A stretch of DNA of 40,466 nucleotides, taken from contig JAUYJT010000038.1 in assembly GCA_030700225.1 (NCBI GenBank), positions 1 through 40,466 on the forward strand, read 5' to 3'. Numbering within the stretch: position 1 is the first letter of the stretch; every line of letters begins with the position of its first letter. The notes under the pieces were generated by a model. The model was not told the origin of the DNA. It was given only the letters and a program-made list of their open reading frames with translations, and made no database searches. This document shows positions 1 to 40,466 of the stretch, one piece after another. A program made the position numbers and the translations under genes. The stretch comes from Candidatus Nanopelagicales bacterium (GTDB lineage: Bacteria > Actinomycetota > Actinomycetes > S36-B12 > GCA-2699445).

Positions 1-1
1 G

Positions 2-157
2 GTCCTGCGATCCATTCGAGCCGCCGAGTTCACCGGACGCTGTGGCCGGTGCGACTTCCGCACGATCTGCGGCGGCTCCCGATCACGGGCGTTCGCGGCA
101 TCCGGCGATCCTCTGGCCGAGGATCCAGCGTGCGCCTACGATCCTGCGGCGAAGTAG
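2..157 (+). CDS. Radical SAM/SPASM protein, C-terminal end (cut by window edge)
   Basis: Reading from base 2 gives 51 residues open to a TAG at 155-157, with no start inside the window. The peptide carries a cysteine pattern C-G-R-C followed by T-I-C-G-G-S-R-S-R, then an alanine-rich stretch and L-A-E-D-P-A-C-A-Y. This is the auxiliary iron-sulfur cluster tail of SPASM-type radical SAM enzymes, a group that includes heme-modifying and peptide-modifying members. The S-adenosylmethionine-binding barrel must lie left of the window, so the substrate cannot be inferred. Its closeness to a lanthipeptide locus makes a RiPP role possible but unproven. The last part of this gene (61-141) is repeated exactly at 9580-9660 inside a gene fossil. 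Confidence 0.7.
   Translation, partial: VLRSIRAAEFTGRCGRCDFRTICGGSRSRAFAASGDPLAEDPACAYDPAAK
61..141 (+). repeat. 81-bp direct repeat, left copy
   Basis: Bases 61-141 are identical to 9580-9660 by direct reading. The repeat lies inside the 3' end of the radical SAM/SPASM gene, covers the T-I-C-G-G to A-C-A-Y segment, and stops 16 bases before the end of the stop codon. The two copies bracket the whole lanthipeptide locus. Confidence 0.95.
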
Positions 158-336
158 CTCTGTTGCCTCATGTCAAGATGCCCGCCTAAGCGTATTGGTT
201 GCCTCACCTGGGAATGCCCGGATTGAGTTGATGGTGACGGCCGGTTTCCTGGCGGCCGCTGACTTGGCCGTCGTGACTTCGCGGTGGCCGCCGGTGGGTG
301 GAACGGGGCTGCGGCCGTGTCGTACTTCGTGTCCCG
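158..336. other. Spacer between radical SAM 3' end and S9 peptidase 3' end
   Basis: No coding region is convincing here; the short frames overlapping it are not protein-like. It holds two copies of TTGCCTCA (163-170 and 199-206). The second belongs to TTGCCTCACCT, which shares TGCCTCACCT with 2655-2664 in front of the transposase fragment. A TGCCCGCCTAAG at 179-190 has an 11 of 12 match in inverted orientation at 3028-3039. These may be insertion-sequence scars, but the matches are short. No terminator hairpin with a T-tract was seen although the flanking genes converge here. Confidence 0.35.
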
Positions 337-2433
337 CTAACGATCTCCGCTACCGAAGAAGTACTTGTCGAACCAGGCATTATCCTCCACAAGCTTTCGC
401 CTCAAATGGGCTGGCGATTCCAGAGCGTGCTTCTCACCAGGGAAGATGAACATCTTCACAGGGACCTTGCCGTACTGCTGGATGCCCCTGAAGGTGTTGA
501 GCGTCATGGCTAGAGGGACGTTCTGGTCCTTGTCGCCACCGTAGAAGATTGTGGGCGTGACTACCTTCTCGGAGTTATAGAACGGCGCATTGTCGGGGTT
601 GATGAAGTACTCGGGATCCTTGACGGGATCCTTGAACCAGTACTGGCCGAACACCCCTCCGAAGAGGGAGCCCCCCCAGTCCGACACCCACTCGCCGCCG
701 CCAGCTCCGGCCGATGCCGCCTTGAACCTCGCATCACCCTTTGCGATGAGGGCGACGGACAGGATCGCCCCGTTGGACCAACCAAGGGTGCCAAGCCGGT
801 TGGGATCTATGAACCCGAGCTCATCCAGTCGGTCCACCGCCGTGTAGAAATCCTCGAGCGGATAGTCATAGTAGTGGCCGCCGAGGAGCGACTTCTGGAA
901 AGGAAGACCGTAGTTCAGGCTGCCGTGGTAGTTCGGCCTCAGAACGAAGGCCCCCTTCTGGGCCATCAAGTGGGGTGCCTCATAGGGGTTGTCCATGTAT
1001 CGGTCTGTTACTGCCATCGTGGGTCCGCCGTGAATAATAAACACCATGGGGTATCTCTTCCCAGGTTCGTAGCCGTTCGGGTAAGAGAGAAGCCCCTGGA
1101 CCTCTTCGCCCTCCGCGCCGACCCAACTCATCACCTCGGTGCGACCGAGGTTCTTCTTCTTAAGATACCGGTTGAGGTCAGTGATCACCCGCGTCTTCTC
1201 GAGCCGATCCCCTTTCACGTTGGCCAGGTAGAGCTGGTCAGGGGTGTTAGCCGTCCCGTAGGTGTAGACGATCTTCTCGCCGTCGTGTGAGGCATCCAAG
1301 GCGAAGATATTTCCCTGGTGGTCGCTATCGAGATCCTCGCGCTCCCACGTCGAACCCGATCGAGCGTACTTCGCCGCTATTGGATTCGTACCGTCCGCCA
1401 GCAAGGTCATGAAACCCCCCTCGAACGGAACGAGTGCCCCATAGAGGAAAGAAGACATCTGGTCGATGCCACGCTCCCAGCCGAGGTCGGGCTCTAACTC
1501 AGCTCCGGTCTGGACGTCAAGCACGCGCGGTATCGTCAGGTAGTTCGCGAGTATCTCGTCGTCCGAGTAGAAATCTACAACGAACAGTGTCTTTGAGTCC
1601 GGTGACCATAGCCCGCCTCCCATCAGCCACCGGCTTTCGGCGAAGACCTTCGTCTCCCGGCCCGTCTTTAGGTCGAGCAAGTAGTTCTCGAAAGGAATCG
1701 TCTGCTGCCACTGAGCGGGATAGAGGTCGTTTGCGCTCTTGGTCCGCGTGTAGAAGGCATACCTGCCGTCTGGAGAGCCCGAAATGGAAATGAGCCGGTC
1801 ATGATTGTTCGTAAGCCTCGTCGTCTTCCCTCCCGCGAGGTCGACCCTGAACAGCCTCGTCGGCGTATCGCTGTAATCCGTCACCTCGTACGTATGGTCA
1901 TTCGGATCTCCTCCCTTAGTGCGGCCGGGAGCCGTGTACAGGATGGCGTCCGAAGCTGACCATGAGAGCCCCGTGATGCCGTTCCGGGCCGACGACACGG
2001 AGGAAGCTGAACCTTTGCTGACGTCCAGGAACCAGGCCTGGGGCAGGCCTTTTGAATCGCTCATGAAGGCGAGCCGCTTCCCGTCCGGAGACCACGCGAC
2101 TTGTGAGATCGAGCTCACGCCCTTCGGCGTCACCTGCCTTGAGGCCCCACTGGCGAAATCCACCAGGAACAGATCTCCTCCGTCCTTGACCCATGCGACC
2201 GTCGAGCCATCCGGCGACATTCTGAACTCGCTATAGCTCTCACGGTCGAGGATGTCGTCGTTAGTTAGCGCCTGCTTGCCGCTTATCCGCAGCGGCTTCC
2301 CACTTGGATCATCGAGCTTCACCGATTCCTGTTCCTGTGTCTTCGCGCACCCCACCAGGAAGAGAAGGGACAGAGCAAGCAGGAAGATCCCAACGACAGC
2401 ACCACGTCGTCTGGCTTCCGTGCGTGGACTCAT
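337..2433 (-). CDS. S9 family (prolyl oligopeptidase-like) serine peptidase, lipoprotein
   Basis: A 698-residue exported peptidase. The start at 2433 (M-S-P-R-T) is chosen because AGGAG sits five bases upstream; a GTG at 2448 in the same frame has less support. The N-terminus has arginines, a hydrophobic helix and a lipobox ending L-V-G-C29, so it is probably a lipid-anchored outer-face enzyme. Residues of roughly 55-420 contain WD/TolB-like propeller repeats (S-P-D-G-S, W-S-P-D-G-K, S-P-D-G-R). The C-terminal third is an alpha/beta hydrolase with G-W-S553-N-G, Asp636 in G-D-K-D-Q-N-V-P and His669 in E-K-H-A-L, a full catalytic triad. Family members cleave peptides, often after proline or basic residues. 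Its position beside a lanthipeptide locus allows a role in leader trimming or peptide inactivation outside the cell, which is inference only; general peptide scavenging is equally possible. Confidence 0.88.
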   Translation of the reverse strand: MSPRTEARRRGAVVGIFLLALSLLFLVGCAKTQEQESVKLDDPSGKPLRISGKQALTNDDILDRESYSEFRMSPDGSTVAWVKDGGDLFLVDFASGASRQVTPKGVSSISQVAWSPDGKRLAFMSDSKGLPQAWFLDVSKGSASSVSSARNGITGLSWSASDAILYTAPGRTKGGDPNDHTYEVTDYSDTPTRLFRVDLAGGKTTRLTNNHDRLISISGSPDGRYAFYTRTKSANDLYPAQWQQTIPFENYLLDLKTGRETKVFAESRWLMGGGLWSPDSKTLFVVDFYSDDEILANYLTIPRVLDVQTGAELEPDLGWERGIDQMSSFLYGALVPFEGGFMTLLADGTNPIAAKYARSGSTWEREDLDSDHQGNIFALDASHDGEKIVYTYGTANTPDQLYLANVKGDRLEKTRVITDLNRYLKKKNLGRTEVMSWVGAEGEEVQGLLSYPNGYEPGKRYPMVFIIHGGPTMAVTDRYMDNPYEAPHLMAQKGAFVLRPNYHGSLNYGLPFQKSLLGGHYYDYPLEDFYTAVDRLDELGFIDPNRLGTLGWSNGAILSVALIAKGDARFKAASAGAGGGEWVSDWGGSLFGGVFGQYWFKDPVKDPEYFINPDNAPFYNSEKVVTPTIFYGGDKDQNVPLAMTLNTFRGIQQYGKVPVKMFIFPGEKHALESPAHLRRKLVEDNAWFDKYFFGSGDR

Positions 2434-2481
2434 GACAACTCCTATCACCGTTTCGCGGGCACTTCTCGTGATGCTCGCCGA

Positions 2482-2571
2482 TCACTTGTCGCTCAGGATC
2501 CGGAGGACATACTCTATCTCTATCTCAAGGTCCTCCCCGGTTCCCGACCTGATCGCGTTCGCGAGACTCAT
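2482..2571 (-). CDS. Short ORF (29 residues) with strong ribosome-binding site
   Basis: Directly upstream of the S9 peptidase on the same strand, an ATG at 2571 is preceded by AGGAG with a seven-base spacing and opens a 29-codon frame ending in TGA at 2482-2484. The peptide begins M-S-L-A-N-A-I-R and continues with an acidic and aliphatic stretch (G-E-D-L-E-I-E-I-E-Y-V-L). It has no cysteine. The gap to the peptidase start is 48 bases, so the two are likely cotranscribed. It could be a leader ORF, a small regulatory peptide or a peptide substrate. No family is recognised. A competing 28-codon frame just upstream (starting at an ATGATG) has no ribosome-binding site. Confidence 0.4.
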   Translation of the reverse strand: MSLANAIRSGTGEDLEIEIEYVLRILSDK

Positions 2572-2707
2572 CGGGAGCTCCTGAGTCGGCTGATACCTCC
2601 CTTGCCATCATGACTGTCTATCTGAATCTGCTTGTCTATGTCTAGAGATCGGCGTGCCTCACCTATTTTGAGCGCGTGACCGCCTGTTGGGGGAAGGCTT
2701 GCCTGTT

Positions 2708-3031
2708 ATGGAAGGCAAGATCGATATGGCCGCGAGACGGCAAATGACGAACAAGCTGCGCACCCAGTACCGAACGGCATCGAGGGCGGAGAGGGGCGAG
2801 ATCCTGGACCGGGTGGTGGACACCACGGGGATGGGCCGCTCGACGGCCCGGCGGATGCTGACCGGCCCGAGGCTGGTGAACCCGGCCGAGCAGGTCGACG
2901 GGCGCACGCTGCGGCCGCGAGCCTACGGTGACGACGTGGCCTCCAAAGCCAGCTCGGCCGGCGTGAATGGACGACCCCGGCCCGAGCGTAAGGCAGAGAC
3001 CGTTACCGTTTCCACCAGACAGGAATCCTAA
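2708..3031 (+). pseudogene. Truncated transposase/integrase N-terminus (IS remnant)
   Basis: The frame from ATG 2708 encodes 107 residues. The first 75 or so resemble the N-terminal helix-turn-helix portion of integrase-type transposases seen in actinobacteria: M-A-A-R-R-Q-M-T-N-K-L-R, then A-S-R-A-E-R-G-E-I-L-D, T-G-M-G-R-S-T-A-R-R-M-L, and L-R-P-R-A-Y-G-D-D-V. In full-length relatives the last motif leads into a further helix and then the DDE catalytic core. Here the similarity stops near 2943 and an unrelated tail runs to the stop at 3029-3031. No DDE catalytic core is present, so the element cannot move by itself. The exact IS family is not certain. The remnant lies immediately upstream of the lanthipeptide synthetase and may mark how that gene arrived. 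Confidence 0.6.
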
Positions 3032-3117
3032 GGCGGGCACGTTCCATGCGACCTTCGGCGCTCGACCGGCGCGCCTTCATCACTCGGACCCAGAGCCAGA
3101 ACGGTGGTGACGACGCC

Positions 3118-6100
3118 ATGACAGCAGCGGAGCTACCTTCCCAGGTGTTGCTGGCTGGACGCCGGTGGGATGAGCGATTGGGGGCGGCCCGCCGCGGCGC
3201 CTCACTTGGTGCCGCGCCGACAGTCGCGCCGGGCGACAGCCTTGCAGCCGGTGACAGTGAACGCGGCCGCTGCACGGGTGTCGATCAACGGCTGCCCGAG
3301 GTCGACGAGTTGGTCAAGTGGCGGGAAGTGATCGACCCTGACGACGCGGGGCTGTTCGCCAAGCGGTTGGAGTGGGAGGGGTTGACGCCAGATGACGCGC
3401 GGCGGATGCTGGCTGGCGCGGACGGAAATGCTGACGCCAGCGCGGACGCTCCGCGAGATTCGACCGCAGCCTGCCCCGCGCGGCCGCAGTGGTGGGGCGT
3501 CCTGCATTGGATCTCCCGGACGTGTCGTGATTCGGCGGCCACACCAATCAGCGACGACGACTGGCTGGCAAGTGTCGAGGACTCGATGCCCGCAGCTGTC
3601 GCCCCGGTTCCGTTCAGCTGCCTGCTGTGGCCGGTGGCACATGAGGCGTGGCGACGGCTGCAAGCCGACGATCCGAGCCTGGGGGTGTTGAGCCGCGAGG
3701 CTGTGGTCGAGGTTCAGCGGGACCTCGTCGGTCGGATGTCCGCCATCGCGGCTAGAGCCTTGATGGTGGAGTTCTCGGCCGACCGGACCTGTGGAAACGC
3801 GTTCCTGCTGTCGTTGGGCGCCTCCCGCACTGATCGTGGCCGGTCCCGGTACGCCGAGTACTGTCGGCAGCACGCCAGCGAAGGGATGACTGGTTTGCTC
3901 ACGGAGTTCCCGGTGCTTGGCAGACTGTTGGCCAACGTCGTCCTGACTTGGCAACGGACGAATCGCGAGTTGTGCCGTCGGCTGGTGTCCGACGAGGCGG
4001 ATCTGGCGCAGGCGTTCGGAGCGTCGGTCCCCGTCCGAGTGAACTGGCTGAGGACAGGGGCTGGCGACACGCACTGCGGCGGGCGTTCTGTCGCCGTCCT
4101 GGGCTTGAACAGTCCAGACGGTGGGGTGTCGGTGGCCTACAAGCCGAAGGACATGAGGATCGAAGTCGAGTACCACGCCCTTGCGTCTTGGTTCGTTGAG
4201 GGTGAGCATGCGCGCCCAGTGGTCAAGGTCGTCGCGGTCGGGGACAGCTACGGCTATGCCTCAGCGGTCGAGCACGTTCCGGCACGCACGCCGGCAGAGC
4301 TTGAAGACTTCTACCGAAATGCCGGGCGGCTACTGGCACTGCTTCACTTCCTGGGTGCCACAGACGCTCATTTCGAGAACCTCATAGCCAACGGATCCCG
4401 GCTGGTTCTGATAGACCCCGAGACACTGTTCGAGGGTCGCCTGCATGCCCTGCCAGGCACCCCGGAGGGCGGCGCGGAAGGTCGAGCCGAGGGCGGCGCG
4501 CCACCGGACGGTCGCCTCGACCATGACGTGATGACTTCGGTGTTGCGCATCGGGCTGCTGCCCTCCTGGCACGTTGACGCACTCGCCGCCCGCGCGTCCG
4601 ACATCAGCGCCCTGGGAACCGAGCAGTACCCGGTGGAAGCAACCCTCATCAGTCCGGGTTGGGTGAACGCGAACACCGACGCGATGGCGTGGGGCCGTGC
4701 CTCGTTCTCAGCCCAGGCGATCGCCAGCCTGCCAGTCGGACTCGGAAGCGCCAACCCGCTCGCCAGCCATATCGGAGCGTTGGTGGAAGGCTTCACGGAC
4801 GGATATCGCCATGCGACAGACCCGTCACACCGCGACGAACTGACGAGGCGGATGCGGGCGTTCGCCGGCTTGCGTCGGCGAATCGTCGTGCGCGCCACTC
4901 AGACCTACATGAATCTGATGCTGCGCTGCGTATCCCCGGAACGCTTGCGGTCGGCCAACGATCGCGGGTTCGAACTCGACCGGTTGGGTCGCAGCGCCCT
5001 GATTGCCGAGGAACCATCAGTGCAGTGGCAACTGTTCCACGCCGAATTGCACGACCTGGAGAACCTCGACGTCCCCTTCTTCTCCTACCCACTCGGCTCT
5101 ACCAGTGTGATCGCGTCTGATCGGACCATCCCGGACGCTCTGGTCGAGGACGGACTGGCGCAAGCCCTGGCCAGGGTGAGGCAGGCGTCCGAATCCGACC
5201 TGTCGTGGCAGGTCGAGTTGATCCGGGCTGCCGTTGGCGCCCGCAGCTTCGGCATGTCAGCCAAGGAGGCGCCAAATGGGTCACCGTCCGGGCCGGATGC
5301 GACAACTGACCCCACCGCGATCAGCGACGCTTTGGCCCAGATCCTCGCGGCCATCGAAGTGGGCGCCCTGCGGGACGAGCAAAGCAACAGCACATGGCTG
5401 GTTCTCAATCCGATCGGCGATGGGACACAGATCCAGCTCGGGTTGATGGACGCGGGGCTTTACTCCGGGCGGGCTGGGCTGATGGTGTTTCTTGGCGAGT
5501 TGGCCCGGCTGTTCCGGGCCGATCCCCAGGTGGCGGAGCGGGCGCGTTCGCTGGCAGAAGCGGGTTGGCGAGCCATCACGTCGGAGTTGTTGGACCGCCC
5601 GCCCTACGACGCGTTCCGCCAACTGCGTGATCTTGGGTTGGGCTTCACAGGGGTCGGCGGGCTGCTGCGGGCGTTGGCGGTCCCCACCGCTTCCGTGACG
5701 GATTCCGATGCGCATCGAATCCGATCCCTGATCCTCGATGGGATGATCTCGGGGTTGATCGACAAAGACATGATGTTCGACTTCATGGCGGGAGCGGCTG
5801 GCGCGGTGGCTCCGCTGGCGGCGTTGCAGGGATCGTGGCCAGATGACCGGGTCAAGGCGGCCGTCCGGATGCTCGCAGATCACCTGCTCGCCCACCAAGA
5901 CACACGCTCGGGCAGCTGGGTCACGCCCATAGCCCCGCGTGCGCTCACTGGGTTGAGCCATGGGGCCAGTGGCTTCGGCCTCGCATTGCTGCAAGCCGGG
6001 TCGCTGCTCGAAGACGAGCGCTGCGTCGAAGCGAGTGCGGCAGCGTTCGGCTTCGAACGACGGTTGTTGGATCGGGAGCAAGACAACTGGCCTGACCTGC

Positions 6101-6543
6101 GGTCGAACCCGACCGCAGGCGGGTTCATGGTGGCTTGGTGTCATGGAGCGGCGGGCATCGCGCTCGCGCGGTCGAACGCGCTGGCGCTCATGCCTGACCA
6201 TTCGCTCGCCGAGCAATGGCGTGAGGACCTGGACATCGCCATTCGCAAGACGGCTCATGCGCCACAGCGCGAACTTGACCACTTGTGTTGTGGCAACGCG
6301 GGCCGGGCCGCGATCTTGCGCGGGCTGGGTCGTAGACATGGTTGGCCCGAATCCGAGGCTGCCGCCGACTCGATCACGAAGGCGATGTTGGCCCGGTGGC
6401 GCGCCACCGGGCAATTCCACCTCAATGACCTCGGCACCGGAACAACGGTCGGCCGCGCGGGTTTGATGACCGGCCTGGCGGGCATCGGCTTGCACCTATT
6501 GGGTGAATACGATCGCTGCAACCTCCTGGACCTGCTAGCGTGA
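3118..6543 (+). CDS. lanM: Class II lanthipeptide synthetase LanM, CCG-type cyclase
   Basis: A bifunctional enzyme that phosphorylates and eliminates Ser/Thr of a precursor peptide and then adds Cys thiols to form (methyl)lanthionine rings. From ATG 3118 it has 1141 residues; an in-frame ATG at 3046 would add 24 residues that do not look like the family, and neither start has a strong Shine-Dalgarno. The dehydratase half shows Y-K342-P-K344-D, D416-A-H418-F-E-N421 and D433-P-E435-T, the kinase-like active-site residues of LanM proteins. The C-terminal LanC-like half has the repeated G-x-x-G pattern, W-C1008-H-G and L-C1057-C1058-G-N. The Cys-Cys-Gly in place of Cys-His-Gly places it with the ProcM-like synthetases, known for three-cysteine zinc binding and tolerance of varied Nif11-type precursors. 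The precursor gene follows 46 bases later. Confidence 0.95.
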   Translation: MTAAELPSQVLLAGRRWDERLGAARRGASLGAAPTVAPGDSLAAGDSERGRCTGVDQRLPEVDELVKWREVIDPDDAGLFAKRLEWEGLTPDDARRMLAGADGNADASADAPRDSTAACPARPQWWGVLHWISRTCRDSAATPISDDDWLASVEDSMPAAVAPVPFSCLLWPVAHEAWRRLQADDPSLGVLSREAVVEVQRDLVGRMSAIAARALMVEFSADRTCGNAFLLSLGASRTDRGRSRYAEYCRQHASEGMTGLLTEFPVLGRLLANVVLTWQRTNRELCRRLVSDEADLAQAFGASVPVRVNWLRTGAGDTHCGGRSVAVLGLNSPDGGVSVAYKPKDMRIEVEYHALASWFVEGEHARPVVKVVAVGDSYGYASAVEHVPARTPAELEDFYRNAGRLLALLHFLGATDAHFENLIANGSRLVLIDPETLFEGRLHALPGTPEGGAEGRAEGGAPPDGRLDHDVMTSVLRIGLLPSWHVDALAARASDISALGTEQYPVEATLISPGWVNANTDAMAWGRASFSAQAIASLPVGLGSANPLASHIGALVEGFTDGYRHATDPSHRDELTRRMRAFAGLRRRIVVRATQTYMNLMLRCVSPERLRSANDRGFELDRLGRSALIAEEPSVQWQLFHAELHDLENLDVPFFSYPLGSTSVIASDRTIPDALVEDGLAQALARVRQASESDLSWQVELIRAAVGARSFGMSAKEAPNGSPSGPDATTDPTAISDALAQILAAIEVGALRDEQSNSTWLVLNPIGDGTQIQLGLMDAGLYSGRAGLMVFLGELARLFRADPQVAERARSLAEAGWRAITSELLDRPPYDAFRQLRDLGLGFTGVGGLLRALAVPTASVTDSDAHRIRSLILDGMISGLIDKDMMFDFMAGAAGAVAPLAALQGSWPDDRVKAAVRMLADHLLAHQDTRSGSWVTPIAPRALTGLSHGASGFGLALLQAGSLLEDERCVEASAAAFGFERRLLDREQDNWPDLRSNPTAGGFMVAWCHGAAGIALARSNALALMPDHSLAEQWREDLDIAIRKTAHAPQRELDHLCCGNAGRAAILRGLGRRHGWPESEAAADSITKAMLARWRATGQFHLNDLGTGTTVGRAGLMTGLAGIGLHLLGEYDRCNLLDLLA

Positions 6544-6589
6544 CGGGCGGTTCGGGGTGACAATCTCCCCGTTGTTGAAGGGAGACAAG

Positions 6590-6871
6590 GTGACCGATCA
6601 AATCGCGGCCCTCATGGACGCCGCAGCCAGCGACGAGGCGTTGAAGGCGAAACTGACTGCCGCGAAGTCGATCGACGAAATCGTCGCCGTCGCGGCCGCC
6701 AACGGTTTCACTTTGACGAGCGACGATGTGGTGGCCGCGCTTGACGCGGAGCGCGAGGTCTCGGACGCCGAACTGGAAGGCGCGGCGGGTGGCGCCAAGT
6801 CCGGCCTTGGGGCGTACGCCATTTGCAGCGCGGGTTTCCAGCCAGAGCTGCTTCCGCCTGCGTGCAGGTAA
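6590..6871 (+). CDS. lanA: Nif11-type lanthipeptide precursor peptide
   Basis: The start is GTG 6590, with AGGGAG at 6579-6584 in front; a GTG at 6557 in the same frame lacks such a site. The product is 93 residues. Positions 1-68 form a Nif11-like leader: helix-prone A-L-K-A-K-L, A-K-S-I-D-E-I-V, then A-A-N-G-F-T-L-T-S-D-D-V and an acidic end closing with E-L-E-G-A-A-G-G. Cleavage after Gly-Gly would free a 25-residue core beginning A-K-S-G and ending P-A-C-R. The core has Ser3, Cys11, Ser12 and Cys24 and no threonine, so at most two lanthionines. Two successive rings, Ser3-Cys11 and Ser12-Cys24, are the simplest pattern (inferred). It is placed right after lanM, and no other precursor was found in the window. 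Confidence 0.92.
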   Translation: MTDQIAALMDAAASDEALKAKLTAAKSIDEIVAVAAANGFTLTSDDVVAALDAEREVSDAELEGAAGGAKSGLGAYAICSAGFQPELLPPACR

Positions 6872-6919
6872 CCGGTCACCGGCTCAGCCCCTTCGGCGGC
6901 GGCGCGGCAAGTTGCTGCG

Positions 6920-9490
6920 ATGTGCGCATGGGTCGCGATTGAGTTTGGTTTCGATCAGCGGATAGTTGGTGCGGCGTCTAACGCCGCTCGCTGCCTCAGC
7001 GAACGCGAGGGCGTCGCAATCCTCCCTCTGGTCGGGTTCGAAGTGCACCATGACGGTTCGGGGCGCACGGATCTGGCTCTTTTCACTCGGCAGGCTCCTG
7101 GCCGCCTTTGCCGTTATGGCAATGCCGAATTCGCCATTGCGGGCGATGACACCGTCGAAGTTGATCTGACTTCTGCGGCTCCCCGGGTCGCCGGAGTCTT
7201 TCATCAAGTCGCGTCCGCCACTTTGCCGCTGTCCTTGGCCCGGTTGGGGACGCCGGTGCTCGTCTCGTCAATGGTGGGACGTTCAGGTGAGCTGCGCCTG
7301 CTGTTCCCGGTGCCTGACCAGACCTCGTTGGTCGTTGCGGTCGACTCCCTCGCGGAACTTGGAGTCGGAGGACAGGTACTGGCGTCCATCAGCCACTGCG
7401 CCCCCCTCCTCACATCCGGCGGCTCGCTGCGAATAGGGATCGACTATCTGCCCGAACGTGATCGGCTCTCGGAGCGGATCGGGATCGAAGTTGTGATCGA
7501 CGCATCCCATTACGACGTCTTCGGGCCCGTTTCGCGTCTTGGCGTTCGCGACGAAACTGTTGAGCGGATGCGTGAACTCGTGCTGTCGCTGCCCAGGGTC
7601 CGCGAGCGCGAAGTAGCTCACCCACTATTCCCCGCGCTCAAAGTGCCTAATCGCGTCGACACAGTCGCGATGACCCACTTCAGCCTGTCCTGGCCGACCG
7701 GCCAGATTGACCGCGTCATCCTGAAAAGCTACATACTGGCAGCGTCGAGACAACTTGGGACGCCCGAGGCGATGGCCGACGCAGAAGCGGAAGTGGCGGC
7801 CCGGGAAGCGGGAAGGTCTTGGACGTCGCAACTGGCGTGGGCGGGCAGCCAGCTGCCGCTGCTGCGGCCGGGGCGGGCCGCGGAATCCGAGGTGGCGCGA
7901 TGGCGAGCAGCGGTCGCTGCGGATCACCCCGGGATGTTCGAGCGTCGGCTGCGAAGCGCGGGCCTGCGAAACGAACAGGCGCTGGTGGCAGTCAGCGACC
8001 GGCCGTCCGGCCTGTACGCGGAGACGGCGCCATGGTGGCCCTGGTTCGAGCGGGTGCGGTCGGCATACGCGAATCTGGGGTCGTCCGATGAGGGAGTCGC
8101 AAACGACGGGCAATGGCTCGAAAGCGCCGAGGCGCAGTTGCCACCCGGAGCCAGCCGCGGCCTCCCCTTCGCAGCGGCGCTGGCGCCCGTCGTCACCCAG
8201 GGCTGGACCCTCTTCTGCAACGATCACTCAGATCTCGTGGGATCACTGCGCCCGACCGCCGCAGATGACCTGCGGCTGATGCTGCTGGCTCGGCTCGGCG
8301 AGGCTTGCGGCAAAGCGCTGCGTTCCCTTCTCGGGCCGATGCCGGTGCCAGGTCTTGGCGGTGGGTCTCCGTCGCGGCCGGAGTTCGACCGCGCCCAATA
8401 TGCTGCCTTATGTCGCTTTCTGCATCGAACTACGCTGCGACCGCTGACTGACCCGTTCCCCGTACTCGCCCACGACCTAGCGACAGTGCTGCGACAGTGG
8501 CATGAGCGAACCACCGAGACGCTCACCCGGGTGGCGGTCCAGCGGGACGAACTCGCCCGGGCGTTCGGGGTGGCGACAGACGCGGGGCTGACGGCAGTGC
8601 GGGCGCTGTCGAGCGAGACACACGACGACGGGAGGTCGTCCTGGCTGCTCAGCCTCGGGGACGTGCGCGTGCGCTACATTCCGGAAGACCTGCGGTTGGC
8701 TGCGGCGTGTCGAGGGATTCTGTCGATCCTGGGCGATCACGGCCTGAGTCCAGACTTGCTGCCTTGTCCGCCCATGGTCCTTGGACTGGACCGCGCGACA
8801 GGCGATCTCGCCGGGGACCGCTTCGGATTCGTGGAGGATCTAAACGGCGGAGCGCGGCCAGAGTCCGGCCCACCGACGCAGGCAGTGAACGCCGGGCAGG
8901 CCGCTGCGTTGTCAAGCCTGCTCGGGACTGCTTGGGACGCCGTCGCACAACTCGCTGCAGCCGGGAATGAGCTGGACCTGCCTTCGGAAGAACCGCGCGG
9001 GACGCCGCCCGGCAGCTTCCCCGACTTCGCGGCCGGATTCGAGGACACGTACAACGCAGTTTCTGCTGCGGCCCCCAGCGTGTTGGCCGCGATCGAAGAC
9101 GCTGCCCACCTTCCTCGTCGGCTGGTTCTGCGGCCGGACGACGACTACCGGCGGCTGCTCGACCAGGCTTTCGAGCCGACGTCCTTGACATCGGCGACCG
9201 CGAGGGCCGTCGCGCTGGAGCGGCTCGCCCGCGAGTACTTCGATCCGCGAGGGGCACACTGGCCGGAGGATCTGTTGGGCGCCGAGCAGGAAGCCCTGGC
9301 CCGCCTCGACGTTCCGCGCGTCGAGGCGTTCCTCGGCCAGGCTGGCTGCCGGTGGGACCGCAGTGGCGGGCTGGCCAGTTGGCCCGACACACACAACTAT
9401 GAGCGGATTCGACGCGGCCTCGCCCAGCTGAGCCCCACCGACCTGCGACGACGGCTCACGGCGATGAGCGATTCAAGCAAGCAGCGCTGA
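6920..9490 (+). CDS. LanM-like pseudo-dehydratase with unknown N-terminal domain
   Basis: An 856-residue protein starting 48 bases after the precursor stop, with ATG 6920 the only start between that stop and the homologous region; no clear Shine-Dalgarno is present. Residues of about 1-300 form a mixed alpha/beta domain that I do not recognise (notable stretch H-F-S-L-S-W near residue 255). From about residue 325 the sequence aligns by eye with the N-terminal half of the neighbouring LanM: R-W-R-A-A-V against K-W-R-E-V-I, Y-A-A-L-C-R-F-L-H against Y-A-E-Y-C-R-Q-H, and D-E-L-A-R-A-F-G-V against A-D-L-A-Q-A-F-G-A. The active-site Y-K-P-K-D has become Y-I-P-E-D, D-A-H-F-E-N has no counterpart and D-P-E-T is absent. 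There is no LanC cyclase. It therefore probably does not phosphorylate; binding the leader or assisting the active LanM is an inference. Confidence 0.8.
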   Translation: MCAWVAIEFGFDQRIVGAASNAARCLSEREGVAILPLVGFEVHHDGSGRTDLALFTRQAPGRLCRYGNAEFAIAGDDTVEVDLTSAAPRVAGVFHQVASATLPLSLARLGTPVLVSSMVGRSGELRLLFPVPDQTSLVVAVDSLAELGVGGQVLASISHCAPLLTSGGSLRIGIDYLPERDRLSERIGIEVVIDASHYDVFGPVSRLGVRDETVERMRELVLSLPRVREREVAHPLFPALKVPNRVDTVAMTHFSLSWPTGQIDRVILKSYILAASRQLGTPEAMADAEAEVAAREAGRSWTSQLAWAGSQLPLLRPGRAAESEVARWRAAVAADHPGMFERRLRSAGLRNEQALVAVSDRPSGLYAETAPWWPWFERVRSAYANLGSSDEGVANDGQWLESAEAQLPPGASRGLPFAAALAPVVTQGWTLFCNDHSDLVGSLRPTAADDLRLMLLARLGEACGKALRSLLGPMPVPGLGGGSPSRPEFDRAQYAALCRFLHRTTLRPLTDPFPVLAHDLATVLRQWHERTTETLTRVAVQRDELARAFGVATDAGLTAVRALSSETHDDGRSSWLLSLGDVRVRYIPEDLRLAAACRGILSILGDHGLSPDLLPCPPMVLGLDRATGDLAGDRFGFVEDLNGGARPESGPPTQAVNAGQAAALSSLLGTAWDAVAQLAAAGNELDLPSEEPRGTPPGSFPDFAAGFEDTYNAVSAAAPSVLAAIEDAAHLPRRLVLRPDDDYRRLLDQAFEPTSLTSATARAVALERLAREYFDPRGAHWPEDLLGAEQEALARLDVPRVEAFLGQAGCRWDRSGGLASWPDTHNYERIRRGLAQLSPTDLRRRLTAMSDSSKQR

Positions 9491-9676
9491 TCGTTCTTGC
9501 TTCCGACTAGATTGCTCGGACAGTTCCACCCCAATGACCTCGGCACCGGAACAGCGGTCGGGTCGACCAGCAGCCCGACCACGATCTGCGGCGGCTCCCG
9601 ATCACGGGCGTTCGCGGCATCCGGCGATCCTCTGGCCGAGGATCCAGCGTGCGCCTACGACCCTTCGCCTGTGTAG
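9491..9676 (+). pseudogene. Chimeric gene fossil: LanM 3' fragment fused to radical SAM 3' fragment
   Basis: After the TGA of the previous gene a frame stays open to TAG 9674-9676 but has no credible start. Bases 9521-9561 match the C-terminal part of lanM (6412-6452) at 38 of 41 positions, giving G-Q-F-H-P-N-D-L-G-T-G-T. This runs in frame through a short linker into T-I-C-G-G-S-R-S-R and the SPASM tail, identical over 81 bases with 61-141, then diverges to end D-P-S-P-V instead of D-P-A-A-K. The simplest reading is a deletion that joined the inside of a second lanM copy to the end of a second radical SAM copy. It indicates that the locus once held a duplicated set of these genes. Confidence 0.75.
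9580..9660 (+). repeat. 81-bp direct repeat, right copy
   Basis: Identical to 61-141. It lies within the chimeric fossil and marks the right boundary of the lanthipeptide segment. Bases before and after the block differ from the left copy except for a few scattered positions. Confidence 0.95.
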
Positions 9677-9685
9677 TCAGCCAAC

Positions 9686-10504
9686 TCAGAACGGCCAGGC
9701 GAGGGCGAAGCTCCACTGGCCCTGGGCAACAGCCAGCGCCGTAGCCAGCCCAACCAGCGCCAAACACACCAGGACCGCTGCCATGTCCTGCCCGCCGAGA
9801 GTTGATTGACGCGCGTAGGTTCGCGCGGCATACGGGTCGAAGCCTCGGGCTTCCATCGCGACCGAAAGGCGAACGGCCCTGCGCAAGGCTTCCACTAGCA
9901 GACCCACCAAACGACTCATCGCCCCGCGAACCGCGGACGCGGGGCCACGACCGGCGAGTCCTCGTGCGCGGCGCGCGTCGGACATCTCACGCCAGTCGAA
10001 GGCGAGCAGCGGCAAGACCCGCAGGCCGACGAGCATAGACAGCGCATACCTGGACGGGACGCGGACGATCTGCTGCAGACCATCCGCCATGAGCGTCGGG
10101 TCCGTAGTCGACAGCAGCAACACGGCCGGCAGTGACAAAGCCAGAACGCGCAGCCCGATGGCTGAAGCCTGCACAAGGCCCCCGGTCGACAGGGAGAACG
10201 GCCCCCAGTCGAGGATCAGGTAGCCCTCGTGATTCGAGCTGAAAAGGGCGTTGACGAGCGTCAGGATCGCGGCGATCGCCACGAGGAATCCGGACCTGAC
10301 GGCCACCGTTCTTGGCCGTAGCCCGAAGAACGGCAGCGCGACAAGTTCGCCAATGAGGATCACTCCAGCCGTCGTGGGATCAACGCTCAATAGAAGCCCG
10401 ATCGTGACCACAGCGGTAATGACCAGCTTCGTGACCGCGTTGAGCCGACCAACGCAGGGCCAAACACCTGATGTCTCGACGCCCTGCCCGAACTCCAGGC
10501 TCAT
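9686..10504 (-). CDS. ykoC: ECF transporter transmembrane (T) component, YkoC/CbiQ-like
   Basis: A 272-residue membrane protein with about five hydrophobic segments and the two Ala-Arg-Gly motifs of EcfT proteins, seen as D-A-R-R-A-R-G-L-A-G and M-E-A-R-G-F-D, which couple the T subunit to the ATPases. Its ATG (10502-10504) overlaps the ATPase stop in an ATGA arrangement, so the two are translationally coupled. In this operon it should anchor the ATPases to the YkoE-type substrate-binding protein. The order S component, ATPases, T component matches Bacillus ykoEDC, and the TPP riboswitch upstream supports uptake of thiamine or its hydroxymethylpyrimidine precursor. Confidence 0.9.
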   Translation of the reverse strand: MSLEFGQGVETSGVWPCVGRLNAVTKLVITAVVTIGLLLSVDPTTAGVILIGELVALPFFGLRPRTVAVRSGFLVAIAAILTLVNALFSSNHEGYLILDWGPFSLSTGGLVQASAIGLRVLALSLPAVLLLSTTDPTLMADGLQQIVRVPSRYALSMLVGLRVLPLLAFDWREMSDARRARGLAGRGPASAVRGAMSRLVGLLVEALRRAVRLSVAMEARGFDPYAARTYARQSTLGGQDMAAVLVCLALVGLATALAVAQGQWSFALAWPF

Positions 10505-12036
10505 AGAGGATCACCCCCCGTCTCCTCGACGTCCAGCCGAAGACGCCCCCTGGTCATCCGGTACTCGACCGCACCGAGCGCCTTCACCAGTTCCGCATCG
10601 TGCGTCACGACGACTAGTGCCCGCTGATCATCCAGCTGCCTTATCAGCAGCTCGACCGTCGCGCGCCACGTGTTCAAGTCCTGCCCGAACGTCGGCTCGT
10701 CCAGCACGAGCGCGCCGGGGCCACCGGCCAAGGCCGCCCCCACGGCGAGCCGACGCTTCTCCCCTCCGGACAACGTGTAAGGGTTCGCGCGGGCCACGTC
10801 TTCCAAATGCAACTCGTCGAGGAGCAGGTCAGCCCGCTCACAAGCTTGCCTGCGCGTCAGCCCAGACGCCCGGGCGCCGATCGCCAGTTCCGCGCGGGCG
10901 GACGTGGCCACGAACTGATGCTCAGGCTCCTGGAAAACGCTTCCGACAACGCGGCAAAGATCACGCGAACGGTAGCGGTGCAGTGGCTTATCGCTGCCAG
11001 CCGCCGTGACGCTGCCCTGACTCGGGCGCATCAGGCCGCCTAGGGCTCGCGCGAGTGTCGACTTGCCAGCCCCGTTCGGGCCCATGACGGCAACAGCGGT
11101 CGACCGGGATGCGCGAAGCGAAACCCCGTCAACCACCGGCGGGCCCTTCTTGACCCGCCGAATGACCACATCCCGCGCGGTAAGAACGGCCGTTTCTGGC
11201 GTGGCGGGTGATCTTGTGACGATTCCGGCCATATATGGCCGATTCCGCTGAATCCGCGGCCGGGAACCCGGCAGCAGCTCGACCCCCGGCACGAAAACCC
11301 CCAGATCGGCCAGCTCCGATCCCCTCGATCGCAGGACTTCAGCGGTTGGACCGTCGAACAGGATGCCCTCGGGCTGAAGGACGACGATCCGGTCCACGAG
11401 ATCAACCACGTCGGCCAGACGGTGCTCCACTAGCACTAGCGTCGACCCGGAGTCGGCCAGCACCTCCTGGAGGGCACCTACCGTCATGGCGGCGCCCTCA
11501 GCATCCAGATTCGCGGTCGGCTCGTCGAGGATGAGCAAGCCCGGCTTCCGGACCAAGAGCCCGGCCAGCGCCACCCGCTGCTTCTCGCCGCCAGACAGGG
11601 CAGACGTCGGCCGCTCCAATCCATACGGGAATCCCACGACCCCGAGCGATCGCTCGACCCTTGGCCAGATCGCGGCCCGGTCGACCTGCGCGTTCTCCAG
11701 CCCGAAAGCGACATCGTCGCCGACCTTCGTCAGGATCAGATTGGTCTCCGGATCCTGCATCATCAGACCGACCTGCTGACCCACGTCAACGGCCGCGATC
11801 TCGCGCGACCCGCGGCGATACTTGATCGTCCCGGCTGTCTGAGCGGATTCCGCCTCGTCTCCGATGGCCGCGAGCGCCCGCAGCAGGGTCGACTTCCCGA
11901 CACCGGATCCACCGGCGATCAGCACTCGCTCACCGGGAGCGATTTCAAGATCAACATTTCTGAAGGCCCACTTGGACCGCCCCGCATAACGCCATCCGAA
12001 GTCCCGGGCGCTCACGCCCACTGCCATGTCTGTCAT
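10501..12036 (-). CDS. ykoD: ECF transporter fused double ATPase (A1-A2), YkoD-like
   Basis: 511 residues from ATG 12036, chosen because it overlaps the S-component stop as ATGA; the frame opens 147 bases further up but that part lies inside the upstream gene. Two complete ABC ATPase domains are fused. The first has G-G-S-G-V-G-K-S-T, L-S-G-G-E-K-Q-R and L-L-I-L-D-E-P-T-A-N. The second has G-P-N-G-A-G-K-S-T, L-S-G-G-E-K-R-R and L-V-L-D-E-P-T-F-G-Q-D. Both keep the catalytic glutamate and a following V-E-H or V-T-H-D switch histidine, so both sites should hydrolyse ATP. The protein energises the ECF importer formed with the flanking genes. Confidence 0.93.
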   Translation of the reverse strand: MTDMAVGVSARDFGWRYAGRSKWAFRNVDLEIAPGERVLIAGGSGVGKSTLLRALAAIGDEAESAQTAGTIKYRRGSREIAAVDVGQQVGLMMQDPETNLILTKVGDDVAFGLENAQVDRAAIWPRVERSLGVVGFPYGLERPTSALSGGEKQRVALAGLLVRKPGLLILDEPTANLDAEGAAMTVGALQEVLADSGSTLVLVEHRLADVVDLVDRIVVLQPEGILFDGPTAEVLRSRGSELADLGVFVPGVELLPGSRPRIQRNRPYMAGIVTRSPATPETAVLTARDVVIRRVKKGPPVVDGVSLRASRSTAVAVMGPNGAGKSTLARALGGLMRPSQGSVTAAGSDKPLHRYRSRDLCRVVGSVFQEPEHQFVATSARAELAIGARASGLTRRQACERADLLLDELHLEDVARANPYTLSGGEKRRLAVGAALAGGPGALVLDEPTFGQDLNTWRATVELLIRQLDDQRALVVVTHDAELVKALGAVEYRMTRGRLRLDVEETGGDPL

Positions 12037-12632
12037 TCCCCGGCCACCAGACGCGCCGCGCGACCTGACGGCATCGCGTCGAGTGCTCCAGCCGACGCGA
12101 GCCGCCTCACGATCCAGGGCGCCAGCACTGTCCCAAGCACCAGCCCACTCAAGCACCCCGCCAACACGTATGCCTGCTTCCATTCCGGGGTCCAGAACGG
12201 GAAGTAGAACGTGACGTCAAGCGTTGTTCCCGCAGCGGCTGCCAAGGCCGTAGCGATCCCGGCGGTCATACGGTTCCAGACCCGGTAGCCGAATACCGCG
12301 AAGACGATCTCCGCGGCCAACCCCTGGGCAAGTCCGTAGATGAGCGCGGTCAACCCGAACACGTTCCCCAGGAAGGCCGAGATAACGACCGCTGACATTG
12401 AACCGAACAAGGCGGCGCCCGGTCGCCGAACAACAAGCGCGGCGATGACTTGAGGCAGCATCCAGACCCCGTACAGCAGCGCTTGGGTTGGCGGGTAAGC
12501 GACGAAGAGCGGCGTCGATACCAGCCACAGTTGATTCCAGGCCCAATACACCACACCGAAAGTCGACCCGATCACAGCGACGGAGACGAGATCTACTACT
12601 CGCCAGCGACCTCGCATGAACTTCGCGAGCAT
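12033..12632 (-). CDS. ykoE: ECF transporter substrate-binding (S) component, YkoE family
   Basis: 199 residues, mostly hydrophobic with five to six membrane segments. Family features include D-L-V-S-V-A-V-I-G near the start, V-Y-W-A-W-N-Q-L-W and G-L-A-Q-G-L-A-A-E-I-V-F. YkoE proteins bind thiamine or hydroxymethylpyrimidine. The ATG at 12632 is six bases below the GGGAGG that closes the TPP riboswitch, so the ribosome-binding site lies in the aptamer's 3' strand and translation is probably repressed when TPP binds. The stop overlaps the ATPase start. It is the first gene of a three-gene operon. Confidence 0.92.
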   Translation of the reverse strand: MLAKFMRGRWRVVDLVSVAVIGSTFGVVYWAWNQLWLVSTPLFVAYPPTQALLYGVWMLPQVIAALVVRRPGAALFGSMSAVVISAFLGNVFGLTALIYGLAQGLAAEIVFAVFGYRVWNRMTAGIATALAAAAGTTLDVTFYFPFWTPEWKQAYVLAGCLSGLVLGTVLAPWIVRRLASAGALDAMPSGRAARLVAGE

Positions 12633-12636
12633 CGCT

Positions 12637-12735
12637 CTCCTCCCTTGCCGGCATTACCCGGCCAGGTTCCAACGGTCGGCGGATTACCCGCCCTCTCAGC
12701 CCGGATACCCGGACTCCCGCGTCCGCGAGTCTGCG
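12637..12735 (-). promoter_or_regulatory. TPP riboswitch (THI element)
   Basis: Read on the minus strand the region contains the conserved aptamer parts in order: GGGAGTCC, a CCGGgtatCCGG hairpin, GCTGAGAGG (CTGAGAG at 12699-12693), GACCGTTGGAACCTG, and CCGGGTAATGCCGGCAAGGGAGG ending at 12639 (given here only as its motif parts CCGGG-TAATGCCGG-AAGGGAGG). The order and spacing match the thi-box. The 3' strand includes the Shine-Dalgarno of the YkoE gene, which suggests control of translation initiation by thiamine pyrophosphate. The outer limits of the first stem are approximate. Confidence 0.93.
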
Positions 12736-12816
12736 AACACCCGCATCCTATATGCCAGCCCGGGCCGCGCGCGGATCAACCGCAAGCCGCGCCGGAACTC
12801 CGCGGGGGCGTCGGCT

Positions 12817-13029
12817 CTACTTGTCCTCGAGCCGGAAGCCCAGCTTGAGCGCCACCTGGAAGTGATCGACGCTGCCGTCCCGGACGTAACCGCGGATCTG
12901 CGTCACCTCGAACCAGTCGATATGCCGAACCGTCTTGGAAGCGCGCGCGAGAGCGTTGCGCACAGCCGCGTCGACGCCGTCAGGGCTGGTTCCTACAACT
13001 TCGCTGAGACCGTATGTGCGATTCGCCAT
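12817..13029 (-). CDS. Dodecin family flavin-binding protein
   Basis: 70 residues from ATG 13029, which has AGGAGG five bases upstream (GGAGGACAC before ATG); longer upstream frames have no support. The sequence M-A-N-R-T-Y-G-L-S-E-V-V-G-T-S, then D-A-A-V-R-N-A-L-A-R-A and W-F-E-V-T-Q-I-R-G and the end F-Q-V-A-L-K-L-G-F-R-L, matches the dodecin family in size and order. Dodecins form hollow dodecamers that store or buffer flavins. The tryptophan of W-F-E is the residue that stacks on flavin in known members. It stands between the riboswitch operon and the stress-protein gene, all on the same strand. Confidence 0.93.
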   Translation of the reverse strand: MANRTYGLSEVVGTSPDGVDAAVRNALARASKTVRHIDWFEVTQIRGYVRDGSVDHFQVALKLGFRLEDK

Positions 13030-13123
13030 GTGTCCTCCTGATCGGAACGACGCTGCCCCCAGGTTACGCGCGACCCCCACAGAACGCCTGCCACGCAGCG
13101 CCGGATCTGCTTCGCGACCAGGA

Positions 13124-14008
13124 CTATGTACGCCGGGGAAGAACAATCGCCGGCACTGGTGTGGCTCTGATCAGCTTGTACGTCATGTCGCCAAGAAACA
13201 CTCGCATGATCTTGCCTTCCTTGGATGAGCTCAGCAGCAGCACCTCATCGCCCCTCCAGTCAAGACGCTGCAACGCCGCGAGCGGAGAATCACCCACAGC
13301 GATCACGCTGTCCCCCCGCAGAGATGCGGGAACATCGCGCATAGCGCGCTCGTGGCCGGCCTCAGCGTCCTCCCTTTGCTCTGCGATGACCGCTTGCTCG
13401 GCTGCGGAACCCAGATCGCTGCCATAGGTCCGGTGCCGAACGAGGACGGTCAAGGGCGCAACCAAGCTTCCTGAGCACTCCGCTAGCTCGACCGCCCGTA
13501 GCAAGGCGTCTTGCGACTCGGTCGTGTTCTGGAATGCGACGACGATTCTTCCGATGGAACGGGGGGCTGTTCGCCGGTATCCGACGGGCGCCAAACACAC
13601 GGGAAATGCGGAACCGTGGAGCAGCTGATCGGCTGTGGACCCTACCTGGAAGCGGCCGTTCGACGCTCCCGAGGAGCTACCAACAACGATCATGTCCGCT
13701 CCAAGAGCGGTGGCTGTTTCGTTCAGCCCGACACCGCTTGACCTATGGCCGTGCATGGCGGTCGCAGCGCCCGCGAAACCCTGGGCTTCCGCCATCTCCT
13801 CGGTCGCTTCGGCCAGCACGTCCGCTGCTTGCTCACGCAGGAACGCAGTCCATTCGGCATCAACGTGGCCGACCCTGGCTGGGTCATAGGCCTCCGGATA
13901 CACATGCACCAGTACCGGATCGGCACCGAGCGATCGGCACAGCACCGCCCCAAGAGCGAGAGCATCGCCGGAAGATTCGTCCGGAGTTACTCCAATTGCG
14001 ATGAGCAT
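13124..14008 (-). CDS. Universal stress protein, tandem UspA domains
   Basis: 294 residues from the ATG at 14008 (M-L-I-A-I-G-V-T-P-D). Two UspA domains are in tandem. The first carries I-V-V-G-S-S-S-G followed by V-G-S-T-A-D-Q-L-L, the glycine pattern that binds ATP in UspA proteins. The second ends L-L-L-S-S-S-K-E-G-K, F-L-G-D-M-T-Y-K-L-I, P-V-P-A-I-V-L-P and lacks the full glycine motif, so it may not bind nucleotide. Such proteins help survival under stress or starvation. The gene diverges from the amino acid permease with about 86 bases between starts. Confidence 0.9.
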   Translation of the reverse strand: MLIAIGVTPDESSGDALALGAVLCRSLGADPVLVHVYPEAYDPARVGHVDAEWTAFLREQAADVLAEATEEMAEAQGFAGAATAMHGHRSSGVGLNETATALGADMIVVGSSSGASNGRFQVGSTADQLLHGSAFPVCLAPVGYRRTAPRSIGRIVVAFQNTTESQDALLRAVELAECSGSLVAPLTVLVRHRTYGSDLGSAAEQAVIAEQREDAEAGHERAMRDVPASLRGDSVIAVGDSPLAALQRLDWRGDEVLLLSSSKEGKIMRVFLGDMTYKLIRATPVPAIVLPRRT

Positions 14009-14094
14009 GGCCCGTTCCGTTCTGGTATGTGATTGCGGGATTCTCGCTACGGTACCGAACAGGGAGTAGCAGAGCGTTATCGGCGGGAGGAACC

Positions 14095-15951
14095 ATGGGG
14101 TCATTGCCGATCAGGCGCCAACTCCTGCGAATCAAGCCCGCGGACGAAATCAACGCCGAGGGCGACGTCGGCACGCTGAAGCGCAGCATGGGCCTGTTGG
14201 CTCTGACTTTCCTCGGCGTCGGCTCGATAGTCGGCTCGGGGATCTTCGTCATCCTCGGTGAAGCGATACCAAAGGCGGGCCCCGCCGTCCTGCTGTCGTT
14301 CGTGCTCGCGGCGATCACTTGCGCTTTCTCGGCATTGGCGTATGCGGAGCTGGCCGGGTCCATCCCCGTATCGGGGTCGAGCTACTCCTACGCCTACGCG
14401 ACGCTCGGGGAGATCGTGGCCTGGGTGTGCGGCTGGTGCCTGATGCTCGAATACGGGGTTTCCGCGTCCGCCGTAGCCGTTGGGTGGGGTCAGTATCTAA
14501 ACGAGTTCCTCACAACATTCGGCATTCAGATTCCGGACGCGCTCGCCAATCCTCCAGGCACCGCCGGGGGCGTGTTCAACCTCCCCGCCGTGGTCGTGGT
14601 CACTATGTGCGCCTTCCTGCTCATGCGTGGCGTCAGCGAATCGGCCAAGGTGAACACGCTCATGGTGTCGCTCAAGATCTGCATCCTGCTGTTCTTCTGC
14701 GCCGTGGCGTTCACCAACTTCACACCCGGGAACTTCGCGCCGTTCCTGCCGCTGGGATTCGTCGGGGTCAGCGCGGCAGCAGGTCAGCTCTTCTTCTCCT
14801 ATGTGGGTTTCGACGCCGCGTCGGCGGCTGGTGAGGAAGCCAAGAACGCCAAGCGTGACCTGCCGCGCGCGATCATCTTGTCGCTGGTAATCGTGACGTT
14901 TCTGTACATTCTGGTTGGCGCGGCCGCGATCGGTGCGCGTCCGTGGGAGGACTTCGAGGGAAGCGGCGCCGAGGCTGTGCTCGCCCAGATCGCCCAAGTC
15001 GCGAGCGGATCCAACTGGGCCCCCGCCATCATTTCCCTGGGCGCTGTGATATCGATCTTCAGCGTCGTGCTGGTGACGATCTACGGCCAGACGAGGATCC
15101 TTTTCGCGATGGGCAGGGACGGCCTACTACCGAAGCTGTTCACGCGGGTGAATCCACGTACCCAAACACCGATCACAAACACCATCCTGGTCAGCCTGGC
15201 AATCTCGCTCCTGGCGGGCCTCGTGCCATTAGGGCGCCTGGCCGAGGCTGTGAGCATCGGAACGCTCTTCGCCTTCGTGATCGTCAACTTCGGCGTGATC
15301 GCCTTGTGGATTTCCCGGCCAGAACTGCCACGCACGTTCAAGGTGCCGCTCATGCCACTGACGCCGATCCTTGGCGTGCTGTTCTGCCTCTACTTGATCT
15401 TGTCCCTGGAAGCCGCCACCTGGACGGTTTTCGCTGTCTGGCTGTCCATCGGCCTGATCGTCTACTTCTTCTACAGTCGACGGCGATCGACGGCGCCGCC
15501 GGACCGTCCGAGCAACCTGCCGGACGACCTAGCCAGCAGGGAGCTGAGTTCGCGCGGAATCCGGGCGGGCACGCTGATCGGCATCGCCATGGTCCTGGTG
15601 CTCGGATTCCTGGCGCTGAAGTATCCGGGGAGCCATCCCTTCCTGGGTGGGTGGGCGAAAGCCGCGTGGTGGCTCACTGCGGCGGGATCGCTCGTCGGCG
15701 CGGTCATCGCGGGATTCGGACTGGTCCAGGACCAAAGTGCCCGGCGCGCGGCAGCCGCCGGGGACGTGGCCACGGCTGCCCGCAAGCTGCGCAAGTCCGT
15801 GCTCGTGATCGCCATCGCCCTGGTGTTGCCAGGAGTCCTAGCAGCGGTGTCATCCACGGTCGCCTCGCACGAGGACGAGTACGACTACATCCAGCAGCAT
15901 CCGTCCGAGCGTTGCCACGTGGATGACCCTGGATGCCAGCCGACACAGTAG
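14095..15951 (+). CDS. APC superfamily amino acid permease (cationic amino acid transporter-like)
   Basis: 618 residues from ATG 14095, which follows GGGAGG with a short spacing; the frame is open further up without support. Helix 1 holds the substrate-site signature G-V-G-S-I-V-G-S-G-I-F-V, and the conserved S-A-L-A-Y-A-E-L-A and G-S-S-Y-S-Y-A-Y segments follow. G-R-D-G-L-L-P and R-T-F-K-V-P occur later, typical of YfnA/CAT-type transporters. There are about 14 hydrophobic segments, the last two (after residue 500) beyond the usual twelve. The product should import amino acids in exchange for, or with, another ion. Specificity is not visible. The tail is hydrophilic with two cysteines. Confidence 0.92.
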   Translation: MGSLPIRRQLLRIKPADEINAEGDVGTLKRSMGLLALTFLGVGSIVGSGIFVILGEAIPKAGPAVLLSFVLAAITCAFSALAYAELAGSIPVSGSSYSYAYATLGEIVAWVCGWCLMLEYGVSASAVAVGWGQYLNEFLTTFGIQIPDALANPPGTAGGVFNLPAVVVVTMCAFLLMRGVSESAKVNTLMVSLKICILLFFCAVAFTNFTPGNFAPFLPLGFVGVSAAAGQLFFSYVGFDAASAAGEEAKNAKRDLPRAIILSLVIVTFLYILVGAAAIGARPWEDFEGSGAEAVLAQIAQVASGSNWAPAIISLGAVISIFSVVLVTIYGQTRILFAMGRDGLLPKLFTRVNPRTQTPITNTILVSLAISLLAGLVPLGRLAEAVSIGTLFAFVIVNFGVIALWISRPELPRTFKVPLMPLTPILGVLFCLYLILSLEAATWTVFAVWLSIGLIVYFFYSRRRSTAPPDRPSNLPDDLASRELSSRGIRAGTLIGIAMVLVLGFLALKYPGSHPFLGGWAKAAWWLTAAGSLVGAVIAGFGLVQDQSARRAAAAGDVATAARKLRKSVLVIAIALVLPGVLAAVSSTVASHEDEYDYIQQHPSERCHVDDPGCQPTQ

Positions 15952-15991
15952 CCGCGGCCTTCAACTCCTCGGAAGATCACTGACGGAACGG

Positions 15992-16083
15992 TGGCGGAGG
16001 CGGAGGGATTTGAACCCTCGAGGGGTGTTACCCCCAACCCGCTTAGCAGGCGGGCGCCATAAACCGGGCTAGGCGACGCCTCC
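15992..16083 (-). tRNA. tRNA-Ser (GCT)
   Basis: Minus-strand cloverleaf: acceptor GGAGGCG (from 16083) pairs with CGCCTCC, the discriminator is G and CCA is encoded (15994-15992). The anticodon loop CTGCTAA gives GCT. A long variable arm (GGGGGTAACACCCC) is typical of class II serine tRNAs. The T arm reads GAGGG-TTCAAAT-CCCTC. Confidence 0.97.
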
Positions 16084-16162
16084 ATGTCCCGGCGGTCGGA
16101 CCCATTGGGACCGGACCAGAGTACCGGACCTAATCGACTCCCGAGTTCTCGATGTGTCTGGA

Positions 16163-17818
16163 ATGGCCTATCGGATGGCGTGGTTCCGGAACAATGCTCA
16201 TGTGCCGTCACTTACCCCCGCGAGAGCCGGAGCCGCGATAGCGGCCATGATCGCGGCCGCCGAGTCATTCCGGCCGAGTTTGACTCCGAGGTCGACGGTT
16301 CACCAAGCCATCCTCGTTGGAGCGGCCTCATTGACGGCGAGCCCTTTGGGCGCCGCGATTGGCACCGCTGTCCACAAGGGCGCCAGGCGCAACTCGCATC
16401 AGGGATCCCAGACCGCCAGGTTGGCGCTTGTTGCGGGATTCGGGGTCATCGCTGTCGCGAGGGCCCGCCGGCACGTCGCCGAGCAGCGGATCTCCTACCC
16501 GGAGTGGGCGCCAGTAGCGTCGTCACCGGTCATCTCCGCGGCGACCGGACTAGGTGGCGCCACGGGAATCGCGGTGACCGCTGACGCGTTGTCGGGCGCC
16601 ACGCGGTTCGTCGGTCACAGGGTCGCCGCGCGGGTCCCAGGCTCGCCGACCATGTGGGCCGCGGTTTCTGGCGTAGCGACGGCCACCGCAGTCCGAATCG
16701 CCAGCAAGTGGGCGATGGCCGTCTTGTTGTCCCGACTGGCCAACGCGGGCCGAGCTGCCGACGGAGCGCTGGCCAGCGCCACCCGGGATCCCTACGTCAG
16801 CGGCGGACCCGATTCCCTCGTGCCCTATGACACGTTGAGCAGGGAGGGGCGCCGCTTCGTCTCGTGGCGTGTTGACGCTGGGACGATCGCCAGTGACCTG
16901 AGCATCGATTCGTCGGCGGAGCCGATCCGGGTATTCGTCGGTCTGGATTCCGCTGAGACCGTCGAGGGCAGGGTGGATATCGCCATCTCGGAGCTGGACA
17001 GGCTCGGAGCCTGGTCGAAGTCGGCGATCCTGGCCGTGTCGCCCGCGGGATCCGGCTACGCGAACTCGGTGCCAGTCGAGGCCCTGGAGTACCTGTCGCA
17101 CGGAGACTGCGCGAGCGTCGTCATCCAGTACGGGGTGCTGCCATCCCTGCTGTCGGAGGCTGAGCTACCGGTCGCGGCGGAGACTTTCAGGCGCCTCGTC
17201 GATCAGATCATCGATCGCAGCGGATCAGCGCCAAAGCGTCCCCGGCTGCTGGTCTACGGGGAGAGTCTCGGAGCCCAAACCGCCCAGAAGGCCCTGCAGA
17301 TGGAGCCAACTAGGGTCAATGAGGCCACAGCCGAGGTATCGGGCGTAGATGCGGCTCTGTTCGCGGGCACGCCAGGCGGCCCATCATTGCGTGACGATCT
17401 TGACCATCACCCGCGCACGATTCACGTCGATCGATGGCAGGAACTCCCATCCCCGAGGCCGGACGGCGTGCGCCTGTGGTTCCTTGACCATGACGCGGAT
17501 CCGGTGACCCGTTTCGAGCTGAAGCTGTGGCGACACCGTCCGAAGTGGGTGTCCACGCGACCCAGAGGACGTGGCATCCCCGATGCCATGACGTGGATTC
17601 CGATGCTCTCCTGGCAGCAGGTCGCCCTGGACGTCGCCTATGCAACGCAGGCGCAGTCCGGTGACTTCCGGTCAGTCGGACATGACTACCGCGCCGACTT
17701 GCCCGGCGCAGTCGCCGCAGCATTCGCACCAGAGGCGGGCGAGGCTGTCGGGACAATCACCCGGTTGCTGGTTAGGCGTGAACTGGAGCGCGACCGTGTA
17801 CTCGGGTCCGAGGCCTAG
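16163..17818 (+). CDS. Alpha/beta-hydrolase family protein with N-terminal membrane domain
   Basis: 551 residues from ATG 16163; a GTG at 16154 in the same frame is an alternative and neither has a strong ribosome-binding site. The first 180 residues or so have several weak hydrophobic segments. The second half carries S-G-G-P-D-S-L-V-P-Y-D-T-L-S-R-E-G-R-R-F-V (shown here in motif form) and the nucleophile elbow Y-G-E-S-L-G-A-Q, both characteristic of a family of large actinobacterial hydrolases of unknown substrate. A D-H-D-A-D-P-V stretch and H-D-Y at the end may supply Asp and His. Expected to be membrane bound. It sits between two tRNA genes. Confidence 0.85.
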   Translation: MAYRMAWFRNNAHVPSLTPARAGAAIAAMIAAAESFRPSLTPRSTVHQAILVGAASLTASPLGAAIGTAVHKGARRNSHQGSQTARLALVAGFGVIAVARARRHVAEQRISYPEWAPVASSPVISAATGLGGATGIAVTADALSGATRFVGHRVAARVPGSPTMWAAVSGVATATAVRIASKWAMAVLLSRLANAGRAADGALASATRDPYVSGGPDSLVPYDTLSREGRRFVSWRVDAGTIASDLSIDSSAEPIRVFVGLDSAETVEGRVDIAISELDRLGAWSKSAILAVSPAGSGYANSVPVEALEYLSHGDCASVVIQYGVLPSLLSEAELPVAAETFRRLVDQIIDRSGSAPKRPRLLVYGESLGAQTAQKALQMEPTRVNEATAEVSGVDAALFAGTPGGPSLRDDLDHHPRTIHVDRWQELPSPRPDGVRLWFLDHDADPVTRFELKLWRHRPKWVSTRPRGRGIPDAMTWIPMLSWQQVALDVAYATQAQSGDFRSVGHDYRADLPGAVAAAFAPEAGEAVGTITRLLVRRELERDRVLGSEA

Positions 17819-17906
17819 CTGTCCGGTGCGCGCCCGCTCGCGGCCTTGGGCCTCAGACGCCGACGTGGAGTTGATCATCGGAGAAGCGTTACTATCTCCG
17901 GGGCCA

Positions 17907-17979
<73 letters not shown>

Positions 17980-18064
17980 CTCGTGTTCGCATGGCGGCTG
18001 GCACGCCGTCCGACCGGATAGGCATTCGGCGGGACTCCAGGGTGTGAGCTTGTTAGATTGCTTC

Positions 18065-18655
18065 ATGGCTCAGTTCTCACGGAAATCACGGATCGCAGCA
18101 GGCGCCGCAGTGCCGCTCGCAATCGCCTTGGCGCTGGCGGGGTGCTCATCCGGCCCATCCACCCCGGAAGTCTCTGCCACGGAGACGGCGGGTCCCAGCG
18201 CGACGGCGCCGAGCCAATCACCGGAATCACTGCCCGCCACCCGAGCCCAGGTTCGCAGTTTCGTAAAGAAAGCTGTCGCCTACGCCAAGACGAACGGGAA
18301 AGAGGCGGCACTGCAGGCATTTACCCAGCCCGGCGGCGAGTTCCACGACGGCCAGCTATACATCTACGCCTATGACTTCGACGGAACCGTGATCGCCCAT
18401 GGTGGCGACCCCAAGCTGGTCGGGCAGAACCTGATCGACATGAAGGACCCCAACGGCGTCCCCGTCATACAGAGGCTGGCTGACCTCGCCCGGCAGGGCA
18501 GCGGCTGGCTGGAATACGTGTGGCCCAATCCGGAGCATGGCAACGCTGAGGAGCCCAAGCTCGGCTTCGTGATGAAGGTCAACGACAAGTGGTTCCTCGG
18601 GTCAGGCACCTACCCAGCCCAGGGTTCCCCCAGCGCCTCGGCCACGGCCAGTTGA
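18065..18655 (+). CDS. Lipoprotein with single Cache-type sensor domain
   Basis: 196 residues from ATG 18065. The signal peptide ends L-A-L-A-G-C-S-S-G, a clear lipobox, followed by a Ser/Thr/Pro-rich linker of about 35 residues. The rest resembles a single Cache domain: A-V-A-Y-A-K-T-N-G-K-E-A-A-L-Q-A-F, G-Q-L-Y-I-Y-A-Y-D-F-D-G-T-V-I-A-H, and V-G-Q-N-L-I-D-M-K-D-P-N-G, then G-S-G-W-L-E-Y-V-W-P-N-P and K-V-N-D-K-W-F-L-G-S-G-T-Y. In other proteins such domains bind small extracellular ligands such as acids. Here it is anchored alone, without a kinase or chemoreceptor partner in the window. The ligand is unknown. Confidence 0.85.
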   Translation: MAQFSRKSRIAAGAAVPLAIALALAGCSSGPSTPEVSATETAGPSATAPSQSPESLPATRAQVRSFVKKAVAYAKTNGKEAALQAFTQPGGEFHDGQLYIYAYDFDGTVIAHGGDPKLVGQNLIDMKDPNGVPVIQRLADLARQGSGWLEYVWPNPEHGNAEEPKLGFVMKVNDKWFLGSGTYPAQGSPSASATAS

Positions 18656-18736
18656 ATCTCGGCCCGGTTCGGAAAGCCCCGAGTCGAAAGTATTCTGTAC
18701 ATTAACTATTGCCCAGACGTACACTTCTGGCGGGAG

Positions 18737-18771
18737 GTGTATGCTCAGCGCCGCGACGGCTCTACATACAC
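18737..18771 (+). promoter_or_regulatory. Inverted repeat just upstream of the Fic gene
   Basis: GTGTATG (18737-18743) and CATACAC (18765-18771) form a perfect seven-base inverted repeat with a 21-base loop. It ends three bases before the GGAGG (18775-18779) used by the Fic GTG start at 18784. A weaker pair, TGTAC and GTACA, lies further upstream. It could be an operator or an RNA stem near the ribosome-binding site. Confidence 0.4.
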
Positions 18772-18783
18772 TTTGGAGGTCTC

Positions 18784-19779
18784 GTGGCTGGACGTGGACG
18801 CCCATCGCGATCCGCTGTCTCTGCGCGACTGGACACAGAGGTCGCGGAGCTGTGGGACCGGCTAGGTGGGCTACCACGGCCAGAAGAAGCGGCCGACGTG
18901 TGGCGAGGCATCTGGTTCGAGGAAGCCCATCATTCGACGGCGATCGAAGGCAACACCCTCGTCCTGAAACAGGTGGAGGCGCTCCTCGAGCAAGGCCGAG
19001 CGGTTGGCAACAAGGAGCTCAGCGAATACATGGAAGTCAAGGGCTACGCCGACGCGGCGGAGTGGGTCTACCGGCAGGCGATCGAGCCCTTCGGACAGGG
19101 CGATCGCGAGCTCGTCACGCTGACTGAGACTCGGAATGTTCACCACACCGCGATGACGCCGGTTTGGGACATCGCCCCGCATCCAGACGCTGCGCCAGCG
19201 GAGTCCCCAGGGAACTTCCGACGTCACGACATTCGTCCGTTCCCGGACGGCATGACTCCACCAAGCTGGTCACTGGTTCCAGCAGAGACGGAGGGATGGA
19301 TCAGGCAAGCCAACTCACTCCAGCCCCGCACGCCTCAGTTCCCCGAGGACCTTGCCGGGCTCCATTGCCGATTCGAGCAAATCCACCCATTCCTCGACGG
19401 AAACGGCCGAACCGGGAGACTGCTAATCAACCTGATCCTCGTCCGCCTCGGATACCCACCGGTGATCATCCACAAGCGACAGCGATCCAAGTACCTCAAG
19501 GCGCTGCGCCAGGCAGACGCTGGGAGTCCAGGCCCGCTCGGGGAGTTGCTCGCCAGGGCGATAATCGACAACCTCCATCGCTTCGTGATCCCGGCAGTGG
19601 CCGGCCCGAACCGCCTCGTGCCCATTGCCGCTCTCGCCAGAAAGGAGATATCTGCGGCCGCGCTGAGGACGGCCGCCACGCGGGGCGCCCTGCAAGCCGA
19701 TCAGAGCCCGGATGGCCGATGGACATCGACCAGCAAATGGGTCGACGACTACCTGCGGAACCGCTACAAGCGGACATGA
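18784..19779 (+). CDS. Fic family protein (class II, self-inhibited AMP transferase)
   Basis: 331 residues from GTG 18784, chosen because GGAGG lies five bases upstream. The catalytic loop is H201-P-F-L-D-G-N-G-R-T-G-R212, the full Fic signature, so transfer of AMP from ATP to a target hydroxyl is likely. An N-terminal S51-T-A-I-E55-G56 fits the inhibitory helix motif of class II Fic proteins, whose glutamate blocks productive ATP binding until relieved. After the Fic core there is a roughly 60-residue tail that may be a winged-helix-like DNA-binding or target-binding part. No separate antitoxin is needed or seen. The gene converges with glpK. Confidence 0.9.
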   Translation: MAGRGRPSRSAVSARLDTEVAELWDRLGGLPRPEEAADVWRGIWFEEAHHSTAIEGNTLVLKQVEALLEQGRAVGNKELSEYMEVKGYADAAEWVYRQAIEPFGQGDRELVTLTETRNVHHTAMTPVWDIAPHPDAAPAESPGNFRRHDIRPFPDGMTPPSWSLVPAETEGWIRQANSLQPRTPQFPEDLAGLHCRFEQIHPFLDGNGRTGRLLINLILVRLGYPPVIIHKRQRSKYLKALRQADAGSPGPLGELLARAIIDNLHRFVIPAVAGPNRLVPIAALARKEISAAALRTAATRGALQADQSPDGRWTSTSKWVDDYLRNRYKRT

Positions 19780-19809
19780 CCTGCCAGACGAGATGATGCG
19801 AATCCCATC

Positions 19810-19867
19810 CTGATCAAGGAACTCCGCGATCCCGCAGGCGTGGAAGATCGCTGACTAGCTTGATCAG
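19810..19867. terminator. Symmetrical two-stem hairpin between convergent fic and glpK
   Basis: CTGATCAAG (19810-19818) pairs perfectly with CTTGATCAG (19859-19867). Inside it GCGATC (19826-19831) pairs perfectly with GATCGC (19846-19851), with seven-base internal loops on both sides and a 14-base end loop. It lies between two converging genes, so a bidirectional terminator is the simplest role, but there is no T-tract on either side. A protein-binding site or structured RNA is possible. Confidence 0.45.
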
Positions 19868-19920
19868 TAGGGGATCCGCACCATGGGGGCGTTGGTCGTG
19901 CTGGACCTGAACGCGCCGGG

Positions 19921-21435
19921 TCACCCAGACCGTGGCACCCAATCGAACGTCCGGGTGACGGCCTCGCGCCAGCGGCGGAACAACGCTTCGGCGTCGGCCT
20001 GGGGCATCCGCGGCTCCCAGCGCTTGCCCTCCGACCAGTTCCGCCGTATGTCGTCCTCGCCTTCCCAGAAGCCCACCGCGAGCCCAGCGGCGTAGGCGGA
20101 GCCAAGCGCCGTGGTCTCGATGGTCTTGGGCCTGATGACCGGAACCCCGAGGAGGTCGGACTGGAACTGCATGAGCAAGTCGTTGACGACCATGCCCCCA
20201 TCCACCTTCAACGCCGTCAGGGGCACGCCGGAGTCAGCCGCCATCGCGTCAATGACCTCACGGGACTGGTAGGCCGCGGCCTCAAGGGCGGCCCGCGCGA
20301 TGTGGCCCTGGTTGATGAACCGCGTCATCCCGACTATGGCTCCGCGAGCGTCGGAGCGCCAGTAGGGAGCGAACAGGCCGGAGAACGCGGGCACGAAGTA
20401 GCAGTCACCGTTGTCCTCAACGGTCTTGGCCAGGGCCTCGACTTCATCCGCGGAACCAATGATCCGCAGGTTGTCGCGCAGCCACTGCACGAGGCTCCCG
20501 GTCACCGCCACAGAGCCTTCGAGGGCGTAGACGGCCGGCGCGGAGCCAATCTTGTAGGCCACGGTGGTCAATAGACCGTGTTCGCTGAACACAGGCTTGG
20601 TTCCGGTGTTCAGCAGCATGAAGTTGCCGGTTCCGTAGGTGTTCTTCGCCTCCCCCGGACTCAGGCACGCCTGACCGAATGTCGCGCCCTGCTGATCGCC
20701 GAGGATCCCGGACAGCGGGATTCCTTGCATCATCTGAGGCGACGAGATGTTGCCGTAGACCTCCGATGAGCTGCGGATCTGCGGAAGCATCGACATCGGG
20801 ATCGCCAGCTCAGCGGCGATTTCTGTGTCCCAGTCCAGGGTCTGAAGATCCATCATCAAGGTCCGGGACGCGTTTGTGACGTCCGTGATGTGAAGTCCGC
20901 CCGAAGGACCGCCTGTCATGTTCCAGATGAGCCAGGTGTCGATGGTGCCCATCAGGAGTCGACCAGCGTCGGCCGCCTCGCGTGCCCCCGGCACGTTGTC
21001 CAGGATCCACCGGACCTTCGGGCCACAGAAATACGTAGCCAGAGGCAGCCCGGTTCGCTGCCGATACCGGTCGTCGCCGCCACCCAGTGCACCCAGCCCG
21101 TCGCAGATGTCCCTGGTGCGAGTGTCCTGCCAGACGATGGCGTTGTAGACCGGTTCTCCCGTGAACCGGTCCCACACGATCGTCGTCTCGCGCTGCTGGG
21201 TGATCCCGACGGCGCCGATGTCTGACACTGACAGGTCGGACTCCGCGAGCGCGGCCCCCATGACTTCGCGAACGTTGGCCCAGATCTCCATAGGATCGTG
21301 TTCGACCCACCCCGAACGGGGGAAGATCTGTCGGTGCTCCATCATCTCCGACGCGATCGAGGCTCCGGAGTGGTTGAAGAGTATCGCTCTGCTTGACGTC
21401 GTCCCCTGATCGACGGCCATGATCGCTTTCGGCAT
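19921..21435 (-). CDS. glpK: Glycerol kinase
   Basis: 504 residues, the usual family length. It phosphorylates glycerol to sn-glycerol 3-phosphate with ATP. The start reads [14 protein letters not shown], the phosphate-binding loop of FGGY kinases. [23 protein letters not shown] and the second signature region [11 protein letters not shown] follow, then F-S-G-L-F-A-P-Y-W and [10 protein letters not shown]. All expected catalytic segments are present. It stands alone; no glycerol facilitator or glycerol phosphate dehydrogenase is adjacent. Confidence 0.97.
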
Positions 21436-21484
21436 GAAACCTCCGCTTGTTCTCTCGCCCCTCAGGGCACCCTGACGGATTTCA

Positions 21485-21709
21485 CTAGGAAGCTTCCGCC
21501 CGCCTACGTCCCAGCAACAGATACACGACGGGACCCACGGGTTGCACGAAGCACGCCACTCCCCACAGAACCTTCGGGCCGCGAACGTCAGGCGCCGGGC
21601 GCCTGACGAGATCGACCAGCGCCACGGTCGTCAGCACGATTTCGATCCCGGCACCGGTGATCACGAGGCACCGCTGCCCACTGCTGAGGTCTTCCCACTT
21701 GCAAGACAT
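21485..21709 (-). CDS. Small membrane protein, PLDc_N-like
   Basis: 74 residues from ATG 21709 (M-S-C-K-W-E-D-L-S); an ATG at 21736 adds nine residues and is less like relatives. Two hydrophobic helices surround D-L-V-R-R-P, and [26 protein letters not shown] follow. This layout matches the short membrane domain found at the N-terminus of some phospholipase D-type proteins, here as a free-standing protein. Function unknown. It lies downstream of, and divergent from, the lipase gene at 21832. Confidence 0.75.
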
Positions 21710-21831
21710 GCCGCCGACGCTAACGCCTAACCCCATGGCGATGCCTGCGCTGACGCCGAACGCTCAGCGCGCCTTAGGCACCAAGATGTGCGATCGTGCT
21801 GAAAATCGGCTCCACGTCGTCGGAGGGCAGA

Positions 21832-23130
21832 ATGAATGAACCTGCCAGCTTTCGTATGCGGGCAGCGGCCATCGTGGTCGCTGCGGGACTCGTTGGAACC
21901 GGGGTCCTTGTCGCAACTCAGCTGAACACCGTGCCCAACCAGAACTCAGCGCCGCACGCGATCGTCGAGCTTCCGGAGTTCTCCGGCTCGAAGCAGATCA
22001 TGGGCGGCAGCTTCTACGACACGCCTAAGATCAAGATAGGCGAGCAGGCCCCCGGAAGCCTGATTCGCTCTGAGCGCATCGCTGACGCACCTCCAGGAAT
22101 CACGGCCTACCGGCTGATGTACACATCCCAGACAGCCGCAGGAGTGGACAACGCCGTGACGGCTGTGTACGCCGTGCGCTCCGGTCCGCCGCCCACTCCG
22201 AACGGCCGCCCTATCGTCGCCGTGGCGCACGGGACCACGGGAATCGCGCCCGGCTGCGGCATCTCGCAGGCACCGTTCACCCCGGGGTCGACCGGCTTCG
22301 GAACCTGGGAACAGATCATGTCGGGCCTGGTGGGGGCGGGCTTCGCGGTCGTGGCAACCGACTACGCGAATCTTGGACCAACAGCGACGCCTGACTACCT
22401 CGTCCAGGACGGTGAAGCGCACGACGTTCTGAACTCAGTCAGGGCCGTCAAGAAACTGGACCCGGCGACCGTCGATGGGAGCAACATCGGAATCATCGGC
22501 CACAGCCAGGGCGGACATTCAGCACTGTCAGCGGCCTACGACTCTGATGCCTACGCCCCGGACGTGGCGATCAAGGGAACCGTCGCGCTGGCGCCAGCTA
22601 TCTTCCCGCCGGCCCCAGTCCTGATCAAGTTCCTCGAGACAGGCCGCGACAAGCCAGACGCAGCGTTCATGGCCTTCATCTCAGACGTGGTGAACTCCTG
22701 GGTAGCCAACTACCCGGACGAGTTCCAGATGGACCAGCTCTACACCGAGAAGGGAATCGCCGCAGCCCAGGTCGCACTGACCGGATGCCTATCCGCGAGC
22801 GCCGAGGCATTCGATGCCCCGAAGAAGGAGTTCATGCCCCCAACGCTGCCAAACTCGATTCTTGGAATCGCCGCGAAGAACTTCCCTATCTGGGACAAGT
22901 ACCCCGTGCCCATCCTCATTCAGCAAGGGCTGAAGGACACCACGGTCGTGCCGGGGATCAACCTCGCGGCAGCGCGAACGTTCTGCAGACAAGGAAGCAC
23001 GGTGGCGCTGCAAACGTATCCGGAAGACGTCCATTCATCGCTCCTGTACACCGGAGCCCCGGAGGCGATCTCCTGGCTCCAAGACAGATTCGCCGACAAG
23101 CCGGCACCTTCTGATTGCGGGGGGTTGTGA
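21832..23130 (+). CDS. Secreted lipase family alpha/beta hydrolase (copy 1)
   Basis: 432 residues from ATG 21832, which has GGAGGG six bases upstream. An N-terminal hydrophobic helix (A-A-A-I-V-V-A-A-G-L-V-G-T-G) suggests export or anchoring. The hydrolase core shows V-A-H-G-T-T-G near the oxyanion region, V-A-T-D-Y-A-N-L-G, the nucleophile elbow G-H-S225-Q-G-G-H-S-A-L, I-Q-Q-G-L-K-D-T-T-V as the Asp region and D-V-H-S as the His region. It fits the secretory lipase (LIP) family of triacylglycerol or ester hydrolases. Its stop overlaps the next start as TGATG. A paralogue lies at 25950-27209. Confidence 0.88.
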   Translation: MNEPASFRMRAAAIVVAAGLVGTGVLVATQLNTVPNQNSAPHAIVELPEFSGSKQIMGGSFYDTPKIKIGEQAPGSLIRSERIADAPPGITAYRLMYTSQTAAGVDNAVTAVYAVRSGPPPTPNGRPIVAVAHGTTGIAPGCGISQAPFTPGSTGFGTWEQIMSGLVGAGFAVVATDYANLGPTATPDYLVQDGEAHDVLNSVRAVKKLDPATVDGSNIGIIGHSQGGHSALSAAYDSDAYAPDVAIKGTVALAPAIFPPAPVLIKFLETGRDKPDAAFMAFISDVVNSWVANYPDEFQMDQLYTEKGIAAAQVALTGCLSASAEAFDAPKKEFMPPTLPNSILGIAAKNFPIWDKYPVPILIQQGLKDTTVVPGINLAAARTFCRQGSTVALQTYPEDVHSSLLYTGAPEAISWLQDRFADKPAPSDCGGL

Positions 23131-24248
23131 TGCAAGTAGCAGTTGTTCTCGGAGCTGTCTTGACGGTTGTCGCGCTGCTCGGGCTACTCGGCCGCACACC
23201 CGCCGACAAGACGCGAACATCGCAGATCGTCGTCTACGCATTGCCGCTCGGGCTGCTCGCGGGTGGTTACGCCGCCAGCATCGGCATGAACCTGATGTGG
23301 GCAGTGATCGTAGCTGTCTCGATCCTCCTGGGGGTTCTCGCCGGGGGATGGCTGGGCCGCCAACCCGCTCTGGATGACGTCGCGAGTCATCCCGCCGCCG
23401 CTGGCCTCAGCCTCGTGTGCAGCGGCCTGATTTCCGTCGGTCTGGCCGCCGTGGCGATCATGTGGGCGGGCTCAGTGATCGCCGCCTTCTCGTATCTGAA
23501 CCACGTCGTTGTGGCCATTGTTCTTGCCCTGGCAGCGGTGGCCTACGCCGCCGGAAGAGGTGCTGCGGTCGGCTTGAGCCGCACGGTCCTGGTGCTGCTT
23601 GTCGTTGGCGCGGTCGGACTGGTTGCCGCCGGGTACCTGGCCGGAGACTTCAAGGGCCTTGGCTCGCCCTACGTAAGCTTCCCTCCGGTCCCGCTCGAGC
23701 GGGGCATCCTGTATGCGATCGGCATCGTCCTAATCGGCGCCGGGTATCCGGTGCTCAGAGGGTTGGGGTCCGAGGAACGTGGCCGGACCGTGAAGGCGGC
23801 GATCACGCTTGCCGTCATCGTGCTCGTGTCGCTCGTTGGAATGTTGGCGATCTACGGCGGCGCGTTCAATCTGCCGAGCCTGGTGATCAACATCTTCCCG
23901 GTCTACACGCCGCCTCTTCTGTCGGCCGTGATCAGCGGGCTCGTCGCTGTGGTGGGAGTGGTAGCCGGGGGTGCGGCTATTCGTGCCGCAGGATCCTGCG
24001 TGGCTCCCGCGCACCCCAAATGGTGTGACGGCGGTGAGTTCCGACCGACTCCGGGGCTCCTGGTTGCTCTCGTGATCGGCGTGGTCGCGATCGTTGTCTC
24101 GGTCCTAGCTCCGACTCCAACAGTGACGGTCACCCTGCTGGCCATCTTGGCCGTGGTCAACCTGATCGCCGAGAGGATGATCTCGCGCGGCCGGCAACCT
24201 AGCCGGGCCGCGCCTGAGGCGGAACAGGCCGCGAGGAGAACAGCATGA
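23130..24248 (+). CDS. Polytopic membrane protein, unknown function
   Basis: 372 residues from ATG 23130, overlapping the lipase stop by one base in TGATG with a G-rich stretch upstream, so it is probably translated by coupling. About eleven hydrophobic segments spread through the length, with a polar loop holding two cysteines near residue 290 (C-V-A-P-A-H-P-K-W-C). The C-terminus is a short basic, alanine-rich tail. No transporter signature is recognised. It is joined by ATGA overlap to the phosphoglucomutase gene, so lipase, membrane protein and pgm form one transcription unit. A possible partner of the lipase in the envelope, by position only. Confidence 0.8.
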   Translation: MQVAVVLGAVLTVVALLGLLGRTPADKTRTSQIVVYALPLGLLAGGYAASIGMNLMWAVIVAVSILLGVLAGGWLGRQPALDDVASHPAAAGLSLVCSGLISVGLAAVAIMWAGSVIAAFSYLNHVVVAIVLALAAVAYAAGRGAAVGLSRTVLVLLVVGAVGLVAAGYLAGDFKGLGSPYVSFPPVPLERGILYAIGIVLIGAGYPVLRGLGSEERGRTVKAAITLAVIVLVSLVGMLAIYGGAFNLPSLVINIFPVYTPPLLSAVISGLVAVVGVVAGGAAIRAAGSCVAPAHPKWCDGGEFRPTPGLLVALVIGVVAIVVSVLAPTPTVTVTLLAILAVVNLIAERMISRGRQPSRAAPEAEQAARRTA

Positions 24249-25900
24249 CTCAACATGAACGCGCCGGCACCAAGGCCCTGGAATCCGATCTCGTGGATAT
24301 CCCGGCATTGATCACCGCCTACTACACGCTGCATCCAGATCCGGATATCCCCGCTCAGCAGGTTGCATTCGGCACATCAGGTCACAGGGGTTCGGCCCTT
24401 GACGCCGCGTTCAACGACGACCACATCGCGGCCACGAGCCAGGCGATATGCGACTACAGGGCGGACCAGGGGATCGCGGGCCCGCTGTACATGGGTAGGG
24501 ACACGCATGGGCTGAGCGAGCCGGCCTGGACGACGGCGCTGGAGGTCTTCGCCGCTAACAGCGTGCGCGTGCTCATCGATTCGAAGGACTCCTACACCCC
24601 TACCCCCGCCGTTTCCCTGGCGATTCTGGGCCACAACGCCGATCGGTCGGCAGGTGACCCGGGTCGCGCCGACGGCGTTGTGGTTACCCCGTCGCACAAC
24701 CCGCCGAGGGATGGCGGATTCAAATACAACCCGCCTGACGGCGGCCCAGCGGGCGCCGAGATCACTGTATGGATCCAGGACAGGGCCAACGCGTACTTGC
24801 GCGGCAAGATGACCGGAGTCGACCGGATCTCGATTAGCCGCGCGCTCGCCGCTGACAGCACGGGCCGGTACGACTTCATGGGCACGTACATCGCTGACCT
24901 ACCGAACGTCGTTGACCTAGACGTGATCCGATCGGCTGGCGTAAGGATCGGCGCGGACCCTCTTGGTGGCGCCGCGGTCAACTACTGGGCAGCGATCGCC
25001 GAGAAGCATCAGCTGGACCTGACCGTAGTGAACCCGACGGTTGATCCGACTTGGCGCTTCATGACACTCGACTGGGACGGCAAGATCCGCAGCGACTGCT
25101 CCAGCCCATTCGCGATGGCGTCACTGATCGACAGTCGGTCGGACTACGACATCGCGACCGGCAACGACGCGGACTCTGACCGCCACGGGATCGTCACCCC
25201 AGACGGCGGATTGATGAACCCGAACCACTTCCTGGCAGTGGCTATCGAGTACCTCTACGGCGGACGCGGCGAATGGCCCGGCTCGGCGGCGGTGGGCAAG
25301 ACCGTAGTGAGCTCGTCGATGATCGACCGCGTGGCCGAATCCATCGGCCGGAACCTGATCGAAGTCCCAGTGGGATTCAAGTGGTTCGTGCCAGGTCTGT
25401 TGTCGGGCTCGATCGCCTTCGGCGGAGAGGAAAGCGCCGGAGCGTCCTTCCTGCGGCGCAACGGCCACGTCTGGACCACGGACAAGGACGGCATAATCAT
25501 GGCGCTGTTGGCGTCGGAGATCCAGGCCGTCACGGGCAAGTCACCATCACAGCGCTACGACGCATTGACGGCCCGATTCGGCGACCCGGTCTACGCCAGA
25601 GTTGACGCTCCAGCCACGCGTGAGGAGAAGGAGATCCTGAAGTCACTGTCACCGGATCAGGTGACGGCAACGGAACTGGCTGGCGAGCCGATCACGGCAA
25701 CGCTCACCGAAGCTCCCGGCAACGGTGCCCCTATCGGAGGGCTCAAGGTGGCGGCGAAGAGCGGATGGTTCGCGGCCCGACCCTCCGGCACTGAGAACGT
25801 CTACAAGATCTACGCCGAGTCCTTCCTGGGGCCAGATCACTTGGCCCGCATCCAGGACGAAGCGCGCGACGTGGTCTCAGCAGCGCTGTCACCCGCCTGA
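24245..25900 (+). CDS. pgm: Phosphoglucomutase (alpha-D-glucose phosphate-specific)
   Basis: 551 residues, the length of the family. It interconverts glucose 1-phosphate and glucose 6-phosphate and so links glycolysis to glycogen and cell-surface sugar nucleotides. Seen in order: F-G-T-S-G-H-R-G, T-P-S150-H-N-P-P with the phosphorylated serine, the metal-binding D-A-D-S-D-R-H-G, the sugar-binding G-G-E-E-S-A-G and the phosphate-binding R-P-S-G-T-E-N. The ATG overlaps the upstream stop as ATGA. All motifs are intact. Confidence 0.97.
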   Translation: MTQHERAGTKALESDLVDIPALITAYYTLHPDPDIPAQQVAFGTSGHRGSALDAAFNDDHIAATSQAICDYRADQGIAGPLYMGRDTHGLSEPAWTTALEVFAANSVRVLIDSKDSYTPTPAVSLAILGHNADRSAGDPGRADGVVVTPSHNPPRDGGFKYNPPDGGPAGAEITVWIQDRANAYLRGKMTGVDRISISRALAADSTGRYDFMGTYIADLPNVVDLDVIRSAGVRIGADPLGGAAVNYWAAIAEKHQLDLTVVNPTVDPTWRFMTLDWDGKIRSDCSSPFAMASLIDSRSDYDIATGNDADSDRHGIVTPDGGLMNPNHFLAVAIEYLYGGRGEWPGSAAVGKTVVSSSMIDRVAESIGRNLIEVPVGFKWFVPGLLSGSIAFGGEESAGASFLRRNGHVWTTDKDGIIMALLASEIQAVTGKSPSQRYDALTARFGDPVYARVDAPATREEKEILKSLSPDQVTATELAGEPITATLTEAPGNGAPIGGLKVAAKSGWFAARPSGTENVYKIYAESFLGPDHLARIQDEARDVVSAALSPA

Positions 25901-25913
25901 AAAGGCCACCGGG

Positions 25914-25942
25914 TCGACACCGGGCGCGATCAACGCTACAAA
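25914..25942 (+). promoter_or_regulatory. Putative promoter for a leaderless lipase transcript
   Basis: TCGACA (25914-25919), a 17-base spacer and TACAAA (25937-25942) resemble -35 and -10 boxes. The ATG of the next gene is at 25950, seven bases past the -10 box, and the GGAGG next to it touches the ATG with no spacing, so it cannot work as a normal ribosome-binding site. A leaderless mRNA beginning at or near the ATG fits both facts. Confidence 0.4.
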
Positions 25943-25949
25943 GTGGAGG

Positions 25950-27209
25950 ATGCGCGTACTGAAGTTGGTTGTCACCGTTATCGCCGTCATCGCCTTGGTC
26001 GCGGTGGCAGCCGTGGGAAGCGTCTACTTCTGGAACAAGGACATGGATCGCGCGTCCCAGACTCAGCTTGATGAGTTCTATTCCCCGCCGACCCCTCTGA
26101 TCGGGAGCCCCGGCGACGTCATCAGGACTGAGCGTGCGGAGGCGTTCGACGTCCCCGGCTCAAGGGCATTCCGGATGCTCTACGTCACCGAGAGCGTGAC
26201 CGGGGGTACTCGGGCCAGCAGCGGCATGTACTGGATCCCCGACAAGCCAGCGAAGGGTGCGCGCAAGGTAATCGCCTGGGCCCATCCAACTGTCGGGCTC
26301 GGGACCGACTGCGTTCCGAGCCGGGTTCCGGGGAACCGTAGCTTCAAGGCAACCGTGGGATGGCTGGAGCAGATGGCGGGACTCGGCTGGGTGGTCACCG
26401 CCACCGACTACGCGGGGCTCGGGACACCTCCTCCGTACACGTACCTGGTCGGGCGACAAGAGGCTTCCGACGTAGTCAACTCGGTCCGTGCGGTTCGGAA
26501 TGTCCCCGCGGCCGAGGCCGGCACGAAGTGGGGCGTGTTCGGTCATTCGCAGGGAGGCCATTCGGCACTGTGGACTGGCACGCTCGCGAAGGACATCGCC
26601 CCGGAGCTGGACCTGGTCGGGGTGGCGGCAGCAGCACCAGCGTCCCTCCTGCCAGTGATCATCGATCAGCAATGGGACAAGATCGTCGCGTGGGTGATCG
26701 GCCCTGAGGCCATGCTCTCCTGGCCTGTGGTTTTTCCCGAATTGCAGCCTTCAGAAATCGTGAACCCAGCCGCTGCGAATGCCACAGAGTCCGAGGCTCT
26801 TGACTGCCTGCTGAAGTCCGCTCTCGGCGGAGCGCTCAGACAGGAGCTAATGGGTCAACGCTACTTCTCGGTCAATCCGCTCACGATCCCGTCATGGGCG
26901 GCGCGGTTCGACACCGAGTCGGCCAAGCCGCTCCCGGCCTCTATGCCCCTGTTCGTTGGTCAGGGCACCGCCGACAAGGTCGTCATGGCCGACACGAATG
27001 CCCTACTTCAACAGCAGTGGTGCGAGGCTGGCAGCGACTTGACCATGGAGTGGCTCGGCGGGGTCAATCATCAGAACGCGGCTAAGGCCTCCGGGCCTGC
27101 CGTCGTTGACTGGTTCATCGATGTCTTCGATGGGAATACGCCCAAGAGGAACTGCCAGAAACCGCCGCCTGTCAAGCCCTATGAGCTACAGTCAGCCGAG
27201 TCAGGCTAG
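25950..27209 (+). CDS. Secreted lipase family alpha/beta hydrolase (copy 2)
   Basis: 419 residues from ATG 25950. The N-terminal helix (V-V-T-V-I-A-V-I-A-L-V-A-V) is a signal anchor. The core shows A-H-P-T-V-G-L, V-T-A-T-D-Y-A-G-L-G, the elbow G-H-S200-Q-G-G-H-S-A-L identical to copy 1, V-G-Q-G-T-A-D-K-V-V for the Asp region and G-G-V-N-H for the His region. It belongs to the same secretory lipase family as 21832-23130, but overall similarity is moderate, so the duplication is old. Its own promoter is suggested above, separating it from pgm. Confidence 0.87.
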   Translation: MRVLKLVVTVIAVIALVAVAAVGSVYFWNKDMDRASQTQLDEFYSPPTPLIGSPGDVIRTERAEAFDVPGSRAFRMLYVTESVTGGTRASSGMYWIPDKPAKGARKVIAWAHPTVGLGTDCVPSRVPGNRSFKATVGWLEQMAGLGWVVTATDYAGLGTPPPYTYLVGRQEASDVVNSVRAVRNVPAAEAGTKWGVFGHSQGGHSALWTGTLAKDIAPELDLVGVAAAAPASLLPVIIDQQWDKIVAWVIGPEAMLSWPVVFPELQPSEIVNPAAANATESEALDCLLKSALGGALRQELMGQRYFSVNPLTIPSWAARFDTESAKPLPASMPLFVGQGTADKVVMADTNALLQQQWCEAGSDLTMEWLGGVNHQNAAKASGPAVVDWFIDVFDGNTPKRNCQKPPPVKPYELQSAESG

Positions 27210-27253
27210 CGACCGGGGCGGACACGCGCCCCGCGTGCGGAGGAAGGAAGCCC

Positions 27254-27766
27254 ATGCGGACACGAAATCGAGTCATGCCGATAGCCGCGGCTGCGGTACT
27301 GGGGAGCTCACTCGCTTTGGCGGGATGCAGCTCCGACAATGCCACGCCAACTAGCAGCCCCACGACCTCGGCGCCCAGCCCCTCGCCCACCACGAGCGGT
27401 GCACGCAAGGAAATCGGCGACTGGGAGCTTGTGCTGACACCTGGGTCAGCCGTCCCCGCCGGCTGGCCGGCCAGTATCTCCGCGCCAGCCCAGGGCACCG
27501 TCGTCGCAACCGGCACAGGCAGCCCAATCGATACCGCCAGTGACCATCCGATCCTTGCCGTGGAGTACACGGCTCCTGGACAGACCGCGGCGGTCATGGC
27601 CGCACAAGTCAAGGATCTGACCAAGAACGGATGGAAGCCAAGTAAGTCCGGCACCTCCGCCTACAAGATGTTCCTCAAGCCCAACCAGTATCCGAAAGGT
27701 TTCGACTCGCTCTCAGTAGCCGTGCAGGCTGCCTCCGAGGGAGTGTCCGTCTATCAGTGGACCTGA
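27254..27766 (+). CDS. Small lipoprotein, unknown function
   Basis: 170 residues with a well-placed ribosome-binding site (GGAGGAAGGA before ATG 27254). The signal peptide ends L-A-L-A-G-C-S-S-D, a lipobox, followed by a Ser/Thr/Pro-rich spacer. The remaining 110 residues (W-E-L-V-L-T-P-G-S-A-V-P and W-K-P-S-K-S-G, F-D-S-L-S-V-A-V-Q) form a compact domain that I do not recognise. Probably an envelope-anchored protein. A hairpin follows its stop. Confidence 0.85.
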   Translation: MRTRNRVMPIAAAAVLGSSLALAGCSSDNATPTSSPTTSAPSPSPTTSGARKEIGDWELVLTPGSAVPAGWPASISAPAQGTVVATGTGSPIDTASDHPILAVEYTAPGQTAAVMAAQVKDLTKNGWKPSKSGTSAYKMFLKPNQYPKGFDSLSVAVQAASEGVSVYQWT

Positions 27767-27773
27767 CCCCGCA

Positions 27774-27789
27774 GGGTGCTCGGGCACCC
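27774..27789 (+). terminator. Hairpin after lipoprotein gene
   Basis: GGGTGC, loop TCGG, GCACCC: a perfect six-base stem with a four-base loop starting seven bases after the TGA at 27764-27766. No T-run follows, as is common for terminators in high-G+C actinobacteria. It argues that the next gene starts below it. Confidence 0.6.
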
Positions 27790-27841
27790 GGTTCGTCAGC
27801 TCCCACTGCGACGCGGCCACTGGATCCCTACTCTCGGGACC

Positions 27842-28399
27842 GTGGGAACCACGACGCAACGTGACGTAGTCGCCCTGATCCGGGCTGCCCCTGCCCTGCT
27901 CGGCCGGACCAAGCTGGTGACGGTGGATGGACCCGCCGGTGCGGGGAAGAGTTCATTCGCGGCTGCGCTCGCGTCCGAGCTGCCCGACAGCGAAGTAATC
28001 CACATGGATGACCTGTACGAGGGCTGGGAAGGGCTGGACGACCGCCTTTCGGAGCGCGTGGACGCGTGGATCCTGACCCCCTTGCGATCAGGGCTGCCTG
28101 CGCAGCACTTGGTCTACGACTGGGCGCGTGGCGTGTTCGGCTCATGGCGCGTCACCACGCCACCTGGCGTGCTGATCCTCGAAGGCGTGGGGTCACTGCA
28201 GGCGCACACCAGTCCAGTCGCCGCTCTGAGGATCTGGTTGGAGGCACCCCGGGAGACGCTCAACAACCGCTTGACGTCCCGGGACGGCGCCATCAGCGGC
28301 CATCTGACCCGATGGAAGATCCGGGAAGCCGAGTTCTTCGAGCGTCTCGGATCGCGGGGACTGGCAGATCTGGTGCTGGACACATCCGCCAGCTCCTAA
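27842..28399 (+). CDS. P-loop kinase, uridine kinase-like
   Basis: 185 residues from GTG 27842; the frame opens at 27776, but that would place the start inside the hairpin just upstream. Walker A reads D-G-P-A-G-A-G-K-S-S, followed by V-I-H-M-D-D-L-Y-E-G-W, the acidic substrate site typical of the uridine kinase-like group, then G-V-L-I-L-E-G-V-G-S and a lid-like R-L-T-S-R-D-G. It probably phosphorylates a nucleoside or another small hydroxyl compound; the substrate cannot be read from the sequence. It is convergent with the next gene. Confidence 0.8.
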   Translation: MGTTTQRDVVALIRAAPALLGRTKLVTVDGPAGAGKSSFAAALASELPDSEVIHMDDLYEGWEGLDDRLSERVDAWILTPLRSGLPAQHLVYDWARGVFGSWRVTTPPGVLILEGVGSLQAHTSPVAALRIWLEAPRETLNNRLTSRDGAISGHLTRWKIREAEFFERLGSRGLADLVLDTSASS

Positions 28400-28435
28400 C
28401 TTGGCCAGCCTGACGGACCAGGGCGCGGCACGACT

Positions 28436-29623
28436 TCAGAATCGGGCTCGCATCTCTGCCCGGACCGCGTCGACTACCTCCGGCTCACACAGCCGGAGTT
28501 CAAGCATCAGCCTGGCCGCTTCAGCGGCGTCGTCGGCGACCAGTAGCTTGACCCCCCGCTGCCGCATCTGCCGGATCCGACCCCGAAGCTCTACGATCCG
28601 GGAGTCAGACTTGTCGCCGGTGCGGATGATGAGAACAGCCACGATTCGGTCCGGTGTGCCGCTAGCTATGTCGCAGTAGATCTCGGGGTCCTGCTGGCCA
28701 GAGTCCCCGATCAGCAGGACCGGAGTGTCCGGGTAGGCGGACAACAGCCGACCAATGGCCTGGGTCTTATGCTCCTCTCCCGATCGGTACACGTAACGAT
28801 CGGTCGGACCCCAATCGGAGAGGAAGATCGGCCCCTCAGGGAAGCCCCGGATCTGCAAGAACAGCGTCAGCATCTCGTACAGGGCCCAGCTTCCGCTCGA
28901 GACGTAGAAACACGGAACTTCCGCTGGCCGCTTCCCGTCCGCAGAACGCACTCCACGCGCGAGTCCCCGGTACAGCGATGCCATCCCGGGCACTGCCCTC
29001 CTTGAGTGATCCTCACGAAGAAGGGTGCGGCGCAGCGCCGTGAGCCCCTCGGTCATCCCCGTCCGCAGAACCGTGTCATCGATGTCGCTCACGACGAGCA
29101 GAGGCGCGTCCGGCTCGGCGCTGAGCACGTTGCCCGAACCGCGGAAGACCGGACCATCCGTGGCCGCGGGCACTGTCGCAACGTCGACGCGGTGCCAGCC
29201 GGGGTGTAGATCGCCGACGTCCAGGCTCAAGGCGGCGAACCCACGACGGTCAGTTGTGGCTTTGGCCTCGGCAGGCCCGATCCGCGCCCGGACCGTCACG
29301 TCCGGGAAACTCAGCGCCACATGCCTGCGCAGATTCGCCGTGAACACGTCCCAGTAGGGCAACGAGCTCGCCGCTTCGGGTAAGCGAGGCTCCTCCACAA
29401 CGCGGACGTGGACCTTGGCCACGCCTCGCGCCACCCAGCCTCGGTGGACGAGAACCCGGACCTCTCGCAGCGTTCCATCCTCGAGCTTGCGGTCATGCCT
29501 GTGCTGAGTCCACCTGGCGTCTAGATCGGAAACCGCTTTGGCTACCCGGGGGCCACTCACGGCATCGGCGAGCAACCGCCCAGCTGACCCCGCGAGACGT
29601 CTTGGGAGCGAAGCTGGATCCAC
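28436..29623 (-). CDS. App1-type phosphatidate phosphatase domain protein
   Basis: About 395 residues from GTG 29623; the frame is open to 29701 and the start is uncertain because neither has a clear ribosome-binding site. The C-terminal half carries V-S-D-I-D-D-T-V-L-R-T-G, the D-x-D-x-T catalytic motif of HAD-type App1 phosphatases, then F-Y-V-S-S-G-S-W, F-L-S-D-W-G and L-L-I-G-D-S-G-Q-Q-D-P, which complete the HAD motifs. In yeast App1 this domain dephosphorylates phosphatidate. The N-terminal part is likely a beta-rich domain. It lies next to two CDP-alcohol phosphatidyltransferases, so phospholipid or phosphopolymer metabolism is a fair inference. Confidence 0.87.
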   Translation of the reverse strand: MDPASLPRRLAGSAGRLLADAVSGPRVAKAVSDLDARWTQHRHDRKLEDGTLREVRVLVHRGWVARGVAKVHVRVVEEPRLPEAASSLPYWDVFTANLRRHVALSFPDVTVRARIGPAEAKATTDRRGFAALSLDVGDLHPGWHRVDVATVPAATDGPVFRGSGNVLSAEPDAPLLVVSDIDDTVLRTGMTEGLTALRRTLLREDHSRRAVPGMASLYRGLARGVRSADGKRPAEVPCFYVSSGSWALYEMLTLFLQIRGFPEGPIFLSDWGPTDRYVYRSGEEHKTQAIGRLLSAYPDTPVLLIGDSGQQDPEIYCDIASGTPDRIVAVLIIRTGDKSDSRIVELRGRIRQMRQRGVKLLVADDAAEAARLMLELRLCEPEVVDAVRAEMRARF

Positions 29624-29783
29624 GCAGTCAGCATGGCGGAGGCATGACCGAGATGCACAGCTGTCGGGGTTCCGGGCCCCGGTGCCAGCCCCGAGCCGCA
29701 CAAGTCGGGCATTCCGGCCCGAGGATTCACCCGATCGGGGTATTCAGCTCGGGATTTCGTATGGCGGGCCCGATGACGACGGC

Positions 29784-30026
29784 GTGTTCGGGTTCCATCC
29801 GCTGCGTGCGCTGACCCGAGTCGTCCTGGTCGCGACCGTCGCGTTGGTCGCCACAGCGTTCCTGATCAGCGGCACGGGCCCGGGCCATCCCGGCGCGGCG
29901 GAAGTCTCGCAGCGGTTCGTGCGCACGGGGGCAACCCTTTGGAGCTGGGCCTTGACGGTCGAGGAGCTGGCGAGTTCGGCAGCTGAAACCGTCTCGGATC
30001 TGACGAGCTGGAACCAGGCAAGCTGA
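29784..30026 (+). CDS. Possible small single-helix membrane protein
   Basis: The frame from 29538 to 30026 overlaps the App1 gene at its start, but from GTG 29784 an 80-residue protein looks plausible: one strong hydrophobic helix (V-V-L-V-A-T-V-A-L-V-A-T-A-F-L-I) followed by an amphipathic acidic tail. No Shine-Dalgarno is evident and no family is recognised. It would diverge from the App1 gene and converge with the CDP-alcohol phosphatidyltransferase gene. Confidence 0.35.
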   Translation: MFGFHPLRALTRVVLVATVALVATAFLISGTGPGHPGAAEVSQRFVRTGATLWSWALTVEELASSAAETVSDLTSWNQAS

Positions 30027-30048
30027 CCAAGCCAGCCGTGGCCAGTGG

Positions 30049-30852
30049 TCAGCGAAGTCGGCTTGAGGTCAGGATGGCCATGACATGCCCGACCACTGCG
30101 GGCACAGCCAAGACAGCGAGAGCCGCCAGAGCGAACCGCGTCGGCGCGAGGTTCCCAGCTACGGCGTCGAGCGTCCCCGCTGCCAGGGCGATGATTGTGA
30201 GTTCAACCGAGTGGTAGGCGCGCTGGAACGGGAAGTAGCGCGTGAGCTGACGCAGCTTCCTGGGCGCCGCCGCCCTAGGGGCGGCGATCTGGGCGGAGTC
30301 ATCCAGCCGATCCATGCCACTAGCCGATCGAGCAGCGTGCACCATCTCGTTCAATGACTTGTTGAACAAGACGAGCACCGAAAGCACCAACCCGACCAAT
30401 GGCCACGGACTGCCGAGAATGGGCTCCCCTGGCCATCCGCTGGCCCGGATTCCCAGGGCGATCGGGATCAGTCCTTCGGCGGTGAAATGTCCCACCTGAT
30501 CCAGGAACACGCCCGAAGCTGAGAAGCGCTGCTGCCAGCGCGCGACTTCTCCGTCGCAGCAGTCCCAAAGCATCTGAAGCTGGCCAAGACAGGCTGCCAT
30601 GAGAACTCCAGGCATGCCCGGTATGAGCAGAGCGAAGGCGGTGGCCGCGCCCGTGGCGATCATGATCCCTGTCACGCCGTTGGGGCTGATCGGAGTGCGC
30701 AGCAACACGCGGGTCAAGTAGGGCGACCATCGTCGCAGGTAGAGGTCGGCGACCCAGTGCTCCGCTGATCGTCGAGACCGCACTTCGGGCGGCTGACACA
30801 CCTGGCGGATCTGGTCGATCGTCGGGCGAGTCGGCCTTGATGTTTCAGTCAT
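30049..30852 (-). CDS. CDP-alcohol phosphatidyltransferase family protein with altered motif
   Basis: 267 residues with five to six membrane segments. The signature D-x2-D-G-x2-A-R-x8-G-x3-D-x3-D is present as D97, D100, G101, A104, R105, G114, D118, but the last aspartate is His122 (F-L-D-Q-V-G-H). In this superfamily the fourth aspartate is thought to be the general base, so activity or mechanism may differ. The family moves a phosphoalcohol from CDP to an acceptor alcohol in the membrane. Its start overlaps the end of the next upstream gene (30845), so the two are coupled. The acceptor is unknown. Confidence 0.88.
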   Translation of the reverse strand: MTETSRPTRPTIDQIRQVCQPPEVRSRRSAEHWVADLYLRRWSPYLTRVLLRTPISPNGVTGIMIATGAATAFALLIPGMPGVLMAACLGQLQMLWDCCDGEVARWQQRFSASGVFLDQVGHFTAEGLIPIALGIRASGWPGEPILGSPWPLVGLVLSVLVLFNKSLNEMVHAARSASGMDRLDDSAQIAAPRAAAPRKLRQLTRYFPFQRAYHSVELTIIALAAGTLDAVAGNLAPTRFALAALAVLAVPAVVGHVMAILTSSRLR

Positions 30853-32560
30853 CGGCGGCCTTGGAGATCAACCACTGCCCGGATGCGATCACGACGCCGA
30901 CGATACCCAGTACCCCCGCGACCCAAGGCAGCGACGACGCCAGAACAGCGGCGCCTGCCAGTGAAAGCACCGCCAGGAGCAGCACGCGGCCGTCTCCGCC
31001 TCCACACGACCACAACAGCCACCGGGGCGCCACGCGGCCAGCCATCGCCCGATACATCAAGTCGTACCGGTGAAAGCAGATCATGAACATCACCCAAAAC
31101 ACGGCGGCCAAGGATCCCGGGGAGATGACTGCGACGAGGATCAACCAGGCCAGGAGTTCCACTCCCCCGGCGACCGATGGCAGTGCCCACCCGAAGCGAC
31201 CAGACACGAGCGGGAGTAACGCCGCGGACGTCCCTGGCACGGCCTTACCGGCAAGCCACGCCACAGGTCCCGCGTCGACTTGCGCCCTGATGGCCTGAGC
31301 ACCGTCGGCCGAGGCTGTCCACGTCCAGCTCCGCGCGCAGCGGGCAGCTGTGGAGTAGGCCAGAGCCACAGCGCCCAACACCAGCAGTGCGGCGAACGTC
31401 CAGCTCGGCGTCAAGATGGCAGCCGTGATGCTGATGACCAGCCATCTTTCGCCGATCGGGAAGTAGATGAGGTCCTTCAGCCCGCGAAGGCCGCTTCGGT
31501 TGTTCATCCGGGCCGACCGCTTCAACAGGGCCGACTGTGTGTCCGTGGCGGCGTTCGTTTCGGTCAGCGGGCGAGCGGCCCGCGCGGTTTCCCGCTGGGC
31601 CCGTACCCGTGCGAACGTGTAGTCACTTAGGTGCCGGACGGTTTGCAGCGTCATCGTGGCCGCCGCGGCCAGCCAGATGTCGGTTCCCGCCGCAGCGGCG
31701 CCGACCGCGAGACCGGCGTAGACGAGATACTCTTTGATCCGGTCAGTTGAGGCGTCAAGCCAGGCGCCGACAGCGCTGAAGCGGCCGGTCAGTCTGGCGA
31801 CTTCACCGTCAGAACAGTCGATTACAAGGGCGACCTGCAGCAATAGGGCGCCGACGATCATCGCCGCCCGGTTCCCTGACGCGAAGCATGCCGCCGCTGC
31901 CACGCCGGTCGCCAGGGAGGCAAGAGTCAGCGAATTCGGTGACCATCCACGCCGGGCTCCCAGCGCACTGAGAGGCTTGCTGAGCCTACGCAGTACCAGC
32001 TTGGAGTAGACGCCGTCATCGGAGCGGTTCGCGCGCGCCAGACGGATCCGAGCGACATCTTGTGCCGACAGGTCCGGCACTGCCCCGCCGGGCTCCGGCA
32101 ACGGCCAAGGCTCGATGTCCTCGGCGGCCACGGGCACACCTTCGCGGACAACGGCCAACAAGGCCCAGCCGAAGGGGTCATCGCCGGTCACACCCCAACT
32201 CTGGGCAAGCGCGGCCGCATCGCGCAGGGCGCGTGCGGCCCTGGCTCGGTCAGAGGCGCCGATCCACATCAGGCCGACGGTCGCAGCATCCGGATCCGCT
32301 GCACGATGCCGACTCGTGCCCACATCGACGATCCGGTGATGCAGCACCCGGAGCGACGGCTCCCCCTGGCGTGTCACGAACGCCGTCGTCGCTCTAGGCC
32401 GCCCCGAACACAGGTCTTCCATAGCCCCGGCCGGCAGGCGCGAACGATCCGAAACCAGCACGACCGGTCCACCCTGGCCGTCCAGCTCGTCGGCGGCACG
32501 GAACAGGGATCCCGAAAGATCCGTCCCGGCAACTGTGATCACGGCTGGCTCTTGCGCCAT
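30845..32560 (-). CDS. CDP-alcohol phosphatidyltransferase fused to N- and C-terminal domains
   Basis: 571 residues in three parts. Residues 1-170 are soluble and may derive from a nucleotide- or sugar-phosphate-binding fold, which I cannot name. The middle has the complete catalytic motif: D248-x2-D251-G-E-V-A-R-x8-G-x3-D269-x3-D273, with surrounding membrane helices. The last 200 residues hold more membrane segments, with F-H-R-Y-D-L-M-Y-R and W-L-L-W-S-C-G-G-G-D-G-R, resembling an actinobacterial C-terminal domain of unknown function attached to such enzymes. It probably makes a membrane-linked phosphodiester from a CDP-activated unit. It overlaps the downstream CDP-alcohol gene by eight bases. 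Confidence 0.88.
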   Translation of the reverse strand: MAQEPAVITVAGTDLSGSLFRAADELDGQGGPVVLVSDRSRLPAGAMEDLCSGRPRATTAFVTRQGEPSLRVLHHRIVDVGTSRHRAADPDAATVGLMWIGASDRARAARALRDAAALAQSWGVTGDDPFGWALLAVVREGVPVAAEDIEPWPLPEPGGAVPDLSAQDVARIRLARANRSDDGVYSKLVLRRLSKPLSALGARRGWSPNSLTLASLATGVAAAACFASGNRAAMIVGALLLQVALVIDCSDGEVARLTGRFSAVGAWLDASTDRIKEYLVYAGLAVGAAAAGTDIWLAAAATMTLQTVRHLSDYTFARVRAQRETARAARPLTETNAATDTQSALLKRSARMNNRSGLRGLKDLIYFPIGERWLVISITAAILTPSWTFAALLVLGAVALAYSTAARCARSWTWTASADGAQAIRAQVDAGPVAWLAGKAVPGTSAALLPLVSGRFGWALPSVAGGVELLAWLILVAVISPGSLAAVFWVMFMICFHRYDLMYRAMAGRVAPRWLLWSCGGGDGRVLLLAVLSLAGAAVLASSLPWVAGVLGIVGVVIASGQWLISKAADD

Positions 32561-32590
32561 GCGCCCAAGCGTCGGCCGGAAGCGCCCGGG

Positions 32591-33370
32591 CTACACCTCG
32601 TCATCGCGATCATCCTCGTCGGTGCGACGGCGGCCAACGCGAGCCTCAGATCGCATCGTGCGCATTACTTGGACGGCCGTGTCAGGGTCTACCGGCGCAG
32701 CGCCCTTCGCTGTGAGCAAGACGACCCTGGTAGCCAAGGTCCTCAGCAGCTTCGGGTCTCGGCTCACCACGACCAGCGCCATGCCCTTGGACATCAAGTC
32801 CTGAAGTTGCGGAACGCACGTGGGCCGGAAGCCCTGTGTCCCCACCTCGGCCATTGAGTCAAGCGCCAACAGATTCACCGGCGCACTCGTAGCCACGCAG
32901 AAGGCCAACTGCCGAAGCATGAATGACGAGGTCTCATCGACCGGGCGATGGATGATCCTTCGGACACCGGCACGTTCCGCGATCGAATCGAACCGCTCGT
33001 CTATCTCACGATCCGTCATGCCGTGGATGCCCGCCAGAAGACGCAGGGACTGCCCGATGCTCAGAGTCTTCACCTGTCGGAAGCGCGGCACCGGAAGCAG
33101 AAGCGACCTCGGCGGAACGACAACGGAGCCTTCGTCCGGATCAACCAGTCCGGACATCAGCCTCATCACGGTCTGACGGCGGTGGGTACTTGAGTCCACG
33201 ATGAACAAAGCCTCGCCCGGGTTCACCTCCATGGTGACGTTACGCAGGATCCAGTAGGGGCGACGGTCCTTGCCACCGGCCAGCGTCGGGATGCGGGAGA
33301 AGCGCCGCCGAGTGCGCTTGACGATCAGCCCCCGTGCGCCAACATCGGCGAGGGCAGCGGTCGGCTTCAC
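32591..33370 (-). CDS. Degenerate ABC transporter ATP-binding protein (TagH-like)
   Basis: 259 residues following the layout of polysaccharide exporter ATPases (TagH/RfbB type): W-I-L-R-N-V-T-M-E-V-N-P-G-E-A-L, then the P-loop position, L-D at Walker B and a D-x-F-R-like segment. Key residues are lost. Walker A is V-D-S-S-T-H-R-R-Q-T (58-67) with no G-K-[ST]. Walker B keeps Asp171 but Ser172 replaces the catalytic Glu. The signature region S-S-F-M-L-R-Q-L-A-F-C lacks the L-S-G-G-Q type motif, and the switch His is Arg204. The reading frame is intact. It probably cannot hydrolyse ATP by itself. It overlaps the permease gene by four bases. Confidence 0.85.
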   Translation of the reverse strand: MKPTAALADVGARGLIVKRTRRRFSRIPTLAGGKDRRPYWILRNVTMEVNPGEALFIVDSSTHRRQTVMRLMSGLVDPDEGSVVVPPRSLLLPVPRFRQVKTLSIGQSLRLLAGIHGMTDREIDERFDSIAERAGVRRIIHRPVDETSSFMLRQLAFCVATSAPVNLLALDSMAEVGTQGFRPTCVPQLQDLMSKGMALVVVSRDPKLLRTLATRVVLLTAKGAAPVDPDTAVQVMRTMRSEARVGRRRTDEDDRDDEV

Positions 33371-34245
33371 TCGACCCGCCGTATCTCATCCACGCGTGAC
33401 CGCAACAGGACCAGGCCGAATACGAACAAGGCCAGAGTGACGCCGAAACTAGTCGCGTAACCCGTCCAAGACACGAGTACCTCATCGGGCCACAGAGAGG
33501 CCCGGTAGAAACCCAGGATGCCGTAGAAAGGATTCACATACAGCAATGATCCGAACCATGATGGGAAGTCTCTGGTCGCCCAAAAGATCGGGCTGAGCCA
33601 GAAGAACATGCGCAGGACGACCCCCGAAATCATGGCGACGTCCGGCAGATTCACGGCCAGGGCGGCTCCGATCATCGCGAACGCCATGCAGAGAATGAAC
33701 TGCAGCGCCATCGCGACCGGGAACAAGATCAGTCCCCAAGTGGGTGGCTTACCTCCCAAGATCACGAACGCGGCGATCACTGGGAACGACAAGAGGAACT
33801 CGCTCAAACCCAGTAGAACCCAGCGCATCGGCCAAAACATGACCGGAAGCGGACTGAACAAGAGCAGATCGTCGAACTTCGTGAATGTCTTGGGACCCTT
33901 CCTGATGGCGGTCCCAAGCCAGGTGAACGGATACAGACCGGTCACCAAGTAGACGACCATCGGTGCCAATCCGACTCGCACGCCTCCGAATATGTAAGTG
34001 AAGACGAACCACATCATCACGGCGAAGAGGAACGGTTCTGCCAGCGTCCAAAGGATTCCGAGCCGGAAGCGATCGTACGAAGACTTGATGTCCTGCCGCG
34101 TGAGAAGAGCTAGCGTTCTGCGGTGGGTCACGATGCTACGCACCGTGTGCGACAGGGAATCCCTGCCGCCGCGACGCCTCTTGCGCCCCTCTCCGGCAGC
34201 CGGGGGACGTTGACTGGACTCGATAGGTCCAGCTGCTGTCGGCAT
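33367..34245 (-). CDS. ABC-2 type polysaccharide/teichoic acid exporter permease (TagG-like)
   Basis: 292 residues: a cytoplasmic N-terminus, R-Q-D-I-K-S-S-Y-D-R-F-R-L-G-I-L-W (a typical interfacial helix), then six membrane helices with L-N-P-F-Y-G-I-L-G-F-Y-R-like V-N-P-F-Y near the end. This is the membrane half of exporters that move lipid-linked polysaccharide or teichoic acid outward. Its partner ATPase, directly downstream, is degenerate, so a second ATPase encoded elsewhere may be required. Confidence 0.9.
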   Translation of the reverse strand: MPTAAGPIESSQRPPAAGEGRKRRRGGRDSLSHTVRSIVTHRRTLALLTRQDIKSSYDRFRLGILWTLAEPFLFAVMMWFVFTYIFGGVRVGLAPMVVYLVTGLYPFTWLGTAIRKGPKTFTKFDDLLLFSPLPVMFWPMRWVLLGLSEFLLSFPVIAAFVILGGKPPTWGLILFPVAMALQFILCMAFAMIGAALAVNLPDVAMISGVVLRMFFWLSPIFWATRDFPSWFGSLLYVNPFYGILGFYRASLWPDEVLVSWTGYATSFGVTLALFVFGLVLLRSRVDEIRRVE

Positions 34246-34247
34246 TG

Positions 34248-35537
34248 CTAGTGCGCCCTGGCCGACGTCAGTCCATCGCTGCGGGATCTCCGCTCCTGGC
34301 GAAGCTCATCGAGCTTGTCCCTGGTCCGCATGATTTCAATGCAGGCGTCAACCCAACGGCGCAGTTGTTGCCCAGGGGCCGTGTCCCCGAAGTAGTGAGC
34401 GGCCCACGGTGCCATCCGCTCCTGGTAATCGGTGCCGACGAGCATCTCGTCGAGGATCGCCGGAAGTCGATCGGCGTCGGCGGGCTTCAGCAGGTCCATG
34501 CTCTCAAGGAATCCGCCCATCCCTTGTGCCTCCGGTTCCACTGGCTCAGTGATGACCATTGGCTTCAGTGTGGCCAACCAATCGACCGCTACAGCGGAGA
34601 TGTCGCTAATGCACGCGTCCGCGACCCCGAACTGCCAGTCCAGGTGCGGCGTCATGTCCCAGATGTGTCCAGCGCCCGGGTCAGCTTTGTTGGCGGCCTG
34701 AAGCAACTTGCGTGAGCGGGCGATCGCCGCCCTGTACTCGGGCTGGTCCACGCCGCTGCGGGGATGAACCCGGACGATGAGACGGTAGCGATCGCTCGCC
34801 GTTAGCGCGCGCAGTATCCGTTCTCCGTGAGTGGCCAGCGAGCCATACCGCATGCTGCGACGATCTCCCTCCCACGTCGGTGCGTAGAAGATGATCTTCC
34901 GGTCGTCGCTTCGGACGAAGATTGGAGGCGGCTGGATACAGTCCAGCTGTGGGCGGCCGATCTGCCGCGTTCGCTCTTGCACGTCGTAGTGGAGGAAGGC
35001 CTTGCCGAGCCGCCGCGCAGCCGCCTCGCCAGCGATGAACGCGAAGTCGAACGCGTTGTGAACGCCGGAAACCATGTAGCTCTTGTCGCTCTCCCCGTGA
35101 CAGATCGACACGTGCACAGCGTCAGCGAACCGAAGCATGCTCATGTTCCGGTTGTTGTTGTTCACGTATAGGAACATCTTCACGTTGTTGTCGGCGACGA
35201 ATAGCTCAACGTCCTCGATCGCGGGGAGATACTCGACATCGACTGGACACTCGCTCCCGATCGCGGCGGCGGCCGTCACCTGGCGGGTCAGAACGACGGT
35301 CCTGACGTGGCGGTCCAGTTCCCGCAGCGGGCCGTACCACTGACGGACCTGATACAGATTGGTCACGTTGTCGGGGAAGTACAAGATGACTTCGTAAGGC
35401 CCGGGCTTCCTCGGCGTGGCGGGAATAGCCGCCCACTCTCTTTCCGCCGCGATTCTGTCGCGTTCCGCGCGAGCCGCACCACGGATTCTGGACAAGCTCC
35501 TTCGCACATTCACAGCCAGAGTGTAATCGTGCGGCAC
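34248..35537 (-). CDS. CDP-glycerol glycerophosphotransferase-like (TagF family) protein
   Basis: 429 residues. The C-terminal two thirds show the TagF pattern: a G-x-H-N-type H-G-E-S-D-K-S-Y-M-V-S site, F-Y-A-P-T-W-E-G-D, R-V-H-P-R-S-G and D-A-C-I-S-D-I-S-A-V-A-V-D-W, matching the acceptor and CDP-glycerol-binding motifs of teichoic acid polymerases. The N-terminal region contains Y-F-P-D-N-V-T-N-L-Y and R-Q-W-Y-G-P-L-R-E-L. It is probably a peripheral membrane enzyme adding phosphoalcohol units from a CDP donor. It lies next to the exporter genes on the same strand. Confidence 0.87.
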   Translation of the reverse strand: MPHDYTLAVNVRRSLSRIRGAARAERDRIAAEREWAAIPATPRKPGPYEVILYFPDNVTNLYQVRQWYGPLRELDRHVRTVVLTRQVTAAAAIGSECPVDVEYLPAIEDVELFVADNNVKMFLYVNNNNRNMSMLRFADAVHVSICHGESDKSYMVSGVHNAFDFAFIAGEAAARRLGKAFLHYDVQERTRQIGRPQLDCIQPPPIFVRSDDRKIIFYAPTWEGDRRSMRYGSLATHGERILRALTASDRYRLIVRVHPRSGVDQPEYRAAIARSRKLLQAANKADPGAGHIWDMTPHLDWQFGVADACISDISAVAVDWLATLKPMVITEPVEPEAQGMGGFLESMDLLKPADADRLPAILDEMLVGTDYQERMAPWAAHYFGDTAPGQQLRRWVDACIEIMRTRDKLDELRQERRSRSDGLTSARAH

Positions 35538-35561
35538 GCCGAGCCCAAAGACACGCCGCGC

Positions 35562-36803
35562 CTACGATCCGTCGCTGTGCAGGGTCGCACGGGCCCGTCG
35601 CTTGGCCCGCGCGAACAATCCCAAGTCGGGAGCAGTGGACGTCGCGACACTCTTCTTGCGCGACTTCGCCGGGAATCCCACGGCCAGGAGCCCCTTGACA
35701 GCGATAGTCGCAGCTTCGATCGGAACATCGGTGGGTGTCGTCGCCTCAGCCGAGGCAGTGTCGTCGGCGATCTGAGCGCCGCCGTCACGCAATGTGGCCG
35801 TGCTCCCGACAACGTGTACGTCCATCGCGTCGATCTTGTCCGCGAACTCCTCATCGCGCTCGTGAGCCTTCTTGCGCGCCCATTCCGGTGTCGCGATGCC
35901 CGGCTCTTGAGCGCCGGGGACCCGGTCCTCAACCATTGACCGCGTCAGCCCTTGCCTGATCTGCCGGTAGTAGGTGGGCCAATCAAGGTCATCGACGACG
36001 GACTCGTTCAGCTGGCGGATGAACTCAGCCTCAGGAGCCGTCATCGATCTATTCCCCGAAGCGGTCCCGTCGGCGGCCAGGAAGTCGTCGGGCAGGTCGA
36101 GGAGTTGAGCGAAGGCCCTTGGTACGGCGAGGCGGTCCCCCTCCCGGACGATAATCACGTGAACTCCCTGCGGCCCAACGACCTGCGCCCAACGTGAAAC
36201 CTGGTCAGCATGATCATGCCGCTTCCAGAACCGGGCCACCGCTCGGCGCCTCGGCTCGGCGAACACCAGCTCCAGCCAGTCCTCAAAGCGACTACGGGCT
36301 CCCGACTTGACCGTCTGTTGCCAAACGGAAGGCAGAATCGATGCCAGAGACCTCAGCGAGATAACGACTTCGACCCGACCGGGTCCGCCTAACTCGTCGA
36401 CCAATTCGCGAGCCACCTCAGCGTCTATGTCATCAAGAAGCTCGCTGCTGATGATTGTCCGGCCTTCGGGGAAAGACGTGGCCTCCTTCTTGAGCTTGTC
36501 CCAGTAGACGCGCTCGTAGGTGAAAGCCCCCTTCTTCCTCCAGCCAAACGGCCGCTCCAGGAACGCGAGCATGCTTCGGTGGTGATACTTCCCGTTGCCC
36601 GGATACAGCACTCCACGGTCACGCAGGTCTGACCGTTTGTGCGCCAGGGTCGTCTGCAGAGCAGTTGTGCCCGTCTTGTGCACCCCAACATGCAGAAGCA
36701 CGCATCCTGCGGGGACGGGCTCCAGCCGCGCACTGTCCTCACGGAAGGATTCTGAAGTCACCGGCCCAGCGTAGTCATGCCGCCCTGAGACATCATCTGA
36801 CAC
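35562..36803 (-). CDS. Sulfotransferase-like P-loop protein (paralogue A)
   Basis: 413 residues from GTG 36803; GTG 36761 is an alternative, while the frame further up runs into the divergent gene. The core begins L-L-H-V-G-V-H-K-T-G-T-T-A-L-Q, the 5'-phosphosulfate-binding loop type of sulfotransferases, then G-V-L-Y-P-G and I-I-S-S-E-L-L, with V-E-V-V-I-S-L-R-S-L-A-S as the likely 3'-phosphate strand. The C-terminal 90 residues are basic and low in complexity. A sulfate donor (PAPS) reaction on a glycan is expected by family; the acceptor is unknown. It is paralogous to the next gene, which is head to head. Confidence 0.82.
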   Translation of the reverse strand: MSDDVSGRHDYAGPVTSESFREDSARLEPVPAGCVLLHVGVHKTGTTALQTTLAHKRSDLRDRGVLYPGNGKYHHRSMLAFLERPFGWRKKGAFTYERVYWDKLKKEATSFPEGRTIISSELLDDIDAEVARELVDELGGPGRVEVVISLRSLASILPSVWQQTVKSGARSRFEDWLELVFAEPRRRAVARFWKRHDHADQVSRWAQVVGPQGVHVIIVREGDRLAVPRAFAQLLDLPDDFLAADGTASGNRSMTAPEAEFIRQLNESVVDDLDWPTYYRQIRQGLTRSMVEDRVPGAQEPGIATPEWARKKAHERDEEFADKIDAMDVHVVGSTATLRDGGAQIADDTASAEATTPTDVPIEAATIAVKGLLAVGFPAKSRKKSVATSTAPDLGLFARAKRRARATLHSDGS

Positions 36804-36849
36804 GTCGCCTAGATCAGCCGGGGAGTCAGCAAGTGGGTACTCTCCACGC

Positions 36850-38049
36850 GTGAGCGTTTCCGGATCCGAGTCGGACGCGCCCGCGCCCGTGTTGAAACCG
36901 GGCGACGGGTCCGTCCTTTTGCACATCGGAGTGCCCAAGACGGGGACCACGGCGCTGCAAGCAGCCCTGGCCGCATCGAGACCGGAGCTTGAGTCCCTCG
37001 GTGTCCTGTACCCAGGTGCCAAGCAGTCCCACCACGCCGCAGTGCGCGCGGCCCTGCGGGAACCATGGGGCTGGGGGGCGCAACCGGAGCAGGTCGATCC
37101 CGCACCGTGGCATGAACTCGTTTCCGAGGTAGCGAACTCGCCCGATCGCGTTGTCATCAGCAGCGAATTCCTGACCGTGGCCAGCGGCGAAAAGGCCGAG
37201 TCCGTGATCCGTGGAATGGGCGACCGCCGCACAGTCGTGGTCATCACGCTGCGCCCACTGGCCGCACTCACGCCGAGCAGCTACCAGCAGTTCCTCAAGT
37301 ACGGCCACCGGCTCACCTACGAGGAGTGGCTCCACACGGTTCTGCCCTATGAGGGCGATCCACAAGAACAGCCGTACTGGATGCGGGGCGACTACGCGGC
37401 ACTCGTAGACAGATGGACACGGCTCGTCGGCCCGGAGAACCTAGTCGTCATCGTGCTCGATCCAGCCGACCGCGAGAGTCTCTTCCGTGATGTGGCTCGG
37501 TTGCTGTCCATCCCGGCTTCAACGCTGCTCGCCAACCGCCAGGTCATAGCGAACCGCTCCATGACCGCTGCGGAGTCGGCTCTACTGCTGAAGCTGAACC
37601 TGGCCTTCCGGGGCCCGAGGGACTGGGCCTGGTACGAACGCTATGTCCGCCGCGGACTTGTCCGCGCACTAGTCGAGCAACGCGATCCGGCGCCGGACGA
37701 ACCGATGCTGGTAACCCCGGTGTGGGCACAGGAGGAACTCCTCCGGGTGGCGCTGGACTCAATCGTGCGGATCCGCGAGTCGGGAGTCTGCGTGCTCGGC
37801 GATCTGAACTCCCTCGCGACGCCCGTGGACCGCGACGTGGTCGCGTTGGATCACGCGAGCCCGACCCTGCCGCTGGAAGCCTGCGAGATCGCTGTTCGCG
37901 GCATGGCGGAGCGGATCCCCGCTGTGCGCGGTCGGTCTGGGAGTACGAAGAAGCCGACGTTCCGCACCCGAGCCTCCCACCGGCTGCGCAGAGCTAAGAA
38001 ACAGTGGAAGGCTCGCGCGGCGCAACGCGGGTCCGGCCCATCCGTCTGA
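36850..38049 (+). CDS. Sulfotransferase-like P-loop protein (paralogue B)
   Basis: 399 residues from GTG 36850. The same signature as its divergent neighbour: L-L-H-I-G-V-P-K-T-G-T-T-A-L-Q, G-V-L-Y-P-G, S-H-H-A-A-V and V-V-V-I-T-L-R-P-L-A-A-L, plus a shared N-R-S-M-T-A-x-E region near residue 240. The basic C-terminus (R-L-R-R-A-K-K-Q-W-K) resembles that of paralogue A. Starts are 46 bases apart if GTG 36803 is used for A, so their promoters must overlap. The pair likely arose by an inverted duplication. Function by family: sulfate transfer to a surface glycan or polymer. Confidence 0.82.
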   Translation: MSVSGSESDAPAPVLKPGDGSVLLHIGVPKTGTTALQAALAASRPELESLGVLYPGAKQSHHAAVRAALREPWGWGAQPEQVDPAPWHELVSEVANSPDRVVISSEFLTVASGEKAESVIRGMGDRRTVVVITLRPLAALTPSSYQQFLKYGHRLTYEEWLHTVLPYEGDPQEQPYWMRGDYAALVDRWTRLVGPENLVVIVLDPADRESLFRDVARLLSIPASTLLANRQVIANRSMTAAESALLLKLNLAFRGPRDWAWYERYVRRGLVRALVEQRDPAPDEPMLVTPVWAQEELLRVALDSIVRIRESGVCVLGDLNSLATPVDRDVVALDHASPTLPLEACEIAVRGMAERIPAVRGRSGSTKKPTFRTRASHRLRRAKKQWKARAAQRGSGPSV

Positions 38050-38078
38050 GGTAGCGTCAACTACGCGGAGGTGATCGA

Positions 38079-38771
38079 GTGGCGGGGCAGGCAGTGATCC
38101 TGGCGGCCGGAATGGGCACCCGGCTCGGGCGACCATTCCCCAAGCCGTTGACGCCGCTGGAAGACGGCCGGTCGATCATGCAGCAACAGATCGAGAACCT
38201 CGGCTCGGCGCTGCCCGACCACCAGATCGTGATCGTCGTCGGCTTCAAGTGCGAACTGATCATGGAGCGCTTCCCTGACGTGCTCTACGTCTACAACGAG
38301 ATGTTCGACCAGACCAACACGTCGAAGAGCCTGCTCAAGGCACTGCGGGTCTCAGGTTCGGCAGGCGTGCTGTGGATGAATGGCGATGTTGTCTTCGATC
38401 CGCGCATCCTGACGCGGATCGATCCGCTGATGCGGGATGACCGAAGCTTCGTGTGCGTCAACACCGCAACCGTCGGCGAGGAGGAAGTCAAGTACTCGGT
38501 GGATGAAGCCGGATTCGTCCTTGAGCTGTCCAAGACTGTGGCCAGCCCCCTGGGGGAGGCCGTCGGCATCAACTTCGTGGCCGCGCATGACAAGGACCTG
38601 CTCATTACCCACCTGGCGGACGTCGAGGATCAGGACTACTTCGAGCGGGGAATCGAAGTAGCCATCGAGAAAGAGGACCTGCGCGTCCTTCCTGTGGACA
38701 TCACGGACCTGTTCGCGGTGGAGGTCGACTTCGAGGCCGATCTCGAACGAGCCAACCGATCGATCCGTTGA
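38079..38771 (+). CDS. Nucleotidyltransferase (sugar-phosphate/phosphocholine cytidylyltransferase type)
   Basis: 230 residues from GTG 38079 with GGAGG seven bases upstream. The N-terminus has A-V-I-L-A-A-G-M-G-T-R-L-G-R and P-K-P-L-T-P-L, the nucleotide-binding loop and lysine of NTP transferases, and W-M-N-G-D-V-V-F-D supplies a metal-binding aspartate. Its short length and G-x-N-F-V fit the LicC/phosphocholine- or inositol-phosphate-cytidylyltransferase group. It would make the CDP- or NDP-activated unit used by the CDP-alcohol enzymes, though the nucleotide cannot be told. Its stop overlaps the Stealth start (TTGA). Confidence 0.85.
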   Translation: MAGQAVILAAGMGTRLGRPFPKPLTPLEDGRSIMQQQIENLGSALPDHQIVIVVGFKCELIMERFPDVLYVYNEMFDQTNTSKSLLKALRVSGSAGVLWMNGDVVFDPRILTRIDPLMRDDRSFVCVNTATVGEEEVKYSVDEAGFVLELSKTVASPLGEAVGINFVAAHDKDLLITHLADVEDQDYFERGIEVAIEKEDLRVLPVDITDLFAVEVDFEADLERANRSIR

Positions 38772-40279
38772 GTGCCGGGCCCGCGCAGGTGCCGGTCCTG
38801 ACGAGATTGGCCCGGCGCGTTGGACTGATACCCAAACCAGAGCCAGCGCCTCCGCCTCCACCGCCCCCGGAGCGCCGCGCCCGGGCACTCCCCCATGAGC
38901 TTTCCCTGGAACACCGCGAGCGCGTCATCTCGCTTCTGAGCGAATGGGGGGTAGCGACGTTCCCGGTCGCGGGGTTCCAGCCCACACGCGTGCGAGTAGG
39001 AGTAATCGCCTCCTCCGAGCTGTGGCGCCTGTTCGCCGAAACTGAGCTGGGCGACGGGACATGGTGGATCCGTCAGGACCGGAGAGCCTGCCGCATAGGT
39101 GGGCCCGCGTGGTTCGACCGCCTTGAGCCGCAGCGGGTCATGCAGGTGTACCGGATGGTCGAGCACGTCTCGGGCGGCAGGCCTATCGCCGAGGCCGGGG
39201 CAGTCGAGGTGAACCTGTGGAGGCCCGACCCGATGGGGGGCATCTCGACGGATTCGAGCAACCCCGTAACCATGTGGCTCCCCGAGGGGGTGGCAGTTGG
39301 CTGTCTTGACGCGCCAGTGCCAAGATCTGATCAGACTGCCGATCCGGTGGATGTCGTGATCACGTGGGTCACGGATGCTGACGAGACGTGGCGGGCTGAC
39401 TTCCAGCGGATCGCCGAGGAGTCGACGGGCGACCCGGGACTTCTGCCGTTCGCGCTGACCCCAGGGCGCTTCCGCGACTCCGGCGAGCTGCGCTACGCCT
39501 TGCGGGGCATCGAAGCGAACCTCCCCTGGGTGCGGATGATCCATGTCGTTTCCGGGAACCGCCGTCCTGAGTGGCTGGCCGACCATCCGAAGATCAGGTT
39601 CGTCCATCACAGCGAGATCCTGCCGACGGCAGCGCTCCCCACGTTCAACAGCCACGCCATCGAGGCGGCACTGCATCGCATCCCGGGCCTCGCCGAGCAG
39701 TTCGTGTACTTCAATGACGACGTGTTCGCGTGCAACCCACTGGGCACGGACCGGTTCTTCGGGCCCACTGGTCATCCGGTGATCTACCTGTCACGCAAGC
39801 CGATCGGCCTCCCCGGGCACCCGCTGGACACAGCCCCGGCCATGGCTGCCGACAACGCACGGAGGATTCTGCGGTCCTGGTACGGGCGCGAGATCGACCG
39901 GACTCTGCTGCACGTGGCTCACGCCATGCGCCGCTCCTACCTGGATGACTTGTGGCGCCGCGCCCCGGAGGAACTCGGTCGAACAGAGCACGCGCGAGTT
40001 CGGCGGAACACCGACATACCCCCGATCCTGCTGCACCACTGGGACTCTCTGCTGCGAGGGGCCGCTGCCCCATCGAAGGCGACGTGCCGGGTAATCGACG
40101 TAGGGGACCCATCGTCGGCTCGGGCTTTGGCTGACCTGAGGTCCGCGAAATACATGACAGATTTCGTGACCCTGAACCAGCGCGACGACGCCCGTGCTGA
40201 GGATGTCGCACAGTTGGTGAGCGCCATGGAGTGGATCCACCCTTTCCCGAGCTCGTTCGAGGCTGATTCGGGCGCGTGA
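38768..40279 (+). CDS. Stealth family sugar-phosphate transferase
   Basis: 503 residues from TTG 38768, whose codon overlaps the previous stop (TTGA), so translation is coupled. The first 170 residues are variable and proline-rich near the start (P-P-P-P-P-P-P). The Stealth core follows: CR1-like D-V-V-I-T-W-V-T-D-A-D-E-T-W, CR2-like R-F-R-D-S-G-E-L-R-Y-A-L-R, I-H-V-V-S-G-N-R-R-P-E-W-L, F-N-S-H-A-I-E and F-V-Y-F-N-D-D-V-F, then CR3-like and CR4-like segments (H-A-M-R-R-S, S-A-K-Y-M-T-D-F-V-T-L-N). Relatives make capsule and other phosphoglycans by transferring hexose phosphate. It fits the surface-polymer cluster. Confidence 0.9.
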   Translation: MSAGPAQVPVLTRLARRVGLIPKPEPAPPPPPPPERRARALPHELSLEHRERVISLLSEWGVATFPVAGFQPTRVRVGVIASSELWRLFAETELGDGTWWIRQDRRACRIGGPAWFDRLEPQRVMQVYRMVEHVSGGRPIAEAGAVEVNLWRPDPMGGISTDSSNPVTMWLPEGVAVGCLDAPVPRSDQTADPVDVVITWVTDADETWRADFQRIAEESTGDPGLLPFALTPGRFRDSGELRYALRGIEANLPWVRMIHVVSGNRRPEWLADHPKIRFVHHSEILPTAALPTFNSHAIEAALHRIPGLAEQFVYFNDDVFACNPLGTDRFFGPTGHPVIYLSRKPIGLPGHPLDTAPAMAADNARRILRSWYGREIDRTLLHVAHAMRRSYLDDLWRRAPEELGRTEHARVRRNTDIPPILLHHWDSLLRGAAAPSKATCRVIDVGDPSSARALADLRSAKYMTDFVTLNQRDDARAEDVAQLVSAMEWIHPFPSSFEADSGA

Positions 40280-40288
40280 ACTCACGGG

Positions 40289-40305
40289 CCGGGGGCCGAG
40301 CCCGG
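40289..40305 (+). terminator. G+C-rich hairpin after the Stealth gene
   Basis: CCGGG and CCCGG form a five-base stem around GGCCGAG, ten bases past the stop codon. Only a short TT follows. The remaining bases to 40466 hold no gene. They contain the 11-base direct repeat CCCCGGGTTGG at 40421-40431 and 40436-40446, and the 12-base repeat TCGGTGTCGCGG at 40353-40364 and 40453-40464. Confidence 0.45.
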
Positions 40306-40466
40306 TTCCTCCGAGGTCCGTGCCTGCGTGGCTAGGGCGGGGGTCTTCGCCATCGGTGTCGCGGTGTCGGGGTGACGGTCCACCACGGCTGGGATGGATC
40401 GCCTGCGGAGGGTTCCCCGACCCCGGGTTGGCCCGCCCCGGGTTGGTCTGGCTCGGTGTCGCGGGT

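Follow-up and report, generated by a model that had tools for sequence, protein, structure and literature searches.

The window analysed here--that is, the whole 40,466-nucleotide stretch of contig C38, from a Candidatus Nanopelagicales bacterium--carries near its left end a class II lanthipeptide synthetase gene (lanM), a Nif11-type precursor gene (lanA) and a third open reading frame, ORF2. The first two genes comprise the following features:

3118..6543, forward strand: lanM, class II lanthipeptide synthetase
3907..5085, forward strand: LanM dehydratase domain (DUF4135), with YKPKD, DAHFEN, IDPE and the elimination Arg/Thr intact
5446..6501, forward strand: LanM LanC-like cyclase domain, with a zinc Cys at 6139-6141 and Cys-Cys-Gly at 6286-6294
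6590..6871, forward strand: lanA, Nif11-type precursor of 93 aa, GTG start

The lanM reading frame (3046..6543, forward strand) encodes 1165 aa from ATG 3046 or 1141 aa from ATG 3118. Its product, a single protein that joins a DUF4135 dehydratase to a LanC-like cyclase, scores 613 bits against TIGR03897 (cut-off 304) and matches the Pfam families DUF4135 and LANC_like. Every catalytic motif examined is kept, and the catalytic and zinc motifs are common to nine other LanMs; YKPKD, DAHFEN and IDPE we take to be kinase-type motifs, and the Arg and Thr to be elimination residues, roles known from work on CylM. The Cys-Cys-Gly (CCG) ligands lie within the motif HLCCGNAGRA and the third zinc Cys within AWCHG. 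A contig scan with LanM recovered only two relatives, both remote, from Synechococcus (35%) and Bradyrhizobium (31%).

The lanA gene starts about 46 bp 3' of lanM on the same strand. Its listed reading frame opens at GTG 6557; the start is placed here at GTG 6590, because a ribosome-binding sequence lies just 5' of that codon (gggagacaagg GTG) and because the resulting leader is of fitting length. The precursor scores far above chance against two family models, Nif11 PF07862 (42.8 bits, with a cut-off of 23.8) and TIGR03798 (50.3 bits, with a cut-off of 32.3). Its leader comprises 68 aa (6590-6793) and ends in Gly-Gly, within a stretch (EVSDAELEGAAGG) that resembles the corresponding DVSDAELEAASGG of two precursors encoded on another contig, C61, of the same genome; its 25-aa core (6794-6868), AKSGLGAYAICSAGFQPELLPPACR, contains two Ser and two Cys, namely Ser3, Cys11, Ser12 and Cys24. 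An initial annotation, made from the letters of the DNA, had proposed a CCG LanM together with a Nif11 leader, a Gly-Gly site and these four core residues, all of which are borne out; it had also named no close known product, and none was found with the methods used here. No close lanA orthologue was found either, so that the core is without evidence of conservation, and a search of a plasmid collection with lanA returned no match.

The reading best suited to these observations, held with a probability of roughly three in four, is that lanM and lanA form an ordinary system of the Nif11/CCG-LanM kind, a class II lanthipeptide synthetase with a single precursor dedicated to it. In its favour are synthetase and precursor family scores well over their cut-offs, the short distance between the two genes and the conserved motifs; counting against it are the lack of a C39 exporter or other obvious leader peptidase in the cluster, the failure of the searches to find a close lanA orthologue and the location of the genes on a variable, rearranged segment bearing debris and a transposase-like remnant, because of which the system might be non-functional. 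Under the preferred reading, LanM would bind the Nif11 leader of the lanA product; the dehydratase domain would phosphorylate Ser3 and Ser12 and then eliminate to yield dehydroalanines; and the zinc cyclase would add Cys11 and Cys24 to them, forming two predicted lanthionines. A C39 peptidase-transporter would then cleave after the Gly-Gly at the end of the leader and export the product. Since neither a C39 exporter nor any other usual leader peptidase was seen in the window, export is proposed to occur in trans, through one of the three C39 peptidase exporters encoded elsewhere in the genome (none of the three is on C38), most likely the one beside the related LanM and Nif11 genes on C61.

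The likeliest ring pairing is Ser3-Cys11 with Ser12-Cys24. Other pairings are nevertheless conceivable, because the core offers just two residues of each kind and Cys11 directly precedes Ser12; the non-overlapping rings predicted from it are one of several possible arrangements. The core might instead close through an overlapping or enclosing ring (Ser3-Cys24), a single lanthionine or a Cys11-Cys24 disulfide; this is unlikely, given that the alternative double pairing would need a ring between the adjacent Cys11 and Ser12, which we would expect to be sterically disfavoured, yet it draws on a precedent in ProcM, whose ring pattern, according to the available portion of one report (PMC11667668), depends on the sequence and on relative rates of ring formation and can switch. 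With its two Ser and two Cys, the lanA core is a compact two-ring candidate, readily testable by co-expression.

The layout of lanM and lanA is not new, being both published and annotated elsewhere. A single Nif11 precursor with its LanM is already described for the nostolysamides of Nostoc punctiforme (NpuA/NpuM/NpuT), which, as far as the accessible part of that account goes (PMC13060382), share with the window one Nif11-type precursor, a Gly-Gly site, a 25-residue core and a class II LanM. In the same account, however, NpuA is acylated by NpuN, its core is richer in modifiable residues (two Thr and three Ser, together with four Cys), and the system has its own exporter, NpuT, whereas neither an acyltransferase nor a C39 exporter was seen in the window. 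Likewise, the annotated pNsp_b locus of Nostoc sp. ATCC 53789 has a single Nif11 precursor adjoining a CCG LanM, but there a C39 ABC transporter and HlyD are adjacent, the core has Thr and three Cys, and the LanM is 28% identical to that of the window.

The initial annotation had further taken the CCG ligands as a ProcM-like trait, linked with relaxed substrate choice and with Nif11-type leaders, and it had seen only one precursor. Within the window that count stands; genome-wide it does not, as TIGR03798 matches at four places: the window lanA, two intact genes on C61 and one frameshifted relic on contig C81. Two more full-length CCG LanMs are encoded in the genome. One, on C61, is 41% identical to the window LanM and adjoins the two intact Nif11 precursors, which have a similar Gly-Gly end but, unlike lanA, three Cys each, and which have NHLP-type exporters adjacent to them; the other, on contig C23, adjoins three tiny non-Nif11 precursors. 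The C81 gene, the only lone Nif11 gene found in the genome, encodes a core without Cys.

The zinc motif and the leader family are therefore as the annotation had them, while the inference of relaxed, multi-substrate use is not supported: CCG occurs in all 13 related LanMs whose cyclase was read, including the C23 enzyme with its non-Nif11 precursors, and so is not distinctive here and by itself no sign of ProcM-like promiscuity. As described in the portions available of two reports (PMC10027976, PMC11667668), ProcM and the prochlorosins resemble the window in their Nif11 leaders, CCG LanM and two-ring products such as Pcn2.8, but ProcM acts on 29 dispersed precursors, whereas the window has one adjacent precursor and its genome three separate LanMs. 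In place of many dispersed precursors with a conserved leader, varied cores and one LanM, the genome search found one precursor in the window, two beside a LanM of their own and one relic. A wider substrate range for the window LanM, taking in the two C61 precursors or further ones encoded elsewhere, is in keeping with the CCG motif and the presence of those two intact genes. It is nonetheless improbable: the C61 precursors abut a full-length LanM of their own, which shares only 41% identity with that of the window; their leaders agree at 62 of 70 aligned columns with each other but at 23 and 25 of 70 with the lanA leader; and the lone gene on C81 is broken. (A LanM tree of 13 rows, which joins long branches and on which no claims are based here, does not group the window and C61 LanMs with support.) In its layout the genome appears to pair each enzyme with the one to three precursors next to it, and does not resemble a dispersed ProcM-type set; three CCG LanMs of one genome, each beside its own precursors, form a natural set for probing what CCG contributes.

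The most unusual part of the locus is ORF2, which begins 48 bp 3' of lanA in the same frame, parted from it by the lanA TAA:

6920..9490, forward strand: ORF2, 856 aa, unnamed N-terminal domain plus a LanM-like dehydratase remnant without cyclase (ORF list, Pfam, NCBIfam)
6920..7800, forward strand: ORF2 N-terminal domain (BLASTP E 2e-10, 27% identity; alignment A1)
7763..8713, forward strand: LanM-like stretch 1, model positions 4-313 of 1081 (169 bits)
8975..9472, forward strand: LanM-like stretch 2, model positions 487-654 of 1081 (68 bits)

LanM model positions 314-486 (the kinase core) and 655-1081 (the rest, with the whole cyclase) are not recognisable in ORF2, and in stretch 1 the kinase Lys is replaced (YKPKD to YIPED); the remnant should neither phosphorylate nor cyclise and is probably inactive. 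The N-terminal domain has a relative within a SagB/ThcOx-type oxidase (L032), where it corresponds to the middle part of the protein (aa 227-490). The oxidase carries a SagB domain; ORF2 has no nitroreductase/SagB domain, its significant matches being to DUF4135/LanM models only, and its assignment as a ThcOx/SagB oxidase was rejected on that ground. Also rejected was a cyanobactin prenyltransferase, which sequence motifs had led us to consider for the N-terminal domain: four members of the domain gave no NCBIfam match and no significant Pfam match, and no meaningful PDB match was found. Predicted structures were of low confidence and unfit for a fold search (mean pLDDT 37 for ORF2 and 33 for the N-terminal domain).

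The domain is rare. Among 394 genomes of the class it was matched in six--its own, three of one genus (the oxidase), G213 and G242--of which the last two were set aside as chance, the open frames there showing nothing that resembles it; among 396 genomes of the phylum, profile A1 matched its own genome only, and the plasmid collection gave no match. It is nonetheless conceivable, if rather unlikely, that ORF2 plays an active part, as a pseudo-dehydratase that binds the leader and so offers the precursor to the N-terminal domain to be modified further. Consistent with this are its frame and proximity to lanA, the sharing of its domain with a RiPP-type oxidase, its 856 open codons and the existence of non-catalytic LanM-like proteins such as the CA_C0082 family (PMC10301443, in the portion available); the finding of the domain only in this genome and in the oxidase of three genomes in a single genus, the poor structure predictions and nearby debris suggestive of decay argue the other way. 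The same portion of that source describes CA_C0082, like ORF2, as a LanM-like protein that lacks catalytic residues and a portion of the dehydratase, but as one that retains a cyclase-like domain and sits with Agr genes, whereas a cyclase is absent from ORF2 and its N-terminal domain is a different one. Slightly more doubtful is the fuller proposal that the pathway has a functioning second component in ORF2, in which a dead LanM dehydratase would serve as leader-binding platform and a new domain, otherwise found inside a cyanobactin-type oxidase, would add a modification to the Nif11 precursor. If so, this would be a bipartite lanthipeptide synthetase of a sort not found in the literature searched; ORF2, should it be functional, would represent a helper protein of a new type.

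The lanM and lanA genes lie within a 9.5-kb segment that is absent from C82, a contig of 94% identity in the same assembly that may represent a second strain or a paralogous region. The features of the segment are:

61..157, forward strand: left copy of a 97-bp direct repeat, forming the 3' end of a radical SAM/SPASM gene (TIGR04053-type) cut off by the contig start
337..2448, reverse strand: S9 peptidase, Dpp5-like but under the Dpp5 model's cut-off (profile match)
2687..3031, forward strand: transposase-like remnant, recognised by eye
9517..9561, forward strand: 45-bp fragment, matching positions 6408-6452 in the 3' part of lanM at 91% identity
9580..9676, forward strand: right copy of the direct repeat, 94% identical with the first ~80 bp identical, directly 5' of cbiQ

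By its sequence, the 45-bp fragment is taken to be debris of a lost LanM copy. Together with the flanking repeats, the transposase-like remnant, the absence of the segment from C82 and the want of an exporter in the cluster, it would fit a decaying island that yields no product, with lanM and lanA intact by recency only and ORF2 a degenerate LanM fusion. This is unlikely: no frameshift interrupts any of the three open frames (lanM, lanA and ORF2), codon-position GC is coding-like in each, and lanM retains the full set of catalytic motifs examined. Any link between the S9 peptidase and the lanthipeptide is conjectural. Positions 2650-2867 have a 75% identical stretch on C81. Among 30 relatives, cbiQ orthologues occur in two genomes only (this one and G017), and the second cbiQ copy in this assembly, on C82, shows the site without the segment.

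The genes at issue lie on contig C38, the window, which belongs to an assembly of 2.62 Mb in 85 contigs (95.7% complete):

3046-6543, + strand, open reading frame of the class II synthetase gene lanM; its ATG at 3118 is the start taken in the initial annotation
6139-6141, + strand, third zinc Cys of the LanM cyclase
6286-6294, + strand, Cys-Cys-Gly (CCG) of the cyclase
6590-6871, + strand, the Nif11-type precursor gene lanA, from a GTG preceded by gggagacaagg
6920-9490, + strand, ORF2, 856 aa, directly after lanA and in the same frame, with the lanA TAA between them

The initial annotation correctly observed a LanM with CCG zinc ligands next to a Nif11-type precursor: besides the CCG itself, the LanM scores 613 bits against TIGR03897 (cut-off 304) in a family model search and contains both the DUF4135 and the LANC_like domains of Pfam. 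Moreover, in an 11-row alignment (10 LanMs and ORF2) it keeps the DxH, YKPKD, DAHFEN and IDPE motifs, the Arg/Thr residues and the zinc Cys residues, whose roles are presumed from work on CylM. The lanA product, for which GTG 6590 is the most likely start given the sequence, exceeds the cut-offs of both Nif11 (Pfam) and TIGR03798 and consists of a 68-aa leader with a Gly-Gly end followed by the core AKSGLGAYAICSAGFQPELLPPACR, in which Ser3, Cys11, Ser12 and Cys24 stand as originally read.

The CCG had also been linked with ProcM-like, relaxed substrate choice. ProcM and SyncM are described as highly promiscuous CCG LanMs with Nif11 leaders (PMC10027976). CCG occurs in all 10 alignment rows having a cyclase domain and in three further LanMs (from Streptomyces NBC_00829, Nostoc ATCC 53789 and the compared genome G131); within these 13, a biased set whose members were found via similarity to a CCG query or come from the same genome, it is no distinguishing trait. 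Nor did multi-substrate use find support in a genome-wide search for Nif11 precursors, which led to a pair on contig C61 beside a LanM of their own and to a frameshifted gene on C81. LANC_like domains occur at three places in the genome (C38, C61 and C23), and the loci outside the window include:

C23, 6149-9370, + strand, CCG-type LanM
C23, 42468-42560, 42720-42797 and 42941-43039, - strand, three tiny precursors, after the CCG LanM and on the other strand
C81, 8028-8141, - strand, frameshifted Nif11 leader gene ending in SAAGPSLRSDL, without Cys

The C61 LanM is the best-scoring relative of the window LanM (41%) among 166 genomes of the order, 12 of which encode a LanM at E <= 1e-60 to the window LanM. 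Ahead of the C61 LanM lie two Nif11 precursors with cores RRFSTLDVCPPTQLCTFGWICG and RTGPDTCLPGSILCTIPVVCSYQYHP, whose leaders share 62 of 70 aligned columns with each other, versus 23/70 and 25/70 with the window leader. The C23 precursors have a common non-Nif11 leader, MDAIxYxEELTEDDLTFxGxDGLA, and cores ITTMGPPHC, SSVSRLCAMC and WSSPPTC (the leader-core border being guessed); among 162 genomes of the order this leader was found in its own genome only, save for a weak match within a very long frame in G097. Together, the layouts of C38, C61, C23 and C81 and the leader column counts argue for one LanM per one to three adjoining precursors.

Nif11 leaders at E <= 1e-4 occur at 43 places in 20 of the 166 genomes, 13 genomes having leaders over the family cut-off; among the 30 places read, lanA included, no second core resembling that of lanA was seen by eye, and the precursor has no match at E <= 1 in the plasmid collection. 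Many of these leaders belong to two genomes of one genus (G111, 10 places; G106, 6 places), where several of the cores read are without Cys, so that these precursors may represent another RiPP class.

The window system thus is a new individual member of an already known kind of lanthipeptide system, lacking the scattered multi-substrate layout for which ProcM stands out. In the plasmid collection, Nostoc sp. ATCC 53789 likewise is annotated with one Nif11 precursor, encoded next to a LanM of the CCG type. For the nostolysamide precursor NpuA, which the class II LanM NpuM modifies, a Nif11 leader 78 aa long, a core counting 25 residues and a Gly-Gly site are described (PMC13060382); a survey of lanthipeptide clusters places 37% of class II precursors in single-precursor clusters and reports a Nif11 family from cyanobacteria (PMC7268733). 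A literature search found no paper on this locus by title or abstract.

The part of the locus that deserves a second look is ORF2, which consists of 290 N-terminal residues and a LanM-like remainder. The N-terminal domain, for which Pfam, NCBIfam and PDB offer no explaining family, matches only the middle of a SagB/ThcOx-type oxidase of 762-767 aa in three genomes (G050, G074 and G075); in G050 this oxidase has ThcOx and SagB domains with an extra middle domain, and its neighbours are subtilases with PatG-like domains, a YcaO protein and a sulfotransferase fused to PqqD. The G050 locus (contig C39, 1253-12394) is cyanobactin-like and also occurs in G074 and G075, whose neighbours were read in part. 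Compared with a profile of 1081 positions built from nine LanMs, the ORF2 remainder aligns twice, to positions 4-313 and to positions 487-654. Neither the kinase core nor any of the cyclase is recognisable with this profile and, in the 11-row alignment, YKPKD has become YIPED. Hence ORF2 should be unable to dehydrate or cyclise; CA_C0082 is cited as a precedent for catalytically degenerate LanM-like proteins (PMC10301443).

The lanthipeptide region is bracketed by a direct repeat of 97 bp (94% identical; 61-157 and 9580-9676) that corresponds to a radical SAM/SPASM gene's 3' end. The full gene is on contig C82 of the same assembly (TIGR04053, 484.8 bits; cut-off 395), which matches window 1-157 at 92% and 9685-14639 at 94%, in two blocks. 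Because the only gene of C82 between these parts, in place of window 158-9684, is that of an acid phosphatase (C82 6072-7166), the lanthipeptide genes belong to a variable segment some 9.5 kb in length, which looks like an insertion or replacement at the gene end; no integrase was seen. Downstream of ORF2 and in its frame, before the repeat's second copy, lies a 45-bp piece (9517-9561) that shares 91% identity with the 3' part of lanM, which points to a deleted LanM copy. On C81 there is also a stretch with 75% identity to the transposase-like remnant at window 2650-2867.

Exporters with a C39 peptidase number three in the genome (C4, C20 and C61) and none is on C38, so that lanA leader removal and export would have to proceed in trans or by another route. 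The window and C61 leaders resemble each other around Gly-Gly, and two exporter genes follow the C61 LanM on the opposite strand, their best NCBIfam models being NHLP exporter subunits, with scores below the cut-offs of those models. An S9 peptidase gene (337-2448, - strand) shares the variable segment with lanM and lanA, with no tie to leader removal. On C4 (1048-8972), two genes that by eye resemble a YcaO-TfuA pair immediately precede an HlyD-like gene and two for exporters, of which one has a C39 peptidase.

What the first reader, a model, noticed from the sequence alone, without database searches (positions are those of the whole stretch)
6920..9490. Catalytically dead LanM-like protein paired with an active LanM
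The 856-residue protein aligns by eye with the dehydratase half of the neighbouring LanM from about residue 325 on. It has lost the kinase lysine (Y-K-P-K-D to Y-I-P-E-D) and has no D-A-H-F-E-N or D-P-E-T counterpart, and it lacks the cyclase. Its first 300 residues are a domain I do not recognise. LanM companions that are pseudo-enzymes with a new fused domain are not a known standard arrangement; it may present the leader, control ring order or add a further modification. The new domain is the prime candidate for an undescribed chemistry or partner.
Basis: partly seen in the sequence, partly recalled or inferred. Interest (0 to 1): 0.82.

Follow-up and report, generated by a model that had tools for sequence, protein, structure and literature searches.

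The report
Prenyltransferase fused to dead LanM dehydratase
Next to a working lanthipeptide-making enzyme this bacterium has a two-part protein: a barrel-shaped enzyme of the kind that attaches oily isoprenoid groups, joined to a broken copy of the lanthipeptide enzyme that probably just holds the peptide, a combination I found nowhere else.

Summary
ORF 6920-9490 (856 aa) is a LanM dehydratase relative from about residue 323 on: most catalytic residues are lost, about 110 residues in the activation-loop/KA region are deleted, and the cyclase is absent. The neighbouring LanM and its Nif11-leader precursor look intact. The 'unrecognised' first 300 residues are explained: an AlphaFold2 model (pLDDT 76) matches ABBA (PT-barrel) prenyltransferases; all 50 top structural rows are ABBA enzymes (Z 11.9-14.8), including the peptide prenyltransferases KgpF, PatF and PagF. 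Sequence relatives of this domain occur in 13 other genomes of the order, inserted in the ThcOx/SagB azoline oxidase of cyanobactin-like clusters wherever read in full; the window is the only LanM fusion found. Best reading: a two-domain lanthipeptide prenyltransferase in which a dead LanM docks the Nif11 leader and the ABBA domain prenylates the core, most likely its single Tyr. Prenylated lanthipeptides with Nif11 leaders are already known (stand-alone MppC, JACS 2025), so the chemistry is not new; the architecture is. Activity and the leader-docking role are inferred.

The parts
3046..6543 (+). LanM class II lanthipeptide synthetase (1165 aa as called; the true start may lie further in), dehydratase plus LANC cyclase, catalytic residues present
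   Evidence: TIGR03897 613 bits against cut-off 304; DUF4135 4e-86 and LANC_like 3e-38; CylM catalytic positions kept
6590..6871 (+). Nif11-leader precursor peptide (93 aa from the GTG at 6590, behind AAGGGAGACAAG; the ORF list starts at 6557); leader ends EGAAGG, putative core AKSGLGAYAICSAGFQPELLPPACR with 2 Ser, 2 Cys, 1 Tyr
   Evidence: Nif11 PF07862 8e-11, TIGR03798 3e-13; sequence. Core boundary inferred from the GG motif
6920..9490 (+). ABBA prenyltransferase / pseudo-LanM fusion, 856 aa, 48 bases downstream of the precursor
6920..7756 (+). Residues 1-279: ABBA (PT-barrel) prenyltransferase domain; about 30 residues shorter than its ThcOx-embedded relatives between the second and third beta hairpins
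   Evidence: AF2 pLDDT 76.3, pTM 0.73; Foldseek 5ynv E 3.6e-5, prob 1.00; VIA-align Z 11.9-14.8, all 50 rows ABBA enzymes; alignment
7886..9490 (+). Residues 323-856: degenerate LanM dehydratase; capping/N-lobe part retained, kinase residues lost, activation-loop/KA segment deleted, no cyclase
9517..9561 (+). 45-base fragment copied from the 3' end of the LanM gene (91% to 6408-6452), behind the fusion gene's stop
   Evidence: self-BLASTN

Best explanation
The protein is a two-domain lanthipeptide tailoring enzyme. LanM (3046-6543) dehydrates Ser and forms thioether rings in the Nif11-leader precursor (shown only as intact domains and residues). The downstream protein then prenylates the core with its N-terminal ABBA barrel (fold well supported, activity inferred). 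The likely acceptor is Tyr8 of the putative core, its only side chain of the usual aromatic acceptor types. Its C-terminal half is a LanM dehydratase that lost kinase and elimination chemistry but kept the capping-helix/N-lobe scaffold; it probably survives as a docking module for the same Nif11 leader (inferred). It would play the part that the leader-binding surface of the stand-alone lanthipeptide prenyltransferase MppC plays.
For: (1) AF2 model of residues 1-294 matches ABBA prenyltransferases over 218-256 residues; all 50 VIA-align rows are ABBA enzymes, and listed Foldseek hits outside that group have probability 0.15 or less. (2) Sequence relatives of the domain sit in RiPP tailoring enzymes of the same order: a roughly 300-residue insert in ThcOx/SagB oxidases next to PatA/PatG proteases, YcaO and a sulfotransferase. 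(3) P0001 keeps 17 of 22 invariant charged/His/Tyr residues of those relatives, against 15 of 28 other invariant positions. (4) By contrast, in the LanM half 7 of 10 CylM catalytic positions are changed (D252, K274, D347, H349, N352, D364, T512; kept H254, E366, R506), while 10 of 11 invariant positions from W92 to P289 of the neighbouring LanM (capping/N-lobe) are kept. (5) Operon-like order LanM, precursor, fusion, all on +, gaps of 46 and 48 bases. (6) Precedent: MppC, an ABBA enzyme in a LanM/Nif11-leader cluster, geranylates Trp only with the leader attached (PMC12715784).
Against: No relative of the full fusion was found, so selection on it cannot be measured. P0001's barrel lacks about 30 residues between hairpins 2 and 3 that its relatives have, K255 of the family is Ser, and pLDDT is only 60-69 over residues 51-100, so the barrel could be impaired. 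A fold match does not show activity, and I had no coordinates to map the diphosphate-binding residues. Leader binding was not tested; the dead LanM could instead pair with the active LanM. The C-terminal AF2 model failed. The core has no Trp, the residue MppC modifies.
Confidence: 0.58

Rival explanations
1. Both halves are non-catalytic: the protein is a chaperone, immunity or allosteric partner of the active LanM, made of a dead LanM and a decayed ABBA barrel.
For: Most LanM catalytic residues lost; about 30-residue deletion in the barrel relative to its family; single occurrence.
Against: Frame open over 856 codons with coding signal in both halves; 17 of 22 invariant charged/His/Tyr residues of the barrel family kept despite about 25-28% identity.
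Confidence: 0.2
2. The ABBA domain is active, but the LanM half forms a heterodimer with the active LanM and so receives the ring-closed peptide directly, rather than binding the leader itself.
For: Adjacent genes; homologous scaffolds; MppC prefers the ring-closed substrate, so coupling to LanM would make sense (PMC12715784).
Against: CylM is reported as a monomer in crystal and solution; nothing in the sequence tests it.
Confidence: 0.15
3. The gene is a recombination product without function.
For: Short copied fragments of the LanM 3' end (9517-9561) and of a radical SAM gene end (9580-9664) lie just behind the stop; single occurrence.
Against: The two halves are only about 27-31% identical to their nearest relatives found, so neither is a recent copy; no internal stop or frameshift; domain boundaries are clean; codon usage fits the frame.
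Confidence: 0.07

Closest known systems
MppC, lanthipeptide prenyltransferase of Moorena producens (mpp cluster; PMC12715784)
   Same: ABBA-type enzyme in a cluster with a class II LanM and a Nif11-leader precursor; predicted to modify the ring-closed core
   Different: MppC is described as a soluble ABBA-type enzyme with no LanM domain, and engages the leader through its own residues (Phe340, Trp336) and a surface patch; here a whole degenerate LanM dehydratase is fused behind the barrel. MppC modifies Trp; this core has none
Cyanobactin prenyltransferases PagF, PatF, KgpF
   Same: Same fold: VIA-align Z 12.2-13.0; act on RiPP cores
   Different: Not fused to LanM; leader-independent according to PMC12715784; only 8-10% identity over the aligned residues
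ThcOx/SagB azoline oxidases with an inserted ABBA domain (same order, e.g. L032, L037)
   Same: Sequence homologues of the same barrel domain (about 23-28% identity), also grafted onto a RiPP enzyme
   Different: Host enzyme keeps its oxidase domain; no LanM; cyanobactin-like clusters
LanM (CylM, LicM2) and LanMbC (CcaM, PMC10676384)
   Same: DUF4135 dehydratase scaffold
   Different: Catalytic residues lost, activation-loop/KA segment deleted, no cyclase of either type, prenyltransferase in front

Membership tests
LanM class II lanthipeptide synthetase | Score above the curated NCBIfam TIGR03897 cut-off (304 bits) | tested here: not met
   94.9 bits
LanM class II lanthipeptide synthetase | Kinase residues K274, D347, H349, N352, D364 (CylM) | tested here: not met
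   I587, W672, A674, Q677, S689
LanM class II lanthipeptide synthetase | Elimination residues D252, H254, R506, T512 (CylM) | tested here: not met
   E566, H568, R734, D740: two of four kept; T512A abolishes elimination in CylM
LanM class II lanthipeptide synthetase | C-terminal LANC cyclase | tested here: not met
   No LANC_like hit; the protein ends where the dehydratase ends
LanM class II lanthipeptide synthetase | DUF4135 homology (descent) | tested here: met
   PF13575 E 4.4e-27, above cut-off; hhalign 99.7%
ABBA (PT-barrel) prenyltransferase | PT-barrel fold of repeated alpha-beta-beta-alpha units | tested here: met
   AF2 model pLDDT 76; VIA-align Z up to 14.8, Foldseek prob 1.00
ABBA (PT-barrel) prenyltransferase | Sequence match to a curated prenyltransferase family | tested here: not met
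   No such Pfam hit for any of 12 members at E up to 10 and no NCBIfam hit; no ABBA chain by profile among PDB sequences. It is the sequence families, not the fold, that fail
ABBA (PT-barrel) prenyltransferase | Diphosphate-binding Arg/Lys/Tyr lining the barrel and an acidic base | tested here: inconclusive
   Invariant E41, R121, R126, R171, R186, K269, Y271 are kept, but without coordinates their inward orientation was not checked
Leader-dependent lanthipeptide prenyltransferase (MppC type) | Encoded with a LanM and a Nif11-leader precursor | tested here: met
Leader-dependent lanthipeptide prenyltransferase (MppC type) | Needs the leader for activity | not testable with these tools
   Needs biochemistry

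The most novel reading that the evidence does not exclude
A new principle of RiPP enzyme evolution: one ABBA prenyltransferase lineage has been grafted onto two unrelated RiPP enzymes (inserted in ThcOx oxidases, fused to a LanM that then lost catalysis), turning a dead lanthipeptide synthetase into a substrate-docking module for lipidation.
Probability: 0.45. Interest if true: 0.75.

Novelty: new variant of a known kind. Interest (0 to 1): 0.62.

Why it matters
Lanthipeptide prenylation was shown only recently and depends on leader recognition. A natural fusion in which a pseudo-LanM appears to supply that recognition would show how modifying enzymes acquire leader specificity, and would suggest a design rule: a dead LanM as a docking tag for other tailoring domains. 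It would give a role to a catalytically dead LanM dehydratase, and it draws attention to ABBA domains embedded in azoline oxidases, a second architecture for which I found no report.

Tried and rejected
Pfam and NCBIfam scans of residues 1-317, and Pfam at E up to 10 for all 12 family members, gave nothing meaningful; ATP-grasp_5, Nepo_coat and DUF2007 hits are sub-threshold noise. A profile search of PDB sequences with the family alignment gave only chance hits, so the ABBA identity rests on fold comparison alone. The single-sequence genome-contig scan found nothing; the alignment scan recovered the ThcOx-type relatives. Viral and plasmid searches found nothing. Hits in G283 and G366 (L007, L048) were judged chance matches in unrelated coding regions. 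The AF2 job on residues 281-856 with only the neighbouring LanM in the alignment failed (pLDDT 37), and no fold search was run on it. Hypothesis that the active-site residues are kept at shifted positions: the Asp of W-D-A-V-A-Q is one position off D347, with Ala and Gln at the H349 and N352 positions, so rejected. hhalign and the pairwise alignments place the middle of the LanM half differently; the multi-sequence alignment was used for residue mapping. The prolyl-oligopeptidase gene (337-2448, opposite strand) and the downstream ECF transporter genes were considered as cluster members and left out for lack of evidence.

Full report
WHAT IS THERE. The window is contig C38 of a 2.6 Mb genome in 85 contigs. 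Genomes of the same order carry titles naming actinobacteria, one of them a Nanopelagicales bacterium; I call the order Nanopelagicales on that basis. Three genes lie head to tail on the + strand: a LanM (3046-6543), a Nif11-leader precursor (start best read at the GTG 6590 behind AAGGGAGACAAG; stop 6871) and the 856-aa gene of the finding (6920-9490). The LanM has DUF4135 and LANC domains and scores 613 bits with the LanM model (cut-off 304); the precursor matches Nif11 and the Nif11-leader RiPP family. The putative core after the GG motif is AKSGLGAYAICSAGFQPELLPPACR. Codon usage supports the frame of both halves of the 856-aa gene.

THE LANM HALF. From about residue 323 the protein is homologous to the neighbouring LanM: BLASTP E 4e-21, DUF4135 E 4.4e-27, hhalign 99.7%, 82.8 bits against at most 27.3 in 300 shuffles. 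In an alignment with LicM2 and other LanMs of the order, with CylM numbering and roles from PMC4550811, the kinase residues K274, D347, H349, N352 and D364 have become I587, W672, A674, Q677 and S689; the E366 position is kept (E691). Of the elimination residues D252 is Glu (E566), H254 is kept (H568), R506 is kept (R734) and T512 is Asp (D740); T512A abolishes elimination in CylM. About 110 residues net, corresponding to the activation loop and part of the KA domain, are missing, and there is no cyclase. In contrast, 10 of 11 positions invariant among the LanMs compared, from W92 to P289 of the neighbouring LanM (the region I equate with CylM's capping helices and N-lobe), are retained. The half therefore looks like a LanM scaffold kept without its chemistry. 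An AF2 model of this half failed, so its fold is inferred from sequence homology.

THE N-TERMINAL DOMAIN. Residues 1-317 match no Pfam or NCBIfam family. An order-wide search found relatives and a profile search found the domain in 13 of the other 165 genomes of the order, and convincingly in no genome outside the order among 396 phylum and 395 class samples. Eight of these proteins were read in full; in all the domain lies inside a ThcOx/SagB azoline oxidase. Four more have the same length and domain position, and one is split over two contigs. L032 aligns to ThcOx 75-159 before the domain and 200-463 after it. Neighbourhoods of L032, L034, L037 and L079 hold PatA/PatG-like subtilases, and those of L034, L037 and L079 a YcaO (domain searches run on L037; the others by likeness); L034 and L037 also have a sulfotransferase. 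With these relatives as alignment (A2, 12 rows) AF2 gave pLDDT 76.3 and pTM 0.73 for residues 1-294, with repeated beta hairpins flanked by helices. Foldseek's best matches are ABBA prenyltransferases (FamD1 E 3.6e-5, CloQ, then DMATS1, KgpF); listed hits outside that group have probability 0.15 or less. VIA-align gives Z 14.8 (prenyltransferase of Streptomyces CL190), 14.3 (CymD), 13.0 (KgpF), 12.7 (PatF) and 12.2 (PagF); all 50 listed rows are ABBA enzymes and cover model residues 1 to about 279. Of 22 charged/His/Tyr positions invariant in the ThcOx-embedded relatives P0001 keeps 17, including E41, R121, R126, R171, R186, K269 and Y271, against 15 of 28 other invariant positions. P0001 lacks about 30 residues between hairpins 2 and 3.

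HOW IT MOST LIKELY WORKS. LanM installs the thioether rings; the fusion protein then prenylates the core. The only side chain of the common aromatic acceptor types (Trp, Tyr, His) in the core is Tyr8, so a +68 (dimethylallyl) or +136 (geranyl) shift on Tyr is predicted; Ser, Lys or Arg are less likely acceptors. The dead LanM half most plausibly docks the Nif11 leader. The case for leader dependence comes from MppC of the Moorena mpp cluster, a soluble ABBA-type prenyltransferase beside a LanM and a Nif11-leader precursor, which geranylates Trp only on the leader-bearing, preferably ring-closed peptide (PMC12715784). In CylM the dehydratase domain alone, without the cyclase, modifies its substrate efficiently (PMC4550811), so a LanM dehydratase can engage its substrate by itself. 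Shown here: homologies, residue losses, fold match, gene order. Inferred: activity, acceptor, leader docking, order of steps. No exporter was recognised among the genes examined near this cluster; NHLP-type exporter genes lie beside another LanM on contig C61 and could serve it (inference).

NOVELTY. Prenylated lanthipeptides with Nif11 leaders are known. I found no paper in the library that describes a prenyltransferase fused to LanM or inserted in ThcOx. The library misses most subscription journals, and two papers cited by the MppC report, on polycyclic isoprenoid RiPPs and on LanM leader engagement, were not held. I rate it a new variant of a known kind.

LIMITS. The fusion occurs once, in a draft assembly; selection could not be measured; metagenome collections could not be searched. 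Confidence: ABBA fold about 0.95, active prenyltransferase on this precursor about 0.65, leader-docking role of the dead LanM about 0.5.

Noticed in passing
window 61-145 and 9580-9664: An 85-base stretch, 98.8% identical, occurs at both places: the 3' end of a radical SAM/SPASM gene (TIGR04053-like, runs off the contig start) and a copy behind the fusion gene.
   Followed up: partly
window 9517-9561: 45-base copy (91%) of the LanM 3' end just behind the fusion gene's stop; with the SPASM fragment it marks recombination at this spot.
   Followed up: partly
L045:7504-8340 (genome contig C61): A second lanthipeptide cluster has two Nif11 precursors with a copy of the LanM 5' end (VTVDAAIGTHGWPWHERLERAGR) between them, a similar fragment-copying pattern, and NHLP-type exporter genes.
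   Followed up: partly
L032:4415-6778, L037:5147-7483, L043:1-1875, L079:7561-10452 and others: ABBA prenyltransferase domain inserted inside ThcOx/SagB oxidases of cyanobactin-like clusters: an architecture I found no report of, and better represented than the LanM fusion.
   Followed up: partly
L037:8296-9537 and L034:9633-10964: A sulfotransferase fused to a PqqD-like domain (domain calls run on L037) in the cyanobactin-like clusters, suggesting peptide sulfation.
   Followed up: no
genome G000 contigs C38, C61, C23: Three full LanM genes in a 2.6 Mb genome.
   Followed up: no
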